Source of the DNA: Terriglobales bacterium
Lineage (GTDB): Bacteria; Acidobacteriota; Terriglobia; Terriglobales; Acidobacteriaceae
DNA: 64,000 nucleotides
Assembly: GCA_035651655.1 (NCBI GenBank)
Contig: DASRFG010000011.1
Coordinates: 1-64,000, forward strand
Direction: 5' to 3'
The notes under the pieces were generated by a model that was not told the DNA's origin, did no database searches, and worked only from the letters and a program-made list of their open reading frames with translations. Positions 1 to 64,000 of this stretch are shown piece after piece. Numbering within the stretch: position 1 is the first letter of the stretch; the number at the start of each line of letters is the position of its first letter. The translations under genes and the position numbers were made by a program.

Positions 1-94
1 ATTCTGCTGTGAAGTCAACCAATAGACTCTTGGGTCTCACGAATGGAACGCCCCATCATCAAGTGCAAGTCCATTCCACGTCGGTTACAACGTT

Positions 95-313
95 GTGAAG
101 TGTGCGGATTTACACTCTCGCCGTGAGTTCTACCAGCAATCCGAGAGTATGATCGATACAGGTGATATTTATGCTTTCTGCAATGCAGCTAGGCCTTGCC
201 CTCGTTGTCATGGAACCCGCACGGACGGGAAAGGACATCTTTGCAAGGTGTGTCACGGAGCAGGCGAACTCGCCATAAGCATCCAGATTCGAGATGAAAC
301 AGCCATGCGATGA
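95..313 (+). CDS. Small DnaJ-like zinc-finger protein (hypothetical)
   Basis: A 72-residue ORF with two CxxCxG repeats (Cys35/Cys38 and Cys50/Cys53, in CPRCHG and CKVCHGAG), the pattern of the DnaJ central zinc finger, but with no J domain or other DnaJ part. Such four-cysteine knuckles usually bind one zinc and act in protein or RNA contacts. The listed start is GTG; an ATG at 149 would give a 54-residue protein keeping all four cysteines. It overlaps the following transporter gene by 20 nt, which suggests translational coupling. It may be a free-standing zinc-knuckle protein or a fragment of a longer gene. Function unknown. Confidence 0.45.
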   Translation: MKCADLHSRREFYQQSESMIDTGDIYAFCNAARPCPRCHGTRTDGKGHLCKVCHGAGELAISIQIRDETAMR

Positions 314-1958
314 AGCAGTGATCCGGGCCGGAGCTTTAGCCGCGCCTTGTGTGGAGAAATCGCGCCCGTGGGTGCTTGCGGCCACGATTCTTGGTTCGAG
401 CATGGCGTTCATCGATGGCACGGTCGTCAATGTAGCTTTGCCTGCATTGCAATCGAACCTTCACGCTACTGTGGTGGATGTTCAATGGGTCATTGAATCT
501 TATGGACTATTTCTTTCTGCACTGATCCTGGTCGGCGGCGCGCTGGGCGATTCTTTGGGCCGTCGATCCATGTTTTTGGTGGGTGTTGCTTCTTTCGCAG
601 TTGCTTCCGCCGGCTGTGGTTTCTCCTCAAGCATCAAAAGCCTGTTGGTGTGGCGCTCCGTCCAGGGGATCGCTGCCGCATTCCTCGTACCCAGCAGTCT
701 CGCGATCATCAGCGCATCCTTTGACGAAAAATCTCGCGGTAAAGCGATCGGGACGTGGGCCGGATTCACAACCATGACGACTGCCCTGGGCCCGGTTCTC
801 GGGGGATGGCTGATCGAACAGGCTTCATGGCACTGGATATTCTTCATCAATGTTCCTCTGGCTGCTCTTGTTCTTGTTATCTCGATCTGGCATGTGCCGG
901 AATCCCGCAGTTCCGATACAAGAAGTGTCGATTGGTGGGGTGCCGCGATCGCGACTCTTGGCTTGGCTGCCCTGGTGTATGGATTCCTGGAATTGTCAAT
1001 CCTTGGGTGGACGCATCCTCGGGTAATCGGCAGTTTGATTGCTGGCTTTGGATCACTTGTTCTTTTTCTATTCGTCGAGAAGACCGTCAGGGCACCAATG
1101 GTCCCACTGCAGCTGTTTAGATCTGCAAGCTTCAGCGGCGCAAATCTACTAACGCTATTTCTTTACGCCGCCTTGGGCATTTTCTTTTTCCTGTTTCCCT
1201 TGAATTTGATTCAGATACAGAAGTACTCGGCCACTGCGACTGGGGCCGCCGTATTACCAACTATTTTGCTTATATTCTCTCTATCGCGCTGGTCCGGAGG
1301 GCTCATAACCCGCTACGGTCCGAGGATCCCGCTCATTGTGGGTCCGTTGATTGCTGCGGCGGGTTTTCTTCTTTTCGCTGTACCTAATGTGCAGGCGAAT
1401 TACTGGACCACATTTTTCCCCGCCTTTATCGTTCTAGGGCTGGGCATGGCCATCAGCGTCGCGCCTTTAACCACCGTGGTCATGAACTCGGTCGAGCCGG
1501 AACGTGCAGGCACAGCATCGGGAATCAATAATGCTGTGGCTCGAGTCGCGGGTGTATTGGCAGTCGCGGTCCTGGGCGCTGTCATGGCGTCAGCCTTTGG
1601 ACACTCACTGCGAGATTCGCTCGCCGGTCTGAACATCAATGCCGACATCGTTCACGAGCTTGAATCGAATGTAGCCAGACTCGGCAGCCTCGATGCACCC
1701 TCTAGTGTGGCTCCACAGACCGCCGCGATTATTCGTTCCGCCGTGGCCGAGGCGTTCATCTTTAGTTTTCGACTGATCATGCTGCTTTGCGCTTGCCTCG
1801 CGATAGCGAGCGCCGGAGTTGCGTGGCGGAGAATACCTTCTCAAAGTGCTGAGAGAGCACGGATTTCGGCCGAGCTGCAGTCGCCCGCTAACCGCGATGA
1901 TAGACGTCTGCCATGCCCTCAAACAGAAAAAGACTGCTTATACTATGTTCTGCTGTAA
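294..1958 (+). CDS. MFS transporter, DHA2 (EmrB/QacA-type) family
   Basis: A 554-residue integral inner-membrane protein predicted to export drugs or other small toxic compounds in exchange for protons. The sequence shows the DHA2 hallmarks: a first helix with SMAFIDGTVVNVALPA (about residues 35-50), motif A in GALGDSLGRRSMF after helix 2, and the antiporter motif C in ALGPVLGGWL (about residues 160-170). The length and number of hydrophobic stretches fit 14 helices. The start overlaps the upstream zinc-finger ORF. No adaptor or TolC gene is adjacent. The TetR-type remnant about 1.3 kb downstream could once have been its repressor, but that is speculation. The substrate cannot be read from sequence. 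Confidence 0.85.
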   Translation: MKQPCDEAVIRAGALAAPCVEKSRPWVLAATILGSSMAFIDGTVVNVALPALQSNLHATVVDVQWVIESYGLFLSALILVGGALGDSLGRRSMFLVGVASFAVASAGCGFSSSIKSLLVWRSVQGIAAAFLVPSSLAIISASFDEKSRGKAIGTWAGFTTMTTALGPVLGGWLIEQASWHWIFFINVPLAALVLVISIWHVPESRSSDTRSVDWWGAAIATLGLAALVYGFLELSILGWTHPRVIGSLIAGFGSLVLFLFVEKTVRAPMVPLQLFRSASFSGANLLTLFLYAALGIFFFLFPLNLIQIQKYSATATGAAVLPTILLIFSLSRWSGGLITRYGPRIPLIVGPLIAAAGFLLFAVPNVQANYWTTFFPAFIVLGLGMAISVAPLTTVVMNSVEPERAGTASGINNAVARVAGVLAVAVLGAVMASAFGHSLRDSLAGLNINADIVHELESNVARLGSLDAPSSVAPQTAAIIRSAVAEAFIFSFRLIMLLCACLAIASAGVAWRRIPSQSAERARISAELQSPANRDDRRLPCPQTEKDCLYYVLL

Positions 1959-2329
1959 TGCCTCCCGTCGCATCCGATTCAGTTCGAAAGGATATCCTCA
2001 TGAGCGCATCCACAAGCACGACCTCCTCCGCCAGCGTCTTAGCCGACCTCTCCATTCACCCCCTCTCACAATTCTCGACCGTGTGCGTAATGACTCCCAA
2101 GGTGCGAAACGAAGCCGCTTGGTACGGGCACAAGGGTAAATGCCTCATGGAGTTAGGGGATCCTAAATGCCAACTGACCTCGGCACCGGGTTAGTAGCTG
2201 TAGTGGGCGCACTGCACAGGAAGTAGGTGACGTAGGTCGTTCAGCGCGTTGATGTCGTCTTGCGATACGGTGATGCCCCCTCGTGGCTGGACTCGATAAG
2301 TTTCCTTTTCGCCAACATTTCGTACCCGT
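1959..2329. other. Intergenic region with one weak small ORF
   Basis: The gap between the exporter and the HTH gene contains only one candidate on the + strand: an ATG at 2000 preceded by AAGGA, reading 64 residues to 2194 (MSASTSTTSSASVLADLS...). It has no recognisable motif and its composition is not persuasive. I found no convincing tRNA, repeat or terminator. Confidence 0.3.
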
Positions 2330-2527
2330 TTACGCGAACAGTCTTTCGACGGTGGTGTTGTGAAAGCGGGCCAGCTTTATAGCCGCGTCCACTTTCGGGA
2401 CATGGTTGCCCTGCTCGATGTTCCACAGACGCGTCAGCGAGATGCCAGTCTTCTTTGAGATGTCGCGCAGTGACAGCTTACGGCTAGTACGAAGTGCTGC
2501 CAGCTTGCCGTTCTGTTTTCTTCTCAT
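2330..2527 (-). CDS. XRE/Cro-family helix-turn-helix protein
   Basis: A 65-residue protein consisting almost only of a Cro/C1-type HTH: LSLRDISKKTGISLTRLWNIEQGNHVPKV carries the helix-turn-helix (about residues 18-46), and the tail ANTTVERLFA-like end (NTTVERLFA) is typical for this family. It is probably a DNA-binding regulator of mobile-element or toxin-antitoxin type. The ATG start has a good Shine-Dalgarno sequence (AGGGGA, about 8 nt upstream). No toxin partner was identified next to it. Confidence 0.75.
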   Translation of the reverse strand: MRRKQNGKLAALRTSRKLSLRDISKKTGISLTRLWNIEQGNHVPKVDAAIKLARFHNTTVERLFA

Positions 2528-2635
2528 GTCAATGTCCCCTTTTGAGAATGGTTAATTCTACGCTTTTGCCCAGTGTTGGTGGTATGCCCTCCCCTCGTTA
2601 TCGAGAGCCGATTGGTAAATCGGTCGGCAAAGCCT

Positions 2636-2809
2636 TCACTCATCGGGTACCCCCACAACGTTCCATTCCTTGACCGCCGACCACCGATTGTAGAGATTGC
2701 GACCGTATTCCTCCGCTTCTTCTTTGGAGTTAAACCGCAGTGCGTTGCCGCACCAGTTCCCACCCGGCGGGGTTGAGTATGAGAGCCGCAGTGATGTCAA
2801 ATCATCCAT
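2636..2809 (-). CDS. Small hypothetical protein
   Basis: A 57-residue ORF (MDDLTSLRLSYSTPPGG...) whose middle, RFNSKEEAEEYGRNLYNRW, resembles short conserved hypotheticals common on mobile elements that carry an F..K/T-EEA..Y...L..RW signature. I recall that family only loosely and can give no function. An in-frame start further upstream (2932) gives 98 residues, but the extra N-terminus is basic and looks non-coding, so I prefer the ATG at 2809. It precedes the HTH gene on the same strand with a gap of about 110 nt. Confidence 0.45.
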   Translation of the reverse strand: MDDLTSLRLSYSTPPGGNWCGNALRFNSKEEAEEYGRNLYNRWSAVKEWNVVGVPDE

Positions 2810-2932
2810 TCCAGCCAAAACTGCAATCAAGCGTTTACGATGACAGCGGCTTCTCCACTGCACGGTCATCGGAACTAAAAAAAGGATTGAAGCTGTCTTT
2901 GGAGGAAGTCGCATTGCTAGGCTCGTAAACAC

Positions 2933-3270
2933 CTTGAATCAGAACACCTTGTTTTGGCACAAGCCAAATCTGAATCGACGTGGCTGACGTTTAGTTTGGG
3001 TATGAAACCCAGAATTCTACGCATCTCCTGCGATCCGCATCTGCTGCGAACCGACAAATGATGCTAACGCAAGTGGGCATGGATGATAACGTCGACGGCT
3101 TTGCCGTACGGAAAATGAGTGGTAATGTAACCGTCTCTGACAGCCTGCAAGCGAGTCAAAACGTCAATGCCGCAGAGAACATGAACGTCGGACAGAACAT
3201 AAACGTTCTCGGATGCTTATTGCATCAGGGAACGTCATTGGGGGCACCTGCTCATCGGATGCGCGCCTGA
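2933..3270. other. Unassigned stretch with weak ORF
   Basis: This interval holds a 70-codon + strand ORF (3058-3270) with an oddly repetitive middle (QNVNAAENMNVGQNINV). It ends at a TGA in the same frame as the TetR remnant that follows. I see no family signature. It may be degraded DNA at an old recombination junction. Confidence 0.25.
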
Positions 3271-3738
3271 AAAAGACATCCAACCATTCGCGCCTGTGCT
3301 CGACAAACTGACACAGTTGCAACCGCCGAAGCAGTTAGCTCTGCGTTCGGCGATTGGCAGCGTCGCGTGGACACCGCCGCAGCCGGTGGGCCGCCGGTGT
3401 CCTACGCAGAGCTGATCGACGACTATCTGAGCGACGCACACCGTAAGAGTCCAGGAACAGGCTGTGCCTTCAGCGCGCTGGCACCGGAAATCGCGCGCAG
3501 CGATAAGCGGACCCGCGCCCTCACCTCTGAACAGGTCCAGAAAGACCTTGGGTCGATTACCGGGTTGCTGCCAGGCAAGGACAAACGTGCGGCAAGATCG
3601 AGGGCGATCTTGACTTTCAGTGCGCTTATCGGAGCCATGTCGCTAGCCCGCGCCGTATCGGATGAGTCGCTTTCGCGCGAGATATTGAAGACCGTGGCAG
3701 AGCTACTCAAGAATTCTGCCTCAAAGCACCAGGATTGA
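3271..3738 (+). pseudogene. TetR/AcrR-family regulator, C-terminal remnant
   Basis: From the TGA at 3268-3270 the frame is open to 3738. Its protein from about 3318 (AVSSAFGDWQRRVD... then GPPVSYAELIDDYLSDAHR) matches the ligand-binding C-terminal half of TetR/AcrR repressors, including GCAFSALAPEIARSD and the late segment FSALIGAMSLARAVSDESLS. The N-terminal HTH domain of about 60-80 residues is absent, and no start codon with a ribosome site precedes the homologous part. The fragment should not bind DNA and is best called a broken gene. An ATG-less product from the in-frame GTG near 3369 cannot be excluded. The nearby LysR operon has its own regulator. Confidence 0.7.
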
Positions 3739-3850
3739 GGTGGTCAAACCGTCAATACTTCGATTGCTTAGATTGCTTAGTTTGAGCAGGTCGTCCTAAG
3801 AAACTTAGCTGGGCCGAAAAAAGAAGGGCTGAGTGACGTTCTGCTCGTCT
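3739..3850. repeat. Short gap with 9-bp tandem duplication
   Basis: GATTGCTTA occurs twice back to back at 3762-3779, followed by another partial copy. Nothing else is evident before the SnoaL-like gene ends at 3851. Confidence 0.5.
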
Positions 3851-4252
3851 TTACTTCGGGAATGAGCGGCCGAACATCGGATTCCCGCTCTTGGACTGTT
3901 GCTCGGTAGCTTCGTCCTGAATGACATCCCAATGTTCGACGAGGATCCCATCTCTCAAGCGAACCACGTCCGCCGCGATCCAGTTCACTGGTAGGCCGAG
4001 GTTGGAGAACCGTCCATGAACGATGACGTAGTCGCCTTCTGCAAGAATTAGGCCGGGCTCATACTTGAGCGACTGTGGAGCGGCCTTGATGAGGTTGAAG
4101 AGCCCATCGCGTCCCGGCTCGATATGAGCGCTGTGCTGAATGTAATTAAGAGACCAGAACCGCTCCGCCGCCGAGTAGTCGCGTTTATTGAACAGGGTAT
4201 CGAATGCTTCCAGTACGATCGCCTTATTCTTCTTTGCATTTGAATCGCTCAT
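3851..4252 (-). CDS. SnoaL/NTF2-like protein
   Basis: A 133-residue protein of the SnoaL-like (NTF2-fold) superfamily, small cone-shaped barrels that often act as cyclases, isomerases or hydrolases. Visible signatures are the N-terminal helix with VLEAFDTLFNKRDYSAAERF, NYIQHSAHIEPGRDGL, the strand EGDYVIVHGRFS, and the end VEHWDVIQDE, a classic SnoaL closing motif. I chose the ATG at 4252 (AGGA about 7 nt upstream). An in-frame ATG at 4321 that overlaps the stop codon of the preceding SDR gene (TAATG) would add 23 residues and implies coupling. Last gene of the four-gene operon; substrate unknown. Confidence 0.8.
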   Translation of the reverse strand: MSDSNAKKNKAIVLEAFDTLFNKRDYSAAERFWSLNYIQHSAHIEPGRDGLFNLIKAAPQSLKYEPGLILAEGDYVIVHGRFSNLGLPVNWIAADVVRLRDGILVEHWDVIQDEATEQQSKSGNPMFGRSFPK

Positions 4253-4320
4253 TCGTTTCCTCGCTTGCAAATCGACGTTCGATGTTCTTGTTTTTTCCAG
4301 TGCGATCCTCACAGTGCTCA

Positions 4321-5088
4321 TTAAAGCTTCGAACCACCATCAACCGGAATACTGGCACCTGTAATCCAGCGCGCACCATCTGATGCCAAAAAAGCGACCA
4401 CGTCAGCGATGTCTTTGGGTGTGCCGATTCGCTTCAATGCCTGCATGCCCAGCGTGACCTCGCGACCCTCTTCGGTCTTCGCAAAATTGGACATATCCGT
4501 GTCGATTACCCCTGGTGCAACAGCATTTACTCGTATGCCGCGTGGTCCGAGAATAGCGGCCCAGTTCTTGACAAGAGTCTCTAGCGCCCCCTTGGTTGAG
4601 GTGTAGGCCAACAACGAAGGGTGCTCCAAGCCGGGCTTCCCAACTACGGCGCGGGCCCCGATCGAAGAGATCACGATGATGTTCGAACCTTCACCAAAAA
4701 TAGGCAGGAGTTGCTGCACCAGGAAGAAGGGGCTTCGGACGTTTGTCGCAAAGAGGTTGTCAAAATCCTCTATCGTGTAATCTGCGATGCGTGCCGCCTT
4801 GCTGATTCCGGCGTTGAGCACAAGCACATCCAATCGATCGCCGGCGATTGAGCGCACCCGTTTCGCCAGCAGCGGAGCGCCATTCGGAATTCCTAGATTC
4901 ACCGAGATTGCATTTGCACGTCCGCCCTTCGTTTGGATCTCGGATACGAGAGATTCTGCTTCCTGTGTGGAGCGGCCATAGTGAACCAGGACGTGAGCCC
5001 CTTCGCCAGCAAGCGCCGACGCAATGGCGCGCCCGATTCCCCGCGACGCGCCGGTGACAAGTGCTGTTTTGTTCTGAAGTGCAGGCAT
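4321..5088 (-). CDS. SDR-family oxidoreductase
   Basis: A 255-residue classical short-chain dehydrogenase/reductase, expected to use NAD(P)(H) on an alcohol or carbonyl. Seen directly: TGASRGIG (residues 13-20) for cofactor binding, LNAG (91-94), the catalytic YTSTK with Tyr162 and Lys166, a Ser around 141-142 (ISS), and the closing GASIPVDGG. RVNAVAPG matches FabG-like members. The length is normal. It lies in an operon with a second SDR, an HbpS-like protein and a SnoaL-like protein, all divergent from a LysR gene, which suggests catabolism or modification of a small aromatic or polyketide-like compound. Confidence 0.9.
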   Translation of the reverse strand: MPALQNKTALVTGASRGIGRAIASALAGEGAHVLVHYGRSTQEAESLVSEIQTKGGRANAISVNLGIPNGAPLLAKRVRSIAGDRLDVLVLNAGISKAARIADYTIEDFDNLFATNVRSPFFLVQQLLPIFGEGSNIIVISSIGARAVVGKPGLEHPSLLAYTSTKGALETLVKNWAAILGPRGIRVNAVAPGVIDTDMSNFAKTEEGREVTLGMQALKRIGTPKDIADVVAFLASDGARWITGASIPVDGGSKL

Positions 5089-5144
5089 TCGTATACCGTC
5101 ACAATTCTGAAACGATCATTGTCGCTCGACTCGTTCCCTGACTC

Positions 5145-5576
5145 TTAAGCCACCGCATCCGATACGAGCGCTAGCGCAGCTCTCGCGCAATCGACGTCGT
5201 TCTGCACCATGGGCGCGCCGCTCACCCCAATCGCCCCGATAATTTCTCCGTCCACCTTGATGGGAAAGCCCCCACCCCACGCCGCCACACGCGCGAGCGT
5301 AGGAAGGCCGGCCAAGAGCGATGGGTCGCCCTGGATAAAGTTGAAAAAGTCCTGCGTCGAGACGCCGAACAGGGCTGTGTATGCCTTATTCTGCGCAATC
5401 TCAATGGTTGGGATCGAGGCCCCATCCATCCGGCTGAATGCCTTGAGATTGCCGCCATCATCAAGAATCGCTACGTTCTCGCTGACCCCAAGTTCTCCGG
5501 CTTTCGCTACCGCTCGATCCACCATTTTCTGCGCTAGCTGAGAAGAGATGCTGTGTTTCTTCATCACGTTAGCCAT
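5145..5576 (-). CDS. GlcG/HbpS-family heme-binding-like protein
   Basis: A 143-residue protein of the GlcG/HbpS (formerly DUF336) family. Signs are the N-terminal helix with AVAKAGELGV, the strand NVAILDDGGNLKAFSRMDGA, the helix IEIAQNKAYTA, and the conserved GGGFPIKVDGEIIGAIGVSGA followed by DCARAALALV. Members include heme- or corrinoid-binding accessory proteins and proteins of unclear role encoded with oxidoreductases. The start is the ATG at 5576; a longer reading to 5636 lacks support. It sits between the two SDR genes on the same strand, so it probably serves the same pathway. Function is unproven even for close families. Confidence 0.85.
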   Translation of the reverse strand: MANVMKKHSISSQLAQKMVDRAVAKAGELGVSENVAILDDGGNLKAFSRMDGASIPTIEIAQNKAYTALFGVSTQDFFNFIQGDPSLLAGLPTLARVAAWGGGFPIKVDGEIIGAIGVSGAPMVQNDVDCARAALALVSDAVA

Positions 5577-5647
5577 TGGATACCTTCTTCCGTTGGATAT
5601 GTATTTGCATGCTGATCCTGTCCGCACTTCGCGCATTCGAGAGGCCC

Positions 5648-6397
5648 TTAGCCCGCAATCATTCCTCCGTCCACCGCCAGGGAGGCGCCAACAATGTAGG
5701 AGGCCTTGTCAGACCCAATGAACACGATCGCGTTTGCGATCTCTTCGGGCAAGCCCATGCGCTTGGTAGGAATTTTTGCCGCGAGGAAATTCGATTTGTT
5801 CTCCTGCGTTTCCGCAAAGTGGTTGAACATCCTCGTCTCCGTCGGACCGGGACCAACGATGTTGACGCGAATTCCGGTGCCCGCCAGTTCAATAGCCGCG
5901 GACTTCGTGATCCCTTCCACGGCGTGTTTGCTGCCGACATATACTGCGGCGGTCGGGCCGCCGACTTTGCCGTAGGAAGACGAGATATTAACGATGCTGC
6001 CTTTGCCTTGCGAAAGCATCGCCCGAATTTCGTACTTCATGCACAGAAGCACCCCGAGCACATTCGTGTCGAAAATGGCTTGATAGCTCTCGGGGGTTAC
6101 GTCGGCAGCCGAACCGGGATTGCCCACTGTGCCGGCGTTATTGACGGCAATGTCGAGGCGACCAAAACGGGCGATGGTTCTCTCGACAAGACTTTTGACT
6201 TCCTCTTCATGCCGTACATCGGTGAGCACAAATTCGGCCTCCGTGCCGAGACTGCGCAGTTCTGTGGCAAGCTTCTGGCCCTCATCTTCGTGTCGGCCGG
6301 AAATAACGACACGCGCTCCATCTTTTGCGAAGGCCTGCGCCGTCGCACGACCAATGCCTGTCAGTGCGCCCGTAATCAAAACAACTGGTGAACTCAT
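5648..6397 (-). CDS. SDR-family oxidoreductase
   Basis: A 249-residue classical SDR. Motifs: TGALTGIG (residues 9-16), the acidic/basic cofactor loop SGRHEDEG, NNAG (86-89), NISSSYGK with the catalytic Ser, Tyr153 and Lys157 in YVGSK, and GASLAVDGG near the end. The arginine after the second strand suggests NADP(H), though the following acidic residues make that uncertain. First gene of the operon 6397 to 3851, transcribed away from the LysR gene. The substrate is unknown. Confidence 0.9.
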   Translation of the reverse strand: MSSPVVLITGALTGIGRATAQAFAKDGARVVISGRHEDEGQKLATELRSLGTEAEFVLTDVRHEEEVKSLVERTIARFGRLDIAVNNAGTVGNPGSAADVTPESYQAIFDTNVLGVLLCMKYEIRAMLSQGKGSIVNISSSYGKVGGPTAAVYVGSKHAVEGITKSAAIELAGTGIRVNIVGPGPTETRMFNHFAETQENKSNFLAAKIPTKRMGLPEEIANAIVFIGSDKASYIVGASLAVDGGMIAG

Positions 6398-6558
6398 AGC
6401 TGCTCCTCCCTGACCTGGAACCCATGCAGGTTGAGCATGGGCTGATTGCCAAGCCGCCTTCGGGTTAGCTCAAATCCACCTGCTTAGATTCTTAAGTTAG
6501 GCGGTTGAACCATACTTTGTTAAGCTGGGAGCGATGCCTAGCAAGCATGGGATAAGGG

Positions 6559-7458
6559 ATGGAATTACGACATCTTCGTTATTTTGTCGCGGTTGCTGAC
6601 GCTGGAAGTCTGACGGTGGCCGCGCGAAAACTGCACACCTCGCAACCTTCGCTGAGCCGGCAGATTCGAGCTCTGGAGGACGAAGTGGGTACTCAATTGT
6701 TTGGGCGCAGTGCTCGCGGCATTGAACTGACACCGGGTGGTCGAGCCTTTTTCGATCACGCCCGCACAGTGCTCTCGCAGGTTGAGGCGGCAATAGAAGC
6801 TGCACGCCGGGTTGCTCATCCCATCAAGCCGCGCTTCACGATAGGTTTTCTGACTGGACACGAATTGACGTGGATGCCCGAAGTCTTGCATATCTTGCAC
6901 CACGAACTGCCTAACGTCGACGTGGTAATTTCGAGCCAGTACTCGCCGCTGCTTGCCGACGGCCTTTCGAAAGGGAAAATCGATGCAGCCTTTCTTCGAC
7001 GGGAACAAGGGGCGCCAGGTCTGGCATTTCACGTTCTCGCCAAGGAACCCTTGGTTGTGGTCCTGCCTCGCAACCACCGTCTCGCTGCGCTTAACGCGAT
7101 CAGTCCGGGAGATCTAGCGGGTGAGACATTCGTGACCGTCTCGGACACGGCTCCAGTGCTGCGTCGAGTGATCGACAATTACCTGAAGCGATCCGGAACC
7201 GAAATAACGCCAGCTCACGAGGCCGATCACCTCGCCATGGGAATGTCCTTAATAGCTTCGACGGGCGGCGTAGGGCTGTTACCTGCTTACGCACAGAATT
7301 TTCTCCCTTCGTCGGTGACGAGTCGCCCTGTGAAGGGAGCAACGCCAACTGTTGATCTAGTCCTTGGCTACAAAACGTCAAATCAGTCTCCCGTTCTCAA
7401 GCTTCTGCTTTCGAGATTAGACGAGTTGGTCGCTCGTGTCTTGAAGACGAATCGGTAA
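6559..7458 (+). CDS. LysR-family transcriptional regulator
   Basis: A 299-residue LysR-type regulator. The N-terminal winged HTH (residues 1-60) is typical: MELRHLRYFVAVADAGSLT, then AARKLHTSQPSLSRQIRALE and GTQLFGRSARGIELTPGG. A periplasmic-binding-like co-inducer domain follows (about residues 90-295). It is divergent from the SDR/HbpS/SDR/SnoaL operon across a 161-bp spacer, the standard layout for a LysR protein that senses a pathway compound and activates the neighbouring operon. The segment FLTGHELTWMPEVL is like that of CatR/BenM-related regulators of aromatic degradation, which is only suggestive of the ligand. Confidence 0.9.
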   Translation: MELRHLRYFVAVADAGSLTVAARKLHTSQPSLSRQIRALEDEVGTQLFGRSARGIELTPGGRAFFDHARTVLSQVEAAIEAARRVAHPIKPRFTIGFLTGHELTWMPEVLHILHHELPNVDVVISSQYSPLLADGLSKGKIDAAFLRREQGAPGLAFHVLAKEPLVVVLPRNHRLAALNAISPGDLAGETFVTVSDTAPVLRRVIDNYLKRSGTEITPAHEADHLAMGMSLIASTGGVGLLPAYAQNFLPSSVTSRPVKGATPTVDLVLGYKTSNQSPVLKLLLSRLDELVARVLKTNR

Positions 7459-7612
7459 AGACTTCGATGATACTGTTTCTAATATTCGGAGTGGCTCGAT
7501 GTGTCCCTGCGAATATCAATCTAGCGCCCCAGCCGTCTTTTCCAGCATCCGCCAGAGTCGTCTTGAGCGCTCCCGCGAACCATATCAGATTGAGGACAGC
7601 CAAGCAGTAAAA

Positions 7613-7714
7613 CACGGCCGCAGTGATCGGCTGTTTGATCTCATGCGCCAAAGAGGCGGTGAGTTCTCCCATCGTAGTCACTCGATTGATGTGTGCGAGG
7701 TCCGCCTGGGCTTG
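7613..7714 (-). pseudogene. Vestige of a histidine kinase H-box
   Basis: About 34 codons read QAQADLAHINRV then TTMGELTASLAHEIKQPITAAV, the hallmark dimerisation/phospho-acceptor segment of a large family of proteobacterial-type PAS sensor kinases; the phospho-accepting His is in AHEIKQP. On both sides the similarity stops abruptly and no ATPase domain follows in any frame I read. The surrounding frame (7397-7738) stays open by chance. It is a gene scrap, probably left by recombination close to the IS91-type element. The gap 7459-7919 contains nothing else I recognise. Confidence 0.7.
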
Positions 7715-7919
7715 ATGTATAGGAAAAACAAAAATCAATTTCAGGGTGTTACGAGCGGTTCGAGTGAGAACTTAGGTTTTGTTTGGTGACAGATCAGGCA
7801 CAAGCCTTATTAGGTGGCGAGAAGTGACGGTCGTTAGAGTTGCGATACTGGCCGGGCGAGTGACGTGCGTGAGCTGCCAGAATTGAAGTGCCCCTTTCGT
7901 TATAGGTCTTGCTCGAATG

Positions 7920-9017
7920 CTACGGTGTGACTGGACTGAGCCGCCGGATCCAACGCATCGGTTTACCGGTGCTATCGATCAGGGGATCTACAGCGAAATA
8001 CTTCCGAAGCGAGTTCCTCCAACTCAGTCGCCGCGGACGGGGACGTTTCTGCTGGCCTAGGAAAGTAAACAGAGCGGCAGATGTCCGGCGTTTGGCGCCG
8101 GGTGCGAGCAGCCCGAAATAGCGAATGGAGTGCTGGTAACGGTTCGGCACTTGCTCAGCCAAAGCTGCAACGAAGCCCTCAATAGAATAACGAGTTATCA
8201 CCCTTCGCTTCAACCTTCGGTCCTTGGTCCAAAACTCGACTTCTCCACCGGTAATTTTCAAAAACCGGCGCTGGGCAATTGGCAGGCGACGAACGTATCT
8301 CCCGGCATACTGCAAAAAATGCAACTTTGAGTGGAACCTGTCGATCTTGATGCTCCACCAACGTTCGTATTGGGTCTGTAGAATCTTGCTGAGATCTTCC
8401 ACCGGCAAATTCGTCCTGAGGACCCCGGCTTTTTGTGCCCCCCTGAGATAGGTGATTACCGCGAAACGCCACATCTGCATCAGAGCATTTCTGTCAAAGT
8501 GGAGTCCGGCAAGCCAGCGGCCCTCCGCCTCCTTTAGGCCGCCGGCAGAGACCAGGATGTGAAGATGTGAATTGAAGTTCAAATGGCTGCCGAAAGTGTG
8601 CGGCACCACCATGAGAAGAACGCGGACGCCATTTGTCGCTTTGACCCACTGCTGTATCACCGCCGCCCCAAGCGCGGGTAGATCGTGAAGAAGATGACGG
8701 TTTTGCTGGAAAATGGGCCAGAGAACGTTGGGCATCGTTAAGACGACGCCGGCGTACGGAATATCTGGGAGCGCGGCCCACTGATCCCGCTGCCAAAATT
8801 TCGTGGCACGGTGCCCGCAACTCGGACAAGCTTTCGACTTGCAAGTATGCGGAACGATCTTCTCATTGTCTTCTAAAGCGTAGACTTCCGCGCCCAAGAT
8901 AAGGGTCCCGCACTCGATGATTTTGCGAAAATTCTCGCGGACCGCGGGACGGGTCTCATCGCGGTCCCAGTATCCTCTTGTGGCTACTAAGATTTGTTTG
9001 ATGGGTTTGTCGTACAT
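7920..9017 (-). CDS. IS91-family (Y2, HUH) transposase
   Basis: A 365-residue rolling-circle transposase. Seen: an N-terminal zinc-binding region with Cys59, Cys64 and Cys67 (CKSKACPSCGH), the HUH metal site as HLHILVSAGGL (His151, His153), and the catalytic tyrosine segment YAGRYVRRLPIA with two tyrosines (Tyr237 and Tyr241) spaced by three residues, the Y2 pattern. The core region looks intact. The start overlaps the ParB-like gene by 31 nt, so translation is probably coupled. The N-terminal zinc region is divergent from the best known IS91/IS801 proteins. Confidence 0.85.
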   Translation of the reverse strand: MYDKPIKQILVATRGYWDRDETRPAVRENFRKIIECGTLILGAEVYALEDNEKIVPHTCKSKACPSCGHRATKFWQRDQWAALPDIPYAGVVLTMPNVLWPIFQQNRHLLHDLPALGAAVIQQWVKATNGVRVLLMVVPHTFGSHLNFNSHLHILVSAGGLKEAEGRWLAGLHFDRNALMQMWRFAVITYLRGAQKAGVLRTNLPVEDLSKILQTQYERWWSIKIDRFHSKLHFLQYAGRYVRRLPIAQRRFLKITGGEVEFWTKDRRLKRRVITRYSIEGFVAALAEQVPNRYQHSIRYFGLLAPGAKRRTSAALFTFLGQQKRPRPRRLSWRNSLRKYFAVDPLIDSTGKPMRWIRRLSPVTP

Positions 9018-9919
9018 GACGGCATCAACTCCTGGTAGGGCGGGAGGGACTGAAGCAATTCTTCAGTGAGATAGATCGCCTTGCCATTTCCCTTTATGAT
9101 TTCCACACTGAAGGATCGGGGTTCGGTGGATTCAAGTGCAGAAAGGCGCTCAAGAACACTGGCAGAATCAAGTAGGGTGGGCGTACCTTTCGCCTGATGC
9201 CGGGAAAGAAGATGTCGTACCGTTTTTTTAATCCCTCTGCCCCTTTCATATAGCCTCAAGCTTTTTAGCTGTTGTTCTCGTGATAGCTTGCTCCACACCC
9301 ACGCCCGATGGATCCGAATCTCTCCATTGCGAAGTGCTTGCATGAGTTCCGGATGCGCGGCTAGCATAAGTTGCTTGACCTTAGTCACGTTTCCTGCACA
9401 AACACCTGCAGCAGAGGCAATCTCTGACCGGACATCCAGTTTTTCAGCTTCTGTCAAATTTGACCTACCATCTCCCTTACTTGCAATTCGCTGGTTCTCC
9501 CGTGCTTTCTCTTTCAAAGAAGGTTCAAGGTCGAGGGCCAGGAGTATTCGACCAAAGTCGTTTATACCGCTCGACCGGCGATGACGCTGCAGTATCCAGT
9601 GAAGAGCTTCAACGTCCGTCAGCTCATACTTCATACATTGTAGGGTTGGCCGACACAGCAGCTTTGCCAGTTCCCACCGGGCATAGCCGTCAACAATTAG
9701 GTGGTCTTGTGTGATCACGATTGGTTCTTTGAACGCAACATCAGGTTGCTCAGCGAGGGCGGAGAGTTTGGAAGCTGGAACCGCGAGATGATGTCGAAGA
9801 TAGCTTGGATGCGGCTGAAGCTCGTTTATACGGCAGATTACAACCTGGCTATCAAGCTCACCGGTAATTGTCAATGTTTGCGACATGGTTCTGCTAACGT
9901 CTATATGTTTTACTTCCAC
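8987..9919 (-). CDS. ParB/Spo0J N-domain protein linked to the IS91 transposase
   Basis: A 310-residue protein with a ParB-like nuclease/CTPase N-terminal domain: CRINELQPHPSYLRHH, then EPIVITQDHLIVDGYARWELAK (about residues 63-85), in which the arginine-rich CTP loop of true ParB (GERR) is replaced by GYARWE. A KorB/ParB-type HTH region follows (SEIASAAGVCAGNVTKVKQL, about residues 175-195). No ParA and no parS-like cluster is visible, so plasmid or chromosome partition is unlikely. A role with the overlapping transposase (target choice, replication control or regulation) is inference. Confidence 0.75.
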   Translation of the reverse strand: MEVKHIDVSRTMSQTLTITGELDSQVVICRINELQPHPSYLRHHLAVPASKLSALAEQPDVAFKEPIVITQDHLIVDGYARWELAKLLCRPTLQCMKYELTDVEALHWILQRHRRSSGINDFGRILLALDLEPSLKEKARENQRIASKGDGRSNLTEAEKLDVRSEIASAAGVCAGNVTKVKQLMLAAHPELMQALRNGEIRIHRAWVWSKLSREQQLKSLRLYERGRGIKKTVRHLLSRHQAKGTPTLLDSASVLERLSALESTEPRSFSVEIIKGNGKAIYLTEELLQSLPPYQELMPSCTTNPSNKS

Positions 9920-9964
9920 CGCTGGTTCTAACTGCCCGTTTCGCCAGCAGGTTTTTTCTAAGAA

Positions 9965-10198
9965 TTAGCTTCTCAGACGTGGGCTTACGTCGCTGTTTTG
10001 CATCTTGCGCACTTTGCGCGATTCCAGGAATGCCAGCAGGTCGGCTACGTCATACATGATCTTGTGCCCCACCTTGATGTAGGGCAGGTCATACCGCTTA
10101 GTGCAGCGCCACACCGCCAGCGTCCCGGCGGAATCAAGGCCGAGAAACTCTGCGGCTGCGAGAGGATCCAATAGTTGAGGCTTAAGTGAGGTGTCCAT
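9965..10198 (-). CDS. Excisionase-like helix-turn-helix protein
   Basis: A 77-residue MerR-like winged-helix protein of the excisionase/HTH_17 type: LLDPLAAAEFLGLDSAGTLAVWRCTKRYDLPYIKVGHKIMYDVADLLAFLESRKV has the expected helix, wing (VGHKIMYD) and C-terminal helix. Such proteins steer integrase toward excision or regulate the element. The ATG at 10198 starts the conserved part; a TTG at 10234 is less likely. It lies downstream of the integrase on the same strand, which supports an island-encoded recombination directionality factor. Confidence 0.75.
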   Translation of the reverse strand: MDTSLKPQLLDPLAAAEFLGLDSAGTLAVWRCTKRYDLPYIKVGHKIMYDVADLLAFLESRKVRKMQNSDVSPRLRS

Positions 10199-10504
10199 CG
10201 TTTGCTCCGGTGAAGCTGTGTTTGTCTGGAGCAAAGATAAGACGCTTGGGCGGGGTAGGTAAGTGGTAACGCGGCGGTATTTTGGTGGTATTCGGGTGTG
10301 AATTAGCCCTCTAGGTCAGCAATGAACACCACGCGCTGAAGGTTATTATTCCGAAAGCAATGCCTCCATCTTCAACTTTGTTCTGGGATACGCACGAGAG
10401 AAATCCTGAGTTGCTTCGAGGCACGACCAGCAGAAAGCGCAAAGCTCGTGCACCCAGCTAACATTTTCCCGAAAAAATGACATTCCCAAAACGCTGTGCT
10501 CTAT
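10199..10504. other. Noncoding gap between excisionase and integrase genes
   Basis: I see no open frame with coding character, no tRNA and no clear repeat in these 306 bases. Confidence 0.4.
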
Positions 10505-11746
10505 CTACACTTTTTTACCTTCAGTAACGAGTCCGACCACGTCACCGCCGGCGAGAAGCATCGCATCGGTCGCACGTCCAATTGATGCGCGCACTGGATC
10601 GAGATTTAATCGAGCGTAAATCTGGGTTGCTGCTAGGGATTTGTGGCCAAGGCTCTTGCCGATGATCGGGAGACTCGACCCCATAGTGGCCTGCCAGCTG
10701 CCGAGGGTACGCCGCAGATCGTGAAGCCGGAGATCGGTGATAGCCGCGCGCTTGAGAATCCGCTTCCATGCTCCCTTCGGCGATACCAAGTGACCGGTGC
10801 GGCCGGTGCCGGGGAAAACCCACTGGCTATTGTTCGCTTTGCGAGCATCGAGGATACGCATGGCTGCGGGCATGAGCGGCACCACGAGCGGCTCATTGTT
10901 TTTTGTTTCCGCAATTTTCCACAATGCTCGCTGCCAGTCGATCTCTGCCCAGCGCATCTGCTGCACGTTCGACCGGCGAGCGCCGGTAAGCAGTGAGAGA
11001 AAGATGTAATCTCGAATCGTTTCATTCGGCTCATCGGCCACTGCCCGGAAAAATGCAGGTAGCTCGTCGCCGTCGAGAAATCGCGCACGGCTGCGCTCAG
11101 GATTCCGCTCGACAGCTTCCGCTGGATTCTCACCCTTCCAGCCCCATTGCAGGCCTTTGTTGAACACCCTTCGCAGCATCTCAACCGCTCGGTTGGCTGC
11201 GATCGGGCCACTCGCCCGACTGATGTGCGTGTGAAGCCGCACAACCTCGAGTTGTTTGATCGAAGAGATTTTGCGGAGGCGCCAGCTGTGAAAATGCAGG
11301 TTGAAGCGCCGTACATCTTCGCGCCAAGTCTTCCTAGCTAGTCGCCTAGCGTGATCTTGAAGGTAAGTTTCAAACAATTCGCCCAGCGTCATCTCTTCGC
11401 GGACATTCCGCCGCTCGTGGCCAGGATTCTTCCCCAAAGCGATTTGAGCATTGAGCTCCTCGGCGCGGTGACGCGCTTGCTCAATGCTCAGATCGGCATA
11501 AGGGCCGATTTGAATGCGCTCCGGTCGTCTCGCGATCTTGCGATAGAGAACGAAGCTCTTTTTGCCTGCCGGGGTAATGGCGATAGCCAAGCCGCGGACT
11601 TTGGTGTCATAGAAGTAGCTGCGCTGTCCGTTGGTCGGGAGGGGAAGGGTATTGATGCGGTCACGGGTAAAGTTAAACTTGCGTGCTACCGATGTGCTAC
11701 CGACCGCGTCAAATCTCAGCAATTTCGATGCATCTAGATTAACCAT
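10505..11746 (-). CDS. Tyrosine integrase, P4-type with N-terminal arm-binding domain
   Basis: A 413-residue site-specific recombinase. The N-terminal part (about residues 20-110; DTKVRGLAIAITPAGKKSF, GPYADLSIEQARHRAEELN) is the arm-type DNA-binding domain of P4-like integrases. A SAM-like core-binding domain (about 118-215) and the catalytic domain follow. Catalytic residues visible are Arg257 (LLTGARRSN), Lys282 or the adjoining residues, His342 and Arg345 (LHDLRRT), His368 (LGHKSL) and the nucleophile Tyr377 (IYARL). All are present, so it should be active. It is encoded 85 bp from the tRNA-Val 3' fragment, its likely attachment site, and reads into the island. Confidence 0.93.
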   Translation of the reverse strand: MVNLDASKLLRFDAVGSTSVARKFNFTRDRINTLPLPTNGQRSYFYDTKVRGLAIAITPAGKKSFVLYRKIARRPERIQIGPYADLSIEQARHRAEELNAQIALGKNPGHERRNVREEMTLGELFETYLQDHARRLARKTWREDVRRFNLHFHSWRLRKISSIKQLEVVRLHTHISRASGPIAANRAVEMLRRVFNKGLQWGWKGENPAEAVERNPERSRARFLDGDELPAFFRAVADEPNETIRDYIFLSLLTGARRSNVQQMRWAEIDWQRALWKIAETKNNEPLVVPLMPAAMRILDARKANNSQWVFPGTGRTGHLVSPKGAWKRILKRAAITDLRLHDLRRTLGSWQATMGSSLPIIGKSLGHKSLAATQIYARLNLDPVRASIGRATDAMLLAGGDVVGLVTEGKKV

Positions 11747-11830
11747 GCCGAGGTAGAGAATAGCGGGGAAAACGTTGAGGGTAAAGAATTATTTATCGCG
11801 GTTAACAACCGTACAAGCCGCGCATGTCTG

Positions 11831-11876
11831 CCTTACAAGCACGAGGTCGCAGGTTCGAGTCCTGCACTGCCCACCA
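11831..11876 (+). other. tRNA-Val (TAC) 3'-half, attR of the island
   Basis: The bases hold an anticodon loop CTTACAA, a variable stretch, a complete T arm (GCAGGTTCGAGTCCTGC), the 3' acceptor strand ACTGCCC and ACCA. The 5' half (acceptor strand GGGCAGT and D arm) is missing upstream, and the bases 5' of the loop no longer pair with the anticodon stem. This is the classic identity segment left where an integrase recombined in a tRNA gene. On the opposite strand it translates as the well-known WAVQDSNLRP artefact. It is not a functional tRNA. Confidence 0.85.
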
Positions 11877-12041
11877 TTCAAATCTTATCCTCGCACGAGT
11901 TTCCAGCCAATCGCCGCTCATGACTTGCAATCTCACTTTCTCCACACTGTGCCCAGAATTGTGCCCACTCAGCATTGCCATAGCCTCCAACACTCTGTCT
12001 GAGGAGGGATGGACGTAACGTGAAGATATTTGTTCCAGCAC
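11877..12041 (-). pseudogene. C-terminal stump of a second tyrosine integrase
   Basis: The minus strand encodes LEQISSRYVHPSSDRVLEAM and then LSGHNSGHSVEK before running into the tRNA fragment. RYVHPS followed by a short polar tail is the usual C-terminus of phage-type integrases, where the Tyr is the nucleophile. The frame is closed just upstream (TGA six nt before the GTG), so the rest of the protein is gone. This is a different integrase from 10505-11746 and abuts the same attachment site from the other side, pointing to an earlier insertion at the same tRNA gene. Confidence 0.65.
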
Positions 12042-12133
12042 GATTCAGACCGCTCCTACGGATTCGACTGCCGCCTGGACAATCCCAATCACTGGGTGAT
12101 GGAGATTACCGAAGCTTCCTACCGTAAGCTGAG

Positions 12134-13438
12134 TTACAGTGTTCCTCCCAGTCGCGAGATGATTTCGAGGCAGGCTCGCGTCACGTGATAAGGAGCCTTC
12201 CACGGATCGACTTTGGTGTCATCAATTCTTCCGTCATGGTACAAGGCGGTGTAGACCTCTCCATACTGGTGGTCGACCCAGCGGTCCATGAAAAAACGCA
12301 CCTGCAGGTCGAAGGCCTGCCAGTATTTAGGATCGCCGGTAAGCTGATAAGCATTGAGGAAAGCAACCATGGCCTCGCACTGTTGCCACCATTCCATGTC
12401 TCGGTTTGTGGCAGGTTCAGTAGCAGGACCGGTGCGGTAAACACCTCCATGCTCTTTGTCGAAACCGTAGCGGAGGGCATGGTCGACGAGAGCGAGGCTG
12501 GCACGGCGAATCTTGGCATCCTCCTGCCGACCAACACGCCGCGCTGCCTCTGTTATCAGCCAACTGGCTTCCAGATCGAGACCATATTCGCATTGCTTGG
12601 AATCACCGTCGTGATCGGCGACATTCCAATCGTCATGAAAGTAGTAGCGGCCGTAGCCGACTTCTGAGTCGATGATTCTGTTGACGAAGATGTCCAGCAG
12701 TTCGTTGAGCCGCATCTTCACCTTTTGATCGCCGGTAACGTCATAAAGCGTGGCCAACGCTTCTACCAGACCCAAATGCCAGTCGTAGGATTTTCGTCCG
12801 AAAGAACCGGCGCCGTTCGGGCCATCTTTGTAGTCTTTGATGAACTGCCAATCTGCGGTGAAAGCAATGCGGTACCCGCCATGGTCGTTGTCATGCGCGT
12901 ACAGATCAATGACTCGAAAAAGGTCGAGCGCTTCGGTCGCCACCTGATTGTCGTGAAAAGCCAGTGCATACTCGGCTAGTCCCTCCATTACATACGACAT
13001 GGGATTGAGCTCTTTATTCGAATTAACAATCTTGCCTTCACGAGTGACCATGAAATAGTAGCCGCCGTGCTCTCGATCCCACATTTTGTCGCGAAGGAAT
13101 TTCAGACACTCCGCCGCCATCTTCTGATAGTCGGGATCGGGATACCGACGGTATGCCTCCGAGAACGACCACAGCGAGCGCGAAATCAACACAACAGATT
13201 TGTTGCCGTAATCAGTGGGTTTACCCTGACGATTCAGGCGCCCGTAGATGCCCCCATATTCTTTGTCGAGGGCCTGATCAATCCAGAACTGGAGCACCGT
13301 ATGCTGCAGCGTATCGCGGATCACGACCGGCCAGTTGCGGGCGGCCTCGCCATTCATCTGCGCGGCCAGACAGATGTGAGTCGAGCAGAACAGCAGGAGT
13401 ACGAAGCGGGGGATGAGCTTCCTGATGTTGAGGTTCAT
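12134..13438 (-). CDS. AGE-family epimerase/isomerase, secreted
   Basis: A 434-residue (alpha/alpha)6-barrel enzyme of the N-acylglucosamine 2-epimerase family (renin-binding protein/cellobiose 2-epimerase relatives), expected to interconvert C2 epimers of sugars or aldose/ketose pairs. Characteristic segments: EYGGIYGRLNRQGKP, DREHGGYYFMV, YDWHLGLVEAL with a likely catalytic His, EASWLITEAA, KEHGGVYRTG and WWQQCEAMVAFLNAY. The ATG at 13438 has GGAG 6-8 nt upstream and opens a clear signal peptide (RKLIPRFVLLLFCSTHICLAA). Family members are mostly cytoplasmic, so export is unusual. The longer frame to 13576 is unlikely. Confidence 0.88.
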   Translation of the reverse strand: MNLNIRKLIPRFVLLLFCSTHICLAAQMNGEAARNWPVVIRDTLQHTVLQFWIDQALDKEYGGIYGRLNRQGKPTDYGNKSVVLISRSLWSFSEAYRRYPDPDYQKMAAECLKFLRDKMWDREHGGYYFMVTREGKIVNSNKELNPMSYVMEGLAEYALAFHDNQVATEALDLFRVIDLYAHDNDHGGYRIAFTADWQFIKDYKDGPNGAGSFGRKSYDWHLGLVEALATLYDVTGDQKVKMRLNELLDIFVNRIIDSEVGYGRYYFHDDWNVADHDGDSKQCEYGLDLEASWLITEAARRVGRQEDAKIRRASLALVDHALRYGFDKEHGGVYRTGPATEPATNRDMEWWQQCEAMVAFLNAYQLTGDPKYWQAFDLQVRFFMDRWVDHQYGEVYTALYHDGRIDDTKVDPWKAPYHVTRACLEIISRLGGTL

Positions 13439-13572
13439 GATCGCTCCAATTCCTTGGGGACTGCTGTTCCCAACGAGAGTGCCGTTACGCCCACCATTCG
13501 TTTTGCCCATATCGCACGCGCGGAGTTGGTGGCGGTCCCTTTGGCACTGCCGAGCGTAGGTCCTCTCCGGAA

Positions 13573-13815
13573 TCAACTCGCCTTGAATAGAATGAGTATG
13601 CTGATTGCTTCGCCTAACAAACTTTGAGCCTTCTCTGGGTCGTCGGTCTCAAGTGCGTGGTACGCTGCACTCACCAGCATCGAAAGTTCACGAATAGCCT
13701 TCTTTTGATCTTCGCGGAGATTTGAGTTGTCCACTTTATCAAGTGTAAAACATTCCCGGATCTCGACATTTGATTTTGATCCCGCTTTTGCTTCGCCCAG
13801 ATGTGTCTGCGGCAA
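13573..13815 (-). CDS. Small hypothetical protein
   Basis: An ORF of up to 80 residues with a charged, helical C-terminal half (LREDQKKAIRELSMLVSAAY, then HALETDDPEKAQSLLGEAIS). Amino-acid use looks like a real, soluble helical protein. No ATG begins it: the frame opens with TTG, and a GTG lies at about residue 28. The start is therefore unsure. It lies between the epimerase and the FAD-protein genes on the same strand. No function can be assigned. Confidence 0.4.
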   Translation of the reverse strand: MPQTHLGEAKAGSKSNVEIRECFTLDKVDNSNLREDQKKAIRELSMLVSAAYHALETDDPEKAQSLLGEAISILILFKAS

Positions 13816-13838
13816 ACACGCTGCTTCCGCAACCCCAG

Positions 13839-15797
13839 TTACGACCCGATCTTCAGCTCGTTTACCGCCCGGTAGGCTTGGTCAATGGCGCAGTTGGTGT
13901 AGGCAAAGGCGTCGGCATCTGCGTTGGCAATCGCAACCCGGCCAAAGGGCTGCCGGGCTTGCACGCACGGCAATGGTCCGCCTTCCAGCCAGAAGGGATC
14001 CCACAGCGAGTTGTACTGGTAAGCGTAGCCGTGCGGCCAGCGGTTCACGGTGATGGCCGCAATGTCGCGCGCCGCGTCAAATCCGCCCGCCCCTAGAGTC
14101 CGCAGCAATTGTTCCCGGATATTACGTTCAAAAACCTCGAAGCTCGTAACGTATAGCTCCGCCCGGCCTCTGCGGTGTTGCGTACGTCCCGGCAGGCCGG
14201 GACGGCAGGGCGTGCGCATCATGTGCACAACGATAGGCTCCTGCGGCTTTGTAGTGCACTTGTACTCGCCGATGCTGACTCGCTGGTCTAGATTGAAGTC
14301 GCTGAAATACCCTCCCGGAGCGTGCACCGCGCTCACTCCAAGCTTCACGAACGGCTGCCAATTCCTGAGCGCCACATTCGTATAGACGATGGGAACCTTC
14401 TCTGCCTGGGAAAGCGCCTGTACTTGCTGGTCGGGCAATTCCTCGCAGAGAAACGGAATCATCGTATGCCAGCAGGCCAGGACACAATGTGCCGCGCGCA
14501 CTGTGTATATCTTGTCTTTCTGCACGTAGGCGATCTCCACTTCTTTCGCTGACGCCACGTTTCCCACATGCCTGACCCGCGCCACGGTGCTGTTCAAGCG
14601 AATTCGGACCGGAGACTTTGCTTCATCTAATCTGCCGTAGTTAACTTGCGCCGTGACCACGTCGTCGGCTGTGCTGCCCGGGACCGCCTCCGGAATCAGT
14701 CCCCGCACCAGTAATCGCGCTATCGAGGCATTGCCGTCCGGGAAATGGAAGAAGTACTTTTCCGCAGCATCATCTCGAATCGCGTCCCGTCCCATGCCGG
14801 GCCCTGGTTCTGGAGGCAGCTTGAGGCCATCGAACCCAGGGAGTCCGAGTCCCCAGGCATCTTGTGCTGAGACTGCATCAATTCCCAAGCCATACAAACC
14901 ATGGGGCACGTTCTGCAGGAACGCTACTACCTGCGGATCAACTTTCACCAGCTTGCTGAGGAACTCGGCATAACTGATCTTGGCCAGACGAAGTTTTTTG
15001 TCGGCCGAGCTCAGGCCCGGCAACAAGTCTTCGTTCAGCGAAAACAGGCGTTTCAAATCGGCCTTTGTCGCAGCGTTGAGTGGGGCTGTCTCAAAGAATT
15101 GCTGCATTGACTTCTGCACGTCATCCGGAGCGGCCTCCGACTCTCCCCATCGCGCAAAAGGGCTTCGTACCAAGCGGTCGGTGCCGAACATTTCCTTGTG
15201 GAAGAAAATCGCGCGATGCAGGCCCAGGGAAGAAAACAGGTTCGCGTTATTTAATTGCGGGAAGCGGCTTACAACAATTCCCAAATCCTCAATCAGCTTC
15301 TGTGAGACCGCGCTGTACGGAGAGGGGGTCTCAATGGAAAACGTTCCGCCAAAGCCCAGCAACTTCCTGCCGCCTACTTCGAATTCATTCCGCTTGGCGT
15401 GACCGCCGAAGTCGTCGTGGTTCTCAATGATCAGCACGCGTGCGTGTTTCCCAGCGGCCTCCCGAAAATATCGCGCTGCAGCCAGTCCGCTGATTCCTCC
15501 GCCCACAACCACCAGGTCATAGCGCTCGCCGGTGTCCGTGGGAGTGCCGGCATTGCTCCAGAAGGTTCCATCCCGCAAGCTGTGGGCGACGTCGAATGCG
15601 CCCGCGTGGCTCCCACGCATCCCGCTTGCCGCTGGCGGATAATAGCCTGCCTTGTTCTGCGCTTCCGTGCTGCTCGCGTCCCCGAACGAAATCCCCGGAA
15701 GCATTGCCGCCCCAATCACCACGGCTGCACCGTTCATAAAATCGCGGCGCGTGATGCTTCGGTCCATCCCCAATTCTTTGTCGCTGAACATGCCCAT
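13839..15797 (-). CDS. Tat-exported FAD-dependent amine-oxidase-like protein (spermidine dehydrogenase-like)
   Basis: A 652-residue flavoprotein. The N-terminus carries a twin-arginine signal (SITRRDFMNGAAVVIGAAML), so it is probably exported folded. A Rossmann FAD-binding motif follows (DLVVVGGGISGLAAARYF), then ENHDDFGGHAKRNEF, in which the GG-type motif is conserved in amine oxidases and spermidine dehydrogenases. The C-terminal FAD-contact segment is near PFGRVAIANADADAFAYTNCAIDQAY. The segment ELGMDRSITRRDFMNG is typical for spermidine-dehydrogenase-like proteins. I chose the ATG at 15797; the longer frame to 15896 adds 33 residues before the Tat signal. The substrate (a polyamine or similar amine) is inferred. 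Confidence 0.8.
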   Translation of the reverse strand: MGMFSDKELGMDRSITRRDFMNGAAVVIGAAMLPGISFGDASSTEAQNKAGYYPPAASGMRGSHAGAFDVAHSLRDGTFWSNAGTPTDTGERYDLVVVGGGISGLAAARYFREAAGKHARVLIIENHDDFGGHAKRNEFEVGGRKLLGFGGTFSIETPSPYSAVSQKLIEDLGIVVSRFPQLNNANLFSSLGLHRAIFFHKEMFGTDRLVRSPFARWGESEAAPDDVQKSMQQFFETAPLNAATKADLKRLFSLNEDLLPGLSSADKKLRLAKISYAEFLSKLVKVDPQVVAFLQNVPHGLYGLGIDAVSAQDAWGLGLPGFDGLKLPPEPGPGMGRDAIRDDAAEKYFFHFPDGNASIARLLVRGLIPEAVPGSTADDVVTAQVNYGRLDEAKSPVRIRLNSTVARVRHVGNVASAKEVEIAYVQKDKIYTVRAAHCVLACWHTMIPFLCEELPDQQVQALSQAEKVPIVYTNVALRNWQPFVKLGVSAVHAPGGYFSDFNLDQRVSIGEYKCTTKPQEPIVVHMMRTPCRPGLPGRTQHRRGRAELYVTSFEVFERNIREQLLRTLGAGGFDAARDIAAITVNRWPHGYAYQYNSLWDPFWLEGGPLPCVQARQPFGRVAIANADADAFAYTNCAIDQAYRAVNELKIGS

Positions 15798-15990
15798 GTT
15801 TGTTCTCGAATTCAAAAAACGCCCGAAAATTCCCGATCGCGTGCTCTTGCCCAATAAACATTGTTTCAGGTTCTCCCAAGCTACTAGAACTCCCAAGCCC
15901 CCCGCAAGCTAGCGGGCATTCTTACGCACAACCCACGCCCCTGTGATGTCACAGGGTATAAACTCTTGAGTTCATTTCCGCGGAGGGTAA

Positions 15991-17664
15991 ATGGTGCGGC
16001 TTGCTCTGCTGCTGGTATTCACGCTGGCGATTTCCTACGGCGTTTTCGCACAGGACCGGTCGTATGGTCGCTCGATGGTCATTACCGACCGCGGCATTAC
16101 CGCCACCAGTCATTTCCTTGCATCACAGGCGGGAGCGCAGATTCTCGCCCGGGGAGGATCTGCCATTGACGCTGCCATTGCCGCCAATGCAGTCCTCGGT
16201 GTCACCGAGCCTATGATGAATGGCATCGGTGGCGATCTCTTCCTTATTTATTGGGAGTCCAAGAGCGGCAAGCTCTACGGGTTGAATTCCAGCGGCTGGG
16301 CGCCCCGTGGTTTGACCATCGATTTTCTCAAGAAGCAGGGCATCACCTCCGTCCCCGAGGAAGGCATCCATAGCGTGACCGTCCCCGGCGCTGTAGACGG
16401 GTGGAGCGCAGCGCACCTGCGTTTCGGCCGCGTTCCATGGAAGGACCTGTTCTCTCCCGCGATTTTCTACGCGCAGCACGGCTATCCAGTTCCCGAGTTG
16501 ATCCATGGCTTCTGGGCAGAGGACGAACAGAAACTCGTGAAGAGCGAAGAGGCCCGCCGGATATTCCTTCCCGGCGGTAAGCCACCGGATATCGGCCAGA
16601 CGTTCTCCAATCCCGACCTTGCGAAGGCCTTGCAATTGATCGCCGAACAAGGCCGTGACGCCTTCTATAAAGGAGAGATCGCGCAAGCTATTCTGCAGAC
16701 TTCCGCCGCGCTTGGCGGGACCATGCAGGCCGACGATTTAGCGCAATTTTCCGCAGAGTGGGTGGATCCCATTTCCATCGATTACCGCGGTTGGAAGGTC
16801 TACGAGCTGCCTCCCAACGGGCAGGGGATGGCGGCTTTGGAAATGCTGAACATCATGGCCGCGTTTCAGCCGGACAAAGATGGCCCACAAGGAACCGCCG
16901 AGCTTCACAAAAAGATTGAAGCCATGAAGCTCGCGTACGCCGACCTTTATCGTTACAACGCCGACCCGCGCTTGGCCAAAGTGCCTGTCCACGGCCTGCT
17001 TTCGAAAGAGTACGCCCAACAGCGCGCGGCGCTTATTAACCCAGCCCACGCCAACTGTAGCCCGCCCAGCGGCACTCCTCCGCTTAGCGATACCACCTAT
17101 CTCGCAGCAGTGGACAAAGAAGGAAACATCGCTTCTCTCATCCAAAGCAACTACGCTTCTTTTGGCTCGGGCGTGGTAGTCAAGGGCATGGGATTTTTTC
17201 TACAAAATCGTGGCGCGCTCTTTTCGCTTGACGCCACCCATCCCAATGCGCTCGCGCCTCGTAAGCGCCCCTTTCATACCATCATTCCCGCGTTCATGGA
17301 ACGCGGAGACATGCACATCGGCTTTGGAATTATGGGTGGTCCCAATCAGCCATTGGCCCACGCACAATTTGTTTCCAATCTCGTGGATTACGGTATGAAC
17401 ATTCAAGCAGCACTTGAAGCTCCCAGATTTACCGTTGCCGGTGGCCACGTCAGCTGCGACATCTTGATCGAATCGAGAGTGAAGCCGCAGGTGATACAAC
17501 AACTCAGTTCCAAGGGACACAAGTTGCAAGTTCGCAAGGAATATTCCACCGCCATGGGGCGGGGCCAGGCCGTGCTCTACAACTCCGCAACCAAAATAAA
17601 CTTCGGTGCTTCCGATCCGCGCGCCGACGGGTCCGCCGAACCCGAACCACTTCCTCAACCTTAG
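15991..17664 (+). CDS. ggt: Gamma-glutamyltransferase
   Basis: A 557-residue Ntn-hydrolase that cleaves the gamma-glutamyl bond of glutathione and related peptides in the periplasm. A signal peptide is evident (VRLALLLVFTLAISYGVFAQ). Family motifs: ASQAGAQILARGGSAIDAAIA (about residues 44-64), EPMMNGIGGDLFL, VPGAVDGW, LPPNGQGMAALEML, and the autoprocessing site SDTTYLAAVDKEGN, with Thr368 as the predicted new N-terminal nucleophile. IMGGPNQPLAHAQFVSNLVDYG is also typical. The length is normal. It is followed 61 bp later by an IorAB-type pair on the same strand. Whether the true substrate is glutathione or a cephalosporin-like amide cannot be told. Confidence 0.9.
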   Translation: MVRLALLLVFTLAISYGVFAQDRSYGRSMVITDRGITATSHFLASQAGAQILARGGSAIDAAIAANAVLGVTEPMMNGIGGDLFLIYWESKSGKLYGLNSSGWAPRGLTIDFLKKQGITSVPEEGIHSVTVPGAVDGWSAAHLRFGRVPWKDLFSPAIFYAQHGYPVPELIHGFWAEDEQKLVKSEEARRIFLPGGKPPDIGQTFSNPDLAKALQLIAEQGRDAFYKGEIAQAILQTSAALGGTMQADDLAQFSAEWVDPISIDYRGWKVYELPPNGQGMAALEMLNIMAAFQPDKDGPQGTAELHKKIEAMKLAYADLYRYNADPRLAKVPVHGLLSKEYAQQRAALINPAHANCSPPSGTPPLSDTTYLAAVDKEGNIASLIQSNYASFGSGVVVKGMGFFLQNRGALFSLDATHPNALAPRKRPFHTIIPAFMERGDMHIGFGIMGGPNQPLAHAQFVSNLVDYGMNIQAALEAPRFTVAGGHVSCDILIESRVKPQVIQQLSSKGHKLQVRKEYSTAMGRGQAVLYNSATKINFGASDPRADGSAEPEPLPQP

Positions 17665-17725
17665 CGGGATGATTTCCTCTTACCGAGACTTTCGGTTACT
17701 ATGCTCTGAAATTTACTGACCGCTT

Positions 17726-18193
17726 ATGGCTGAAATAACTCTTCGCGTAAACGGAGTAGACCGCAAGGCCAATGTTCTGGAGAACACGCCCCTTCTCTGG
17801 GTAATCCGCGACACGCTCAGCCTCACGGGCACCAAGTACGGCTGCGGCGCAGGTCTATGCGGCGCCTGCACAGTTCATGTGGATGGGGCTCCCGTCCGCT
17901 CGTGCTCTACTCCCGCCAAGCAGGTGGCCGGGAAGGCGATCACCACCATCGAGGGTCTGTCGGAGAATAGTACGCACCCATTGCAGCAGGCGTGGATCGC
18001 AGAAGATGTTCCGCAGTGTGGCTATTGTCAGTCCGGTCAGATCATGGCCGCCGCAGCCCTTCTCGCCAAGCACCCGAATCCTTCTGACGATGAAATCACC
18101 CAAGCCATGACTGGAAACCTCTGCCGCTGTGGCACCTACGATCGCATTCGTCGCGCCATCCATCGCGCTGCGAATTCCGGAGGCGCGCGATGA
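17726..18193 (+). CDS. (2Fe-2S)-binding subunit of a molybdenum hydroxylase, IorA-like
   Basis: A 155-residue electron-transfer subunit with two [2Fe-2S] clusters. The plant-type ferredoxin cluster is held by Cys40, Cys45, Cys48 and Cys60 ([17 protein letters not shown]); the second, in the four-helix domain, by Cys98, Cys101 (CGYCQSGQ), Cys133 and Cys135 ([11 protein letters not shown]). It passes electrons from the molybdopterin subunit encoded next (4-nt ATGA overlap). Homologous small subunits belong to isoquinoline 1-oxidoreductase and related aldehyde or N-heterocycle dehydrogenases. Confidence 0.93.
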
Positions 18194-20310
18194 GCCCCGT
18201 ATCCCGTCGCGAGTTCGTGGTCGGCACGGTTGCAGCCGGCGCCGGTCTAGTCGTGGGTTTTTATCTGCCCCATGGAACATTCGGCAGCAGCAGCAAGAGC
18301 TTTGCCCCCAACGCCTATCTCCGAATTGCTCCTGACGACAAAGTCACTGTGGTCGTCACTCGCTCTGAGATGGGACAGGGCGTACGCACCGCCCTCCCCA
18401 TGATCCTTGCCGAAGAACTCGAAGCCGATTGGTCGAAGATCAACTTTGAGCAAGCTGGCGCAAGCACGTTATACGGCGATCAGAGCACAGGGGGCAGCGC
18501 CAGCGTGCGCACCACTTGGGATCCCTTGCGCAAGGCCGGGGCTGCCGCCCGCGAGATGCTGATCTCTGCCGCTGCACTTGAGTGGGGAGTTCCGCGCTCC
18601 GGCTGCAAGGCGGAGAACGGGAGCGTGGTCCACGCTGCGTCCGGTCGCCGCGCCAGCTACGGTCGGCTTACCCATCGCGCTGCAACCCTTCCGGTACCTA
18701 CCGATCCTCCGCTGAAAAACGCCAAAGATTACAAGATTATCGGCACGCGCAGACTGCGCCTGGACACTGCGCCCAAGATAAACGGCACCGCCGGTTACGG
18801 TATTGATTTCCGCCTGCCCAATATGAAATACGCCGTGCTCGCGCGTTGTCCCGTAATTGGCGGTAAAGTTTCTAAGTTCGACGATGGCGAGACGCGGAAA
18901 ATTTCCGGCGTGACCCACGTGACCAAAATCGGCGACTCCTCGATCGTCATCGTCGCCGACAATGTGTGGTCCGCGATGGAAGGCCGCAGGGTCCTCAATG
19001 TCACCTGGGACGAAGGCCCGAACAAAGACCTGAACTCCGCCGCCATCACTCAATCGCTTCACCAAGCCGCTAGTAAGAAAGGAGCGACCCTCTACTCTGC
19101 GGGCGATGTTTCCAAAGCCCACGGACGTCGCATCGAAGCGGTATACGAACTGCCTATGATGGCGCACGCGCCCATGGAGCCAGGCAACTGCGTGGCAAAT
19201 TATCAGGCCTCGCGCTGCGAGATTTGGGCGCCAACGCAGGTTCCGCAAGATGTCCGCGATTCCGTCGCTCAGGCTGTCGGCCTTGAATCCGATCAGGTAA
19301 AGGTGAACATCACCTTGTTAGGTGGCGGTTTCGGTCGTCGGCTTGAGCACGATTACGCCGTGGAAGCTGCCTTAGTGTCGAAAGCCATCAACGCTCCGGT
19401 GCAGGTGCAATGGACGCGCGAAGATGACATGCGCAACTCCACTTATCGTCCTGCCAGCTACCACATGCTCAGCGCCGTGCTCGACGGCTCTGGCTGGCCG
19501 ACAGCATTTACGCATCGCCTGATTGCACCATCCATCAATGGCCAGAAGGGAACACCGCTGGATGGTGGCATTGATCCCGACCTGAAAGACGAAGCCGCAT
19601 TCCTGTACCCGATCCCAAACGTCAACCTTGAATACGTACAGCTTGATACGCCGGTGCCGCTGGGCTGGATGCGCGCAGTCTACGCCTTGCAGGCTGCCTT
19701 TGCTACGGAAAGTTTCATTGACGAGCTCGCCCATGCAGCCAACAAAGATCCGCTTGATTATCGTCTCCACTTGCTTGCGCAAGATCACGACATTCAATTC
19801 TGGGACACGCACTGGCGTACCGATCGTTTACGCGGTGTTCTCAAGCTTGCGGCGGAAAAGGCTAATTGGAGCAAACCGCTGCAGGCAGGCCGCTATCGCG
19901 GGATTGCCGCCTTCGGCTGCTTCAGCAGCTATGTGGCTGAGGTAGTTGAGATCACAATGGACAACGATCAACCGCGCGTGCAGCGAGTGGTAGCGGCGAT
20001 TGATTGCGGCCAGGTCATGAATCCCAATACGTTAGAGCAGCAGATTAATGGTGCGATCATTTACGGACTCGCCAACGCGCTGCGCGCGAAGATCACAATC
20101 GAAAAAGGCCGTGTGGTTCAGGGCAACTTCGACGATTACGCTCCCATTCGCATGAACGAGGCGCCCGCCCTGGAAGCCTATTTCGTGCAGAGCTCTGAAA
20201 GTCCTACCGGAGCAGGTGAGCCGCCTCTTCCGCCGCTGGCCCCCGCTATCTGCGGCGCAATGTTCGCAGCAACTAAAAAACGCGTGCGCTCGTTACCCAT
20301 AACTGCCTAG
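18190..20310 (+). CDS. Xanthine dehydrogenase-family molybdopterin subunit, IorB-like
   Basis: A 706-residue catalytic subunit that hydroxylates an aldehyde or N-heterocycle with water at a molybdenum cofactor. A Tat signal is present ([20 protein letters not shown]), in keeping with periplasmic IorB-type enzymes. Motifs include [54 protein letters not shown] and, near the end, [20 protein letters not shown] with the conserved GxGE glutamate. It starts in the ATGA overlap with the 2Fe-2S subunit gene and ends 12 bp from a convergent gene. The exact substrate is unknown. Confidence 0.92.
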
Positions 20311-20322
20311 CTTCAATTCCCG

Positions 20323-22626
20323 CTACAGCAGCCCATAAACCACTAATTGAGTTTTCGTTCCCACATAAACGCGGCCATTGGCGACCGTAGGTGGAGCGAA
20401 GCGCACCGCCGTGCCAAGTGTGTCGCGCGTACCAGCTTGGTTGCTGTTGTAAAGCTCGGTGGCAAGGTTCGTAGCATCATATGCGTGCAATATGCCCGCC
20501 CGCTCAATGATCCACACAATGCCATTGGTGTCGCCGCTGGATGAAATGGTCGGAGTCGCGCCCGGAATTCCATAAGTGGTCGCCGATTGTGATTCAGGCG
20601 AAGTTGACAGCATCCCTCCGGTTAAGGTGTAGGCCTTGGCAAAGTCCGCCACTCCCACGTAATAAACTCGGTTTTGCCAATAAGATGGTACGCAGAAGCT
20701 GTTGTCCGAATCGGAACTGCCGAGCGCGTGGGCGATCTCTTGCACCACATTGTCGCCCGAGGTGCTGTAATGACCCATATTGTCACGGTCGATAAGGTAG
20801 ATTTTTCCTTCCTTGCCCGCGCTGGTAAGAAGGTGCGGATGTGCTCCGGGCTGGTCGGGCAGCAACAAAGGACCTCCCGATCCAAGGTCAACATCATGGC
20901 TCGAGAGCAGTTGTTGGTTGAACGGCGTAAAGAAGTCGGCCACTGCGAGCCCACCCCCGCCCAGCGTCAATTTGAAGAAACTGTCGCCATAATCCGGACC
21001 ACCCTCCGCCGTACCATTGCCACTCAGGCCATAGATGGCGCCGGCGTTGTCCGCCGCCAGTCCGCCCCCACCTTGCCAGATGCCGCCATCTTGACCGTTT
21101 GGGGTGTCGTTCCAAATTCCTACTTGATTCAAGCTGGCCGCGTCGTACGCAAATACCCAACCGTGGTAAGGTCCGTTGTCGCCGTGAGAGGCAAAGGCAA
21201 TATAGATGGTGCCATTCACCAGCAGCAGCGCCGACCGCTGTAGCTCGATCTTGGCCTGGAATGGCACATTGCCGGCGCCATCATTTCCCACTCCCGTGCC
21301 CGGAACGGATCCGGAGATAGTTACCGGACCCCCGAATTTCTCCGTCCCAGAGGTGATGTCTAATGCGTGTAACCGTTGGAAGTAGGCGCCATTTTCTTTG
21401 GTGAATGCCTCCACGTAGATGGTCCCAGTGTTGGGATCAATAACCGGTGTGGAAGTAATTCCGATCTCCGGGAAAATCGTGCTTCCCACGTCTCCTGTCG
21501 GTACCGTCGTGATTCCCGCCGCGGGATTTGTGAAGTTTACCTGCCAAAGTGGGGCCGTGGTATGGCCGTCTGCATCGAATGCGTACACACTGGCATGTTC
21601 CGTTGCCACGTACACGACGTTATGTGTACCTTGTCCAGCAATGGTCACTCCTGGGACGTAAAGCGGCTGCCCATAAATGTATCCATCCACGCTGAAACTG
21701 AATTTCTTCCCAAACTGCGTCTTATTAACATTCGCGGGGGTCAATACTCCCTCGTTCACATTTTGTCCCGTACGCGCGTTGTCATACTTGTAAGTGAACA
21801 TTCCGCCCAGCTGTGGCACCGGGGCATTTACATTTACCGTGGCCCAGGCGTTGGCTGTATGCGAGCCATCTGTTGCTGTAATGGTGTAAATCGTTGTTGA
21901 ACTGGGGGAAACCGTCACCGAGCCCGATGGCACTGCAACTCGGCCAACTCCTTGATCAATGGTCAACGACACTGCGTTCGCAGATGTCCAGCTTAGGGTC
22001 GAGCTTTGTCCCTGGTCGATACTGCTTGGGTTTGCGCTCAAAGCTACGGTCGGTGGGGGCGCTGGTGGGGAGACCTTAACCGTTGCCGAAGCGGTCATTG
22101 TAGCGCCGTTGAAATTGGCAGTGCCTGTATACGTTGTGGTTGCCGCTGGTGTGACTCTTACGGAACCCGCTGCGCCAAATGATCCCAGGCCGTTGTCGAT
22201 GCTTACTGAATTTGCTCCCGGCGCGGAAAAGGTCAACGTAGAGGACTGACCCTGCGTGATTGCGGTTGGATTGGCGCTGAGCTGAAACCCCTGCAGTCCA
22301 CCCACGCTCACCGTCACCGCTGCTTGCACCGTTCCGCCCGGGCCCTTTGCGGTGCCGTGATAGGTAGTTGTCACCGGAGGCGTTTCGTCCTTGGAACCGG
22401 AAACTGCAACCTTCCCAATACCATTGTCGAAGGTCACGGAGGTCGCGTTCGTCGAGGTCCATGTCAGCGTGGTACCCGTGCCCAGAATGACGGCTGTGGG
22501 CTGCGCTGTCAGGGTCAAAGTTGGGGCTGGTTGCGGGCCTGGCCCGGGTAGCGGGCTGTTCGACTTCGCTCCAGAACACGCCATTAAGGCAACAATGAGC
22601 AGCAGGGCGGGGGCAGATTTGAACAT
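20323..22626 (-). CDS. Lipoprotein with three Ig-like repeats and a PQQ-type beta-propeller
   Basis: A 767-residue surface or periplasmic lipoprotein. The signal ends in a lipobox (LLIVALMACSG). Three related repeats of about 85-90 residues follow, each with a P.[AS].[ST]QGQSS/T[LT]-type strand and a SV[ST]IDNG.G element, an Ig-like fold common in Acidobacteria. The C-terminal half (from about residue 285) is a quinoprotein-like beta-propeller: YIYGQPLYVPGV, HNVVYVATEHASVYAFDAD, TGTIYVEAFT, KIYLIDRDNMGHY. I prefer the ATG at 22626 over the GTG at 22647. No quinone-binding residues are evident, so an adhesion or polymer-binding role is as likely as catalysis. Confidence 0.8.
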   Translation of the reverse strand: MFKSAPALLLIVALMACSGAKSNSPLPGPGPQPAPTLTLTAQPTAVILGTGTTLTWTSTNATSVTFDNGIGKVAVSGSKDETPPVTTTYHGTAKGPGGTVQAAVTVSVGGLQGFQLSANPTAITQGQSSTLTFSAPGANSVSIDNGLGSFGAAGSVRVTPAATTTYTGTANFNGATMTASATVKVSPPAPPPTVALSANPSSIDQGQSSTLSWTSANAVSLTIDQGVGRVAVPSGSVTVSPSSTTIYTITATDGSHTANAWATVNVNAPVPQLGGMFTYKYDNARTGQNVNEGVLTPANVNKTQFGKKFSFSVDGYIYGQPLYVPGVTIAGQGTHNVVYVATEHASVYAFDADGHTTAPLWQVNFTNPAAGITTVPTGDVGSTIFPEIGITSTPVIDPNTGTIYVEAFTKENGAYFQRLHALDITSGTEKFGGPVTISGSVPGTGVGNDGAGNVPFQAKIELQRSALLLVNGTIYIAFASHGDNGPYHGWVFAYDAASLNQVGIWNDTPNGQDGGIWQGGGGLAADNAGAIYGLSGNGTAEGGPDYGDSFFKLTLGGGGLAVADFFTPFNQQLLSSHDVDLGSGGPLLLPDQPGAHPHLLTSAGKEGKIYLIDRDNMGHYSTSGDNVVQEIAHALGSSDSDNSFCVPSYWQNRVYYVGVADFAKAYTLTGGMLSTSPESQSATTYGIPGATPTISSSGDTNGIVWIIERAGILHAYDATNLATELYNSNQAGTRDTLGTAVRFAPPTVANGRVYVGTKTQLVVYGLL

Positions 22627-22837
22627 GACTCTCGGATTAAACTCCACTGGTGATTGGCGGCTCTCGATGGGTACCTGGTCGGCTCTTGCGAGCTGCTGCT
22701 GCTGAGAGAAGGGATGTGTCAGGTGCTCGCCTGGGTTGCTTTCGACGCGAGCATCTGTTCTACAAAGATTACTTAATTAAAGGGAGTTGGGCGTTGGAAC
22801 TAGGGCAAATTGCTTGCCTGTCGTGCTATACGGGGAT

Positions 22838-23643
22838 CTAGTGTTCGGCGGGTCTTTTATTATCCGTTATGTGAGACGGGGATGGCACAGCAGGTGCGGC
22901 TGGTTCATCGGGTGCAGCATCGCTGCTCACTACATATTGGACGATAACAGAAATGCGGCGGTTCGATGGATCGAGCGGATCTTTCGGACTGCGTAATCTC
23001 TGGTCAGCGTAACCTCTTACCTGCGTGACCTGGTCCTGCCTGAGTCCCACTTGCTGCATCAATCGTCGGGCTGCGTTCGCACGGTCAGTCGAAAGCTCCC
23101 AATTACCGTATCCTCCCGGCCGGGCGAAGGGCTTGGAATCTGTGTGTCCCTCGATGGACACCTTGTTTGGCAGTTTTCCCAGCTCTTGAGCGAGCATGTT
23201 CAGCAATTCCTTGCCGCTTTCATTGGGCAGACTATTCCCCGTCTCGAAAAATGTTCCGCTGGCGGATTCCAGTAGCTCTATGCGCAATCCTTCGGCGGTT
23301 ATCGTCATTTCTATGTGGTCCTTTAATTTGTCCAGATTTGCCGCGCGACGGACCGCGGTCTGCAATTCGTCCTTAAGCTGGACATGTCCTCCTTGGTCAA
23401 GATGACGTTCTCACCAGAGCCGGTCTGGTCTGTTCCAACTTTATTGGAGGTTCCGGTTGGATCTTTGAAGTACCCGCCGACTGCTTCGCGAATTTGTTTG
23501 CTGCTATTCATCAGCCAGAGCACGATGAATAAGGCCATCATGGCGGTGACGAAATCTGCGTAGGCGACCTTCCACGCTCCCCCGTGATGTCCGCCGTGGC
23601 CGGCTTTCTTCTTGATGACGATAATCGGACGTGCTCGATCCAT
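22838..23643 (-). pseudogene. motB: Flagellar motor stator protein MotB, split by a frameshift
   Basis: The N-terminal part (start ATG 23643, two nt after the motA stop) gives MDRARPIIVIKKKAGHGG, then GAWKVAYADFVTAMMALFIVLWLMNSS, the MotB membrane helix with the proton-binding Asp in YADF. That frame ends at about 23325. The OmpA-like peptidoglycan-binding half continues in another frame (IEGHTDSKPFARPGGYGNWELSTDRA) to 22838. At about 23370-23375, TTAAGG reads in frame across the break if one A is added (SLKDELQTAVRRAANLD). The repaired protein would be about 268 residues, normal for MotB. A real 1-nt deletion, an assembly error or recoding are all possible. Confidence 0.85.
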
Positions 23644-23645
23644 TA

Positions 23646-24569
23646 TTACTCCGCCTTGCCCGCCGCTGCGGCCGCGGCTGCCGGTGGTTCTGACCCCTCC
23701 GTCGCGGCTGCACCTGCCGCGGGGGTTTTGCACGCCGACTCAAGTTCCTGAAATGTAGGTCGCACATGTCCGGGGACAGCTCGGCGCGCCATCTCCACCG
23801 CCATGATGGGGGGCGTTCCCTTCATGAACGAGATCATTACCACACGCAGGACGTGATAGTAGGCGTGCTCATCATCCGCAGTTTTTGACATGTTGCTGGC
23901 CAGCGGTCCGACTAATCCGTAGCACAAAAGAATCCCGAGAAATGTTCCCACCAGGGCCGCGGCGACCTTATGTCCTATCTCCTCCGGTGGCCCCCCAAGC
24001 GCTCCCATAGTGATGACTACTCCCAACACTGCAGCCACAATACCGAGTCCTGGCAACGAATCGGCCGTAGTGCTCAAGGCCGCGATCGGTTGCGTGGCCC
24101 CATGATGATGAACTTCCATGTCTGCCTCTACCATCTGATCTACGTCGAAAGGTTCTACTCCTCCGCTAACGGCCATGCGCATGGTGTCGCATACAAAATC
24201 TCGTGCGTGATGCTCTTTAAGAAAAGCCGGATACTTAGTAAAAACCAAGCTCTTGGCTGGATCCTCAACATCAGCTTCTAGCGCTACCAGGCCTTCTTTT
24301 CGCGCCTTATTCAGGAGTTCATACATCATCTTCAAACTTTCCACGTAGCGTGACTTAGTGAACTGCGGAGCCCCAAATACACCAGTTATTCCGCCAACGA
24401 TTTTCTTCAGGATGTATAGCGGATTCGCGATCAGCACGGTTCCCGCCGCCGCGCCTCCAATGATGAGCAGCTCGGCGGGCTGTACGAGGACCTGCATGTG
24501 GCCGTGCTCCATCAAATAGCCGCCGACCACGGCGCCAAACACCACGACGATGCCAATAATTACAAACAT
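23646..24569 (-). CDS. motA: Flagellar motor stator protein MotA
   Basis: A 307-residue inner-membrane stator subunit; with MotB it forms the ion channel that drives flagellar rotation. Four membrane segments are visible: MFVIIGIVVVFGAVVGGYLM, PAELLIIGGAAAGTVLIA, GLGIVAAVLGVVITMGAL and VAAALVGTFLGILLCYGLVGP. The cytoplasmic loop carries the charged torque-generating region between helices 2 and 3. The proton-pathway proline is in SLPGLGIVAAVLG. The end bears an odd Ala/Glu/Pro-rich tail (AAGAAATEGSEPPAAAAAAA). It is upstream of motB with a 2-nt gap; the PAS-GGDEF gene may begin the same transcript. Confidence 0.92.
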   Translation of the reverse strand: MFVIIGIVVVFGAVVGGYLMEHGHMQVLVQPAELLIIGGAAAGTVLIANPLYILKKIVGGITGVFGAPQFTKSRYVESLKMMYELLNKARKEGLVALEADVEDPAKSLVFTKYPAFLKEHHARDFVCDTMRMAVSGGVEPFDVDQMVEADMEVHHHGATQPIAALSTTADSLPGLGIVAAVLGVVITMGALGGPPEEIGHKVAAALVGTFLGILLCYGLVGPLASNMSKTADDEHAYYHVLRVVMISFMKGTPPIMAVEMARRAVPGHVRPTFQELESACKTPAAGAAATEGSEPPAAAAAAAGKAE

Positions 24570-24613
24570 AGAATGTCAGCGCTAAGTTGATTTCAGGGCT
24601 TCTCAGCCATCGG

Positions 24614-25501
24614 TTAATCGGGATTGGTAACGACTGCTTCTAAACATTCTTCTGCTCTCGCCATCAGTGTGCTGATCGAGTCTCCTTTCTGGGCGGTCGC
24701 TCCCGCCACCGATACCGTTGGCGAAAGTTGGTCTCCCCACCATTCGATAGAAACGGAACCGGCAATTCTCTGTACGCGCTTACTCAGTTCCTCCACTGGC
24801 GACGGCATGCACTCCGGGAGGATGGCCAAGAGAGTTTCTTTGTCCCAGCGTCCTACAATGTCGGTTCCTCGAAGTGAATTCTTGAGGGTTTGAGCCACGG
24901 CCCGCAGCATAGTGTCCGCAGCATCCGGCCCGTGGGCGAGCTTAAACTCATTCAATTGATCTACCCGCACTAGCAACAAACCGAACGGCTGTTGTTGTTC
25001 GGTAAGTGATGCAAGCATCTCCTCGAGCGTGGACTGAAGAGACTCATGATTCGGAACATCAGTAGTTTCGTCTATACAGGCTTCGATCATACGATCGCCC
25101 TGCCTGCGATTCTGGGTCCGCATTCGCAGCTCATCGAAGCTTTCCGCGGCGCCAATAATCACTCCCCGGCCATCCCGAATGGGAACTGTCCTGACTTGCA
25201 CCAGGATTCTGTGCCCGGCTCGGTGGCGTATGTAAACCATTGTGTTTCTCGGCTGCCCGTCGTGGATGGTGTCGGCCACCGGGCATGTGGGAGCACAAAC
25301 AACGCTTCCGTTCTCAGTGCCTTGCACCAGAATGTCGTCTCGGCAGGCCCGCCCCACTACATCTTGCCGCAAATACCCCGTGATTCTTTCGGCGCCGTCA
25401 TTCCAAAACGCGATCTTCTTGTTGCGATCTACGAAATACACTCCGGTGGGCAACGCTTCCAGAACTGCCCTGAAGATTTCAGCCTGCTCTAACCCGGACA
25501 T
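24614..25501 (-). CDS. PAS domain protein with degenerate GGDEF domain
   Basis: A 295-residue soluble protein. Residues about 8-125 form a PAS sensor domain (AVLEALPTGVYFVDRNKKIAFWNDGAERITGY) with two or three cysteines in VCAPTCP, seen in a PAS subgroup. Residues about 150-290 have the fold of a diguanylate cyclase domain, but the GGDEF signature reads DKETL in VGRWDKETLLAILP, so cyclase activity is not expected. It could bind c-di-GMP or GTP, or only protein partners. Its position in front of motAB suggests control of motility, which is inference. Confidence 0.8.
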   Translation of the reverse strand: MSGLEQAEIFRAVLEALPTGVYFVDRNKKIAFWNDGAERITGYLRQDVVGRACRDDILVQGTENGSVVCAPTCPVADTIHDGQPRNTMVYIRHRAGHRILVQVRTVPIRDGRGVIIGAAESFDELRMRTQNRRQGDRMIEACIDETTDVPNHESLQSTLEEMLASLTEQQQPFGLLLVRVDQLNEFKLAHGPDAADTMLRAVAQTLKNSLRGTDIVGRWDKETLLAILPECMPSPVEELSKRVQRIAGSVSIEWWGDQLSPTVSVAGATAQKGDSISTLMARAEECLEAVVTNPD

Positions 25502-25637
25502 TTAGACACAACTTCCTGGGTCTCCGGAGGGAGAACCCTAATGTCTTTTCGACTGAAAGGAAGTAAGACTTTAGAAGGGACACTTGGCCTCTGTACTAAC
25601 GAGCGTGCTAGTCTTATTCATAGCGCCACTTATCCTC

Positions 25638-25646
25638 TGATACAAT
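25638..25646 (+). promoter_or_regulatory. Extended -10 promoter element
   Basis: TGATACAAT is a near-consensus extended -10. It would start transcription near 25653, giving a leader of about 45 nt before the ATG at 25698. No good -35 is visible, as is usual for extended -10 promoters. Confidence 0.45.
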
Positions 25647-25697
25647 CGTTTGTCTTTTGCTGCTGAGAATATCTGCGCCGCAGAACGGAGAAAGAAC

Positions 25698-26069
25698 ATG
25701 GCGAACTTCGTACGAGTAGTAACCCAATTACAAGCGGAACGAGGGCGTTTGGAGCAGGACCTCCGCAAGTTGGTACAGGCAATTACTGCACTTACCGGAA
25801 GCACGGTGAATAGCACTGTGCGGGGACGGAGCAGCAGAGTGAGCGGCACGCGTTCAAGATTGTCTGCCGCAGCTCGCGAAAGAATCGCCGCCGCTCAACG
25901 TGCCCGCTGGGCAAAGGTTCGCGCCACCACCAAAGCACAGAAGCCGAAGCGTACTCTTTCTTCAGCGGCGCGCAATAGAATCGCAGCCGCCCAGCGTGCC
26001 CGTTGGGCTAAAGTTCGGCAACAGAAACTGCGCAAAGAGCCGGCATCTCAGCAAAAGAAAGCGGCCTAG
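25698..26069 (+). CDS. Small basic protein with two AAQRARWAK repeats
   Basis: A 123-residue, strongly basic protein. The N-terminus is a predicted coiled coil (VTQLQAERGRLEQDLRKLVQAI), followed by a low-complexity basic linker and two near-identical modules, LSAAARERIAAAQRARWAKVR and LSSAARNRIAAAQRARWAKVR, then a Lys-rich tail. The AAARxRIAAAQRxRWAK module recurs in acidobacterial and other bacterial proteins and resembles short nucleic-acid-binding tails; together with the coiled coil this suggests a small nucleoid-associated or histone-like protein. That is inference. The ATG at 25698 has GGAG 8-9 nt upstream. Divergent from the PAS-GGDEF gene. Confidence 0.75.
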   Translation: MANFVRVVTQLQAERGRLEQDLRKLVQAITALTGSTVNSTVRGRSSRVSGTRSRLSAAARERIAAAQRARWAKVRATTKAQKPKRTLSSAARNRIAAAQRARWAKVRQQKLRKEPASQQKKAA

Positions 26070-26088
26070 AAAAGCGCATGGTCCTGCT

Positions 26089-26790
26089 TTACAAATCGCC
26101 GCCATAAATTGGAATCGCGGCGCCATTAACGTCCTTGCCCGCTTCGACCGCCAACCACACGATCAGGCTTGCCACGTTTGCGGGCTGCACCCATTTTGAA
26201 AAATCTGCCTTTGACATGGCTTGGCGGTTCGCCGGAGTGTCCATGGTGCCCGGCAGGATTACGTTGGCCGTAATGCCAGTATCCCTGTTCTCCAGCGCCA
26301 CGGTGCGAATCAGCGCTACCAGTGCTGCCTTGGATGCGCTGTATGCGCCAACTCCCGCCCCCGGCTCCAGCGCTGCGCGGCTCCCTATGGCGATGATCCT
26401 CCCACCTTTGCTCTTGCGCATTTGCGGAATCACCGCGCGTAAGAGGTAAAACGCGCTGTTCAGGTTCATGTCCAGCATGCGTTGGAAAGTGACGTCATCG
26501 GTATCGCCGACTGTTTTCCCTCCCGCGAAGCCACCTACCAAATGGACAAATATATCGAGCTTGCCGGAGCGAGAAACCGCGGCATCTACCGTGTTTTTGG
26601 CCGCCTCGGCATCCGTGATATTCGCTGCTAACGCCACAAACGATGGGTGCTTAAAGTCCGACTGTTTAACGCTGGGTGACACGCCGAGTACCAACGCCCC
26701 CGCCTGCAGCAGCGCCGGTGTGACTGCATTTCCCAGCCCTCCGTTCGCGCCGGTCACGAGCGCAACCTTACCCTTCAAGCTCTGTTCCAT
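26089..26790 (-). CDS. SDR-family oxidoreductase
   Basis: A 233-residue short-chain dehydrogenase. TGANGGLG (residues 13-20), the active-site segment with IGS near residue 136, Tyr150 and Lys154 in YSASK, and the start of the substrate loop (PGTMDTPANRQAM) are present. The usual NNAG is replaced by HLVGG. The last residues, IPIYGGDL, take the place of the common PVDGG. Probably cytoplasmic and NAD(P)-dependent; the substrate is unknown. Followed upstream on the same strand by the Oar-like receptor gene, but a strong terminator separates them. Confidence 0.88.
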   Translation of the reverse strand: MEQSLKGKVALVTGANGGLGNAVTPALLQAGALVLGVSPSVKQSDFKHPSFVALAANITDAEAAKNTVDAAVSRSGKLDIFVHLVGGFAGGKTVGDTDDVTFQRMLDMNLNSAFYLLRAVIPQMRKSKGGRIIAIGSRAALEPGAGVGAYSASKAALVALIRTVALENRDTGITANVILPGTMDTPANRQAMSKADFSKWVQPANVASLIVWLAVEAGKDVNGAAIPIYGGDL

Positions 26791-26828
26791 GGCGTGAGGT
26801 GCTCCTGAAGATTGATTCTAAGCGGCGG

Positions 26829-26855
26829 AAAAAAAGGTGGTCCACTGGGACCACC
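26829..26855 (-). terminator. Rho-independent terminator after the Oar-like receptor gene
   Basis: Read on the minus strand: GGTGGTCC, a CAGT loop and GGACCACC form a perfect 8-bp stem followed by seven T residues. It begins 20 nt beyond the receptor stop codon, before the SDR gene. Confidence 0.9.
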
Positions 26856-26874
26856 ACCGGTGCAAGAGTGCTAT

Positions 26875-29673
26875 CTAGAAAGCCACGCGCAATCCCAGCT
26901 GCAATTGCCGCGCCGGAGAAATGATGTCTGTGGGCTTGCCGAAAGCTGACCCGGGATTCTGCAGGGTGCCGCAATTTATGGCGGTGGCAGAACATCCGGC
27001 ATTCAACGCTCCAATGTACGACTCAGCGTCAAAATTCGCATGATTCACCACATTGAACATGTCCACCGTGGGACTCAAGGTCACCCGCTCACCAATCTTG
27101 AAAGGCCGTGACAACCTGGTGTCCCAGATGTAGGTGGAGGCTGAACGACCGGCATTGCGCCCCACTCCCGCTGGACGGTCCTTCACGTGGCCATCTCCAT
27201 TGTTGTCCAGACCGGTTGTGATGTTGAACGGTCGCCCACTCTGCATGGAGATAATGTTTGAAGTCTCGAACCCGAGCGGCAGCCTGATGATTCCGCTGAG
27301 CACGAAGCGGTGACGCGCATCGCGCAAGGTGGGGCCTTTATCAGCGAAAAGATTGTTGCTGTCCTGCGGCACTCCCGGCTCGAAAATATCGTCCGATAAG
27401 CTAACCGCTTTTGAAAGCGTGTAGGAAAGTTGGAATTGAAAGTTCTGCGTCAGGTTCTTGCGCGCGCTTACTTGCATAGCATTGTAGTGACTTATATTTG
27501 TGGTTTCGAAGCTGCTGAAGAGTCCTAGTCCGGGGAATTTTGCCGCCCCCGGGTTCAGCTCTCGGGTAATCCAACCATGCAGGCCAAGAACGTGAACGTA
27601 AGTCGCATCCAGCACTATTCCTGCCGGCAGCTGCTGTCCCACTCCGATCGAGTATTGCTCGGTATAAGGTTGGTGTACGGCGCCAGAAATCGCGAACCCA
27701 CCTGGGGTCTGGGCCGCGGAAAACGCCGGATCCGATAAGCTCGGCTGCGCCGGCGTGAAAAAGCCAAACAGATACTTCACTCCATCGAAGGTCCTGTCGA
27801 TGTAAGAGATTTCCCAGGGAGTCGAGTCGTAGTAGATTCCGAATCCCCCCCGCAAGACGGTGTGGCCATTACCCAGCACGTCATAAGCGAATCCAGCTCG
27901 CGGACCGAAATCCAACTTGGGTGTCTCCCTCGTGCGGCTATTAAAGAATGGTGCCAGGCCCTCCAGCGGGTGGTGGAATCCGGCATCGATAAATCCGCTC
28001 TCGTGCTCATAGCGAAGGCCCAGATTCAGCGTCAGGCGGCGGTTGACCTTCCAGTCATCCTGAACGTAGTAAGCCATCTGCCAGGTGGTCGTGCCTTTTT
28101 CTACGGTTGAGCCCAACCCTTTCAGAGCGAACGAGAGATGGCCTGGAATCGAACTGGTGCAGCTCACCGGATTTACAAAATCCGGGAGGCATTTGATCCC
28201 TGGATCATCCTGGTCAAAGATAAATACGCCATTCTTGAACAGGTCAAACAGCGCGTTGTACTTGATCCGCGGATTCAGGTCGGTACCGAATTTCAGGTTA
28301 TGTACCCCGTGCCAGTTCCCCATAGTGGAGACATCGTCGCGGAACTGCAGCCGGTCTTGCTGCACATTTTGCGGTGTAGAAGCATTCTGTCCGATTACGA
28401 CCGATGGGAAACGCAGGTTGATCCCGTGGCTTGTCGGAACCAGGTTGTTAATGAATCGGTTGAAGTGCACCACAAACTGGTTCAGTGTCCGTGCAGAGGC
28501 CACCCAGGTATGGGTACCTTGCCACGAGATGTTTTCATTGGTTGCCTTCTGGAATGCGCTTGCTGCAGGGGGGCCACCAACGGAGATGTTGGGATCAATG
28601 CGCAAGCCTTCGGTCGAAGAGTTCCGCTGGAAGGTACCACGGAAACTAAAAGTCTGCGCCGCATTCAAGTGATGGTCGAATTTGGCGACCATCAGCAGGT
28701 CGCGAAATGGGGCAGGAAACGCCCCCTCAAATTGCGGAAACACACCCCCTGTGTTCACCGTCTGACTCTTCTGCTGGCGGTTTCTCTCAAAGGCAAAAAA
28801 TCCAAACGTCTTGTCGTGAATGATCGGACCGCCCGCCGCGGCCCCGAACTGTTCGCGATCGAAATCCGGCTTGGTCTGCTCAAAAAATCCTCGTGCCTGC
28901 AGGTCCTTATGGCGAAACAGCAGAAATCCGCTGCCGTGCACGTCATTGGTTCCGGACTTGGTTATCACGTTGACGAACGGTCCAGAGGAATGGCCGTACT
29001 CCGCCGAAAACTGGTTGCTGATGACTTGGAATTCCTGAATGGCATCTTCCGGCACCAGCCCCACCGGCCCGCCCACGATATTGTCATTGAAGTTCCCGCC
29101 ATCAATGCTGATTCCCGAACTGCGCGCCGTTGCTCCCCCTGCAACGACGCCGCCGTATAGCCTTTTCGTCGGGTCATACGAAGGAGAAGGAGCCACGCCG
29201 GGAATCAGGTTGGCGAGTTGCTGAAAGTTTCGGTCATTCACCGGCAGATCTGCAATTTGGGCCTGGCTTACGCCCTCTGCCACCTGGAACGACGAAGTAT
29301 CAACCTGCGTAATTTCACTGCTGACGTTCACCTGCTCGCTCTGGCCCGCGACTTTGAGCACCAGGTTGGCAGTTAGCGTGTCCCCAACCGTCAGCACTAC
29401 CTTAAGCGCCTCGTTGCTGAAGCCGCTTTTCGCGGCCCGCACTTCATATTGGCCACGCGGCAACAAGTTGAAGCGATAAAAACCTTCGCTATTCGTAGTC
29501 ATCGTTCGCGACAACCCGGTTTCCAGATTGGCGGCGGTCACGTTGGCATTGGCCACCACAGCGCCCGAGGGATCGGTAACCGTACCTTGAAGATTGGACG
29601 TCACCACTTGGGCGTGAACTGCTAGGGCAAACACGATGCAAAGGGTAGACGCGAACAGGCCTTTGGTTTTCAC
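26875..29673 (-). CDS. Oar-like TonB-dependent receptor with carboxypeptidase-like domain
   Basis: A 932-residue outer-membrane protein. After a signal peptide (LFASTLCIVFALAVHAQ) comes a carboxypeptidase regulatory-like beta-sandwich (about residues 25-110: LQGTVTDPSGAVVANANVTA, FYRFNLLPRGQYEVRA). A plug domain follows (DLPVNDRNFQQLANLIPGV, with EFQVISNQFSAEYGHSSG typical of the Oar group), then a long barrel ending in an aromatic residue (LQLGLRVAF). This family is strongly expanded in Acidobacteriota and is thought to import large substrates such as oligosaccharides or peptides. The ligand is not readable. A terminator follows. Confidence 0.9.
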   Translation of the reverse strand: MKTKGLFASTLCIVFALAVHAQVVTSNLQGTVTDPSGAVVANANVTAANLETGLSRTMTTNSEGFYRFNLLPRGQYEVRAAKSGFSNEALKVVLTVGDTLTANLVLKVAGQSEQVNVSSEITQVDTSSFQVAEGVSQAQIADLPVNDRNFQQLANLIPGVAPSPSYDPTKRLYGGVVAGGATARSSGISIDGGNFNDNIVGGPVGLVPEDAIQEFQVISNQFSAEYGHSSGPFVNVITKSGTNDVHGSGFLLFRHKDLQARGFFEQTKPDFDREQFGAAAGGPIIHDKTFGFFAFERNRQQKSQTVNTGGVFPQFEGAFPAPFRDLLMVAKFDHHLNAAQTFSFRGTFQRNSSTEGLRIDPNISVGGPPAASAFQKATNENISWQGTHTWVASARTLNQFVVHFNRFINNLVPTSHGINLRFPSVVIGQNASTPQNVQQDRLQFRDDVSTMGNWHGVHNLKFGTDLNPRIKYNALFDLFKNGVFIFDQDDPGIKCLPDFVNPVSCTSSIPGHLSFALKGLGSTVEKGTTTWQMAYYVQDDWKVNRRLTLNLGLRYEHESGFIDAGFHHPLEGLAPFFNSRTRETPKLDFGPRAGFAYDVLGNGHTVLRGGFGIYYDSTPWEISYIDRTFDGVKYLFGFFTPAQPSLSDPAFSAAQTPGGFAISGAVHQPYTEQYSIGVGQQLPAGIVLDATYVHVLGLHGWITRELNPGAAKFPGLGLFSSFETTNISHYNAMQVSARKNLTQNFQFQLSYTLSKAVSLSDDIFEPGVPQDSNNLFADKGPTLRDARHRFVLSGIIRLPLGFETSNIISMQSGRPFNITTGLDNNGDGHVKDRPAGVGRNAGRSASTYIWDTRLSRPFKIGERVTLSPTVDMFNVVNHANFDAESYIGALNAGCSATAINCGTLQNPGSAFGKPTDIISPARQLQLGLRVAF

Positions 29674-29851
29674 GGGGGGAACCTCTCTCTTTCTATTAGT
29701 AGGCCGGGAGAATGCTCTTGCTATGAAATTGGGCTAAGGCTAGATAAGAACGCAATCGCTGTCAACAGAAATCCGCCCGACATAAACACTTACAAGACGT
29801 TAGGAGAGAGATCTCATCCGTCACTTTAAACAATCGCAACAGGCAATTGTC

Positions 29852-31243
29852 CTAGATTGATCCCTGGGTATTCCTTCGCAGAAATTGTCCATGCCCTACT
29901 CGCCCTTTAAATGAATTGTCTTCGATTACCACATCGCCGCGACACAGCACCGTCGTCGGGGTGCCGGTCACTTTAATTCCTTCAAACATCGAGTAATCCA
30001 CTCGCATGTGGTGCGTCTTTGCACTGATGGTGTGCTCGCGTTTTGGGTCGAAGATAACCAGATCGGCGTCGCTGCCCACGGCGATGGTTCCTTTTCGCGG
30101 ATAAAGCCCAAAGAGTTTCGCCGGCATAGTTGAAACCAACTCTACAAAACGATTCACGCTGAACCGCCCGGCAGCTACGCCGCCGCTGTAGACCAGGCTG
30201 AGCCGGTGTTCGATTCCCGGGCCGCCGTTAGGAATCTTCGTAAAATCACCTTTCCCCAGTTCCTTCTGTTCTTTGAAGCAGAACGGGCAGTGGTCTGTCG
30301 AGACCACCTGCAAATGGTCGCGCTGAAGGCCCGCCCACAGCTTCTCCTGGTGCCATTTTTCGCGCAGCGGCGGGGTGAACACATACTTGGCGCCTTCGAA
30401 GCCAGGAACGTCGAAGTTTTCGATCGAAAGATAAAGATATTGCGGGCAGGTCTCTGCATAGACGGGCAATCCGCGATCGCGCGCCTCGCGAACTTTTTCC
30501 AGAGCTTCATTGCAGCTCAGATGGACGATATACACCGGCGCGCCCGCCATTTCTGCCAAAGCAATCGCCCGCGCCGTAGCTTCTGCCTCGGCGGTGGTCG
30601 GCCGGGTGAGCGCATGATATTTAGGCGCGGTCTTGCCCTCTGCCAGAGCCTGCTTAACGATTACATCAATCGCGCCGCCATTCTCCGCGTGCATGCAAAC
30701 CATCGCCCCCTGCTTCGCGGCAGCCTGAAAAGCTTTGAAGATGCTGGCGTCATCTAGCATGAAAACGCCGGGATACGCCATGAACAGCTTGAAGCTGGTC
30801 ACGCCTTCGCGCACCAAAGCCTTCATCTCTTCGAGACGCGCGTCCGGCAGATCGGTGATGATGCAGTGGAAGGCATAATCGCAGACTGCTTTGGATGAGG
30901 CCTTCGCCATCCACGTATCGAATGCAGTTCGCAGCGACTGCCCCTTGTACTGGATCGCAAAATCAATCAGCGTCGTGGTGCCCCCGAAGGCTGCCGCCCG
31001 CGTTCCCGTCTCGAAATCGTCAGCGCTGGTTGTTCCTCCGAACGGCATGTCCAGGTGGGTGTGGACATCAATTCCGCCCGGCATCACGTATTTACCCGGC
31101 GCATCTATCACCCGGCGAGCATTGTTGGCCGGCAGCTCCTTCGCAATCGCCGAGACTTTGCCATCCGCGATCCCAACATCTGCAAGATAGCTGTCTGACG
31201 CGTTAACCACGGTTCCGCCTCGAATGAGGCTATCGAAAGCCAT
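29852..31243 (-). CDS. hydA: Dihydropyrimidinase
   Basis: A 463-residue amidohydrolase that opens dihydrouracil or dihydrothymine to N-carbamoyl-beta-alanine or its methyl analogue, step two of reductive pyrimidine breakdown. The binuclear zinc site is complete by motif: His61 and His63 (DVHTHLD), the carbamylated Lys152 (SFKLFMAYPG), His185 (MHAENG), a His in VHLSC near residue 240 and Asp in STDHCPF. The substrate-binding Tyr lies near the carbamylated Lys (MAYPG). The length is normal. Close by are a beta-ureidopropionase and an NCS1 carrier, which supports the pathway; a hydantoinase specificity is the alternative. Confidence 0.92.
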   Translation of the reverse strand: MAFDSLIRGGTVVNASDSYLADVGIADGKVSAIAKELPANNARRVIDAPGKYVMPGGIDVHTHLDMPFGGTTSADDFETGTRAAAFGGTTTLIDFAIQYKGQSLRTAFDTWMAKASSKAVCDYAFHCIITDLPDARLEEMKALVREGVTSFKLFMAYPGVFMLDDASIFKAFQAAAKQGAMVCMHAENGGAIDVIVKQALAEGKTAPKYHALTRPTTAEAEATARAIALAEMAGAPVYIVHLSCNEALEKVREARDRGLPVYAETCPQYLYLSIENFDVPGFEGAKYVFTPPLREKWHQEKLWAGLQRDHLQVVSTDHCPFCFKEQKELGKGDFTKIPNGGPGIEHRLSLVYSGGVAAGRFSVNRFVELVSTMPAKLFGLYPRKGTIAVGSDADLVIFDPKREHTISAKTHHMRVDYSMFEGIKVTGTPTTVLCRGDVVIEDNSFKGRVGHGQFLRRNTQGSI

Positions 31244-31320
31244 GATCCTCCTCAGATGAAAAGTCGCGCATGCATTTTATGCTAACCTGCTTTCCTTAAG
31301 CGCAACCTCCGGAACAAGCC

Positions 31321-32349
31321 ATGAAATTCGGCTTCACTTTAAAACCCGATCTTTCCGTGGAGCGCATCATCGGCCTTACCCGGCAGGCCGAGAAGGCAGG
31401 CTTTGAATACGGCTGGATATTCGACTCGCATGTTCTGTGGAAGGAACCGTATCCGCTGCTGACGCTGATGGCCAGCAACAGCCGCTCTCTGCGATTGGGC
31501 ACGTGCGTGACCAATCCTGCGGTGCGCGACATCACTGTCACCGCCAGTCTCTTTGCCACCCTGAACTTGATTTCGGGCGGCCGCATGGAACTGGGCATTG
31601 GACGCGGCGACAGCTCGCGCCGAGTACTGGGAAAACCGCCGGTGACATCCGCGCACCTCGAAGAAGCTGTGCGCACATTTCGCGACTTGACCGGCGGTCG
31701 TGAGATCAACTACGAGGGTCAACCTACGCGCATTACCTGGGCCGAGGGCTCGCCTCCAGTGTGGATCGCGGGCTACGGCCCGAAGGTCTTGAATCTTGCA
31801 GGCCGCATTGCCGACGGCGTAATCCTGCAGTTCGCCGATCCCGACCTTATTTCCTGGTGCGTCGGCTTTGTCCGCCAGGGAGCTCGCGAAGCTGGTCGCG
31901 ATCCGGCAAAGATCGAAATCATGGCCGCGGCGCCGGCGTGGCTTTCTAGCGATCTCCCGGCAGCGCGTGATCGCGTGCGCTGGTTTCCGGCGCTGGTCTC
32001 CAATCACGTGGTTGATCTCATCTCCCGCTACAAACCCGAAGAGTTGCCAAGTTCGCTCACCGCCTACGTGCGCAACCGTGAAGGCTACGATTATCGTCAC
32101 CACTGCGAAGTGGACAGCGACAACAAGAGCTTTGTTTCCGATGATGTGGTTGACCGGTTTTGCCTGGTTGGTCCCGCGAAAGATCAAATTGCCAAGCTGC
32201 GGCAACTTGAAAAGGTAGGAGTCACACAGTTCAACCTTTACTTGATGTCAGGAGAGGAAGAGAAAGCGCTGGACCAGTTCAGCCGTGAGGTTGTTAGTAC
32301 CTTTCAGAAACAGCCCGCAGCCAAGACGGCCTCGCGCAAGCCGGCATAG
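31321..32349 (+). CDS. TIGR03842-like luciferase-family (LLM) oxidoreductase
   Basis: A 342-residue TIM-barrel flavin/F420-type oxidoreductase. Signatures: KFGFTLKPDLSVERIIGLTRQAEKAGF, WIFDSHVLWKEPYPLLTLMA, LGTCVTNPAVRDITVTASLFATLN, GRMELGIGRGDSSRR, and PPVWIAGYGPKVLNLAGRIADGVILQ. From memory this matches the family TIGR03842, commonly found with dihydropyrimidinase genes, where its role is unproven; it might take part in pyrimidine ring reduction or oxygenation. Whether it uses FMN or F420 cannot be seen. Divergent from the dihydropyrimidinase gene across a 77-bp spacer, so the two probably share a control region. Confidence 0.85.
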   Translation: MKFGFTLKPDLSVERIIGLTRQAEKAGFEYGWIFDSHVLWKEPYPLLTLMASNSRSLRLGTCVTNPAVRDITVTASLFATLNLISGGRMELGIGRGDSSRRVLGKPPVTSAHLEEAVRTFRDLTGGREINYEGQPTRITWAEGSPPVWIAGYGPKVLNLAGRIADGVILQFADPDLISWCVGFVRQGAREAGRDPAKIEIMAAAPAWLSSDLPAARDRVRWFPALVSNHVVDLISRYKPEELPSSLTAYVRNREGYDYRHHCEVDSDNKSFVSDDVVDRFCLVGPAKDQIAKLRQLEKVGVTQFNLYLMSGEEEKALDQFSREVVSTFQKQPAAKTASRKPA

Positions 32350-32519
32350 TCAGACGCGTTTAGAGAGTCCCAAACACCTCCGCCTCAGAAACTCGGGCCC
32401 ATCTCTGTAAGCTCTCGTGTGTTCGAAACTCCCGTGGCGCTCGACATTCCAAACGTGCTTATATTACGGTTCAACAACTGTCCACACCAGCCCTCGACCA
32501 GAGTTCAGGAGGCGGCCCC

Positions 32520-32831
32520 ATGATTAAGGTCACCGTGATGTATCCCAACAGTGAAGGCGGTACCTTTAACATGGATTACTACTGCAAGAAACACATCGCC
32601 ATGGTTCAACGGCTCCTCGGCAAGGCGTTGAAAGGTGTAGCGGTGGAGCAAGGCATCGGCGGCATGGAGCCAGGATCGTGCCCCGCGTTTCTAGCAATCG
32701 GTCAACTGCTTTTCGATTCTGTCGACGCTTTTCGGTCGAGCTTCGCCCCACACGCACAGGAGATTGTTGGCGATATTCCAAATTACACGAACTCCCGTCC
32801 GACTATTCAGATCAGCGATGTGAAGCTGTAG
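32520..32831 (+). CDS. EthD-family protein
   Basis: A 103-residue ferredoxin-like-fold (dimeric alpha/beta-barrel) protein of the EthD family. Typical features are IKVTVMYPNSEGGTFNMDYY, KKHIAMVQRLLG with the conserved His, AIGQLLFDSVDAFRSSF, and IPNYTNSRPTIQISDV. EthD homologues aid cytochrome P450 ether degradation, but most have no defined activity. The ATG at 32520 is preceded by GGAGGCGG. Its 3' end overlaps the convergent NCS1 gene by 20 nt. Confidence 0.88.
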   Translation: MIKVTVMYPNSEGGTFNMDYYCKKHIAMVQRLLGKALKGVAVEQGIGGMEPGSCPAFLAIGQLLFDSVDAFRSSFAPHAQEIVGDIPNYTNSRPTIQISDVKL

Positions 32832-34287
32832 GGACGTGGCCGACCGCCTCCCCGCGCATCACCGCCCAATAGACCACAAACGCTATTCCGAATCCCACGA
32901 ACCAGGAATAATCGTAGAGCACTCTGATTGACGGGACCACTAATCCCACCAGGGCCAGCCCCGATCCCAAAGCCAGCGCGACCACGGCTCGCCAGTTAAT
33001 TCCGCCGGAATATTCGTATGCTCCCCCGCGCAAATAAAGATCATCAACCGCCAACTCTCGGCGGCGAATAATGAAGTAATCGCAAATCATGATTCCCGCC
33101 ACTGGGCCGAGAAACGCGGCGTAACCTCCCAGCCAGCCCAGAATGAAGGTCTTGTAGTTGGCCAGCAGCTTCCACGGCATCATGGCAATCCCGGCGAAGC
33201 ATGTGATCACGCCACCGGTGCGAAAGCTGATCAGCCGCGGCCGCAGATTGGAGAAATCATTCGCCGGCGAAACCACATTGGCGCCGATGTTGACGTTGAG
33301 CGTGGCCAGCAAAATCGCCAGCAGCGCAATCACCACTGCGATCGGCGAATGAAAGCGGCTCAAAAGTTGTACCGGGTCCCATATCGCGGTCCCATAGATC
33401 ACAACGGTAGCCGAGGTCACGGCAATGCCGATAAATGAATACAGCGTCATGGTTGCGGGCAGCGCGATTGCCTGACCGATCGCCTGCTGTCGCAATGAAC
33501 GCGAAAAGCGCGTGAAATCCGGGATATTTAGCGACACCGTTGCCCAGAAACCAACCGTCCCATTCAGCGCCGGGATGAGAAATTTCAGAAACTCCGAAGT
33601 GGTCTGGAAGCGGGAAGGCGCGCCTAGCATTGGCCCAAATCCGCCTGCTGCTCGATAAGCCCACAACAAAAGTGCTATGCCTACGGCCAGCAACACCGGA
33701 GCGCTCACGCCTTGCAGAAAGCGGATGTACTCGATGCCTTTCAAGATCACAGCCAGATTGATGATCCAGAACGCGAAAAAGCAGATTCCTGTGGCGTGCG
33801 GCACGTTTCTCCACGACGGCCAGAGCGTCGCAATTAGAGTATTGATGGCCTCGCCGCCGATCCAGGTCTGAATCCCGAACCAGCCGCACGCCACTAATGC
33901 CCGCAGCAGGGCAGCGATGTTCGCTCCCAGCACGCCGAATGGTGCACGAGCCAGCACCGGAAATGGAATTCCATACTTCGCGCCGGGATGCGAATTCAGC
34001 AGCATCGGCGCCAGCACGATGCAGTTGCCGACGAACACCGTGAGCACCGCCTGCTTCCAGTCCATCCCGCCCTGAATCATGCTGGCTGCCAGCATGTACG
34101 TCAGGATGTTCACCGACATCGAAATCCACAGTGCGGCGTAGTTGTATGTGCCCCAGGTGCGACGCTCAGGCGGTACCGGCGCCAGATCAGGGTTGTAGAG
34201 CGGACTGCTCTCGATGCTCCTCTTAGCGGGGTTCGACGCAGCCGCAGAACTTTGGGTGCCGGACATGGTCTCGAATGTGACCGACAT
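32812..34287 (-). CDS. NCS1-family nucleobase:cation symporter
   Basis: A 491-residue, about 12-helix carrier of the NCS1 family, which imports uracil, hydantoin, allantoin or cytosine with H+ or Na+. Features: RRTWGTYNYAALWISMSVNI (first helix), GAKYGIPFPVLARAPFGVLGANI, ACGWFGIQTWIGGEAI, NIPDFTRFSRS, ANVVSPANDFSNLRP, and GPVAGIMICDYFIIRRREL. These fit the Mhp1/FurA type. I chose the ATG at 34287; GTG at 34305 is possible. Flanked by dihydropyrimidinase, LLM oxidoreductase and beta-ureidopropionase genes, so uracil, thymine or dihydropyrimidine uptake is the best guess. Confidence 0.9.
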   Translation of the reverse strand: MSVTFETMSGTQSSAAASNPAKRSIESSPLYNPDLAPVPPERRTWGTYNYAALWISMSVNILTYMLAASMIQGGMDWKQAVLTVFVGNCIVLAPMLLNSHPGAKYGIPFPVLARAPFGVLGANIAALLRALVACGWFGIQTWIGGEAINTLIATLWPSWRNVPHATGICFFAFWIINLAVILKGIEYIRFLQGVSAPVLLAVGIALLLWAYRAAGGFGPMLGAPSRFQTTSEFLKFLIPALNGTVGFWATVSLNIPDFTRFSRSLRQQAIGQAIALPATMTLYSFIGIAVTSATVVIYGTAIWDPVQLLSRFHSPIAVVIALLAILLATLNVNIGANVVSPANDFSNLRPRLISFRTGGVITCFAGIAMMPWKLLANYKTFILGWLGGYAAFLGPVAGIMICDYFIIRRRELAVDDLYLRGGAYEYSGGINWRAVVALALGSGLALVGLVVPSIRVLYDYSWFVGFGIAFVVYWAVMRGEAVGHVPTASHR

Positions 34288-34470
34288 GGTAAATCCAGTG
34301 GCCACTCACCCAACGAAGATTTTTATGACGAGTATTTCAGATCCCTATGGCAGCGGCATCTGCTCGAGATCCGAGAACACGTCGAGTAGCGGAGGGGGTG
34401 AGATTCAGTACAGCCCTAAGCGGAGGGCATTTTAGACAAGTCTCTTCCAACCAAGAAGACGAAGAAATAC

Positions 34471-35376
34471 TTAATCCGCCGCGGCCGCTTTTCCGCTTGT
34501 CTTGCCGGTTTGCGCGGTGATCGCATCGTACGTCTCCGGCCGCCGATCGCGGAAGAACTGCCAGACTTTGCGCACCTCGGTAATCATATCGAGATCGAGA
34601 TCGGCGACCAGAACTTCATCTTTGTTGCGGCTCGCTTGGGCAACAATTTTCCCGCGCGGATTACAGAAATAACTCTTGCCGTAGAATTCGCCGATGCTCC
34701 ACGGCTTCTCTTCGCCCACGCGATTGATCGCGCCCACGAAATAGCCGTTGGCGACGGCGTGAGCCGGCTGCTCCAGCTCCCATAAATATTCGGACAGCCC
34801 GGCCACCGTGGCCGACGGATTGAAAACAATCTCCGCCCCATTTAATCCTAAGATGCGCGCGCCTTCGGGGAAGTGACGGTCATAGCAAATGTAAACTCCT
34901 ACGCGCGCATATTTAGTGTCGAAAACCTCATATCCCATGTCCCCCGGCGTGAAATAAAACTTTTCCCAGAAACCAGGATGGCAGTGCGGGATGTGATGCT
35001 TACGATATTTCCCTAGGTATTTTCCATCGGCATCAATCACTGCGGCGGTATTGAAGTACAAGCCGGGCATCTGCTCCTCATACACCGGCACAACCATCAC
35101 CATCTGGTGGCGTTTGGCCAACTGCTGCATCGCCTTCAGGGTGGGGCCACCGGGCACCGGCTCGGCCATCTCGTACCAGCGCTCGTTTTGCTCCGCGCAA
35201 AAATACGGACCATAGAACAGCTCCTGCAGACAGAGGACCTTCACCTTCTTCCGCGCGGCCTGCTCAATCAGCGAGAAGTGCTTCTTCATCATCGCTTTCT
35301 TAATGTCTTCCAGCGAATGGTCGGCCCCCAGGGCGTTGCTCGCCTGGATCAGCCCACAGCGCACGATTCGTGGCAT
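34471..35376 (-). CDS. Beta-ureidopropionase-like nitrilase-superfamily amidase
   Basis: A 301-residue carbon-nitrogen hydrolase with the full Glu-Lys-Cys triad: Glu52 (CLQELFYGPYFC), Lys126 (KYRKHHIPH) and Cys164 (VYICYDRHFPEGAR). The sequence matches N-carbamoyl-beta-alanine amidohydrolases, which release ammonia, CO2 and beta-alanine as step three of reductive pyrimidine breakdown; N-carbamoylputrescine amidase is the related alternative. Expected cytoplasmic, oligomeric. The next gene on the same strand is the NCS1 carrier (gap of about 180 nt in the direction of transcription). The first enzyme of the route, dihydropyrimidine dehydrogenase, is not in the window. Confidence 0.9.
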   Translation of the reverse strand: MPRIVRCGLIQASNALGADHSLEDIKKAMMKKHFSLIEQAARKKVKVLCLQELFYGPYFCAEQNERWYEMAEPVPGGPTLKAMQQLAKRHQMVMVVPVYEEQMPGLYFNTAAVIDADGKYLGKYRKHHIPHCHPGFWEKFYFTPGDMGYEVFDTKYARVGVYICYDRHFPEGARILGLNGAEIVFNPSATVAGLSEYLWELEQPAHAVANGYFVGAINRVGEEKPWSIGEFYGKSYFCNPRGKIVAQASRNKDEVLVADLDLDMITEVRKVWQFFRDRRPETYDAITAQTGKTSGKAAAAD

Positions 35377-35458
35377 CGGGTACCTCCGGAAGGGAACTAT
35401 CGAGGCAGAAACTATAGCAGAGGAGCGAGCGCGCTAGCGCCGGCGTGGCATCCAGCAA

Positions 35459-38029
35459 CTAAAACTTGAACTCCAGGTTCACCTGCATGCGTCTACCCGG
35501 ATGTGCCGCCACCGCCCGCCCGAAAAATGGTGAACTCAGCGTACCAATATAGGTGTCGTCGTTTTCGTGGTTCAGTACGTTGAAGGACTGTAACGAGAGC
35601 GTCGCCATCGGCCCTTCCTTCTTCTTGCTGATTTGAAAATCGTGCGCCAGACTTAAATCCAGATTAACCAGACCGGGACCGTGCATCACATTACGCGGCA
35701 GTCCGAAAGGCCGGTCGTTAGCGATGCCATCGTGGTTATCATCCGCACCGGTTGTGATATTTACCGGCGTGCCCGAATATAAAGAAAGGGCTACTCCCAG
35801 GCTAACCAGTTTGGTCGCCTCCACCGAACCCATCAGATCGAACTTGTGCCGCCGGTCAGAATCGGATCGCGCCCAGTCAGCGTTCGGAAAATAGCTGTTG
35901 CCAGGAAAGTATGTAATACCGCTGGTGTTGTTGTAGGTCTTGCTCAGGGTGTATTGTGCCTGCCCGGCAAAAAACTTGCTCGGTTTTCCGCGAAATGTTA
36001 CTTCCAGTGAATTGCCCTTCTGGTAGCCTTCCGACTCCATCTGCCGCACCTGGCCCAGCTGTGGATTGGGGAGCACGGTGAAATTGGGCGGTAGCGGTGC
36101 GTTGATATCGCGCGAGCGAAACGCATCTATGCGCCGCGAGCCCACGTAAGTTGCGCTGAGGGAACTTTTTTGCGTGAGCTGCCGCTCAACCCCGACGCTG
36201 TACTGCACGGTGTAGGGAATCCGCGCCCGCGGATCGAGCACCACTACACTGGTTGGCTCCGCCGCCAATGAACCCGGCGAGACCGGGAACGTAGGATTCT
36301 CCACAATGAAGCGCAGCAGACTTGTGCCGTTGAAGTGCAGCAGGTCTGAAATGGGCCGCGGCCCGCTGCGGTCGTAGAAAACTCCCGCGCCCCCCCGGAC
36401 AACGGTCTTGCTCTTCTCCGTCGGCGCCCAGGCGAATCCAAAGCGCGGCGCAAAGTTATTGGGATCGTTGTGAAAATAGTTCTGCCAGTAGTAGCGCATC
36501 CCCACCGACAACGACAAATTCGGCCGCAAGCGGACCTTGTCTTCAATAACTCCGGCAAAATTCTCTTCCAGAAAAACCAGGTGTCCCTGGCCCCTCTGCT
36601 GCACGAAGAAAGACGGCCGCCGGGCTATGTAGTCCGCGATGCTGGCGAAGGAGTAGGTCCCGCCAAAATTGGTAAAGTTGTCTTCCCCGCGTCGGCTGAT
36701 GTCCGGAATATCTACGCCAAACTTCAGTTCATGCTTGCCGCTGACATAAGTGAGTATGTCAGTGCCATCAAAGTGGTACTCGGTTCGCCTGCCATCCGCC
36801 TGGGCGCCCCCGACGGTGAATGCGCCTGCCACTACGATGGCCGGCGCCGCACTCAGGCTGATCACCGGTCGATCGTAATGGCCGACCAGGAACCGCAACT
36901 GGTTAAGCATTTTGGGAGAAAACACGTGCCGGTAGCTGACGTTGATTTCGTGTTCCTGAAACACCTGCCTGGTTCCAGCCTCCGGCAAAACGGTTCCTCC
37001 TACGTTCTGATTTCGCTCGCTTTGCTTTTCGTATGAGTACCCAATCCAGAACTGGTCGGCGCTGCCAAAATCGTGAAACACACGCCCCGAGCCAAAAAAG
37101 TGGTGCGTGGGCATGGGCACGTTTTGCGTGATGGGCCCGCTCGGTCCCTGCGCGACCACGATCGCTTGATCATCGTCCACGTCGCGGTCCAGCGAAAGCA
37201 GAAAGCTGGTTTTCTTGCTGTGGCCGAGCGGGCCACTCAGCGACCCTTCGTAATACTGCCGATGTTCCGAGGGCTTTACTACAGAGAACGGATTGCGGGC
37301 GTCAAATAGAGAGTCGCGGAACAGCAAGTTGACCGTACCGTGAAAATTCGGGGTTCCTGGTTTCGTAATTATTTCGAGTCGCGCGCGCCCCGGACGCGAA
37401 AATAGGGCGGAGTAAGGATCCTGGTTGATCTTCACTTCTTGTACCGCGGAAGGGGTCATGCCCGGGCCGTTTGCCTCTACGCCATTCACCACCAGCGTAA
37501 CGCCATTGGTGCCCAGCGCGCTGTCGTCCAGGAATCGGGAGAGCATAGTGACATAATCGTGATCGAATACCGGTACGCGATCGAGCGCGGCACGGTCAAT
37601 CGAGTTCGCATTCTGGTTTTCGGAAATCTCCGTGCTCACTTGGGGGGCCGAGCCACCAGTTGCCGTCACCGTAAACTCCTGGCTCACTACCGCAAGGGGC
37701 ATGACCACATTAATGGAGTTGCGGGCCTTCAATCCAACCGTAACTTTCACCTTTGTCTCGCGAAAGCCCTCCTGCTGCACGTCAACCTGGTAAGCGCCGG
37801 GGGCCACGCTGATGAACCGGAATGTGCCGGCATCTTTGCTCGAGGTTTGGCCCACTTGTTTGCCATCGGCCCGGTTCAGTGTCACCTGTGCTCCAACAAT
37901 CGCGGCGCCCGAGGGATCCCGGACGTTTCCCGTGATCTCGTACGATGCCGCCCCGGGGTCGTTTTGAGCACGCGCGATTCCGCTGGCAAGCAGGGCAGTC
38001 AACAGGAGAGAGTTCACAAGGTATTTCAT
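35459..38029 (-). CDS. TonB-dependent receptor with carboxypeptidase-like domain
   Basis: An 856-residue outer-membrane protein. Signal peptide MKYLVNSLLLTALLASGIARA, then a carboxypeptidase-like sandwich (about residues 30-105: YEITGNVRDPSGAAIVGAQVTL, TFRFISVAPGAYQVDV), a plug domain with VSTEISENQNANSIDRAALD and DHDYVTMLSRFL, and a beta barrel ending in the aromatic-terminated NLEFKF. The TonB box is not obvious. I chose the ATG at 38029 because it starts the signal peptide; upstream in-frame ATGs exist at 38053 and beyond. It lies back to back with the two-component system gene, sharing a spacer with a PmrA-like box. Confidence 0.88.
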   Translation of the reverse strand: MKYLVNSLLLTALLASGIARAQNDPGAASYEITGNVRDPSGAAIVGAQVTLNRADGKQVGQTSSKDAGTFRFISVAPGAYQVDVQQEGFRETKVKVTVGLKARNSINVVMPLAVVSQEFTVTATGGSAPQVSTEISENQNANSIDRAALDRVPVFDHDYVTMLSRFLDDSALGTNGVTLVVNGVEANGPGMTPSAVQEVKINQDPYSALFSRPGRARLEIITKPGTPNFHGTVNLLFRDSLFDARNPFSVVKPSEHRQYYEGSLSGPLGHSKKTSFLLSLDRDVDDDQAIVVAQGPSGPITQNVPMPTHHFFGSGRVFHDFGSADQFWIGYSYEKQSERNQNVGGTVLPEAGTRQVFQEHEINVSYRHVFSPKMLNQLRFLVGHYDRPVISLSAAPAIVVAGAFTVGGAQADGRRTEYHFDGTDILTYVSGKHELKFGVDIPDISRRGEDNFTNFGGTYSFASIADYIARRPSFFVQQRGQGHLVFLEENFAGVIEDKVRLRPNLSLSVGMRYYWQNYFHNDPNNFAPRFGFAWAPTEKSKTVVRGGAGVFYDRSGPRPISDLLHFNGTSLLRFIVENPTFPVSPGSLAAEPTSVVVLDPRARIPYTVQYSVGVERQLTQKSSLSATYVGSRRIDAFRSRDINAPLPPNFTVLPNPQLGQVRQMESEGYQKGNSLEVTFRGKPSKFFAGQAQYTLSKTYNNTSGITYFPGNSYFPNADWARSDSDRRHKFDLMGSVEATKLVSLGVALSLYSGTPVNITTGADDNHDGIANDRPFGLPRNVMHGPGLVNLDLSLAHDFQISKKKEGPMATLSLQSFNVLNHENDDTYIGTLSSPFFGRAVAAHPGRRMQVNLEFKF

Positions 38030-38104
38030 CGCGGGACGATCTAAAACACCCATTGTAATTTCTTGCGGCACACCCATGGTTACAGTCTTTTTAAGATTTA
38101 CGTC

Positions 38105-38121
38105 ATTAAGCAAAGCTTAAG
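38105..38121 (+). promoter_or_regulatory. PmrA/QseB-like box upstream of the response-regulator gene
   Basis: ATTAAG-CAAAG-CTTAAG matches the PmrA/BasR consensus YTTAAK-N5-YTTAAK in 11 of 12 defined positions. The half-sites repeat every 11 bp, as for OmpR-family dimers. It lies 76 bp before the regulator ATG and between divergent genes, suggesting autoregulation and perhaps control of the receptor gene. Confidence 0.55.
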
Positions 38122-38196
38122 CCTCACCCAAGTAGCCTTTGTCTGCTTGAATGAACGTTTTCACAGCCGGATAATGCAAGTAAGGTCACAGAAACC

Positions 38197-38868
38197 ATGC
38201 GTGTCCTGGTCATAGAGGATGAACACCGACTAGCCGAGAACATCGCTCGCAGCTTGAAAGACAACGCCTCCTGGGCGGTTGACATTGCTTTAGACGGCGA
38301 GAACGGTCTCTTCATGGCGGAATCCGGCTCTTATGACCTGATCGTGCTCGATCTGATGCTTCCCAAGCTCGACGGTCTCCAACTCTTGCAACGTTTTCGC
38401 AAACAGGGCTACAAGACCCCGGTTCTGGTGCTGACTGCCAGGGACGAAAAGGAATCTATTGTCCGATTGCTAAATGCCGGCGCCGATGACTATCTTTCCA
38501 AGCCCTTCGACCTCGGCGAATTCATGGCCCGCGCTAAAGCGCTGGTGCGTCGCGGCAAAGACCAGCATTCGCCACTGCTCGCAGTAGCCGACCTGGAGGT
38601 AAACACCGTAGAACGCTCGGTGCGGCGCACCGGAAAGAACATCACGCTTACACCTATGGAATATCGGGTCTTGGAGTACTTGGCGCATCGCCCGCGCGCC
38701 GTGGTTTCCAAGACCGAATTGCTGGAGCACTTATACGACTACAATTGGGAGAAGTTCAGCAATGTCATCGAAGTCTATATCTCCGGGCTGCGCCGTAAAA
38801 TAGATGATGGCGCGACCGTGAAGTTGATCCACACCTTGCGCGGACAGGGCTATTCGCTACGCGCCTAA
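38197..38868 (+). CDS. OmpR/PmrA-family response regulator
   Basis: A 223-residue DNA-binding response regulator. Receiver domain (residues 1-118): acidic pocket EDE at residues 7-9, phospho-acceptor Asp52 (LIVLDLMLPKLDG), Thr in LTARD and Lys in SKPFDLGEF. The C-terminal winged helix (about 128-222) has LTPMEYRVLEYLAHRPRAVVSKTELLEHLYD and SNVIEVYISGLRRKI. Best fit is the PmrA/QseB/CusR subgroup. The gene is followed by its kinase and then an RND pump operon; a perfect PmrA-like box in front of the pump suggests that operon as its target. Confidence 0.92.
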   Translation: MRVLVIEDEHRLAENIARSLKDNASWAVDIALDGENGLFMAESGSYDLIVLDLMLPKLDGLQLLQRFRKQGYKTPVLVLTARDEKESIVRLLNAGADDYLSKPFDLGEFMARAKALVRRGKDQHSPLLAVADLEVNTVERSVRRTGKNITLTPMEYRVLEYLAHRPRAVVSKTELLEHLYDYNWEKFSNVIEVYISGLRRKIDDGATVKLIHTLRGQGYSLRA

Positions 38869-38903
38869 GTGCATCAGCGACATAACGCAACAGGATCGTT
38901 ACC

Positions 38904-40379
38904 TTGAAGAAACTTTCACTGACCGGACGCTTGACCGCAGTTGTCGTCGGCTCTCAATTTCTGCTGGCGATCGGCCTCGTTCTGGTCGGGATGCTGTATC
39001 TTCGCGAGGAATTGCTTTCCGGTCTCGACCTGAACTTGCAAGGCCGCGCTCATAGAGTGGCGGCCCTGGCCTACTACGCCCCCAAAAGCCAGACAAAATT
39101 GTTATTTGATGCGGACGAGTCGCCGGCCCCCTCCGACCCTGCTCATCCTGACATGTATCAGATCACCAGCGAAAGGCTAGGTTTTGAAAACCACACGCAG
39201 AATTTCAACTCCGCCCTTCCCCAGAAGCTTGCTTCGCGTCGGACCAAGAACTTCAAGTGGAACGGTGTCCCCTATCGCGCGGTAGTTCTGCGCAATCTTG
39301 CTATCCGCGATCCCCAGCCGGAGATTGTCGGAATGCCGGATGCCACGCTAACCGTGATCTATGCTGCTCCGACCCTTGCGATTGATCGCGAAGTGGCGGA
39401 GGTGGGCTTCGGTGTGGCCAGTGCGAGTATCTTCATTCTGGCGCTTACCGGGTTTCTTGCTTCCTGGGCCTTGCGGCGCGGGCTATCCCCCCTGCGCGAC
39501 CTGGCCAGCCGAGCGGGCTCAATTTCCGTGAGCAACTGGGAATTCCGCCCTTCTCCGGAGGCACTTGACGCTCCCGAATTGGCCCCACTCACCCAGGCGA
39601 TCCAGACTGTGCTTGCCCGACTGGAAAAGTCTTTTACTCAGCAACGTGGATTTCTGGCCGACGCAGCCCATGAACTCAAGACCTCCGTCGCGATTGTGAA
39701 ATCCACCTTCCAGTCCTTGCTGCAATCCCCGCGCTCGCCTCAGGAGTATCGGGAGGGGCTGCAGCAGCTCCTCGAAGACGTGGAACGCCTCGAAGATCTG
39801 CTCAACCGCATGCTTCGCCTCGCCCGCGCCGAGCAGTGGGCCGCCGAAGGACTCCAAGGTCAGTTCGACAATACCGACATTACTTCCACCTGTGAGATGG
39901 CGATCGCGCGCATCAAGTCCCTGGCTGCTTCGCGAGACGTTAAGGTCGAGCTGGTGGCTAACGGCACCGCCGAGCTACCCGCCGATCCCGCCGACCTGGA
40001 GCTGGTTTGGGTGAATCTGCTGGAGAATGCAATTCAACACAGCCCCGCAGGATCTGCTGTGCGCTTGCGCCTTGAAGTCGAAACCGTATCGGCATGCGTC
40101 AGTGTGGAAGATTCCGGAGTGGGCATAGCGCCCGACCAACTGCCGTATATTTTTGAGCGCTTTCGACGCGGCGATCCTTCGCGCGCTCGAGCAACCGGTG
40201 GTTTCGGCCTGGGCCTCGCTATTGCTAAGGCGATCGTGGACGCCTACCGCGGAAACATCACCGCCTCCAGCGTTCTCGGTCAAGGGACCCGGATCTCGGT
40301 ACAATTGCCGCTGGTTCGCGATGCAAAGCCGAATGCCAATCGTGAGCCCGTTTCCGTCACCGAAGATTCCCTCGCATAA
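38904..40379 (+). CDS. Sensor histidine kinase, partner of the OmpR-type regulator
   Basis: A 491-residue membrane kinase. Start is TTG with AGGA 8 nt before it. Membrane helix 1 (RLTAVVVGSQFLLAIGLVLVGM), a periplasmic sensor of about 130 residues, helix 2 (about 165-190), a HAMP linker (LRRGLSPLRDLASRAG), HisKA with phospho-acceptor His256 (LADAAHELKTSVAIVKS) and an intact HATPase domain: LLENAIQHSP, VEDSGVGIAPDQLPYIFERF and GGFGLGLAIAKAIVD. The sensor part has no obvious metal-binding His/Met cluster, so the signal is open. Encoded 35 bp after the regulator. Confidence 0.92.
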   Translation: MKKLSLTGRLTAVVVGSQFLLAIGLVLVGMLYLREELLSGLDLNLQGRAHRVAALAYYAPKSQTKLLFDADESPAPSDPAHPDMYQITSERLGFENHTQNFNSALPQKLASRRTKNFKWNGVPYRAVVLRNLAIRDPQPEIVGMPDATLTVIYAAPTLAIDREVAEVGFGVASASIFILALTGFLASWALRRGLSPLRDLASRAGSISVSNWEFRPSPEALDAPELAPLTQAIQTVLARLEKSFTQQRGFLADAAHELKTSVAIVKSTFQSLLQSPRSPQEYREGLQQLLEDVERLEDLLNRMLRLARAEQWAAEGLQGQFDNTDITSTCEMAIARIKSLAASRDVKVELVANGTAELPADPADLELVWVNLLENAIQHSPAGSAVRLRLEVETVSACVSVEDSGVGIAPDQLPYIFERFRRGDPSRARATGGFGLGLAIAKAIVDAYRGNITASSVLGQGTRISVQLPLVRDAKPNANREPVSVTEDSLA

Positions 40380-40509
40380 CCTAATCTCTTGTGCAAGAAA
40401 TTGCACCATCGGTTGTCTGGATGACACCGTCTCAGTCGCCCGTTTCTGCATCTCTCTGTTCTTTTGGGCTTCTAAATCACTGGCATAGCTTAACGAAGTT
40501 TCACTTTCG

Positions 40510-40526
40510 CTTAAGCTTTCCTTAAT
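40510..40526 (+). promoter_or_regulatory. Perfect PmrA/QseB-like box before the RND pump operon
   Basis: CTTAAG-CTTTC-CTTAAT fits YTTAAK-N5-YTTAAK at every position. A further half-site CTTAAC sits 21 bp upstream (40489-40494). The box is 72 bp before the TolC-like start. It links the upstream two-component system to this pump. Confidence 0.65.
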
Positions 40527-40597
40527 CCGTGGCACTGTACAGTGTTGCTGTATTTCGGCGACTGCAGCCAACCGAGGCCTCGCGAGGAGACAGGCAA

Positions 40598-41971
40598 GTG
40601 CAGAAATGCTTACCAAAAGTCCTGACTGGAACAGTCGCGCTCATTTTGAGCGCCGTTGCGGTTTCGGCGCAAACCGCGCAACCCACTGTGTTGTCCGCTG
40701 CCACCGGCCAAACTGCTTCCTCATCGCCGCAGAATCCCGATCAACCGCTGGTCTTGACTTTGCAGGACGCCCTCCAGCGGGCCAAGGCCAACAGTCCGCA
40801 ATTTCAATCCGCGCTCACTGATCAGGGGCTGGCCCACGAGGACAAAGTTCAAGCCCGCGCCCTGCTGCTGCCCAGCGTCAACTACAACATGCAATATCTC
40901 TACACCCAGGGAAACGGTATTCCCGGCGGCCCTGGACGCTTCATCGCTAACAATGGCGTGCACGAATACCTCGCCCAAGGCAACGCGCACCAAGTGCTTT
41001 CGGTAGTGGATTTTGCCGACTTCCGCCGCACCCAGGCCCTCGAGGCAGTTGCCAAAGCCCGGGCACAAATCGCAGCTCGCGGTTTGGTGGTCACAGTGGT
41101 TCAAACCTACTATGCCATGGTGGTGGCGCAACGAAAATACGGGACCGCTCAACAGGCCGCCAGTGAGGGTCAGCGCTTCTTTACCATCAGCCGGCAATTG
41201 GAGCAGGGCGGGGAAGTGGCGCATTCCGACGTTGTGAAAGCGGAAATTCAGTATCAGCAAGTACAGCGCGACCTTCAGGAAGCACAGCTGGCAATGCAGA
41301 GGACCCGGCTGGAATTGTCCGTCTTGTTGTTCCCCAACTTTACGGAAAACTTCAGTGTGGTTGACGACCTGCGATTGCCAGATCCGCTGCTGCCGTTCGC
41401 TGAAGTTGAAGCCCTGGCTGGTCGTAAGAATCCGGATTTGCAGGCGGCTATTTATAGCCTGCGCGCGGCAAATAGCGAGGTCACTGCCGCCCGCGCCGGG
41501 TATTTACCAGCGCTCACCTTCGATTATTTTTACGGAATTGACGCTCCCCAGTTTGCGGTTCGCGATTTTGAGGGCAGAAGAAATCTCGGCTATGCAGCGA
41601 CTGCCTCCCTGACTCTACCGATTTGGAATTGGGGATCAACCCAAAGCAAGGTCAAGCAAGCCGACTTGCGCCGTCGTCTCGCGCGCGTCGAGTTGAGCGC
41701 CGCCCAGCGGACTTTGCTCGCCAACTTGCGTACCTTCTATAGCGAGGCACAGATTGCACGCGCCGAACTAGAGTCATTGGCGCGTTCTGCAGAGCTGGCC
41801 GCCGAGAGCTTGCGGCTGACCACTTTGCGGTATCAGGGCGGGGAAGCCACCGTGCTTGAAGTGGTGGACGCGCAGAATACGTTGACCGTGGCGCGCAACG
41901 CGTATGACGATGGTCAGGCCCGCTTCCGGCTGGCGCTCGCCAACTTGCAAACGCTAACCGGAACCTTCTGA
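40598..41971 (+). CDS. TolC-family outer-membrane channel protein
   Basis: A 457-residue outer-membrane efflux channel. The start chosen is GTG at 40598, with GAGGAG about 9 nt upstream, opening a signal peptide (KVLTGTVALILSAVAVSAQ); a GTG at 40529 is weaker. Two repeats of the OEP fold are visible: LTLQDALQRAKANSPQFQS with the helix pair up to about residue 220, and the second from FAEVEALAGRKNPDLQAAIY. YQGGEATVLEVVDAQNTLT is the family's late hallmark. First gene of a tight operon with adaptor (7-nt gap) and permease (9-nt gap), giving a complete tripartite pump. Confidence 0.92.
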   Translation: MQKCLPKVLTGTVALILSAVAVSAQTAQPTVLSAATGQTASSSPQNPDQPLVLTLQDALQRAKANSPQFQSALTDQGLAHEDKVQARALLLPSVNYNMQYLYTQGNGIPGGPGRFIANNGVHEYLAQGNAHQVLSVVDFADFRRTQALEAVAKARAQIAARGLVVTVVQTYYAMVVAQRKYGTAQQAASEGQRFFTISRQLEQGGEVAHSDVVKAEIQYQQVQRDLQEAQLAMQRTRLELSVLLFPNFTENFSVVDDLRLPDPLLPFAEVEALAGRKNPDLQAAIYSLRAANSEVTAARAGYLPALTFDYFYGIDAPQFAVRDFEGRRNLGYAATASLTLPIWNWGSTQSKVKQADLRRRLARVELSAAQRTLLANLRTFYSEAQIARAELESLARSAELAAESLRLTTLRYQGGEATVLEVVDAQNTLTVARNAYDDGQARFRLALANLQTLTGTF

Positions 41972-41978
41972 AAACCAC

Positions 41979-43334
41979 ATGAATAAAACTCAAAATCGCG
42001 CAGTGCTAACCATCGGCCACGAAAGACGATTGTTCCCCTGCATCTCGGCAATCGGAATTATGTTGGCGGTTCTTGCCTGGTCGGGCTGTTCGGGCGAGGA
42101 AAAGCCGCCAGAACCTGTTGTCAACGTGCAAGCCGCCGCGGCGCAGCAGAAGACCATTCAGCGCACCGTAACCTCGGAGGCCGTCTTGTTCCCCCTGCAC
42201 CAGGCAGCCATAGTGCCCAAGATCACCGCTCCCGTCCGAAAGTTTTACGTCAATCGGGGGAATCACGTTCGTGCTGGCCAGTTGCTCGCCGTCCTTGAAA
42301 ACCGTGATCTCTCCGCCGGCGCCGTTCAGAGCAAGGGAGAGTACGAGCAAGCCGAGGCTTCTTACACCACTTCTACCGGCGCCAGCATTCCCGAAGAAAT
42401 GCGCAAGGCCGAGTTGGACGAGAGCACAGCCAAACAGAACCTCGATGCCGAGGAAAAACTTTTCGAGAGCCGGCAGAAGCTCTTCGAACAAGGTGCGCTG
42501 CCGCGGAAGGATTTAGACCAGGCTCGGGTCGCGCTGGCCCAGGCAAAAAGCCAATACGACATAGCCCATCAGCACTTGGAAGCACTGTTAAAAGTCAGCC
42601 ACGCGCAAGCCTTGAAGGCTGCCACGGGGCAGCTTACTGCTGCAAAAGGAAAATATCAGGGCGCAGCAGCCCTCTTGAGTTACTCCGAAATACGCAGTCC
42701 CATCAACGGCCTTATCACTGATCGTCCGATTTACCCGGGCGAAACGCCTGCGGCAGGCATGCCCCTGCTCATGGTGATGGATACTTCGTCGGTCATTGCC
42801 AAGGCGCATATCCCCCAGGAAGAAGCGGCGCTCCTCAAAGTCGGTGACCCGGGAACCATTACCGCCGCCGGCGTGGAGGACGAATTGAAAGGCAAAGTCA
42901 CTGTAGTCAGCCCGGCACTCGATCCCAATAGCACGACGGTTGAGGTCTGGGTGCAAGCGCGAAACCCGAAGGGACAGCTCAAACCCGGCTCCAGCGTGCA
43001 GGTTTCAATGTTGGCGGAAGTTCTTCCCAATGCAGTGACCATTCCGGCCACCGCGCTTCTCACCGAATCCGACGGGACTACCTCCGTCATGGTGGTGGGC
43101 GATGACGGCCGGGCGCACCAGCGCGATGTAAAGCCCGGCGTAAAGCAGGGGGATGAATTGCAGATCGCAGAAGGTCTGAAACCTGGCGAGCGGGTAGTTA
43201 CGGTTGGTGCTTATGGCTTGCCCGATAACACTAAGGTGCGCATCGAGGCAGCAAGCGCTCAAAATGCTGAACCAGACAAGCCCAAAAAAGGGGACGCTGG
43301 CAAAGACGAAAAGGACGCCAAGGACGAGAAATAA
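41979..43334 (+). CDS. RND efflux periplasmic adaptor (membrane fusion) lipoprotein
   Basis: A 451-residue adaptor bridging the permease and the TolC channel. A hydrophobic N-terminus ends in a lipobox-like LAWSGCSG. Then come the lipoyl half (ITAPVRKFYVNRGNHVRAGQLLAVLENRDL), a long alpha-hairpin (about residues 120-220), the second lipoyl half (SYSEIRSPINGLITDRPIYPGETP), a beta-barrel domain and a membrane-proximal domain (VMVVGDDGRAHQRDVKPGVKQGDE). The tail is unusually charged (PKKGDAGKDEKDAKDEK). The hairpin is long enough to fit TolC directly. Confidence 0.92.
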   Translation: MNKTQNRAVLTIGHERRLFPCISAIGIMLAVLAWSGCSGEEKPPEPVVNVQAAAAQQKTIQRTVTSEAVLFPLHQAAIVPKITAPVRKFYVNRGNHVRAGQLLAVLENRDLSAGAVQSKGEYEQAEASYTTSTGASIPEEMRKAELDESTAKQNLDAEEKLFESRQKLFEQGALPRKDLDQARVALAQAKSQYDIAHQHLEALLKVSHAQALKAATGQLTAAKGKYQGAAALLSYSEIRSPINGLITDRPIYPGETPAAGMPLLMVMDTSSVIAKAHIPQEEAALLKVGDPGTITAAGVEDELKGKVTVVSPALDPNSTTVEVWVQARNPKGQLKPGSSVQVSMLAEVLPNAVTIPATALLTESDGTTSVMVVGDDGRAHQRDVKPGVKQGDELQIAEGLKPGERVVTVGAYGLPDNTKVRIEAASAQNAEPDKPKKGDAGKDEKDAKDEK

Positions 43335-43343
43335 CGCCAACCC

Positions 43344-46300
43344 ATGCGCCTCACCTCCATAACTGAAAGCGGCAATCACGAGAACAGGGAATCCAACTAT
43401 TGGTTCTCCTACCATTCCAAGTCCATCATCTTTCTGATCATCACTCTGGCGCTAGTCGGTGGTTACCTGGCGCTCACCATTCCTATCGCAGTTTTCCCGG
43501 AAACAAATTTTCCTCGCATCGTTATCGGCATTGATAACGGGGTGATGCCTATTGACCAGATGATGGTCACTATCACCCGTCCTGTGGAAGAGGCTGTAAA
43601 CAGCGTCCCTGGGCTGCAGCGTGTGCAATCCATCACCGGCCGCGGTTCTGCTGAGATTGATTTGTTCTTCGACTGGAAGGTGGACATGTTCCAGACCCTT
43701 CAGCTGGTAGATGCGGCCGTGGGACGGATACGCTCCTCTTTGCCATCTACTGCTGAGGTCCGCAGCAATCGCCTGACCTTTGCCGCTTTTCCCATCATGG
43801 GATATGCCTTAAGGGCCCAGAAGGTACCGCAAACCCAACTGTGGGAATTGGCAAATTACGAGCTCAAGCCGCGCTTAAACCGTTTGGATGGGGTCGCTAC
43901 CGTCGTGGTCCAGGGTGGCCAACAACCGGAGTTTCACATTGTTCCTGATCCCGCCAAGTTGCTAGAGGCACAAGTCACCGTCACAGATCTGCTCGAAGCT
44001 GTGCGCCGCACCAATCTCATAGATTCACCCGGTTTGATGGAGAGTAATCATCAACTCTACTTGGGATTGATCAGCGGACAGGTTCGCAGTGCTGACCAGA
44101 TCGCGAGCATCGTGGTCAAAACTACGCAGGCGGGAATTCCAGTTCACGTCGGCGACGTCTCCAACGTAGAAGCCAATGTAAAACCGCTTTACACGATTGT
44201 CACCGCCAATGGCAAGCCGGCCGTATTGCTGAATATCAATCGCCAGCCCGCCAGTAATACGGTGCAGGTTGCTACAGAAGTACATGCCGAGGTGGATCGC
44301 ATACGCCGCGAGCTGCCGCCCGGCATCACCATCGAGCCGTTTTATGACCAGTCCATCATCGTGAGCGAATCCATCAAGAGTGTTCGCGATGCCATCCTGC
44401 TCGGACTGATTCTGGCTTCCGTTATTCTCGTTGTTTTCCTGCGCGATTGGGGGACATCGGTTGTTGCGGGCATGGTAATTCCGGTCACCGTTGCAGTTAC
44501 GTTCATCGCCCTGAAGCTGCTCGGCCAGAGCTTCAATCTTATGACTTTGGGTGGACTTGCCGCCGCCGTGGGACTAGTGATTGATGACGCCATCGTGGTG
44601 GTGGAGAACATCGTCCTGCATCGTGATGCCGGGCAGCCGCGTCTGGAGGCAATCCACAGCGCCCTCCGCGAAATTACTACTCCTTTGGTGGGCTCAACCA
44701 TCACACCGATCGTCGTCTTTTTGCCCCTGATAACCATCACCGGTGTAACGGGTTCGTTTTTCCGCGCGTTGGCCGTGACGGTTGCTGTCTCGCTGTTGAC
44801 CTCCCTCATACTCGCACTGACCTGGACCCCTAATCTCAGTCAATATTTCATCCACGCAAAGCGCCGGTCCGGAGACGGTGGCGAAGAGCTTCCCGACGCC
44901 GGGAACGGTGACGGCAGTACGCTCTCGGCCCAGCGGCTATTTGCCGCGGAAGAAGCTTCACTCAAGGGCCGTTTTCTTCGTGTAGTCCAGTTCTATGAGC
45001 GCTGGTTGCGCTTTTCTCTCGAGCGTCCTCGATGGTTGCTCGGCCTTAGCGCCCTCCTGATTGTCGCTTCCTTCGGCTGCTACAAGCTGCTCGGCACCGA
45101 TCTTCTCCCAGCCATGGACGAGGGCGGCTTCATCCTCGACTACATCATGCCCGCTGGTAGTTCTTTGGCGGAGACCAATCGCGTAATCACTCACGTGGAG
45201 GAGATCCTGCGCTCCATGCCCGAGGTAGAGAACACTTCCCGGCGTACTGGTCTGCAACTTGGTCTTGCCGCCGTTACCGAGGCAAATACCGGCGATATTT
45301 CCGTAAAGCTAAAACAGAAGCGCAGCCGCGGGGTTGATGAAATCATTGCTGAAGCACGCGCGCAGATTGCCCAGCAGGAGCCCGCGCTCGATACTGAATT
45401 CATCCAACTGCTTCAGGACATGATCGGAGACCTGACCAGCGCTCCTGAGCCCATTCAGATCAAGCTCTTTGCCCAGGATCCGGCTTTGCTGCGTGAGTGG
45501 GCGCCCAAGATCGGGGATTCGATTCAGAAGATTTCCGGGGTTGTAGACGTGCTCAACGGGATTGACAACACCATTAGTGGCCCGGCCGTGCTCTTCCAGA
45601 TTGATCCCGCCGTCGCCGCTCGTGCTGGTTTCACGCCCGAAGAAGTGGCCCTCGACGCTGCCGCGGTTCTAGAGGGCGAACCAGCACAGACTCCATTGAT
45701 CGCTAACGACCGCGCATACACCATTCGCGTGCGCTTTCCCGGCAAGAGCCGCCAATCCCTGGACGCGATGAAGAATACCCTGCTTGTCAGTTCCAGTGGC
45801 AAGACCGGCACTTTGGGTTCGCTTGCCACTCTGACGGAGATGCCCGGTCAGACCGAAATCCGGCGCGAGAACCTGCAGCGCAACGTGGCTGTCACCGCTC
45901 GACTTGAAGGTCGCGACCTGGGCAGTGGCATTGCTGCCGTGCAGAAGGCCATTGCCAATCTGCATCTTCCAGCGGCCATACGGGTCGAGTACGGCGGCAC
46001 CTATCAAGAGCAGCAGCGCTCATTCAAGGACCTGGTGATGGTGCTGGTGCTGGCCGTCGTGCTGGTCTTTATTGTGTTGTTATTTGAATTCCGCAGCTTT
46101 GCTGCTCCGATTGCTATTTTGTCCTCGGCCTTGCTCTCAACTTCTGGTGTCTTCATTGCACTGCTGATCACTCGAACCAGCTTCAACATCTCTTCTTTTA
46201 TGGGGCTGATCATGGTGGTGGGTATCGTGGCCAAGAACGGCATCCTGCTACTCGATGCTGACCAGCGCTTCCGCGCGGCCGGACTCCCGGTCGAAGATGC

Positions 46301-46568
46301 CATGATTCAGGCTGGCCGGCGCCGCTTGCGCCCCATCCTGATGACCGCTCTGGCCACCATGGCAGGCATGTTCCCCCTGGCCTTTGCCTTGGGAGCGGGA
46401 TCGCAGATGCTTCAACCCCTCGCCATTTCCGTCATCGGCGGCATTGTTGTTTCTATGGTCTTGTCTTTAATCATTACCCCCGCGGTGCACTTCTACCTCA
46501 GCCCCCACGAGAGCGGCCGGCACGAATTGGAGACCGTAGCTGCACCCCTGCCACACGCCTCCGACTAA
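43344..46568 (+). CDS. RND efflux permease
   Basis: A 1074-residue inner-membrane proton-driven pump subunit of the AcrB/CzcA superfamily. It has the expected two-fold architecture: helix 1 (SIIFLIITLALVGGYLALTIPIAVFPETNFP), a large periplasmic loop, helix 4 with the proton-relay pair in GLVIDDAIVVVENI, a second periplasmic loop starting near residue 570, and the end segment GRRRLRPILMTALATMAGMFPLAFALG. The pair DD rather than the DGA/E pattern of metal pumps favours drug-type (HAE-1) substrates, but specificity is not settled. Last gene of the TolC-adaptor-permease operon. Confidence 0.92.
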   Translation: MRLTSITESGNHENRESNYWFSYHSKSIIFLIITLALVGGYLALTIPIAVFPETNFPRIVIGIDNGVMPIDQMMVTITRPVEEAVNSVPGLQRVQSITGRGSAEIDLFFDWKVDMFQTLQLVDAAVGRIRSSLPSTAEVRSNRLTFAAFPIMGYALRAQKVPQTQLWELANYELKPRLNRLDGVATVVVQGGQQPEFHIVPDPAKLLEAQVTVTDLLEAVRRTNLIDSPGLMESNHQLYLGLISGQVRSADQIASIVVKTTQAGIPVHVGDVSNVEANVKPLYTIVTANGKPAVLLNINRQPASNTVQVATEVHAEVDRIRRELPPGITIEPFYDQSIIVSESIKSVRDAILLGLILASVILVVFLRDWGTSVVAGMVIPVTVAVTFIALKLLGQSFNLMTLGGLAAAVGLVIDDAIVVVENIVLHRDAGQPRLEAIHSALREITTPLVGSTITPIVVFLPLITITGVTGSFFRALAVTVAVSLLTSLILALTWTPNLSQYFIHAKRRSGDGGEELPDAGNGDGSTLSAQRLFAAEEASLKGRFLRVVQFYERWLRFSLERPRWLLGLSALLIVASFGCYKLLGTDLLPAMDEGGFILDYIMPAGSSLAETNRVITHVEEILRSMPEVENTSRRTGLQLGLAAVTEANTGDISVKLKQKRSRGVDEIIAEARAQIAQQEPALDTEFIQLLQDMIGDLTSAPEPIQIKLFAQDPALLREWAPKIGDSIQKISGVVDVLNGIDNTISGPAVLFQIDPAVAARAGFTPEEVALDAAAVLEGEPAQTPLIANDRAYTIRVRFPGKSRQSLDAMKNTLLVSSSGKTGTLGSLATLTEMPGQTEIRRENLQRNVAVTARLEGRDLGSGIAAVQKAIANLHLPAAIRVEYGGTYQEQQRSFKDLVMVLVLAVVLVFIVLLFEFRSFAAPIAILSSALLSTSGVFIALLITRTSFNISSFMGLIMVVGIVAKNGILLLDADQRFRAAGLPVEDAMIQAGRRRLRPILMTALATMAGMFPLAFALGAGSQMLQPLAISVIGGIVVSMVLSLIITPAVHFYLSPHESGRHELETVAAPLPHASD

Positions 46569-46793
46569 AGTTGTCTCTGTTTATTGTGCTGTAGCCAGGG
46601 AATCAGGTTTGATTCTGGCAATATCGCGGCGATAAAGGGGAGCAGGATCTATGCAGGGAGGCAATTGGTCCCACTCCCCTTCGCTTTGCCAGATTGACTC
46701 GCAAGGAGTCGCTATAGAAGATGTATGGAAGGTCGGAGTCGATGCGCTTTGCTACGTAAAGTTTTGTAACCCAAAGACAATTTCCAACCACCC

Positions 46794-48071
46794 TCAATCA
46801 ACAATCGCCTGATACGCCAATTCATTCACCTGCTTGTCAAGGGTCAAGTCTCCCGTGGGATGCAACTGCCCCATAAAAATCACGATCATCTGTTCTTTCG
46901 GGTCAATTGTGAACGCCGTGTAGAAGAAGCCGCCCCAGTTGTATTCTCCCGGCGATCCCAGTTCGGCGAGCGGCGCTTTGATGCCATCCACTCCGAAACC
47001 AAGTCCAAAGCCTTGATCAGGACTGATCTTTCCGAGTTGATCGTGGGTCATCAGTTCAACCGATTTGCGGCTCAAAACGTGTGCGGTTCCAACTTTTCCG
47101 CCATCCAGCATCATCTGGCAAAAGCGCGCGTAGTCCGCAGCCGTGGATACCAGCCCGGCTCCGCCGGAGAACAGTTTCTTGGGCCCGCTGTACGGATAAT
47201 CGGCGGAATAGGTGAACGATCCTTCGGTGATTGGTGTCTCAGGAAAGCGATTGAGGCCCTTGTCCTCATAGTAGGTGTAGGCCGTTGCCATTCTCTCCCT
47301 CTTGTTGTCAGGCGGATAGAAATACGTGTCCTTCATACCCAGTGGTTCGAAGATGCGAGTGCGCAAGAATTCGTCGAGCGGCTTTCCGGAAACAACCTCC
47401 ACCAACCGCCCCAGTACATCTACCCCCAGGCTATATTCCCAACGATCACCCGGACTAAAAAGCAGGGGAATCGCCGCCAGGTGTTTAACACTGTCCTCGA
47501 TAGTGCCGTCATATGGCAGAAGCCCGTGCGCGACATTCGCGCTCTTGTACATGGGTCCCAAATCAGGATTCCAATGATAAGTCAGCCCTGAGGTGTGCCT
47601 TAAGAGATCGCGGATCGTAATCTCTTTGCTCGCTGGGATTGAATAGGACTCGCCCGACGCCGGTTTCACTAGCACCTTCGGGTTTTTGAATTCGGGCAGG
47701 TATTTCGATACCGGATCGTCGAGCAGGAAGCGGCCCTCTTCGTAAAGCATCATCACCGCCGCACTGGTGATGGGCTTGGTCATGGAGCAGATCCGGAACA
47801 TCGTATCCGGCCTCATCGCCTTGCCGGTCTCTCGGTCCGCCATTCCTTGCGGTTTGAACCACACCACATGGCCGCGCCGTGCCACCAATGTGACTGCACC
47901 TGCGATTCGTTTCTCGTGGATGCTGCGCTGGACCGCCGTTCCTATTCGCTCCAGCCGTTCTGACGACAGTCCCACCGTCTCGGGCTTGGCAACGGGCAGA
48001 TCCTGCGCGACGGCAACGCCGGTCATCACCAGCATGCAGCTCAGCAACAGAAGGTCTAGTTTGCGTCTCAT
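46794..48071 (-). CDS. Serine hydrolase, beta-lactamase class C/esterase family
   Basis: A 425-residue secreted serine hydrolase (signal RKLDLLLLSCMLVMTGVAVAQ). The nucleophile motif SxxK is Ser96-Met-Thr-Lys99 (MFRICSMTKPITSAA); the second motif is Tyr213-Ser (WEYSLGVDVLG). LLRHTSGLTYH and GGAGLVSTAADYARFCQMML are family landmarks; the KTG-like motif is replaced by a GGF/WGGFF region near residue 385. Members act as esterases, D-aminopeptidases or transesterases (EstB/LovD type) more often than as true beta-lactamases, so resistance should not be assumed. Confidence 0.9.
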   Translation of the reverse strand: MRRKLDLLLLSCMLVMTGVAVAQDLPVAKPETVGLSSERLERIGTAVQRSIHEKRIAGAVTLVARRGHVVWFKPQGMADRETGKAMRPDTMFRICSMTKPITSAAVMMLYEEGRFLLDDPVSKYLPEFKNPKVLVKPASGESYSIPASKEITIRDLLRHTSGLTYHWNPDLGPMYKSANVAHGLLPYDGTIEDSVKHLAAIPLLFSPGDRWEYSLGVDVLGRLVEVVSGKPLDEFLRTRIFEPLGMKDTYFYPPDNKRERMATAYTYYEDKGLNRFPETPITEGSFTYSADYPYSGPKKLFSGGAGLVSTAADYARFCQMMLDGGKVGTAHVLSRKSVELMTHDQLGKISPDQGFGLGFGVDGIKAPLAELGSPGEYNWGGFFYTAFTIDPKEQMIVIFMGQLHPTGDLTLDKQVNELAYQAIVD

Positions 48072-48301
48072 CGCGGGTTGTAGCCTTTATTTCAGTCTGA
48101 ATTTCGAGTATGGATTGTACAAACGAGGAAGCTTTTCATCAATCTTCGGCGCTACGCGAACAAGACAGACCGCCGAACGACTGGTGTCTCGACACTGGCG
48201 CCCCATCCATTTCGCGTTCTCCGCGAAACGGGTGGGCGTCGCGTTGGATTTACCTGCGCAATTCATTGCCGGTATGCAAAGGTTTGCATATCCGGAACAT
48301 A
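48072..48301. other. Intergenic spacer upstream of a repeat-bearing promoter
   Basis: No convincing gene; open frames here are short and lack start signals. It precedes the tandem repeat and promoter at 48302-48370. Confidence 0.35.
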
Positions 48302-48344
48302 AACAATAAACAATAACTTGTGGAACAATAAACAATAACTTGTG
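48302..48344 (+). repeat. 22-bp tandem direct repeat, AT-rich
   Basis: Two exact copies of a unit beginning AACAATAAACAATAACTTGT occur at 48302-48322 and 48324-48344, period 22 bp, in an otherwise GC-rich setting. The second copy runs into the possible -35 of the promoter at 48340-48370, so it may be a tandem regulator-binding site. Confidence 0.8.
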
Positions 48345-48370
48345 TTTTAACCAGGTAACTCGCATATAAT
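48340..48370 (+). promoter_or_regulatory. Putative promoter for the galactose-oxidase-like gene
   Basis: A perfect -10 hexamer TATAAT lies at 48365-48370. A weak -35 (TTGTGT, spacing 19) is formed by the end of the second 22-bp repeat. Transcription from here would give a leader of about 155 nt before the ATG at 48534. Confidence 0.45.
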
Positions 48371-48533
48371 CCTGCTCGTAAGTTGCTGAATTTGGCCATC
48401 TGTAGATGCAAGCACGGCAACGGGATCTATGGCGCGCTTCGTTCCCCATCTCCCGCGACTAATCAGAGCAGCGATCCGAGTGTAATCCGAATCAGTGAAA
48501 AGCGTTGCTGTACGTCATTGTCCGGAGTCAGTC

Positions 48534-50012
48534 ATGCTACTAGAAAGTCTGGCCGCTCCCACTCGTCCGAGTGAAAGAACGTCCGTTCACCACCCGCTCT
48601 CAATTGGAGTGGATCTTCTACTAAGGCGCGCATGGCTGGGTATGGTCTTTTGTGTCATGCTCGTTACCGCGATTCCGCGCGCCTGGGGGCAGGGTCCATC
48701 AACCGTCGGGCAATGGACTCCGGTATTGTCGTGGCCTTATATCGCAACTCATATTTCTCTGCTTCCCAACGGAAAGGTGCTGTGGTGGCCATCATGGGCG
48801 GCAGGAGACAATCCCACGCTGTGGGACCCAGTCTCGGGCACGCAGACTGCTGTCTCTCACGTCGGCTACAACATTTTTTGTACCGGCCATTCTTTTCTCG
48901 GCGACGGCCGGTTACTCGTTACTGGTGGGCACGTTGCGAGCGGGTTCGGACTTCCTTATGCATCACTCTACGATCCCAGCAATGATAGCTGGAGTTCGCT
49001 GCCGGCCATGAGTGATGCCCGCTGGTATCCCACTAACATCACTCTTGCGAATGGCGATGAGCTAGTTGTTTCCGGCGAAGTCAACAGCACCATCGGTCAC
49101 AACCCGCTGTCGCAAGTCTGGCAAGTATCGAGCAATTCGTGGCGCAACCTCACCACGGCGCAACTGCTCCTGCCTCTTTATCCCGAAATGTTTGTCGCGC
49201 CCGATGGACGCGTGTTCTATGCCGGGCCCACTCGCCAGACGAGGTATCTCGATACAAACGGAACAGGCGCGTGGAGCACCGGCCCGGTGAGCAACTACGG
49301 GACCCGTGATTACGGCCCTGCCGTGATGTATGACAGTGGCAAAATCCTGCTAGCCGGGGGAGGCGACCCGCCCACCGCAACCGCCGAAGTAATCAATCTC
49401 TACGATTCCTTTCCCGCTTGGCGCTATACCGCGCCCATGACGCATGCGCGCCGGCAGAGCAATGCCACGCTGCTTCCGGATGGCACGGTGCTGGTGACCG
49501 GGGGCAGCGGCGGCCCGGGGTTCGATAATTCGTCCGCTCCCGTCTATCCCACCGAATTGTGGAATCCAACAACCGAGAGTTGGCAGACTCTGGCCAGTCT
49601 GAGTGTCTATCGCGGATACCACTCCATTGCCTTACTCCTGCCGGACGGACGTGTTCTCTCCGCGGGTGGTAATGTTGCCAGTGCGGAGATCTTTTCACCG
49701 CCTTATCTTTTCAAAGGAACAAGACCGAATATCTCCTCTGCGCCGGCCAGAATACGCAGAGGTCAGACCTTTTTTGTTGGGACTGCAAACCCAGGCAGCA
49801 TCGCAAAGGTAAGCTTGGTCCGGATCGGCTCCGTCACCCATAGCTTCAACGCGAATCAACGCATTAGTTTTCTCAAATTCAGTCAGGCTTCGGGGGGACT
49901 GTACGTCACCGTAACCCAAAATGCCAATCTCGCGCCGGTCGGTCACTACATGCTGTTCCTCTTAGACGGTAACGGAGTGCCATCAGTCGCCAAGATCCTG
50001 CACTTAAGGTGA
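48534..50012 (+). CDS. Secreted galactose-oxidase-like copper radical oxidase
   Basis: A 492-residue kelch-propeller protein with a C-terminal DUF1929-like domain. Signal region: WLGMVFCVMLVTAIPRAWGQ. The copper-radical site is conserved by position: Cys116 (NIFCTGHSFLGDGR) and Tyr165 (ARWYPT) for the thioether cofactor, Tyr362-His363 (RGYHSIALLLPDG) and His436 (SVTHSFNANQR) as ligands. Such enzymes oxidise primary alcohols or sugars to aldehydes with O2, making H2O2; GlxA-type bacterial members work in cell-surface glycans. The ATG at 48534 has GGAG 7 nt upstream; the frame is open to a GTG at 48495. Ends 10 nt before the HAF-repeat gene. Confidence 0.85.
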   Translation: MLLESLAAPTRPSERTSVHHPLSIGVDLLLRRAWLGMVFCVMLVTAIPRAWGQGPSTVGQWTPVLSWPYIATHISLLPNGKVLWWPSWAAGDNPTLWDPVSGTQTAVSHVGYNIFCTGHSFLGDGRLLVTGGHVASGFGLPYASLYDPSNDSWSSLPAMSDARWYPTNITLANGDELVVSGEVNSTIGHNPLSQVWQVSSNSWRNLTTAQLLLPLYPEMFVAPDGRVFYAGPTRQTRYLDTNGTGAWSTGPVSNYGTRDYGPAVMYDSGKILLAGGGDPPTATAEVINLYDSFPAWRYTAPMTHARRQSNATLLPDGTVLVTGGSGGPGFDNSSAPVYPTELWNPTTESWQTLASLSVYRGYHSIALLLPDGRVLSAGGNVASAEIFSPPYLFKGTRPNISSAPARIRRGQTFFVGTANPGSIAKVSLVRIGSVTHSFNANQRISFLKFSQASGGLYVTVTQNANLAPVGHYMLFLLDGNGVPSVAKILHLR

Positions 50013-50022
50013 ATGGGGTGAT

Positions 50023-51120
50023 ATGAAACCTGACTTAGATCGCAAGTCCCGGCTGATCTTGATCACATTCCTCTTGCTCGCATGTTGCAGGATCTCCTTT
50101 GCAGCTGACACCTACACCGTTATTGAAATCAAAGGAGCAGCCAACAACAGCAGCCTCGGACGTCATGCCGACAACCTAGCCAACATAGTGGTCGGCAGCT
50201 CGGGTCTCACGCACGGAAGCGACACTCACGCTTTCGTGTGGACGGCAGAGCAAGGCATGCTCAATTTAGGCACGCTTCCCGGAGGAGAATACAGCGAGGG
50301 TTTCGCCGTCAACGATTCAGGGGTGGTTGTTGGCGATTCGAACGGCGGTAAATCGGTGCATGCCTTCGTTTGGACCCACAAAGGCGGCATACAAGATCTC
50401 GGTACCTTGGCCGGTGACAATGCCAGTCGGGCGTTCTCCATTAATAATTCTCGGGAGATCGTCGGCTACTCCAGTGGGTCGCGGGGCGTACGCGCTGTCA
50501 TCTGGTCGAAGCATGCACGGATACACAGTCTGGGGACACTACCCGGTGGCGATATGAGTCAGGCTTACGCCATCAATAATGCTGGTGACGTGGTCGGTGT
50601 TTCCTCCAGTTCGTCCGGAAAACACGCCTTTCTATGGAACCGGAGGTCGGGGATGGTGGACCTCGGCACTTTGCCCGGCGACGTCTCCAGCGAAGCGCTG
50701 CGCATCAATCAAGCGGGTCATGTAGTGGGTACTTCTATGGGGTTGGGTGCGATTCATGCCTTTCTGTGGAGCAAAGAGGCGGGCATGGAGGACATCGGTT
50801 CGTTGGCGGGGAGTAGTTTCAGCCAGGCCCTCGACGTAAACAGCTCGCAGGAGGTGGTGGGCGCCTCCCAAACTTCACTCGGTTCCCGCGCCTTCATTTG
50901 GACCAGGAAATCTGGAATGCGGGACCTCAACAGCCTGATTTCCCCAACTCTAGACGTCGTCTTGACCTCTGCACTCCGAATCAACGATCGTGGCCAGATA
51001 GTTGCCATCGGCGGCTTCCACCATGACCTCGCCCGCGACCGCCAGACTGACATGGATGACGAAATGCACGCCGGGCCGACGCATGTCTTTCTGCTGACGC
51101 CAAGTGGCGGACTTCGATAA
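50023..51120 (+). CDS. Extracellular HAF-repeat protein
   Basis: A 365-residue secreted protein (signal ILITFLLLACCRISFA) built of about seven HAF repeats of roughly 40 residues, each with the core [TS]HAF[VL]W and a following LGTLPGG/LGTLAGD element, for example HAFVWTAEQGMLNLGTLPGG. HAF repeats are predicted small beta propeller blades of unknown function, common in soil bacteria. Starts 10 nt after the galactose-oxidase-like gene, so the two are probably co-transcribed. The end converges on the RND gene with a 10-bp gap. Confidence 0.88.
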   Translation: MKPDLDRKSRLILITFLLLACCRISFAADTYTVIEIKGAANNSSLGRHADNLANIVVGSSGLTHGSDTHAFVWTAEQGMLNLGTLPGGEYSEGFAVNDSGVVVGDSNGGKSVHAFVWTHKGGIQDLGTLAGDNASRAFSINNSREIVGYSSGSRGVRAVIWSKHARIHSLGTLPGGDMSQAYAINNAGDVVGVSSSSSGKHAFLWNRRSGMVDLGTLPGDVSSEALRINQAGHVVGTSMGLGAIHAFLWSKEAGMEDIGSLAGSSFSQALDVNSSQEVVGASQTSLGSRAFIWTRKSGMRDLNSLISPTLDVVLTSALRINDRGQIVAIGGFHHDLARDRQTDMDDEMHAGPTHVFLLTPSGGLR

Positions 51121-51130
51121 TTACCCACTG

Positions 51131-54100
51131 TTAGTCCCCCGGACTCGTGTTCGGAACGGGACTTAGCTGCTGCACTCCCGACCGCCGGCTGCTCATCCGC
51201 AAACGCAGCCGATCCAGGTACAAGTAAATGACCGGGGTGGTGAACAGCGTCAACGCCTGGCTAACGATCAGACCGCCTACGATGGTGATGCCCAACGGCC
51301 TTCGCATCTCCGACCCCGTGCCCATCCCCAACGCCAACGGCAGCCCGCCAAGCATGGCTGCCATGGTCGTCATCATGATGGGGCGAAAGCGCATCAGGCA
51401 GGCTTCATAGATCGCTTCCACCGGCGATTTGCCCTCGTGCCGTTCCGCCTCAAGCGCGAAATCAATCATCATGATCGCGTTCTTTTTCACGATTCCAATC
51501 AGCAAAATAATGCCAATCAGCCCGATCACATTCAGCTCATTGCGCGTCAGCAACAATGCCAGGATTGCGCCCACTCCTGCAGAGGGAAGCGTCGAAAGAA
51601 TCGTGATGGGATGGATGTAGCTTTCGTACAGCACCCCGAGCACGATGTAAACCGTCACTAAGGCCGCCAGAATCAGCAACGGTTCGGAGGCAAGTGAAGA
51701 CTGAAATGCCGCCGCCGTTCCCTGAAAACTGGGGTGAATAGTTCCTGGAAATCCGATGGCACGCTGCGCGTTTTCAATCGCGCGTGTCGCCTGGCTAAGA
51801 GAAACGCCCAGCCCAAGATTAAAAGAGATCGTTACCGCGGGATACTGTCCCTGGTGGGCCACCGCTAGCGCTGTATTCGAATTCTCAAAATGGGCGAAGG
51901 CCGAAAGTGGAACCGCAACGCCGCTCGAAGAGGGCACATAGATTTCTCGCAACGCCTCCGGATCCTGCGCGAAGCGCTGGTCCACTTCCATGACTACGTG
52001 ATACTGGTTCAACTGCCGGTACATAGTGGAGACTTGTCGCTGTCCGAAGGCATCGTAGAGGGTGCTGTCAATCACCGCCGAACTAACTCCCAACCTCGAC
52101 GCGGTATCACGATCCACCACGACTCTGGCCTGAAGCCCCTTGTCCTGCTGGTCGCTGTTCACATCGCGCAGTTCAGGCAGCTTGCGCATCTTGTCCAGCA
52201 GGCGCGGCGCCCATACAAGAAGGTCGCTCAAGTGCTCCCCCTGCAGGGTGTACTGGAACTGTGCGCTACTCTGCCGTCCCCCTATGGTCAGGTCTTGGGC
52301 GGCCTGCAGAAATAGTGTCGCGCCTGGCACTACGGTTAGCTTCCTTCGCAAACGGCTAATCACCTGGTCAGCGCTTACCTTACGGACTGAAAGCGGCTTT
52401 AGGGTGACGAACATGCGTCCACTGTTTGCCGCGGTGTTTCCTCCCGCAAAGCCAACCGCGGTTTCCACCGCTGGGTCCTTCACCACGATGGAAGCGAACT
52501 GAATCATCTTCTGTTTCATGGCGGCAAATGAGATGTCCTGTGAAGCGATGATGGAACCGCCGATCCGGCCGGCATCCTGCTGCGGGAAAAATCCCTTCGG
52601 GACAATGATGTACAGGTACACACTTAAACAAGCGGTTGCAACCGTAATAAACAACGTTAGCGGTTGATGCCGCAACACCCAGCGCAAGCTTCCCCGATAA
52701 ATTCCAAGAATTCCCGCAAAGATTCGCTCGCTGAAATCGTAGATCCTGCCGTGCTGTTCCTCGCTCATCGGACGCAAGAACTTGGCGCACATGGTCGGAG
52801 TCGTCGTTAATGAGACCAGCAGAGAAACCCCAATCGCCAGGCTCAGGGTTACCGCGAACTCACGGAAGAGCCTGCCCACCAGGCCACCCATTAAAAGAAT
52901 GGGGATGAACACCGCCACCAGCGACGTGCTCATCGAGAGCACGGTAAAACCGATCTCCTTCGCCCCGCGAAATGCCGCTTGCACCGGCGGAATTCCAACC
53001 TCGATGTATCGAGTAATGTTCTCCAGCACCACGATGGCGTCATCCACCACGAAGCCGGTAGAGATCGCCAATGCCATCAGCGACAGGTTGTCCAGGCTGT
53101 AGCCCAGCAGGTACATCCCCCCAAACGTTCCGACCAATGAAAGTGGTACAGCAACGCTGGGAATCACCGTGGCCCGCCAACTGCGGAGAAACACAAAGAC
53201 CACCAAAATCACCAGAACTACAGAAATGATTATGGTGCGCTCGATGTCCGAGACCGATGCGCGAATCGTGATGGTTCGGTCCAACACCACGTCAAGGTGA
53301 ATCGCGGCCGGAATAGACAACCTGAGCAGCGGCAGCATGCTCCGCACTCGGTCCACCGTACTGATGATGTTTGCCCCCGGTTGGCGAAAAACAATGATGA
53401 GCACCGCTGGTTTTCCATTTGCCAGCCCCACATTGCGAATGTCTTCCACGGAATCTTGAACATCGGCAACATCGCTCAGGCGCACCGCTGTGCCGTTTCG
53501 ATTCACAACGATTAACGATCGGTACTGCTCGGCCAAGAACAGCTGATCGTTCGCTCCGATGCTCCAGGCCTGGTTTCGGTCAGACAGTTGTCCTTTCGGC
53601 CGGTTTGCGTTCGCCGCCGTCAGAGCCGCGGCAATCTGGTCCAGCGAAACGTTGAGCTTGTTCACCAGGGTCGGATTTATCTCTGCTCGTACCGCCGGGC
53701 GAGCGCCGCCACCCACAAATACCTGCCCCACGCCCTCAACCTGGGCCAGTTTTTGCGCCAGAATAGAATCGGCCGCGTCGTACATCCGCGGCTGCGTCAC
53801 GGCGTCAGACGTCATTGCCAAAATCATGATTGGCGCATCGGCGGGATTTGCTTTTCGATACGAGGGATTGTTCGGCAGGTTAGCGGGTAGCTGGCTCCGC
53901 GCGGCATTGATCGCCGCTTGCACATCGCGCGCCGCAGCGTCTATGTTGCGGTTCAAGTCGAATTGCAACACGATGCTTGTCGAGCCTAGTTGGCTCGTCG
54001 AAGTCATCTGATTAACACCCGCAATTCGGCCGAACTGCCGTTCCAGCGGCGTGGCCACCGCTGAGGCCATGGTCTCCGGACTCGCCCCCGGCAATCCCGC

Positions 54101-54244
54101 AGACACCTGGATTACCGGGAACTCCACCTGCGGCAGCGGGGCAACCGGAAGAAACTTGAAAGCCAGCGCCCCCGCCAGCAGTACTGCCGCGGCCAGCAGC
54201 GATGTCCCGACCGGCCGTTTGATAAATGGGGCGGAGATGTTCAT
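51131..54244 (-). CDS. mdtC: RND efflux permease, MdtC-like
   Basis: A 1037-residue inner-membrane RND subunit. Key parts: APFIKRPVGTSLLAAAVLLAG (helix 1), PLERQFGRIAGVNQMTSTSQLGST, helix 4 with [13 protein letters not shown] and its proton-relay Asp pair, and a C-terminal [26 protein letters not shown]. It is the last gene of regulator-kinase-adaptor-permease-permease, starting 3 nt after the other permease. In E. coli, MdtB and MdtC form a heterotrimeric pump with MdtA; the same pairing is likely. No TolC gene accompanies this operon. Confidence 0.88.
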   Translation of the reverse strand: MNISAPFIKRPVGTSLLAAAVLLAGALAFKFLPVAPLPQVEFPVIQVSAGLPGASPETMASAVATPLERQFGRIAGVNQMTSTSQLGSTSIVLQFDLNRNIDAAARDVQAAINAARSQLPANLPNNPSYRKANPADAPIMILAMTSDAVTQPRMYDAADSILAQKLAQVEGVGQVFVGGGARPAVRAEINPTLVNKLNVSLDQIAAALTAANANRPKGQLSDRNQAWSIGANDQLFLAEQYRSLIVVNRNGTAVRLSDVADVQDSVEDIRNVGLANGKPAVLIIVFRQPGANIISTVDRVRSMLPLLRLSIPAAIHLDVVLDRTITIRASVSDIERTIIISVVLVILVVFVFLRSWRATVIPSVAVPLSLVGTFGGMYLLGYSLDNLSLMALAISTGFVVDDAIVVLENITRYIEVGIPPVQAAFRGAKEIGFTVLSMSTSLVAVFIPILLMGGLVGRLFREFAVTLSLAIGVSLLVSLTTTPTMCAKFLRPMSEEQHGRIYDFSERIFAGILGIYRGSLRWVLRHQPLTLFITVATACLSVYLYIIVPKGFFPQQDAGRIGGSIIASQDISFAAMKQKMIQFASIVVKDPAVETAVGFAGGNTAANSGRMFVTLKPLSVRKVSADQVISRLRRKLTVVPGATLFLQAAQDLTIGGRQSSAQFQYTLQGEHLSDLLVWAPRLLDKMRKLPELRDVNSDQQDKGLQARVVVDRDTASRLGVSSAVIDSTLYDAFGQRQVSTMYRQLNQYHVVMEVDQRFAQDPEALREIYVPSSSGVAVPLSAFAHFENSNTALAVAHQGQYPAVTISFNLGLGVSLSQATRAIENAQRAIGFPGTIHPSFQGTAAAFQSSLASEPLLILAALVTVYIVLGVLYESYIHPITILSTLPSAGVGAILALLLTRNELNVIGLIGIILLIGIVKKNAIMMIDFALEAERHEGKSPVEAIYEACLMRFRPIMMTTMAAMLGGLPLALGMGTGSEMRRPLGITIVGGLIVSQALTLFTTPVIYLYLDRLRLRMSSRRSGVQQLSPVPNTSPGD

Positions 54245-54247
54245 CGC

Positions 54248-57200
54248 CTAGTCGCCTCGGACCAATTCCTCTGCCGGCTCTTCGATGGGATTGCCAATCC
54301 GGAATCGCGAAAAGCGCCTCGCTATGCGGTCAAATGCCAGATAAACCACTGGGGTGGTGTACAACGTGAGCAACTGGCTCAACAAAAGTCCTCCTACTAT
54401 GGTGATTCCGAGGGGCCGGCGCAACTCCGATCCAGTTCCACTCCCCAATGCCAGCGGCAGCCCGCCCAGCAGCGCCGCCATGGTCGTCATCATGATGGGC
54501 CGGAAGCGCAACAGGCTGGCCTGGAAGATTGCCTCTTCCGGGGCCTTGTGCTCCACGCGCTCCGCCTCTAGCGCAAAGTCAATCATCATGATGGCGTTTT
54601 TCTTTACGATACCGATCAGCAAAATAATGCCGATCAGCGCCACCACTCCCAGGTCATTTCCTGTTATCAATAGCGCGAGGATTGCGCCCACGCCGGCGGA
54701 AGGAAGCGTAGAGAGAATGGTGATGGGATGAATGTAGCTCTCATACAGCACACCCAAAACGATGTAGACAGTGATAATCGCCGCCAGAATAAGGAAAGGC
54801 TCCGTCGAAAGTGAATTCCTAAACGCCGCCGCCGTTCCCTGGAAGCTCGAATGAATGCTTTCTGGCAGCCCAATCTCACGCTCCGCCTGATCGATCACCT
54901 TCGTGGCCTCGCCCAGCGAAACTCCGGGGGCAAGATTAAACGACAGCGTGACCACCGGAAATTGTCCTTGGTGGTTGATCGAAAGCGGCGCGTTGGTTGA
55001 CTCGAAATGCGAGAAAGCCGAGAGCGGCACCTGCACGCCCGTGTTCGAGCGAACATAAATCTGTTTGAGCGAGTCCGGGCTTTGCTGGAAATTCGAGGCC
55101 GCCTCGAGCACCACGTGATACTGATTCAATTGCGTAAAGATGGTCGAGATCTGTCGCTGGCCGAAGGCATCGTAAAGTGTGTCGTCAATTTGTTGCGGCA
55201 GAATTCCCAACCGCGACGCGGTGTCGCGATCGATCACCAGTTCCACCCTCAGCCCTCCGTTTTGCTGGTCGCTGGCCACGTCGTGCAGCTGAGGCTTGCT
55301 ACGCAACTGTTGTAAGAGCTTGGGCGCCCACACTCCCAATTCCTGCGCGTCAGCATCTTCGATTGAGTATTGATATTGCGTGCGGCTTACCCGGTCTTCG
55401 ATCGTCAGGTCCTGCACCGGTTGCATGTAAAGCGTGATCCCCTCCTCCTTGGCCAACTGAGGCTGTATTCGGCGGATAATCTCCGAGGCTGAAGGCTTGC
55501 GCTGGTTTCGCGGTTTTAGGTTGATCTGGATGCGTCCGCTGTTGGGCGTGGTGTTAACCCCATCCACCCCTATAAAAGAAGATAGGCTGACCACATCGGG
55601 GTCCTTCAGGATCACGCTTGCGAGCTTCTGTTGCCTTTCCGCCATGGCTCGAAACGACACGGTCTGTGGCGCTTCCGAGATGCCGAGGATCACGCCTGTG
55701 TCCTGCACCGGGAAAAAGCCTTTCGGCACCACAATGTAAAGGAGCAAGGTGAACACCAGAGTCGCAAAGGTGACCACCAAAGTCGCGGTCTGATGACCTA
55801 GCACCCACTTAAGCGTGCGTCCATAAAATTCGACCACGCGGTTGTAAAAATTCTCGGAAACTCGATAAAAGAGCGATTGATGGGTTCCCTTCGGCTTGAG
55901 CAGCTTGGCAGACATCATCGGGGTCAAGCTGAGCGAGATCGCCGCTGACACCAAAATCGTGACCGCCAGCGTCACCGCAAATTCACGGAACAACCGCCCA
56001 ACAATGTCGCCCATAAACAGCAGCGGGATGAGCACCGCGATCAGCGACACCGTCAACGAAATAATCGTGAACCCGATCTGCCCCGATCCCTTTAACGCCG
56101 CCTCCAGCGGGGAATCGCCCTGCTCCAGAAAGCGGTCGATGTTCTCAATCATCACGATGGCGTCATCCACCACAAAGCCGGTGGATATGGTCAAGGCCAT
56201 CAATGTGAGATTGTTCAGGCTGTAACCCAACAGGTACATCACTCCAAAGGTGCCTACAAGCGACAGCGGTACTGCCACGCTCGGAATTACAGTCGCCGAA
56301 AGATTCCTCAAAAACAGGAAAATCACCATCACCACCAGCGCGATGGTGAGAATTAAAGAGAACTGAACGTCCTGCACTGAGGCCCGAATGGTTTGCGTGC
56401 GGTCAGTAAGAATCTGCACTTTGACGGATGCTGGAAGGGAAGACTGCAACTGAGGCAACAGCTTCTTGATCCGGTCCACTACCGTGATGATGTTCGCGCC
56501 CGGCTGGCGCTGGATGTTCATGATCACCGCCGGTGTTTCGTTCATCCACGCAGCCAGATTCGCATTCTCGGCGCCATCAATCACGTTGGCTACGTCAGCG
56601 AGCCTCACCGGCGCGCCATTCCGGTAGGCGATGATCACCGATTGATATTGATTACTCGAGGTCAGCTGATCGTTGGCGCCGATAGTGAAAGACTGGCGAG
56701 GGCCGTCCAGCACGCCTTTCGCCTGATCAACATTCGCCTGCGCCAGAGAGGTGCGCACGTCCTCAAGGCTGAGGCCATTCGAAGCCAGCGCTGTCGGATT
56801 TGCCTGGATCCTTACCGCCGGTTTCTGTCCGCCGCTGATGGTGACTAGTCCCACCCCTAGAAGCTGCGAAATTTTCTGCGCCAGGGCAGTGTCGGCGAGG
56901 TCCTCAACTTTGGTGAGTGGCAATGTGTCAGAGGTGAGCGCCAGCGTAAGAATCGGTGCATCCGCCGGATTCACCTTGCTGTAAATGGGTGGATTGGGCA
57001 GGTCCCGCGGCAAATACGTTCCCGACGAGTTGATCGCTGCCTGGACCTGTTGCTCGGCCACATCAATGTTTTGATCGAGGCTGAATTGCAGTGTGATCAA
57101 CGAACTTCCGAATGAGCTTGTCGAGGTCATCTGGCTCAGGCCTGGCACTTGCCCGAACTGCCGCTCCAAGGGCGCGGTCACAGACGACGCCATTACATCG

Positions 57201-57367
57201 GGATCGGCTCCCGGATAAAACGTCATCACCTGAATAGTTGGGTAATCAACTTCTGGTAATGCTGATACTGGAAGCTGCCGGTAAGCTACAAACCCCACCA
57301 GCAACAAGCCAATCGTGAGCAGCGAGGTCGCAACCGGTCGGAGAATAAACAGCCGAGACGGACTCAT
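54248..57367 (-). CDS. mdtB: RND efflux permease, MdtB-like
   Basis: A 1039-residue RND permease, about half identical by eye in matched blocks to its downstream neighbour. [22 protein letters not shown] opens helix 1; [24 protein letters not shown] and [23 protein letters not shown] are typical, the last carrying the proton-relay Asp pair; [27 protein letters not shown] ends the protein family block. Overlaps the adaptor gene by 4 nt (ATGA). Pair with the 51131-54244 subunit as an MdtBC-type heteromeric pump, known in Enterobacteria for bile-salt, novobiocin and metal-linked resistance. Substrates here are unknown. Confidence 0.88.
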
Positions 57368-58545
57368 GGCGCGGAGATGCGAGTAGGCGGGGCGGAGGAC
57401 GCGTTAAGGTGACCGGTATTGCCAGTTCGGGGTTCCACCTTGCTTCCAGCTTGCAGTTTGTCTTGGCCATCCGTGACCACCATTTCCCCCGGCCTCAATC
57501 CTTGCGCTACTGCTGCCAGGCCGCCTTCTGTAAGCGCCACCGAGACCGGCCTCACCTCAACCGTCTTGTCTGGTTTCACCACGTAGGTAAACATCCCGTC
57601 CGGGCCGCGTTGAACGCCCGCCGAGGGAATGACAATGCTGTTCTTCCGGACTTCTAATAGCAAGTGGACATTCACAAACTGATTGGGCCAGAGTGCTCGC
57701 TCCTCGTTTGTAAAAATCGCTTTTAGCTTGCCGGTGCCAGTCGTTTGATCTATTTGATTGTCAATCGTGAGCAGAGTGCCGGTGGCAAGTTTTGTGCGGT
57801 CATCTCGGCTGTAGGCTTCCACACGAAGAGGAGTATTGCGCATATGCTGGGCAACACTTGGCAGTTGATCTTCAGGTAGGGTGAAGACAGCAGATATCGG
57901 CTGCAACTGTGTAAGGATCAGCATCGGAGTCGGGTCCGATGCATGGACCATGTTCCCTACGTCTACCATTCGCAGCCCCACTCGGCCGCTTATCGGCGCC
58001 ACGATGCGCGTATAAACCAGGTTCAGTTTGGCATTGTCTACAGCCGCCTGGTCTGCGTGCACTGCTCCTTCCAGCTGTCCCACCAGGGCAGTCTGTGTAT
58101 CAACCTGTTGGCGGGAAACGATTCCCGCGTTGACCAGCCCCTTGAACCTTTCCAGATCCAATTGTGCATTCTTCAGTTGTGCCTGATCTCGAAACAGCGT
58201 CGCCCGTGCTTGCTCCAGGGCCACCTGAAATGGACGCTGATCCAGCACCGCCAGCAATTCTCCCTGCCGTACTTCCTGGCCTTCCCGGAACGCAACCCTT
58301 ACCAGTTGTCCGTCCACACGGCTCTTGATCGCCACCGTATTGAACGCCGTCACTGAACCGAGCCCAGTCAGGTACACAGGCACATCACGCTGTTCCACCA
58401 GCGCCACGCCGACAGAAACTGCTTGTTGCTGCTGCGCGCCTTTCCCGCGCTGCTGCGCGGATGAGTTCTGCACCGCGCTGCCGCAACCTAGCAGGCTTCC
58501 GCTCGCGAGAAGCACCAAGCCGAACAACAGGTCTTTCGTTTGCAT
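57364..58545 (-). CDS. mdtA: RND periplasmic adaptor, MdtA-like lipoprotein
   Basis: A 393-residue adaptor. Signal with lipobox [13 protein letters not shown]. Typical MdtA series: [51 protein letters not shown], the hairpin (about residues 105-165), [25 protein letters not shown], and [24 protein letters not shown]. The N-terminus after the lipobox is Gln-rich ([11 protein letters not shown]). Sits 66 nt after the kinase gene, and its stop overlaps the next start, so all five genes are one transcript. Confidence 0.92.
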
Positions 58546-58611
58546 TGTTTGCTCTCTAACCCACCAACTACTCCCCCAGCTGTCGATTGTGATGTGATGA
58601 ATTACTGCAAC

Positions 58612-60027
58612 CTATTGATGCACAGTTTCATGACTGGGCACAGTCGTAGCGGGCAACCGGATCTCCACCACGAAACCCCCATTCGGCGCATTGGCCGCGC
58701 TGATCGTACCGCCATGCAGGCGAACTGCTCGTTCAGCGATCGCCAGTCCCAACCCCGAGCCGCCGGTTTGCCGTTCACGCGCAGCATCTACTCGGTAAAA
58801 AGGACGAAACAGGTTTTTGAGTTCTTCATCCGGGACCCCCGGGCCATGGTCGCGGATGGTAATCACGGCAAAGTTCCCGCTATTCGTTCCCTCGCAGCCC
58901 AATCGGATCTCAACCTCGCTCCCCTCTGCCGTATAGCGGACCGCATTCCGGATTACATTTTCAAACGCGCTGCGTAATAGTCCGGGGCTACCTAGAGCTT
59001 CGCAATCCTCGGCAGCCGGTTCAATTTCCACCAATCTCACTCGCGATTTGCGGCTGTGCGCCTCAAAATCGGCGTCCCCAATCACGTCTTTTAGCAGATC
59101 AGGGATGTTCACCCTCCTCTGCTCGGGCGTCTGCTCGCCGCTTTCCAGGCGGGCTAATGTCAGCAGCTTTCCTATCAAATCATTTAACCGTTGCGCTTCC
59201 AGTTCGATCCTGTCGAGGGCCTTGCCCACATCTTCGGTAGCGCGTTGCCGGGCCAGTCCCAGGGCCACATTCAAGCGCGCCAGCGGTGAGCGCAGCTCAT
59301 GCGAAATGTCGCTCATCAATTGTTTTTGAGAGTTGACCAAGGCTTCCAATCGCCGCGCCATGCGATTGAAATCGTGCACCAGTTCCGAAATCTCGTCCTT
59401 GCGTTCGGTCTCCGCCGCTCTTGCTGAAAAATCACCGCTCGCCAACTGTTGGGTCGCCGCCCGCAGTCGCACAATCGGCCCGGTAAGATAGCGCGCCAGC
59501 CAGAAGCAAATCAGACCGGAGATGAACGTTCCCAAACTAAGGTGCCAGAAAAGTTCCCGTGTTGATCGTCGGAAAGCCATCGGGCCGTGCCCGTGGAGCA
59601 TTCTGGCCACTAGGATGTAACCCTTCCCGCTGCTGGCAGTCATTACCTGTGCCGTCAGGGTAGCGTCAAACCGGTTCTCGAACTGAGGTTGGTTGGTCTG
59701 CCCGGCCAACCCGGCCATCTGCCTGACCCGTTTTGGGGTTGATGCCGCCTGCCCATAAAGCTCCCGGCCCTGGGAATCAAACCAGAAAAACTGCATGTCC
59801 GCCGACTTCTCCAGCTGCTGCAGATATTCATCAGCAGCCTTGATTCCGCCCTGCTCGAGGAATGAGGCCGCGGTCTCGTTGTAATGCTTGAGCGCGTCAG
59901 AAGAAATGTAGCGCCAGCGGGAGACCACCCTCTCCGCCGGGTGCTCGGCTAACAGCAATGCTAGTCCCAGGATCAGTGCCTGAATTAACCAGAATGAAAG
60001 AAAAATTTTGAGGAATATGCTTCGCAT
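58612..60027 (-). CDS. cpxA: CpxA-like sensor histidine kinase
   Basis: A 471-residue membrane kinase. Short cytoplasmic start, helix 1 (IFLKIFLSFWLIQALILGLALLL), a periplasmic domain of about 135 residues, helix 2 (LSLGTFISGLICFWLARYL), HAMP (PIVRLRAATQQLASGDFSAR) and HisKA with phospho-acceptor His243 in LMSDISHELRSPLARLNVAL, very close to CpxA. The catalytic domain retains ENVIRNAVRYT, IRDHGPGVPDEELKNLFRPFYR and GGSGLGLAIAERAV. In the Cpx system such kinases respond to misfolded envelope proteins and are damped by CpxP, a homologue of which is encoded divergently. Encoded 3 nt after the regulator. Confidence 0.9.
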   Translation of the reverse strand: MRSIFLKIFLSFWLIQALILGLALLLAEHPAERVVSRWRYISSDALKHYNETAASFLEQGGIKAADEYLQQLEKSADMQFFWFDSQGRELYGQAASTPKRVRQMAGLAGQTNQPQFENRFDATLTAQVMTASSGKGYILVARMLHGHGPMAFRRSTRELFWHLSLGTFISGLICFWLARYLTGPIVRLRAATQQLASGDFSARAAETERKDEISELVHDFNRMARRLEALVNSQKQLMSDISHELRSPLARLNVALGLARQRATEDVGKALDRIELEAQRLNDLIGKLLTLARLESGEQTPEQRRVNIPDLLKDVIGDADFEAHSRKSRVRLVEIEPAAEDCEALGSPGLLRSAFENVIRNAVRYTAEGSEVEIRLGCEGTNSGNFAVITIRDHGPGVPDEELKNLFRPFYRVDAARERQTGGSGLGLAIAERAVRLHGGTISAANAPNGGFVVEIRLPATTVPSHETVHQ

Positions 60028-60030
60028 CCG

Positions 60031-60747
60031 TCAGGCACTCTTCCCGGTGGCTGCCGATGAAGCGTAGATGTAGCCCACCCCGCGCACCGTCTTGATGCGC
60101 TCTTCGCCATGCCCATCCCCGCCCAGCTTTTTGCGCAGCTTACTCACGTGCATGTCAATACTGCGATCGTAGGGCGAGAACATCCGGCCGAGCACCGCCT
60201 TCGCCAACTGCTCGCGCGTCACTACGCGGCCAGCCTCGTGCAACAGCACCTCGAGCAAATTGAATTCCACTGCCGTTACTTCAACCGTAGTTCCGTTACG
60301 GCGCACCGTGCGTGTGCCGGTATTCAACTCGACGTCGCCGACGCTGATCACCACCGGCCCCGGCTTATGTTCCGCTCCCTCTTGCTTGGTACGCCGTAAG
60401 ATGGCATGGATCCGTGCCACTAGTTCTCGGGGATTAAATGGCTTAGGCAAATAGTCGTCCGCGCCCAACTCCAGCCCGACGATTCGGTCCACGTCTTCTC
60501 CCCGGGCCGTCAGTAAAAGCACGGGGATGGCGGAATGTGCAGCTCGCAGCTTGCGCAACACATCCAGACCGCTTAGGCCTGGCAGCATCACATCCAGCAC
60601 CACGATCGCATGTTCGGCTGAGCGTGCCCGGTCAAATCCGCGATTGCCGTTGTGCACCAGCTCGACTTGAAACCCTTCCGGCTCGAGGTACTCCCTCACC
60701 AGTTCACAGAGTTCCACGTCGTCATCCACTACCAATACCCGGTCCAT
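60031..60747 (-). CDS. cpxR: CpxR-like response regulator
   Basis: A 238-residue OmpR-family regulator. Receiver (1-118): DDD acidic pocket at 8-10, Asp52 as phospho-acceptor (VVLDVMLPGLSG), LTARGEDVDRIVGLELGADDYLPKPFNPRELVARI, nearly the CpxR wording. Winged helix (about 135-230): VEFNLLEVLLHEAGRVVTREQL, the segment LGRMFSPYDRSIDMHVSKLRKKLG, which corresponds to the recognition region of CpxR, and IKTVRGVGYIY. First gene of the cpxRA-mdtABC operon, divergent from the Spy/CpxP-like gene with GTAAA-N5-GTAAA repeats in between, the same layout as enterobacterial cpxP-cpxRA. BaeR is the alternative name, since E. coli BaeR governs mdtABC and spy. Confidence 0.88.
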   Translation of the reverse strand: MDRVLVVDDDVELCELVREYLEPEGFQVELVHNGNRGFDRARSAEHAIVVLDVMLPGLSGLDVLRKLRAAHSAIPVLLLTARGEDVDRIVGLELGADDYLPKPFNPRELVARIHAILRRTKQEGAEHKPGPVVISVGDVELNTGTRTVRRNGTTVEVTAVEFNLLEVLLHEAGRVVTREQLAKAVLGRMFSPYDRSIDMHVSKLRKKLGGDGHGEERIKTVRGVGYIYASSAATGKSA

Positions 60748-60804
60748 GGCTCTCTTGGCCTATTAATCCTTAATAAGTTCTACACCACCGGCTGCGCCGA
60801 GCGT

Positions 60805-60819
60805 GTAAAGAAGTGTAAG
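60805..60819 (-). promoter_or_regulatory. CpxR-like box upstream of cpxR
   Basis: GTAAA-GAAGT-GTAAG, read on the minus strand CTTAC-N5-TTTAC, lies 58 bp before the cpxR start and points toward cpxR. It departs from GTAAA-N5-GTAAA at one base. Suggests autoregulation. Confidence 0.55.
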
Positions 60820-60824
60820 TAGGA

Positions 60825-60839
60825 TTTACAAAACTTTAC
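60825..60839 (+). promoter_or_regulatory. Perfect CpxR-like box upstream of the Spy/CpxP-like gene
   Basis: TTTAC-AAAAC-TTTAC is the reverse complement of a perfect GTAAA-N5-GTAAA, the CpxR consensus. It lies 71 bp before the ATG at 60911 and points toward it. The same 15-mer recurs exactly at 62177-62191. Confidence 0.7.
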
Positions 60840-60910
60840 GATATTTGACTTACTCTTTACGCGCGTGCGGCGTAATACGTGTTTAAGTTAGTAATCGGAG
60901 GTGAGGGAAA

Positions 60911-61381
60911 ATGAATCGCAAATATGCTGTTACAGCAGTTGTGATCTTGCTGGTCGTCGGCACTGCCGCCGTCGGTCAGGGATGGGCCCACCAGCATCGC
61001 CGCTGGGGAATGGACGGTCTTATTGACCATCATATGGCCCAGATGGCTTGGCGCCTCGACCTAAATGACAGCCAGAGACAACAAGTGAAGGCGCTGGTTG
61101 CGGCCGAAAAGCCCAATATCAAAAACCTGGTCCAGCAGCTCGCGGCCACACATCAGCAGATGCTGACGGCTACTCAAAAAGGGCAGTTCGATGACGCCAA
61201 AGTTCGTGCCATCGCCAATCAAGAAGCGCAGACCATTGCGGAGTTGATTGTCACCAAACAACAGTTGCAATCGAAGGTGTATAGCTTGCTCACGCCGGTG
61301 CAGCAGGCCAAGTTCGACCAGATGCAGCAGCGCCACTTAGACCATATGCAGAAACGGATGGGAACTACTTCAAAACCGTAG
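60911..61381 (+). CDS. Spy/CpxP-family periplasmic chaperone-like protein
   Basis: A 156-residue periplasmic protein (signal AVTAVVILLVVGTAAVGQGWA). Family marks are two LTxxQ-like motifs: LNDSQRQQV (about residues 56-64; Asn for Thr) and LTPVQQAKF near the end, with a long amphipathic helical hairpin between, as in the cradle-shaped Spy and CpxP. It also carries His-rich spots (HQHRRW, DHHMAQMAW) that could bind metal. Expected to prevent aggregation of envelope proteins and possibly inhibit the kinase. ATG preceded by GGAGGTGAGGG. Confidence 0.85.
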   Translation: MNRKYAVTAVVILLVVGTAAVGQGWAHQHRRWGMDGLIDHHMAQMAWRLDLNDSQRQQVKALVAAEKPNIKNLVQQLAATHQQMLTATQKGQFDDAKVRAIANQEAQTIAELIVTKQQLQSKVYSLLTPVQQAKFDQMQQRHLDHMQKRMGTTSKP

Positions 61382-61385
61382 TGCC

Positions 61386-61423
61386 GTGTGCCGCACACAA
61401 CCGACTTATCGTGTGCGGCGCAC
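61386..61423 (+). terminator. Strong hairpin after the Spy-like gene, probable terminator
   Basis: GTGTGCCGCACAC pairs with GTGTGCGGCGCAC (one G:T pair) across a 12-nt loop, five nt after the stop codon. No U-run follows, so it may be a factor-assisted terminator or a 3'-end protecting hairpin. It also lies just past the convergent micro-operon end at 61441. Confidence 0.6.
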
Positions 61424-61440
61424 TGCCACTCTGTCTCTGA

Positions 61441-61617
61441 TCATCGAACAGAAGAAGCCTTGCTGATTTGCGGCGACCCTGCTTCCGGATCCAGAAGCCT
61501 GGCCAATAACACGAATAAAGAAGTCATTATTGCAGTCACAACTAACGACCCAATCCAGAGAACGCCGGCGTAGATGTTGGACACTATTCCCTGGGCTCCC
61601 GGTCCGTCAGCAATCAT
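61441..61617 (-). CDS. 58-residue single-span membrane protein
   Basis: An ORF starting at the ATG at 61617, which overlaps the last codons of the preceding 70-aa gene by 11 nt. The protein begins MIADGPGAQGIVSNIYAGVL and has one clear membrane helix (IYAGVLWIGSLVVTAIMTSLFVLLARLL, split here as residues about 15-42) and a polar tail. GGGGG about 8 nt before the ATG could serve as ribosome site. I recognise no family. With its partner gene it forms a micro-operon whose upstream region holds CpxR-like boxes; small membrane proteins are frequent in Cpx-type envelope responses. Confidence 0.6.
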   Translation of the reverse strand: MIADGPGAQGIVSNIYAGVLWIGSLVVTAIMTSLFVLLARLLDPEAGSPQISKASSVR

Positions 61618-61819
61618 GAGTTGGCCCCCAGGTTGAGATTGGCAAATCCTCTCTGCAGCGGCTTATCACCGACTTAATCTCGCGCAACTTCTGCCGCTCG
61701 TCCAAGGCGCTGTTCAAAACATCTTCGATCTCGGTCATCCAATACTGCAGGCACCGATCAATCCCATTCGCCAGCTCTCCCACAACGATCTCCACAAACT
61801 CGGTTTCGGTTGTAAGCAT
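61607..61819 (-). CDS. 70-residue helical acidic protein
   Basis: A small soluble protein, LTTETEFVEIVVGELANGID, then CLQYWMTEIEDVLNSALDER and QKLREIKSVISRCREDL, predicted nearly all helix, with an amphipathic pattern. The ATG at 61819 has a purine-rich ribosome site (AGAGAGGCGGA). It matches no family I know. Followed, with 11-nt overlap, by the 58-residue membrane protein. The upstream region carries GTAAA-N5-GTAAC (61919-61933), so expression is probably tied to the neighbouring CpxRA-like system. Confidence 0.6.
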   Translation of the reverse strand: MLTTETEFVEIVVGELANGIDRCLQYWMTEIEDVLNSALDERQKLREIKSVISRCREDLPISTWGPTHDC

Positions 61820-61896
61820 TTTCGTCCGCCTCTCTCGTATCTATAGAAGCTCAATGAATGGATCGACTATTAAGACATTTTTTGCCGTGTTTGGTT

Positions 61897-61933
61897 GTAA
61901 AGATTTGGTCAACGAATTGTAAAAATGTGTAAC
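61897..61933 (-). promoter_or_regulatory. CpxR-like boxes upstream of the micro-operon
   Basis: GTAAA-AATGT-GTAAC (61919-61933) is a one-base variant of the CpxR consensus. A weaker copy, GTAAA-GATTT-GGTCA (61897-61911), lies 22 bp nearer the genes, two helical turns away. Both have the orientation, relative to the 61819 gene, that the boxes before cpxR and the Spy-like gene have to theirs. Confidence 0.55.
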
Positions 61934-61955
61934 CAATCCAATCTGGTTTTTCGTT

Positions 61956-61970
61956 CTTACAAAACTTTAC
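61956..61970 (+). promoter_or_regulatory. CpxR-like box
   Basis: CTTAC-AAAAC-TTTAC, one base from the consensus, points toward the + strand. No clear gene follows at once; it may help control the divergent micro-operon. Confidence 0.5.
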
Positions 61971-62155
61971 ATTTGCTGACGTGCTCCTCTCTACCCAAAC
62001 CGCTGTGTCCAGCGTGATCATTTGTTACGTGAGAAGATTTTTTCAAGGTTGGGTTCCTCTGCCGTTGTTTCTGCTCAACTCCTCGTTGGCTCTCGCGCGG
62101 TTGGCAACTGCAGCAGTTTGGCTTCCTACGCGCCCTGAATTTTTGCTTGCGGGGC

Positions 62156-62191
62156 GTTACAAATCTTTACCGGACGTTTACAAAACTTTAC
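62156..62191 (+). promoter_or_regulatory. Tandem CpxR-like boxes before the structured RNA
   Basis: GTTAC-AAATC-TTTAC (62156-62170) and the perfect TTTAC-AAAAC-TTTAC (62177-62191) are spaced 21 bp, two helical turns. A possible -10, TAATCA (62215-62220), lies 23 bp after the second box, so transcription would start near 62226, at the foot of the predicted RNA structure. Confidence 0.6.
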
Positions 62192-62222
62192 GCTGCCTTC
62201 GATATGCCCCGTGGTAATCATT

Positions 62223-62346
62223 AGAGCGAGCACTGCTGCGAAAGGGGGTGATCAGCTCTCCTTGATGAATCGGGCGAGTGCCGAGTAAGCTCCTGGACAA
62301 CTTACTGCTAACACCCGCCCGATCCCCTTTCCGTCAGTGCAGCTCT
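62223..62346 (+). ncRNA. Candidate structured RNA, branched, about 124 nt
   Basis: Nested complementary segments: AGAG 62223-62226 with CTCT 62343-62346; GCACTG 62230-62235 with CAGTGC 62335-62340; GAAAGGGG 62240-62247 with CCCCTTTC 62324-62331; then a side hairpin ATCA/TGAT (62251-62266); ATCGGGCG 62269-62276 with CGCCCGAT 62316-62323; GTG with CAC (62278-62280, 62312-62314); AGTAAG 62284-62289 with CTTACT 62301-62306 around an 11-nt loop. This gives a three-way-junction shape. It may be a Cpx-controlled small RNA or a leader of the DUF5996 gene 100 nt downstream. It fits no riboswitch I know. Confidence 0.5.
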
Positions 62347-62447
62347 CTTTAACTTCCTTCCAACCATCAACCCGGTCTTAAAAACTCCAGCCCCTTACAC
62401 TCCGCCACTTTCCGGCGTAGGATATTTCCTTTGAACGGAACCCCAAC

Positions 62448-63380
62448 GTGAACAACTCTCGTGCAGCCAATAGCGAACTCGCCTGGCCCGAATTGCCGCT
62501 CGATCAATGGAAAGACACCTACGCCACGCTCCACATGTGGACGCAAATCGTGGGAAAGGTTCGCCTCGCCTTGAGCCCTCACTTGAACCACTGGTGGGAA
62601 GTTCCGCTGTATGTCTCCGCCAGTGGGCTTACCACCTCACCCATTCCGTACCGCGACATCCTGTTCGAAATTGAGTTCGACTTCATTGATCATCAGCTCT
62701 CAATCCATCTCAGCGACGGACGCGCCGCGACCCTCGCTTTGGAACCGCGCTCGGTCGCCCGGTTTTATCGCGAGTTCATGGCCATGCTGCGCGATCTGGA
62801 CATCACGGTAAAAATCTGGAAGATGCCCTGCGAAGTTCCCGACCCCATCCCTTTCGACAAGGACGAACAGCACGCCTCCTACGATGCTGACTATGCCCAC
62901 CGCTTCTGGCGAATACTGCAGTCTGCCGATACCGTCTTCAAAGAATTTCGTGCCGGCTTTATTGGCAAGGCCAGCCCGGTACATTTCTTCTGGGGCAGTT
63001 TCGATCTCGCAGTCACCCGTTTCTCCGGACGCCCGGCGCCCGAACGCAAAGGCGCGGACATCATCACCCGGGAGGCGTACTCACATGAAGTCAGCAGCGC
63101 GGGCTTCTGGCCCGGTGGCGGGGATGTGAAAGGCGCTGCCTTTTATTCCTATGCGGCTCCAGAACCAGCAGGCTTTTCTGCTGCTCCCGTCAGACCTAGG
63201 CCCGGGTTCTACAGCACCGCACTCTCCGAGTACCTGCTCATGTACGATGATGTTCGCCGGGCCGAGTCACCAAGGCTGGCCCTCATGGATTTTCTGCAAA
63301 GTACCTATGAGGCCGCCGCTACCCTCGGCAAGTGGGATCGCGCTTCATTGGAACGGTCTCCATCCGCCAGCGCCGCCTGA
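62448..63380 (+). CDS. DUF5996 family protein
   Basis: A 310-residue cytoplasmic protein of the DUF5996 family, function unknown. Recognisable blocks: LPLDQWKDTYATLHMWTQIVGKVRL near the N-terminus, HLNHWWEVPLYVSASGLTTSPIPY, FEIEFDFIDHQLSI, KASPVHFFWGSFDLAVTRFSGR, and YSHEVSSAGFWPGGG, followed by YSYAAPEP. The start is a GTG at 62448; no other good start is nearer to the conserved block. The alpha/beta hydrolase gene follows after 15 nt, so the two are probably co-transcribed. Confidence 0.85.
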   Translation: MNNSRAANSELAWPELPLDQWKDTYATLHMWTQIVGKVRLALSPHLNHWWEVPLYVSASGLTTSPIPYRDILFEIEFDFIDHQLSIHLSDGRAATLALEPRSVARFYREFMAMLRDLDITVKIWKMPCEVPDPIPFDKDEQHASYDADYAHRFWRILQSADTVFKEFRAGFIGKASPVHFFWGSFDLAVTRFSGRPAPERKGADIITREAYSHEVSSAGFWPGGGDVKGAAFYSYAAPEPAGFSAAPVRPRPGFYSTALSEYLLMYDDVRRAESPRLALMDFLQSTYEAAATLGKWDRASLERSPSASAA

Positions 63381-63395
63381 CAAAATAAAGGACCT

Positions 63396-64000
63396 ATGAA
63401 CAACCCGTCCCAGCCCCCCGTCCTCGACCCTGCCGTTCAAAAACTTCTCGACGAGTTCGCTTCCACACCTGGTCCAAAGATTCACGAGCTTCCAGTAGAA
63501 GACGCGCGGCACGTCTTTTTGGATATGCAATCAATCTCCATTCCTAAACTGCCAGCCGACATCGAAGATCACACGCTTCCCATTGGTCCGCGCGGGTCGG
63601 TTCTCATTCGCATAGTTAAGCCGCAAGGAATTGCCGGCCCGCTCCCGGCGGTTATGTATTTCCACGGTGGAGGCTGGGTCGTCGGAGACCGCGAGACCCA
63701 CGACCGCCTTCTGCGAGAATTGGCAAACGGCGCCAACGCCGCGATTGTCTTTGTAGAGTATTCGCGTTCACCGGAATCGTGCTATCCCATCGCCAACGAA
63801 GAAGCCTATGCCGCAACCCAATGGATCGCAGAGCACGGCGATGAACTCGGCCTCGATTCCAATCGGCTTGCGCTCGCGGGCGACAGCGCCGGCGGAAATA
63901 TGGCCACGGTCGTATCCATGCTCGCTAAGCAGCGCGGCGGTCCCAACATTGACCTCCAGATTCTGTTCTGCCCCACCCTGGATGCTTCCACCGATCCCGA
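63396..64000 (+). CDS. Alpha/beta hydrolase of the HSL (lipase/esterase) family, partial
   Basis: The gene starts at ATG 63396 and runs off the window; 201 codons are visible. The N-terminal part has a cap-like region; then come the oxyanion-hole motif HGGGWVVGDRETHDRLL and, about 80 residues later, the nucleophile elbow GDSAGGNMATVVS with the catalytic Ser. EYSRSPES.YPIANEEAYAA is also typical for the hormone-sensitive-lipase group (family IV), which cleaves short-chain esters. The Asp and His of the triad lie beyond the window end. Confidence 0.88.
   Translation, partial: MNNPSQPPVLDPAVQKLLDEFASTPGPKIHELPVEDARHVFLDMQSISIPKLPADIEDHTLPIGPRGSVLIRIVKPQGIAGPLPAVMYFHGGGWVVGDRETHDRLLRELANGANAAIVFVEYSRSPESCYPIANEEAYAATQWIAEHGDELGLDSNRLALAGDSAGGNMATVVSMLAKQRGGPNIDLQILFCPTLDASTDP

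Follow-up and report, generated by a model that had tools for sequence, protein, structure and literature searches.

What is the long branched hairpin that stands between a Cpx-type operator and a gene for a DUF5996 protein in this Terriglobales genome, and could it work as RNA? It occupies positions 62223–62346 of the window, i.e. of the whole 64,000-nucleotide stretch of DNA that was analysed. Tentatively, we favour its interpretation as the 5′ leader of a Cpx-type-driven transcript that runs towards DUF5996 and acts by stabilising or by gating ribosomes. The computed basis of this leader reading is the structure, the operator with its wide use in the family, and a complementarity to 16S rRNA (scored against an assumed tail); what we infer is that the region is transcribed, from which start and strand, that the transcript extends into DUF5996, and that stability or translation is affected.

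The hairpin and its parts, the latter taken from the predicted fold, are as follows:

62223–62346, + strand: branched hairpin, an imperfect palindrome (folding and shuffling on both strands, tiling of the window)
62223–62227/62342–62346, + strand: outer stem
62230–62235/62335–62340, + strand: second stem
62237–62238/62332–62333, + strand: two pairs
62240–62247/62324–62331, + strand: lower stem
62251–62255/62262–62266, + strand: side hairpin
62269–62276/62316–62323, + strand: first stem of the long arm, 8 bp and GC-rich

This computed fold matches the one that the first-pass annotation had drawn by hand, with a nested outer stem, a side hairpin and a long arm with an 8-bp GC-rich stem. Upon comparison with dinucleotide shuffles, as that annotation had recommended, the + strand reaches a minimum free energy of −55.5 kcal/mol (shuffles −37.7 ± 3.4; z −5.3) and the − strand −63.8 kcal/mol (z −6.9); on neither strand did any of the 200 shuffles do as well. 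At the level of thermodynamic prediction, the hairpin structure is thus confirmed as real. When the window was tiled (1030 tiles of 124 nt from both strands plus the element itself on either strand, at 16 shuffles per tile, so that z is rough), the − strand of the element had the best z and the lowest energy of all tiles, and the + strand ranked sixth by either measure. Elsewhere in the window, four stretches have z ≤ −4.7; hence, the hairpin is rare, though not unique. Its palindrome score at the DNA level, 22, merely equals the best of 500 shuffles (22; mean 1.3, sd 6.0), which makes RNA folding the stronger measure.

The − strand folds better than the + strand by 8.3 kcal/mol, forming 46 pairs versus 44. 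By folding alone, the element is therefore an imperfect palindrome with no preferred strand, and the better folding of the − strand counts against the leader reading. Conceivably, it is the − strand that functions as RNA, or the palindrome acts as DNA near the operators, for example as a protein site or a cruciform. Against this stand the lack of any promoter-like − strand site in 62347–62600, i.e. upstream of the element, the small difference in G-U pairs (4 versus 2) and the 16S match described below, which sits on the + strand. We consider both variants highly improbable.

For the + strand, the relevant features are those of the surrounding Cpx-type locus:

58612–60027, − strand: histidine kinase (HAMP, HisKA, HATPase_c; Pfam)
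60031–60747, − strand: OmpR/CpxR-type response regulator (Pfam PF00072, PF00486)
60826–60860, + strand: operator before the CpxP-like gene, with a good −10 region, GTGTTTAAGTTA
60911–61381, + strand: CpxP/Spy-like LTXXQ protein, gene divergent from the regulator (PF07813, 2.9e-13; 50.8 bits, cut-off 24.3)
61607–61819, − strand: small protein of 70 aa with its own Cpx-type operator, no Pfam match (homologues in relatives)
61897–61932, − strand: the same operator before the 70-aa ORF
62157–62191, + strand: Cpx-type operator before the hairpin, TTACAAATCTTTACCGGACGTTTACAAAACTTTAC, with two tandem GTAAA-N5-GTAA(A) boxes on the other strand
62157–62170 and 62177–62191, on the other strand: these tandem boxes (box search)
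62211–62221, + strand: degenerate core promoter GTGGTAATCAT, where many relatives have GTGTTCTTAT (matrix score)
62448–63380, + strand: DUF5996 gene with a GTG start, the next long frame downstream of the hairpin (Pfam)

The hairpin had been reported to begin about 30 bp after two tandem boxes, and 31 bases indeed separate it from the second one. Boxes of the form GTAAA-N5-GTAA without mismatch occur six times in 60805–62191 and once elsewhere in the window. The single box GTAAA-N5-GTAAA gives no strong genome-wide signal (nine exact sites versus four of a reversed control). The full operator unit as read off relatives is TTAC-N5-TTTAC-N(4–7)-TTNAC-N(4–7)-TTTAC. It has three copies in the whole genome, all within 1.4 kb at the Cpx locus, and none of the reversed control. 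Across the family, it was found in 87 of 398 genomes (own included) and the reversed pattern in 0, in a list that surely includes chance or repeat sites such as two overlapping ones in genome G053. In 12 of 29 loci of relatives, the full operator lies at most 180 nt upstream of a cpxP-like gene. The third half-site of the operator before the hairpin reads TTTAC, whereas most sites listed family-wide have TTGAC, a difference that counts against the leader reading. GTCAA, the complement of TTGAC, is among the half-sites in the set of motifs applied to CpxR in Pseudomonas aeruginosa (PMC12802237). Because of the spread of the operator, its placement before cpxP-like genes and the GTCAA half-sites, operator and cpxP-like gene look like a Cpx-type regulon in the family, to which binding of the regulator is predicted.

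Besides the three full operators, 60805–62191 contains two more single boxes (60805, 61957). A perfect GTAAAGTTTTGTAA box at 46756–46769 (+) is located where two convergent frames end, so that neither flank offers a gene that it could drive. In one genus (g28), a second operator type, TTACGAAGTTTTACC...TTGAC...TTTAC, recurs at L142, L146, L148, L150, L159, L166 and L167; it is found 271–369 nt before the longest downstream frame, which would leave room for an unannotated product.

Among 93 operator places, GTGTT follows the last half-site in 38, at a distance of 18 in 26 cases, 19 in nine, 20 in two and 16 in one. These 38 sites, from which a promoter matrix was derived, were chosen for holding GTGTT and many belong to a single genus; information therefore comes only from the spacing and from the bases that follow. 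The putative hairpin promoter GTGGTAATCAT has GTG at distance 19 and is degenerate in the remainder. In the GTG-aligned placement it scores −5.4, and in the best placement at spacing 19–22 it scores −2.4, a value matched by 6.4% of 5000 random positions; scores of the training sites range from 5.6 to 18.2, with 10.7 for the CpxP-like promoter and −0.5 for that of the 70-aa ORF. A sigma-70 scan of 61800–62600 revealed no + strand promoter. The degenerate core promoter and the missing sigma-70 match count against the leader reading. Of the probable Cpx-type control proposed in the first-pass annotation, the operator level is well supported by sequence comparison (regulator, kinase, LTXXQ gene and a family-wide array), and the promoter is a degenerate, predicted one.

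From the spacing in relatives, a transcript would start near 62227, and the foot of the hairpin lies within a few nt of this expected position. An RNA cut to the predicted start (62227–62360) keeps the fold at −48.6 kcal/mol with z −3.4 and loses the outer 5-bp stem; this less extreme value likewise counts against a leader. To see the hairpin among its peers, the 130 nt downstream of the 93 distinct operator places were taken, of which 91 could be scored. It is the strongest fold outlier of the 91 (z −4.74, next −2.82), hence a hairpin is not a general feature of the regulon.

Two further features within the hairpin concern ribosomes:

62240–62253, + strand: 16S-complementary stretch GAAAGGGGGTGATC, 14 contiguous pairs (one G-U) with the 3′ tail of 16S rRNA
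62265–62288, + strand: mini-ORF ATG...TAA of 7 codons (MNRASAE), read from the sequence

The tail is an assumed sequence rather than one read from this genome, and the match was noticed post hoc. With this tail, the duplex at 62240–62253 amounts to −24.3 kcal/mol and is the best in the window, followed by −20.0, in a scan of 42656 positions (every third base, both strands). Among the 91 operator-downstream stretches the next value is −16.5 kcal/mol, and the element read on its reverse strand gives no better than −14.1 kcal/mol. If a 13-nt tail is used instead, this site is ahead of the second-best one by 0.5 kcal/mol (−20.5 versus −20.0). A pattern search allowing up to three mismatches gave no general excess of 16S-complementary sites (4 found, 5.9 expected). 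A chance match was considered and rejected, given that none of 1000 shuffled versions of the element (best −22.7) and no other scanned position of the window equals the −24.3 kcal/mol obtained with the assumed tail. Since the match is on the + strand, which the operator faces, it favours a + strand RNA that meets ribosomes. Its first eight nucleotides form the 5′ side of the lower stem and its last three are part of the side hairpin, so that folding of the RNA would conceal the binding site. The mini-ORF begins 11 nt past the complementary stretch and may be due to chance. No ORF of at least 60 aa overlaps the hairpin, in keeping with the earlier statement that none runs through.

Taken as a leader, the hairpin would function as follows. 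The local Cpx-type regulator would activate rightward transcription from the operator at 62157–62191. With a start near 62227, the RNA would begin almost at the base of the long hairpin and continue through the DUF5996 gene (62448) into an esterase-like gene that follows it. The 5′-terminal stem together with the 14-nt 16S-binding stretch could then protect the 5′ end against decay of the RNase E type, require the stem to open before ribosomes load, or both. A bolder and quite unlikely version is a stress-induced RNA whose hairpin hides the 14 complementary nucleotides and, once opened, holds a 30S subunit at its 5′ end, which could protect the transcript, run an MNRASAE leader-peptide switch or tie up ribosomes during envelope stress. 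As precedent, some mRNAs are reported to be stabilised by stem-loops in the 5′ UTR, and by strong Shine-Dalgarno stretches including ones that lack a start codon (PMC7509114). Similar to such stabilisers (ompA, ermC), the stem is at or near the predicted 5′ end, and strong 16S complementarity is present without a long ORF. Unlike there, the start is a predicted one, the 16S stretch is mostly in stems and the gene is 101 nt past the hairpin.

The first functional rival to a leader is a free Cpx-induced small RNA of ~120–135 nt that would start near 62227, end in the pyrimidine-rich stretch past the hairpin and act by base pairing like CpxQ in enterobacteria. This would agree with the operator 31 bp upstream, with a hairpin that begins about where the inferred transcript would, and with the presence of Hfq in the genome (best match 96.9 bits, cut-off 27). 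The hairpin is followed by no detected U-tract terminator. Such patterns are not enriched in 44001–64000 (19 found versus 18.5 expected from shuffles), so that a missing one says little against a small RNA. An RNA that is mostly paired in the predicted fold would have little free seed, and no homologue was detected in the family genomes or loci searched. Overall, a free small RNA appears unlikely. Of the two roles suggested in the first-pass annotation, that of a leader agrees somewhat better with the lack of a detected U-tract terminator and with the position of the DUF5996 frame, whose start is 101 nt further down the same strand. The length of this gap, ~100 nt from the hairpin end to the start codon, counts against the leader.

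CpxQ is the 3′ UTR of cpxP. Chao and Vogel (2016), cited in PMC6298763, likewise describe it in their title as 3′ UTR-derived. The resemblance to CpxQ and other enterobacterial Cpx small RNAs consists in a structured RNA candidate at a Cpx-type locus in a genome with Hfq, with which CpxQ works (PMC6298763). In contrast to CpxQ, the hairpin is preceded by an operator of its own, and no terminator was detected for it; the comparison at the sequence level is that of the Rfam scan. A strong hairpin is also predicted right after the CpxP-like gene at 61380–61430 (+), for which 61380–61445 gives −29.2 kcal/mol and z −4.8 without a T-run; it is terminator-like or possibly a 3′ UTR RNA. The Cpx system (CpxA/CpxR/CpxP) itself shares with this locus the kinase, the OmpR-type regulator, the divergent LTXXQ gene and boxes, which are GTAAA-N(4–8)-GTAAA with GTCAA variants there and GTAAA-N5-GTAA(A) here. 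The GTCAA half-site at most of the operator sites listed in the family is a further likeness to the motif set (PMC12802237). What sets the present locus apart is the array of four half-sites, the 70-aa partner protein and the hairpin; binding by its regulator is a prediction.

The 70-aa protein has homologues at 19 places in 18 of 395 other family genomes. At 14 of the 19 places, two of them with an internal stop, it is encoded at most 300 bp downstream of a cpxP-like match on the same strand, which makes it a candidate second member of the cpxP operon that would be inverted here. In L225 (3500–3750, genome G004), the operator of the 70-aa homologue is oriented towards a box pair in mirror image and towards a stretch containing CCCACGGCGTAAGCCGTGGG, presumably a common acidobacterial repeat.

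The pairing of DUF5996 with a Cpx-type operator was not found in the other loci examined: 0 of 80 DUF5996 loci have a full operator and 3 have even one box, located 540 bp upstream of the gene in L027 and far upstream or downstream in the other two. Judged by these loci, DUF5996 behind such an operator looks peculiar to this genome, which counts against the leader reading. The sequences upstream of DUF5996 at 19 of the 80 loci, compared by eye and unaligned, have nothing in common, and a literature search returned no paper naming DUF5996. In genomes G003 and G074, a full operator after the cpxP-like gene leads to a ~440-aa gene instead, and in G004 a box there precedes a gene of that size. The locus thus differs in the present genome. 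By eye, the ~440-aa product reads as a membrane-fusion efflux protein; that of G004 has its best match in this genome on another contig (33% identical).

This difference suits the simplest rival, which is also the likeliest single alternative, albeit a somewhat unlikely one: a non-functional palindrome, left by an inverted duplication or a mobile element, that landed between operator and DUF5996 after rearrangement of the locus. The strong folding of both strands and the failure to find a homologue in relatives are in line with such a relic. Yet the genome holds no second copy (with E up to 10, the other five matches are 14 bp each), a target-site duplication was not seen by eye at the ends, and a random relic is not expected to carry the best 16S match of the window. 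A multi-copy repeat or mobile element of the REP or MITE kind was rejected, as no further copies were found in the genome.

Searches for homologues covered several data sets. In Rfam (4227 families), nothing in the window matched at the gathering score, and three sub-threshold matches in 61900–62500 (12.6–13.9 bits) are far below it; the label "undescribed" given by the first-pass annotation holds solely in this sense. The hairpin DNA gave nothing credible in 199 other family genomes. A 24-bp match from this search, inside a 446-aa frame in L083, was judged to be chance. With a covariance model made from one sequence, that of the − strand, the element itself was the sole match among 200 family genomes (this one included, stricter filters), and 62 loci gave nothing above chance (best E 0.9). 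Phages and plasmids contained no hairpin match, viral contigs none to one exact 22-mer of it, and a genus search no genome besides this one; in ~198 more family genomes, the searches covered the operator and the 70-aa protein. The closest of six compared relatives, G004, is 66% identical in the kinase and 55% in the CpxP-like protein. At such divergence, loss of recognisable non-coding sequence is expected, so absence of the hairpin is weak evidence. The stretches beside the 70-aa homologues in G004 and G041 have strong folds of their own (L225, L227, L228), which include the divergent box pair itself, a repeat-like stretch and a terminator-like hairpin. None of these three loci gave a match to the covariance model.

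Taken together, the hairpin is a good candidate for direct experiment rather than a demonstrated new RNA class. Among six papers found on Acidobacteria and CpxR, none was about such a regulon, judged by title. The analysis provides a concrete, testable Cpx-type operator for the family and singles out one element behind such an operator that may be an RNA. If the leader does capture 30S subunits under envelope stress, this would represent an unusual mode of stress control.
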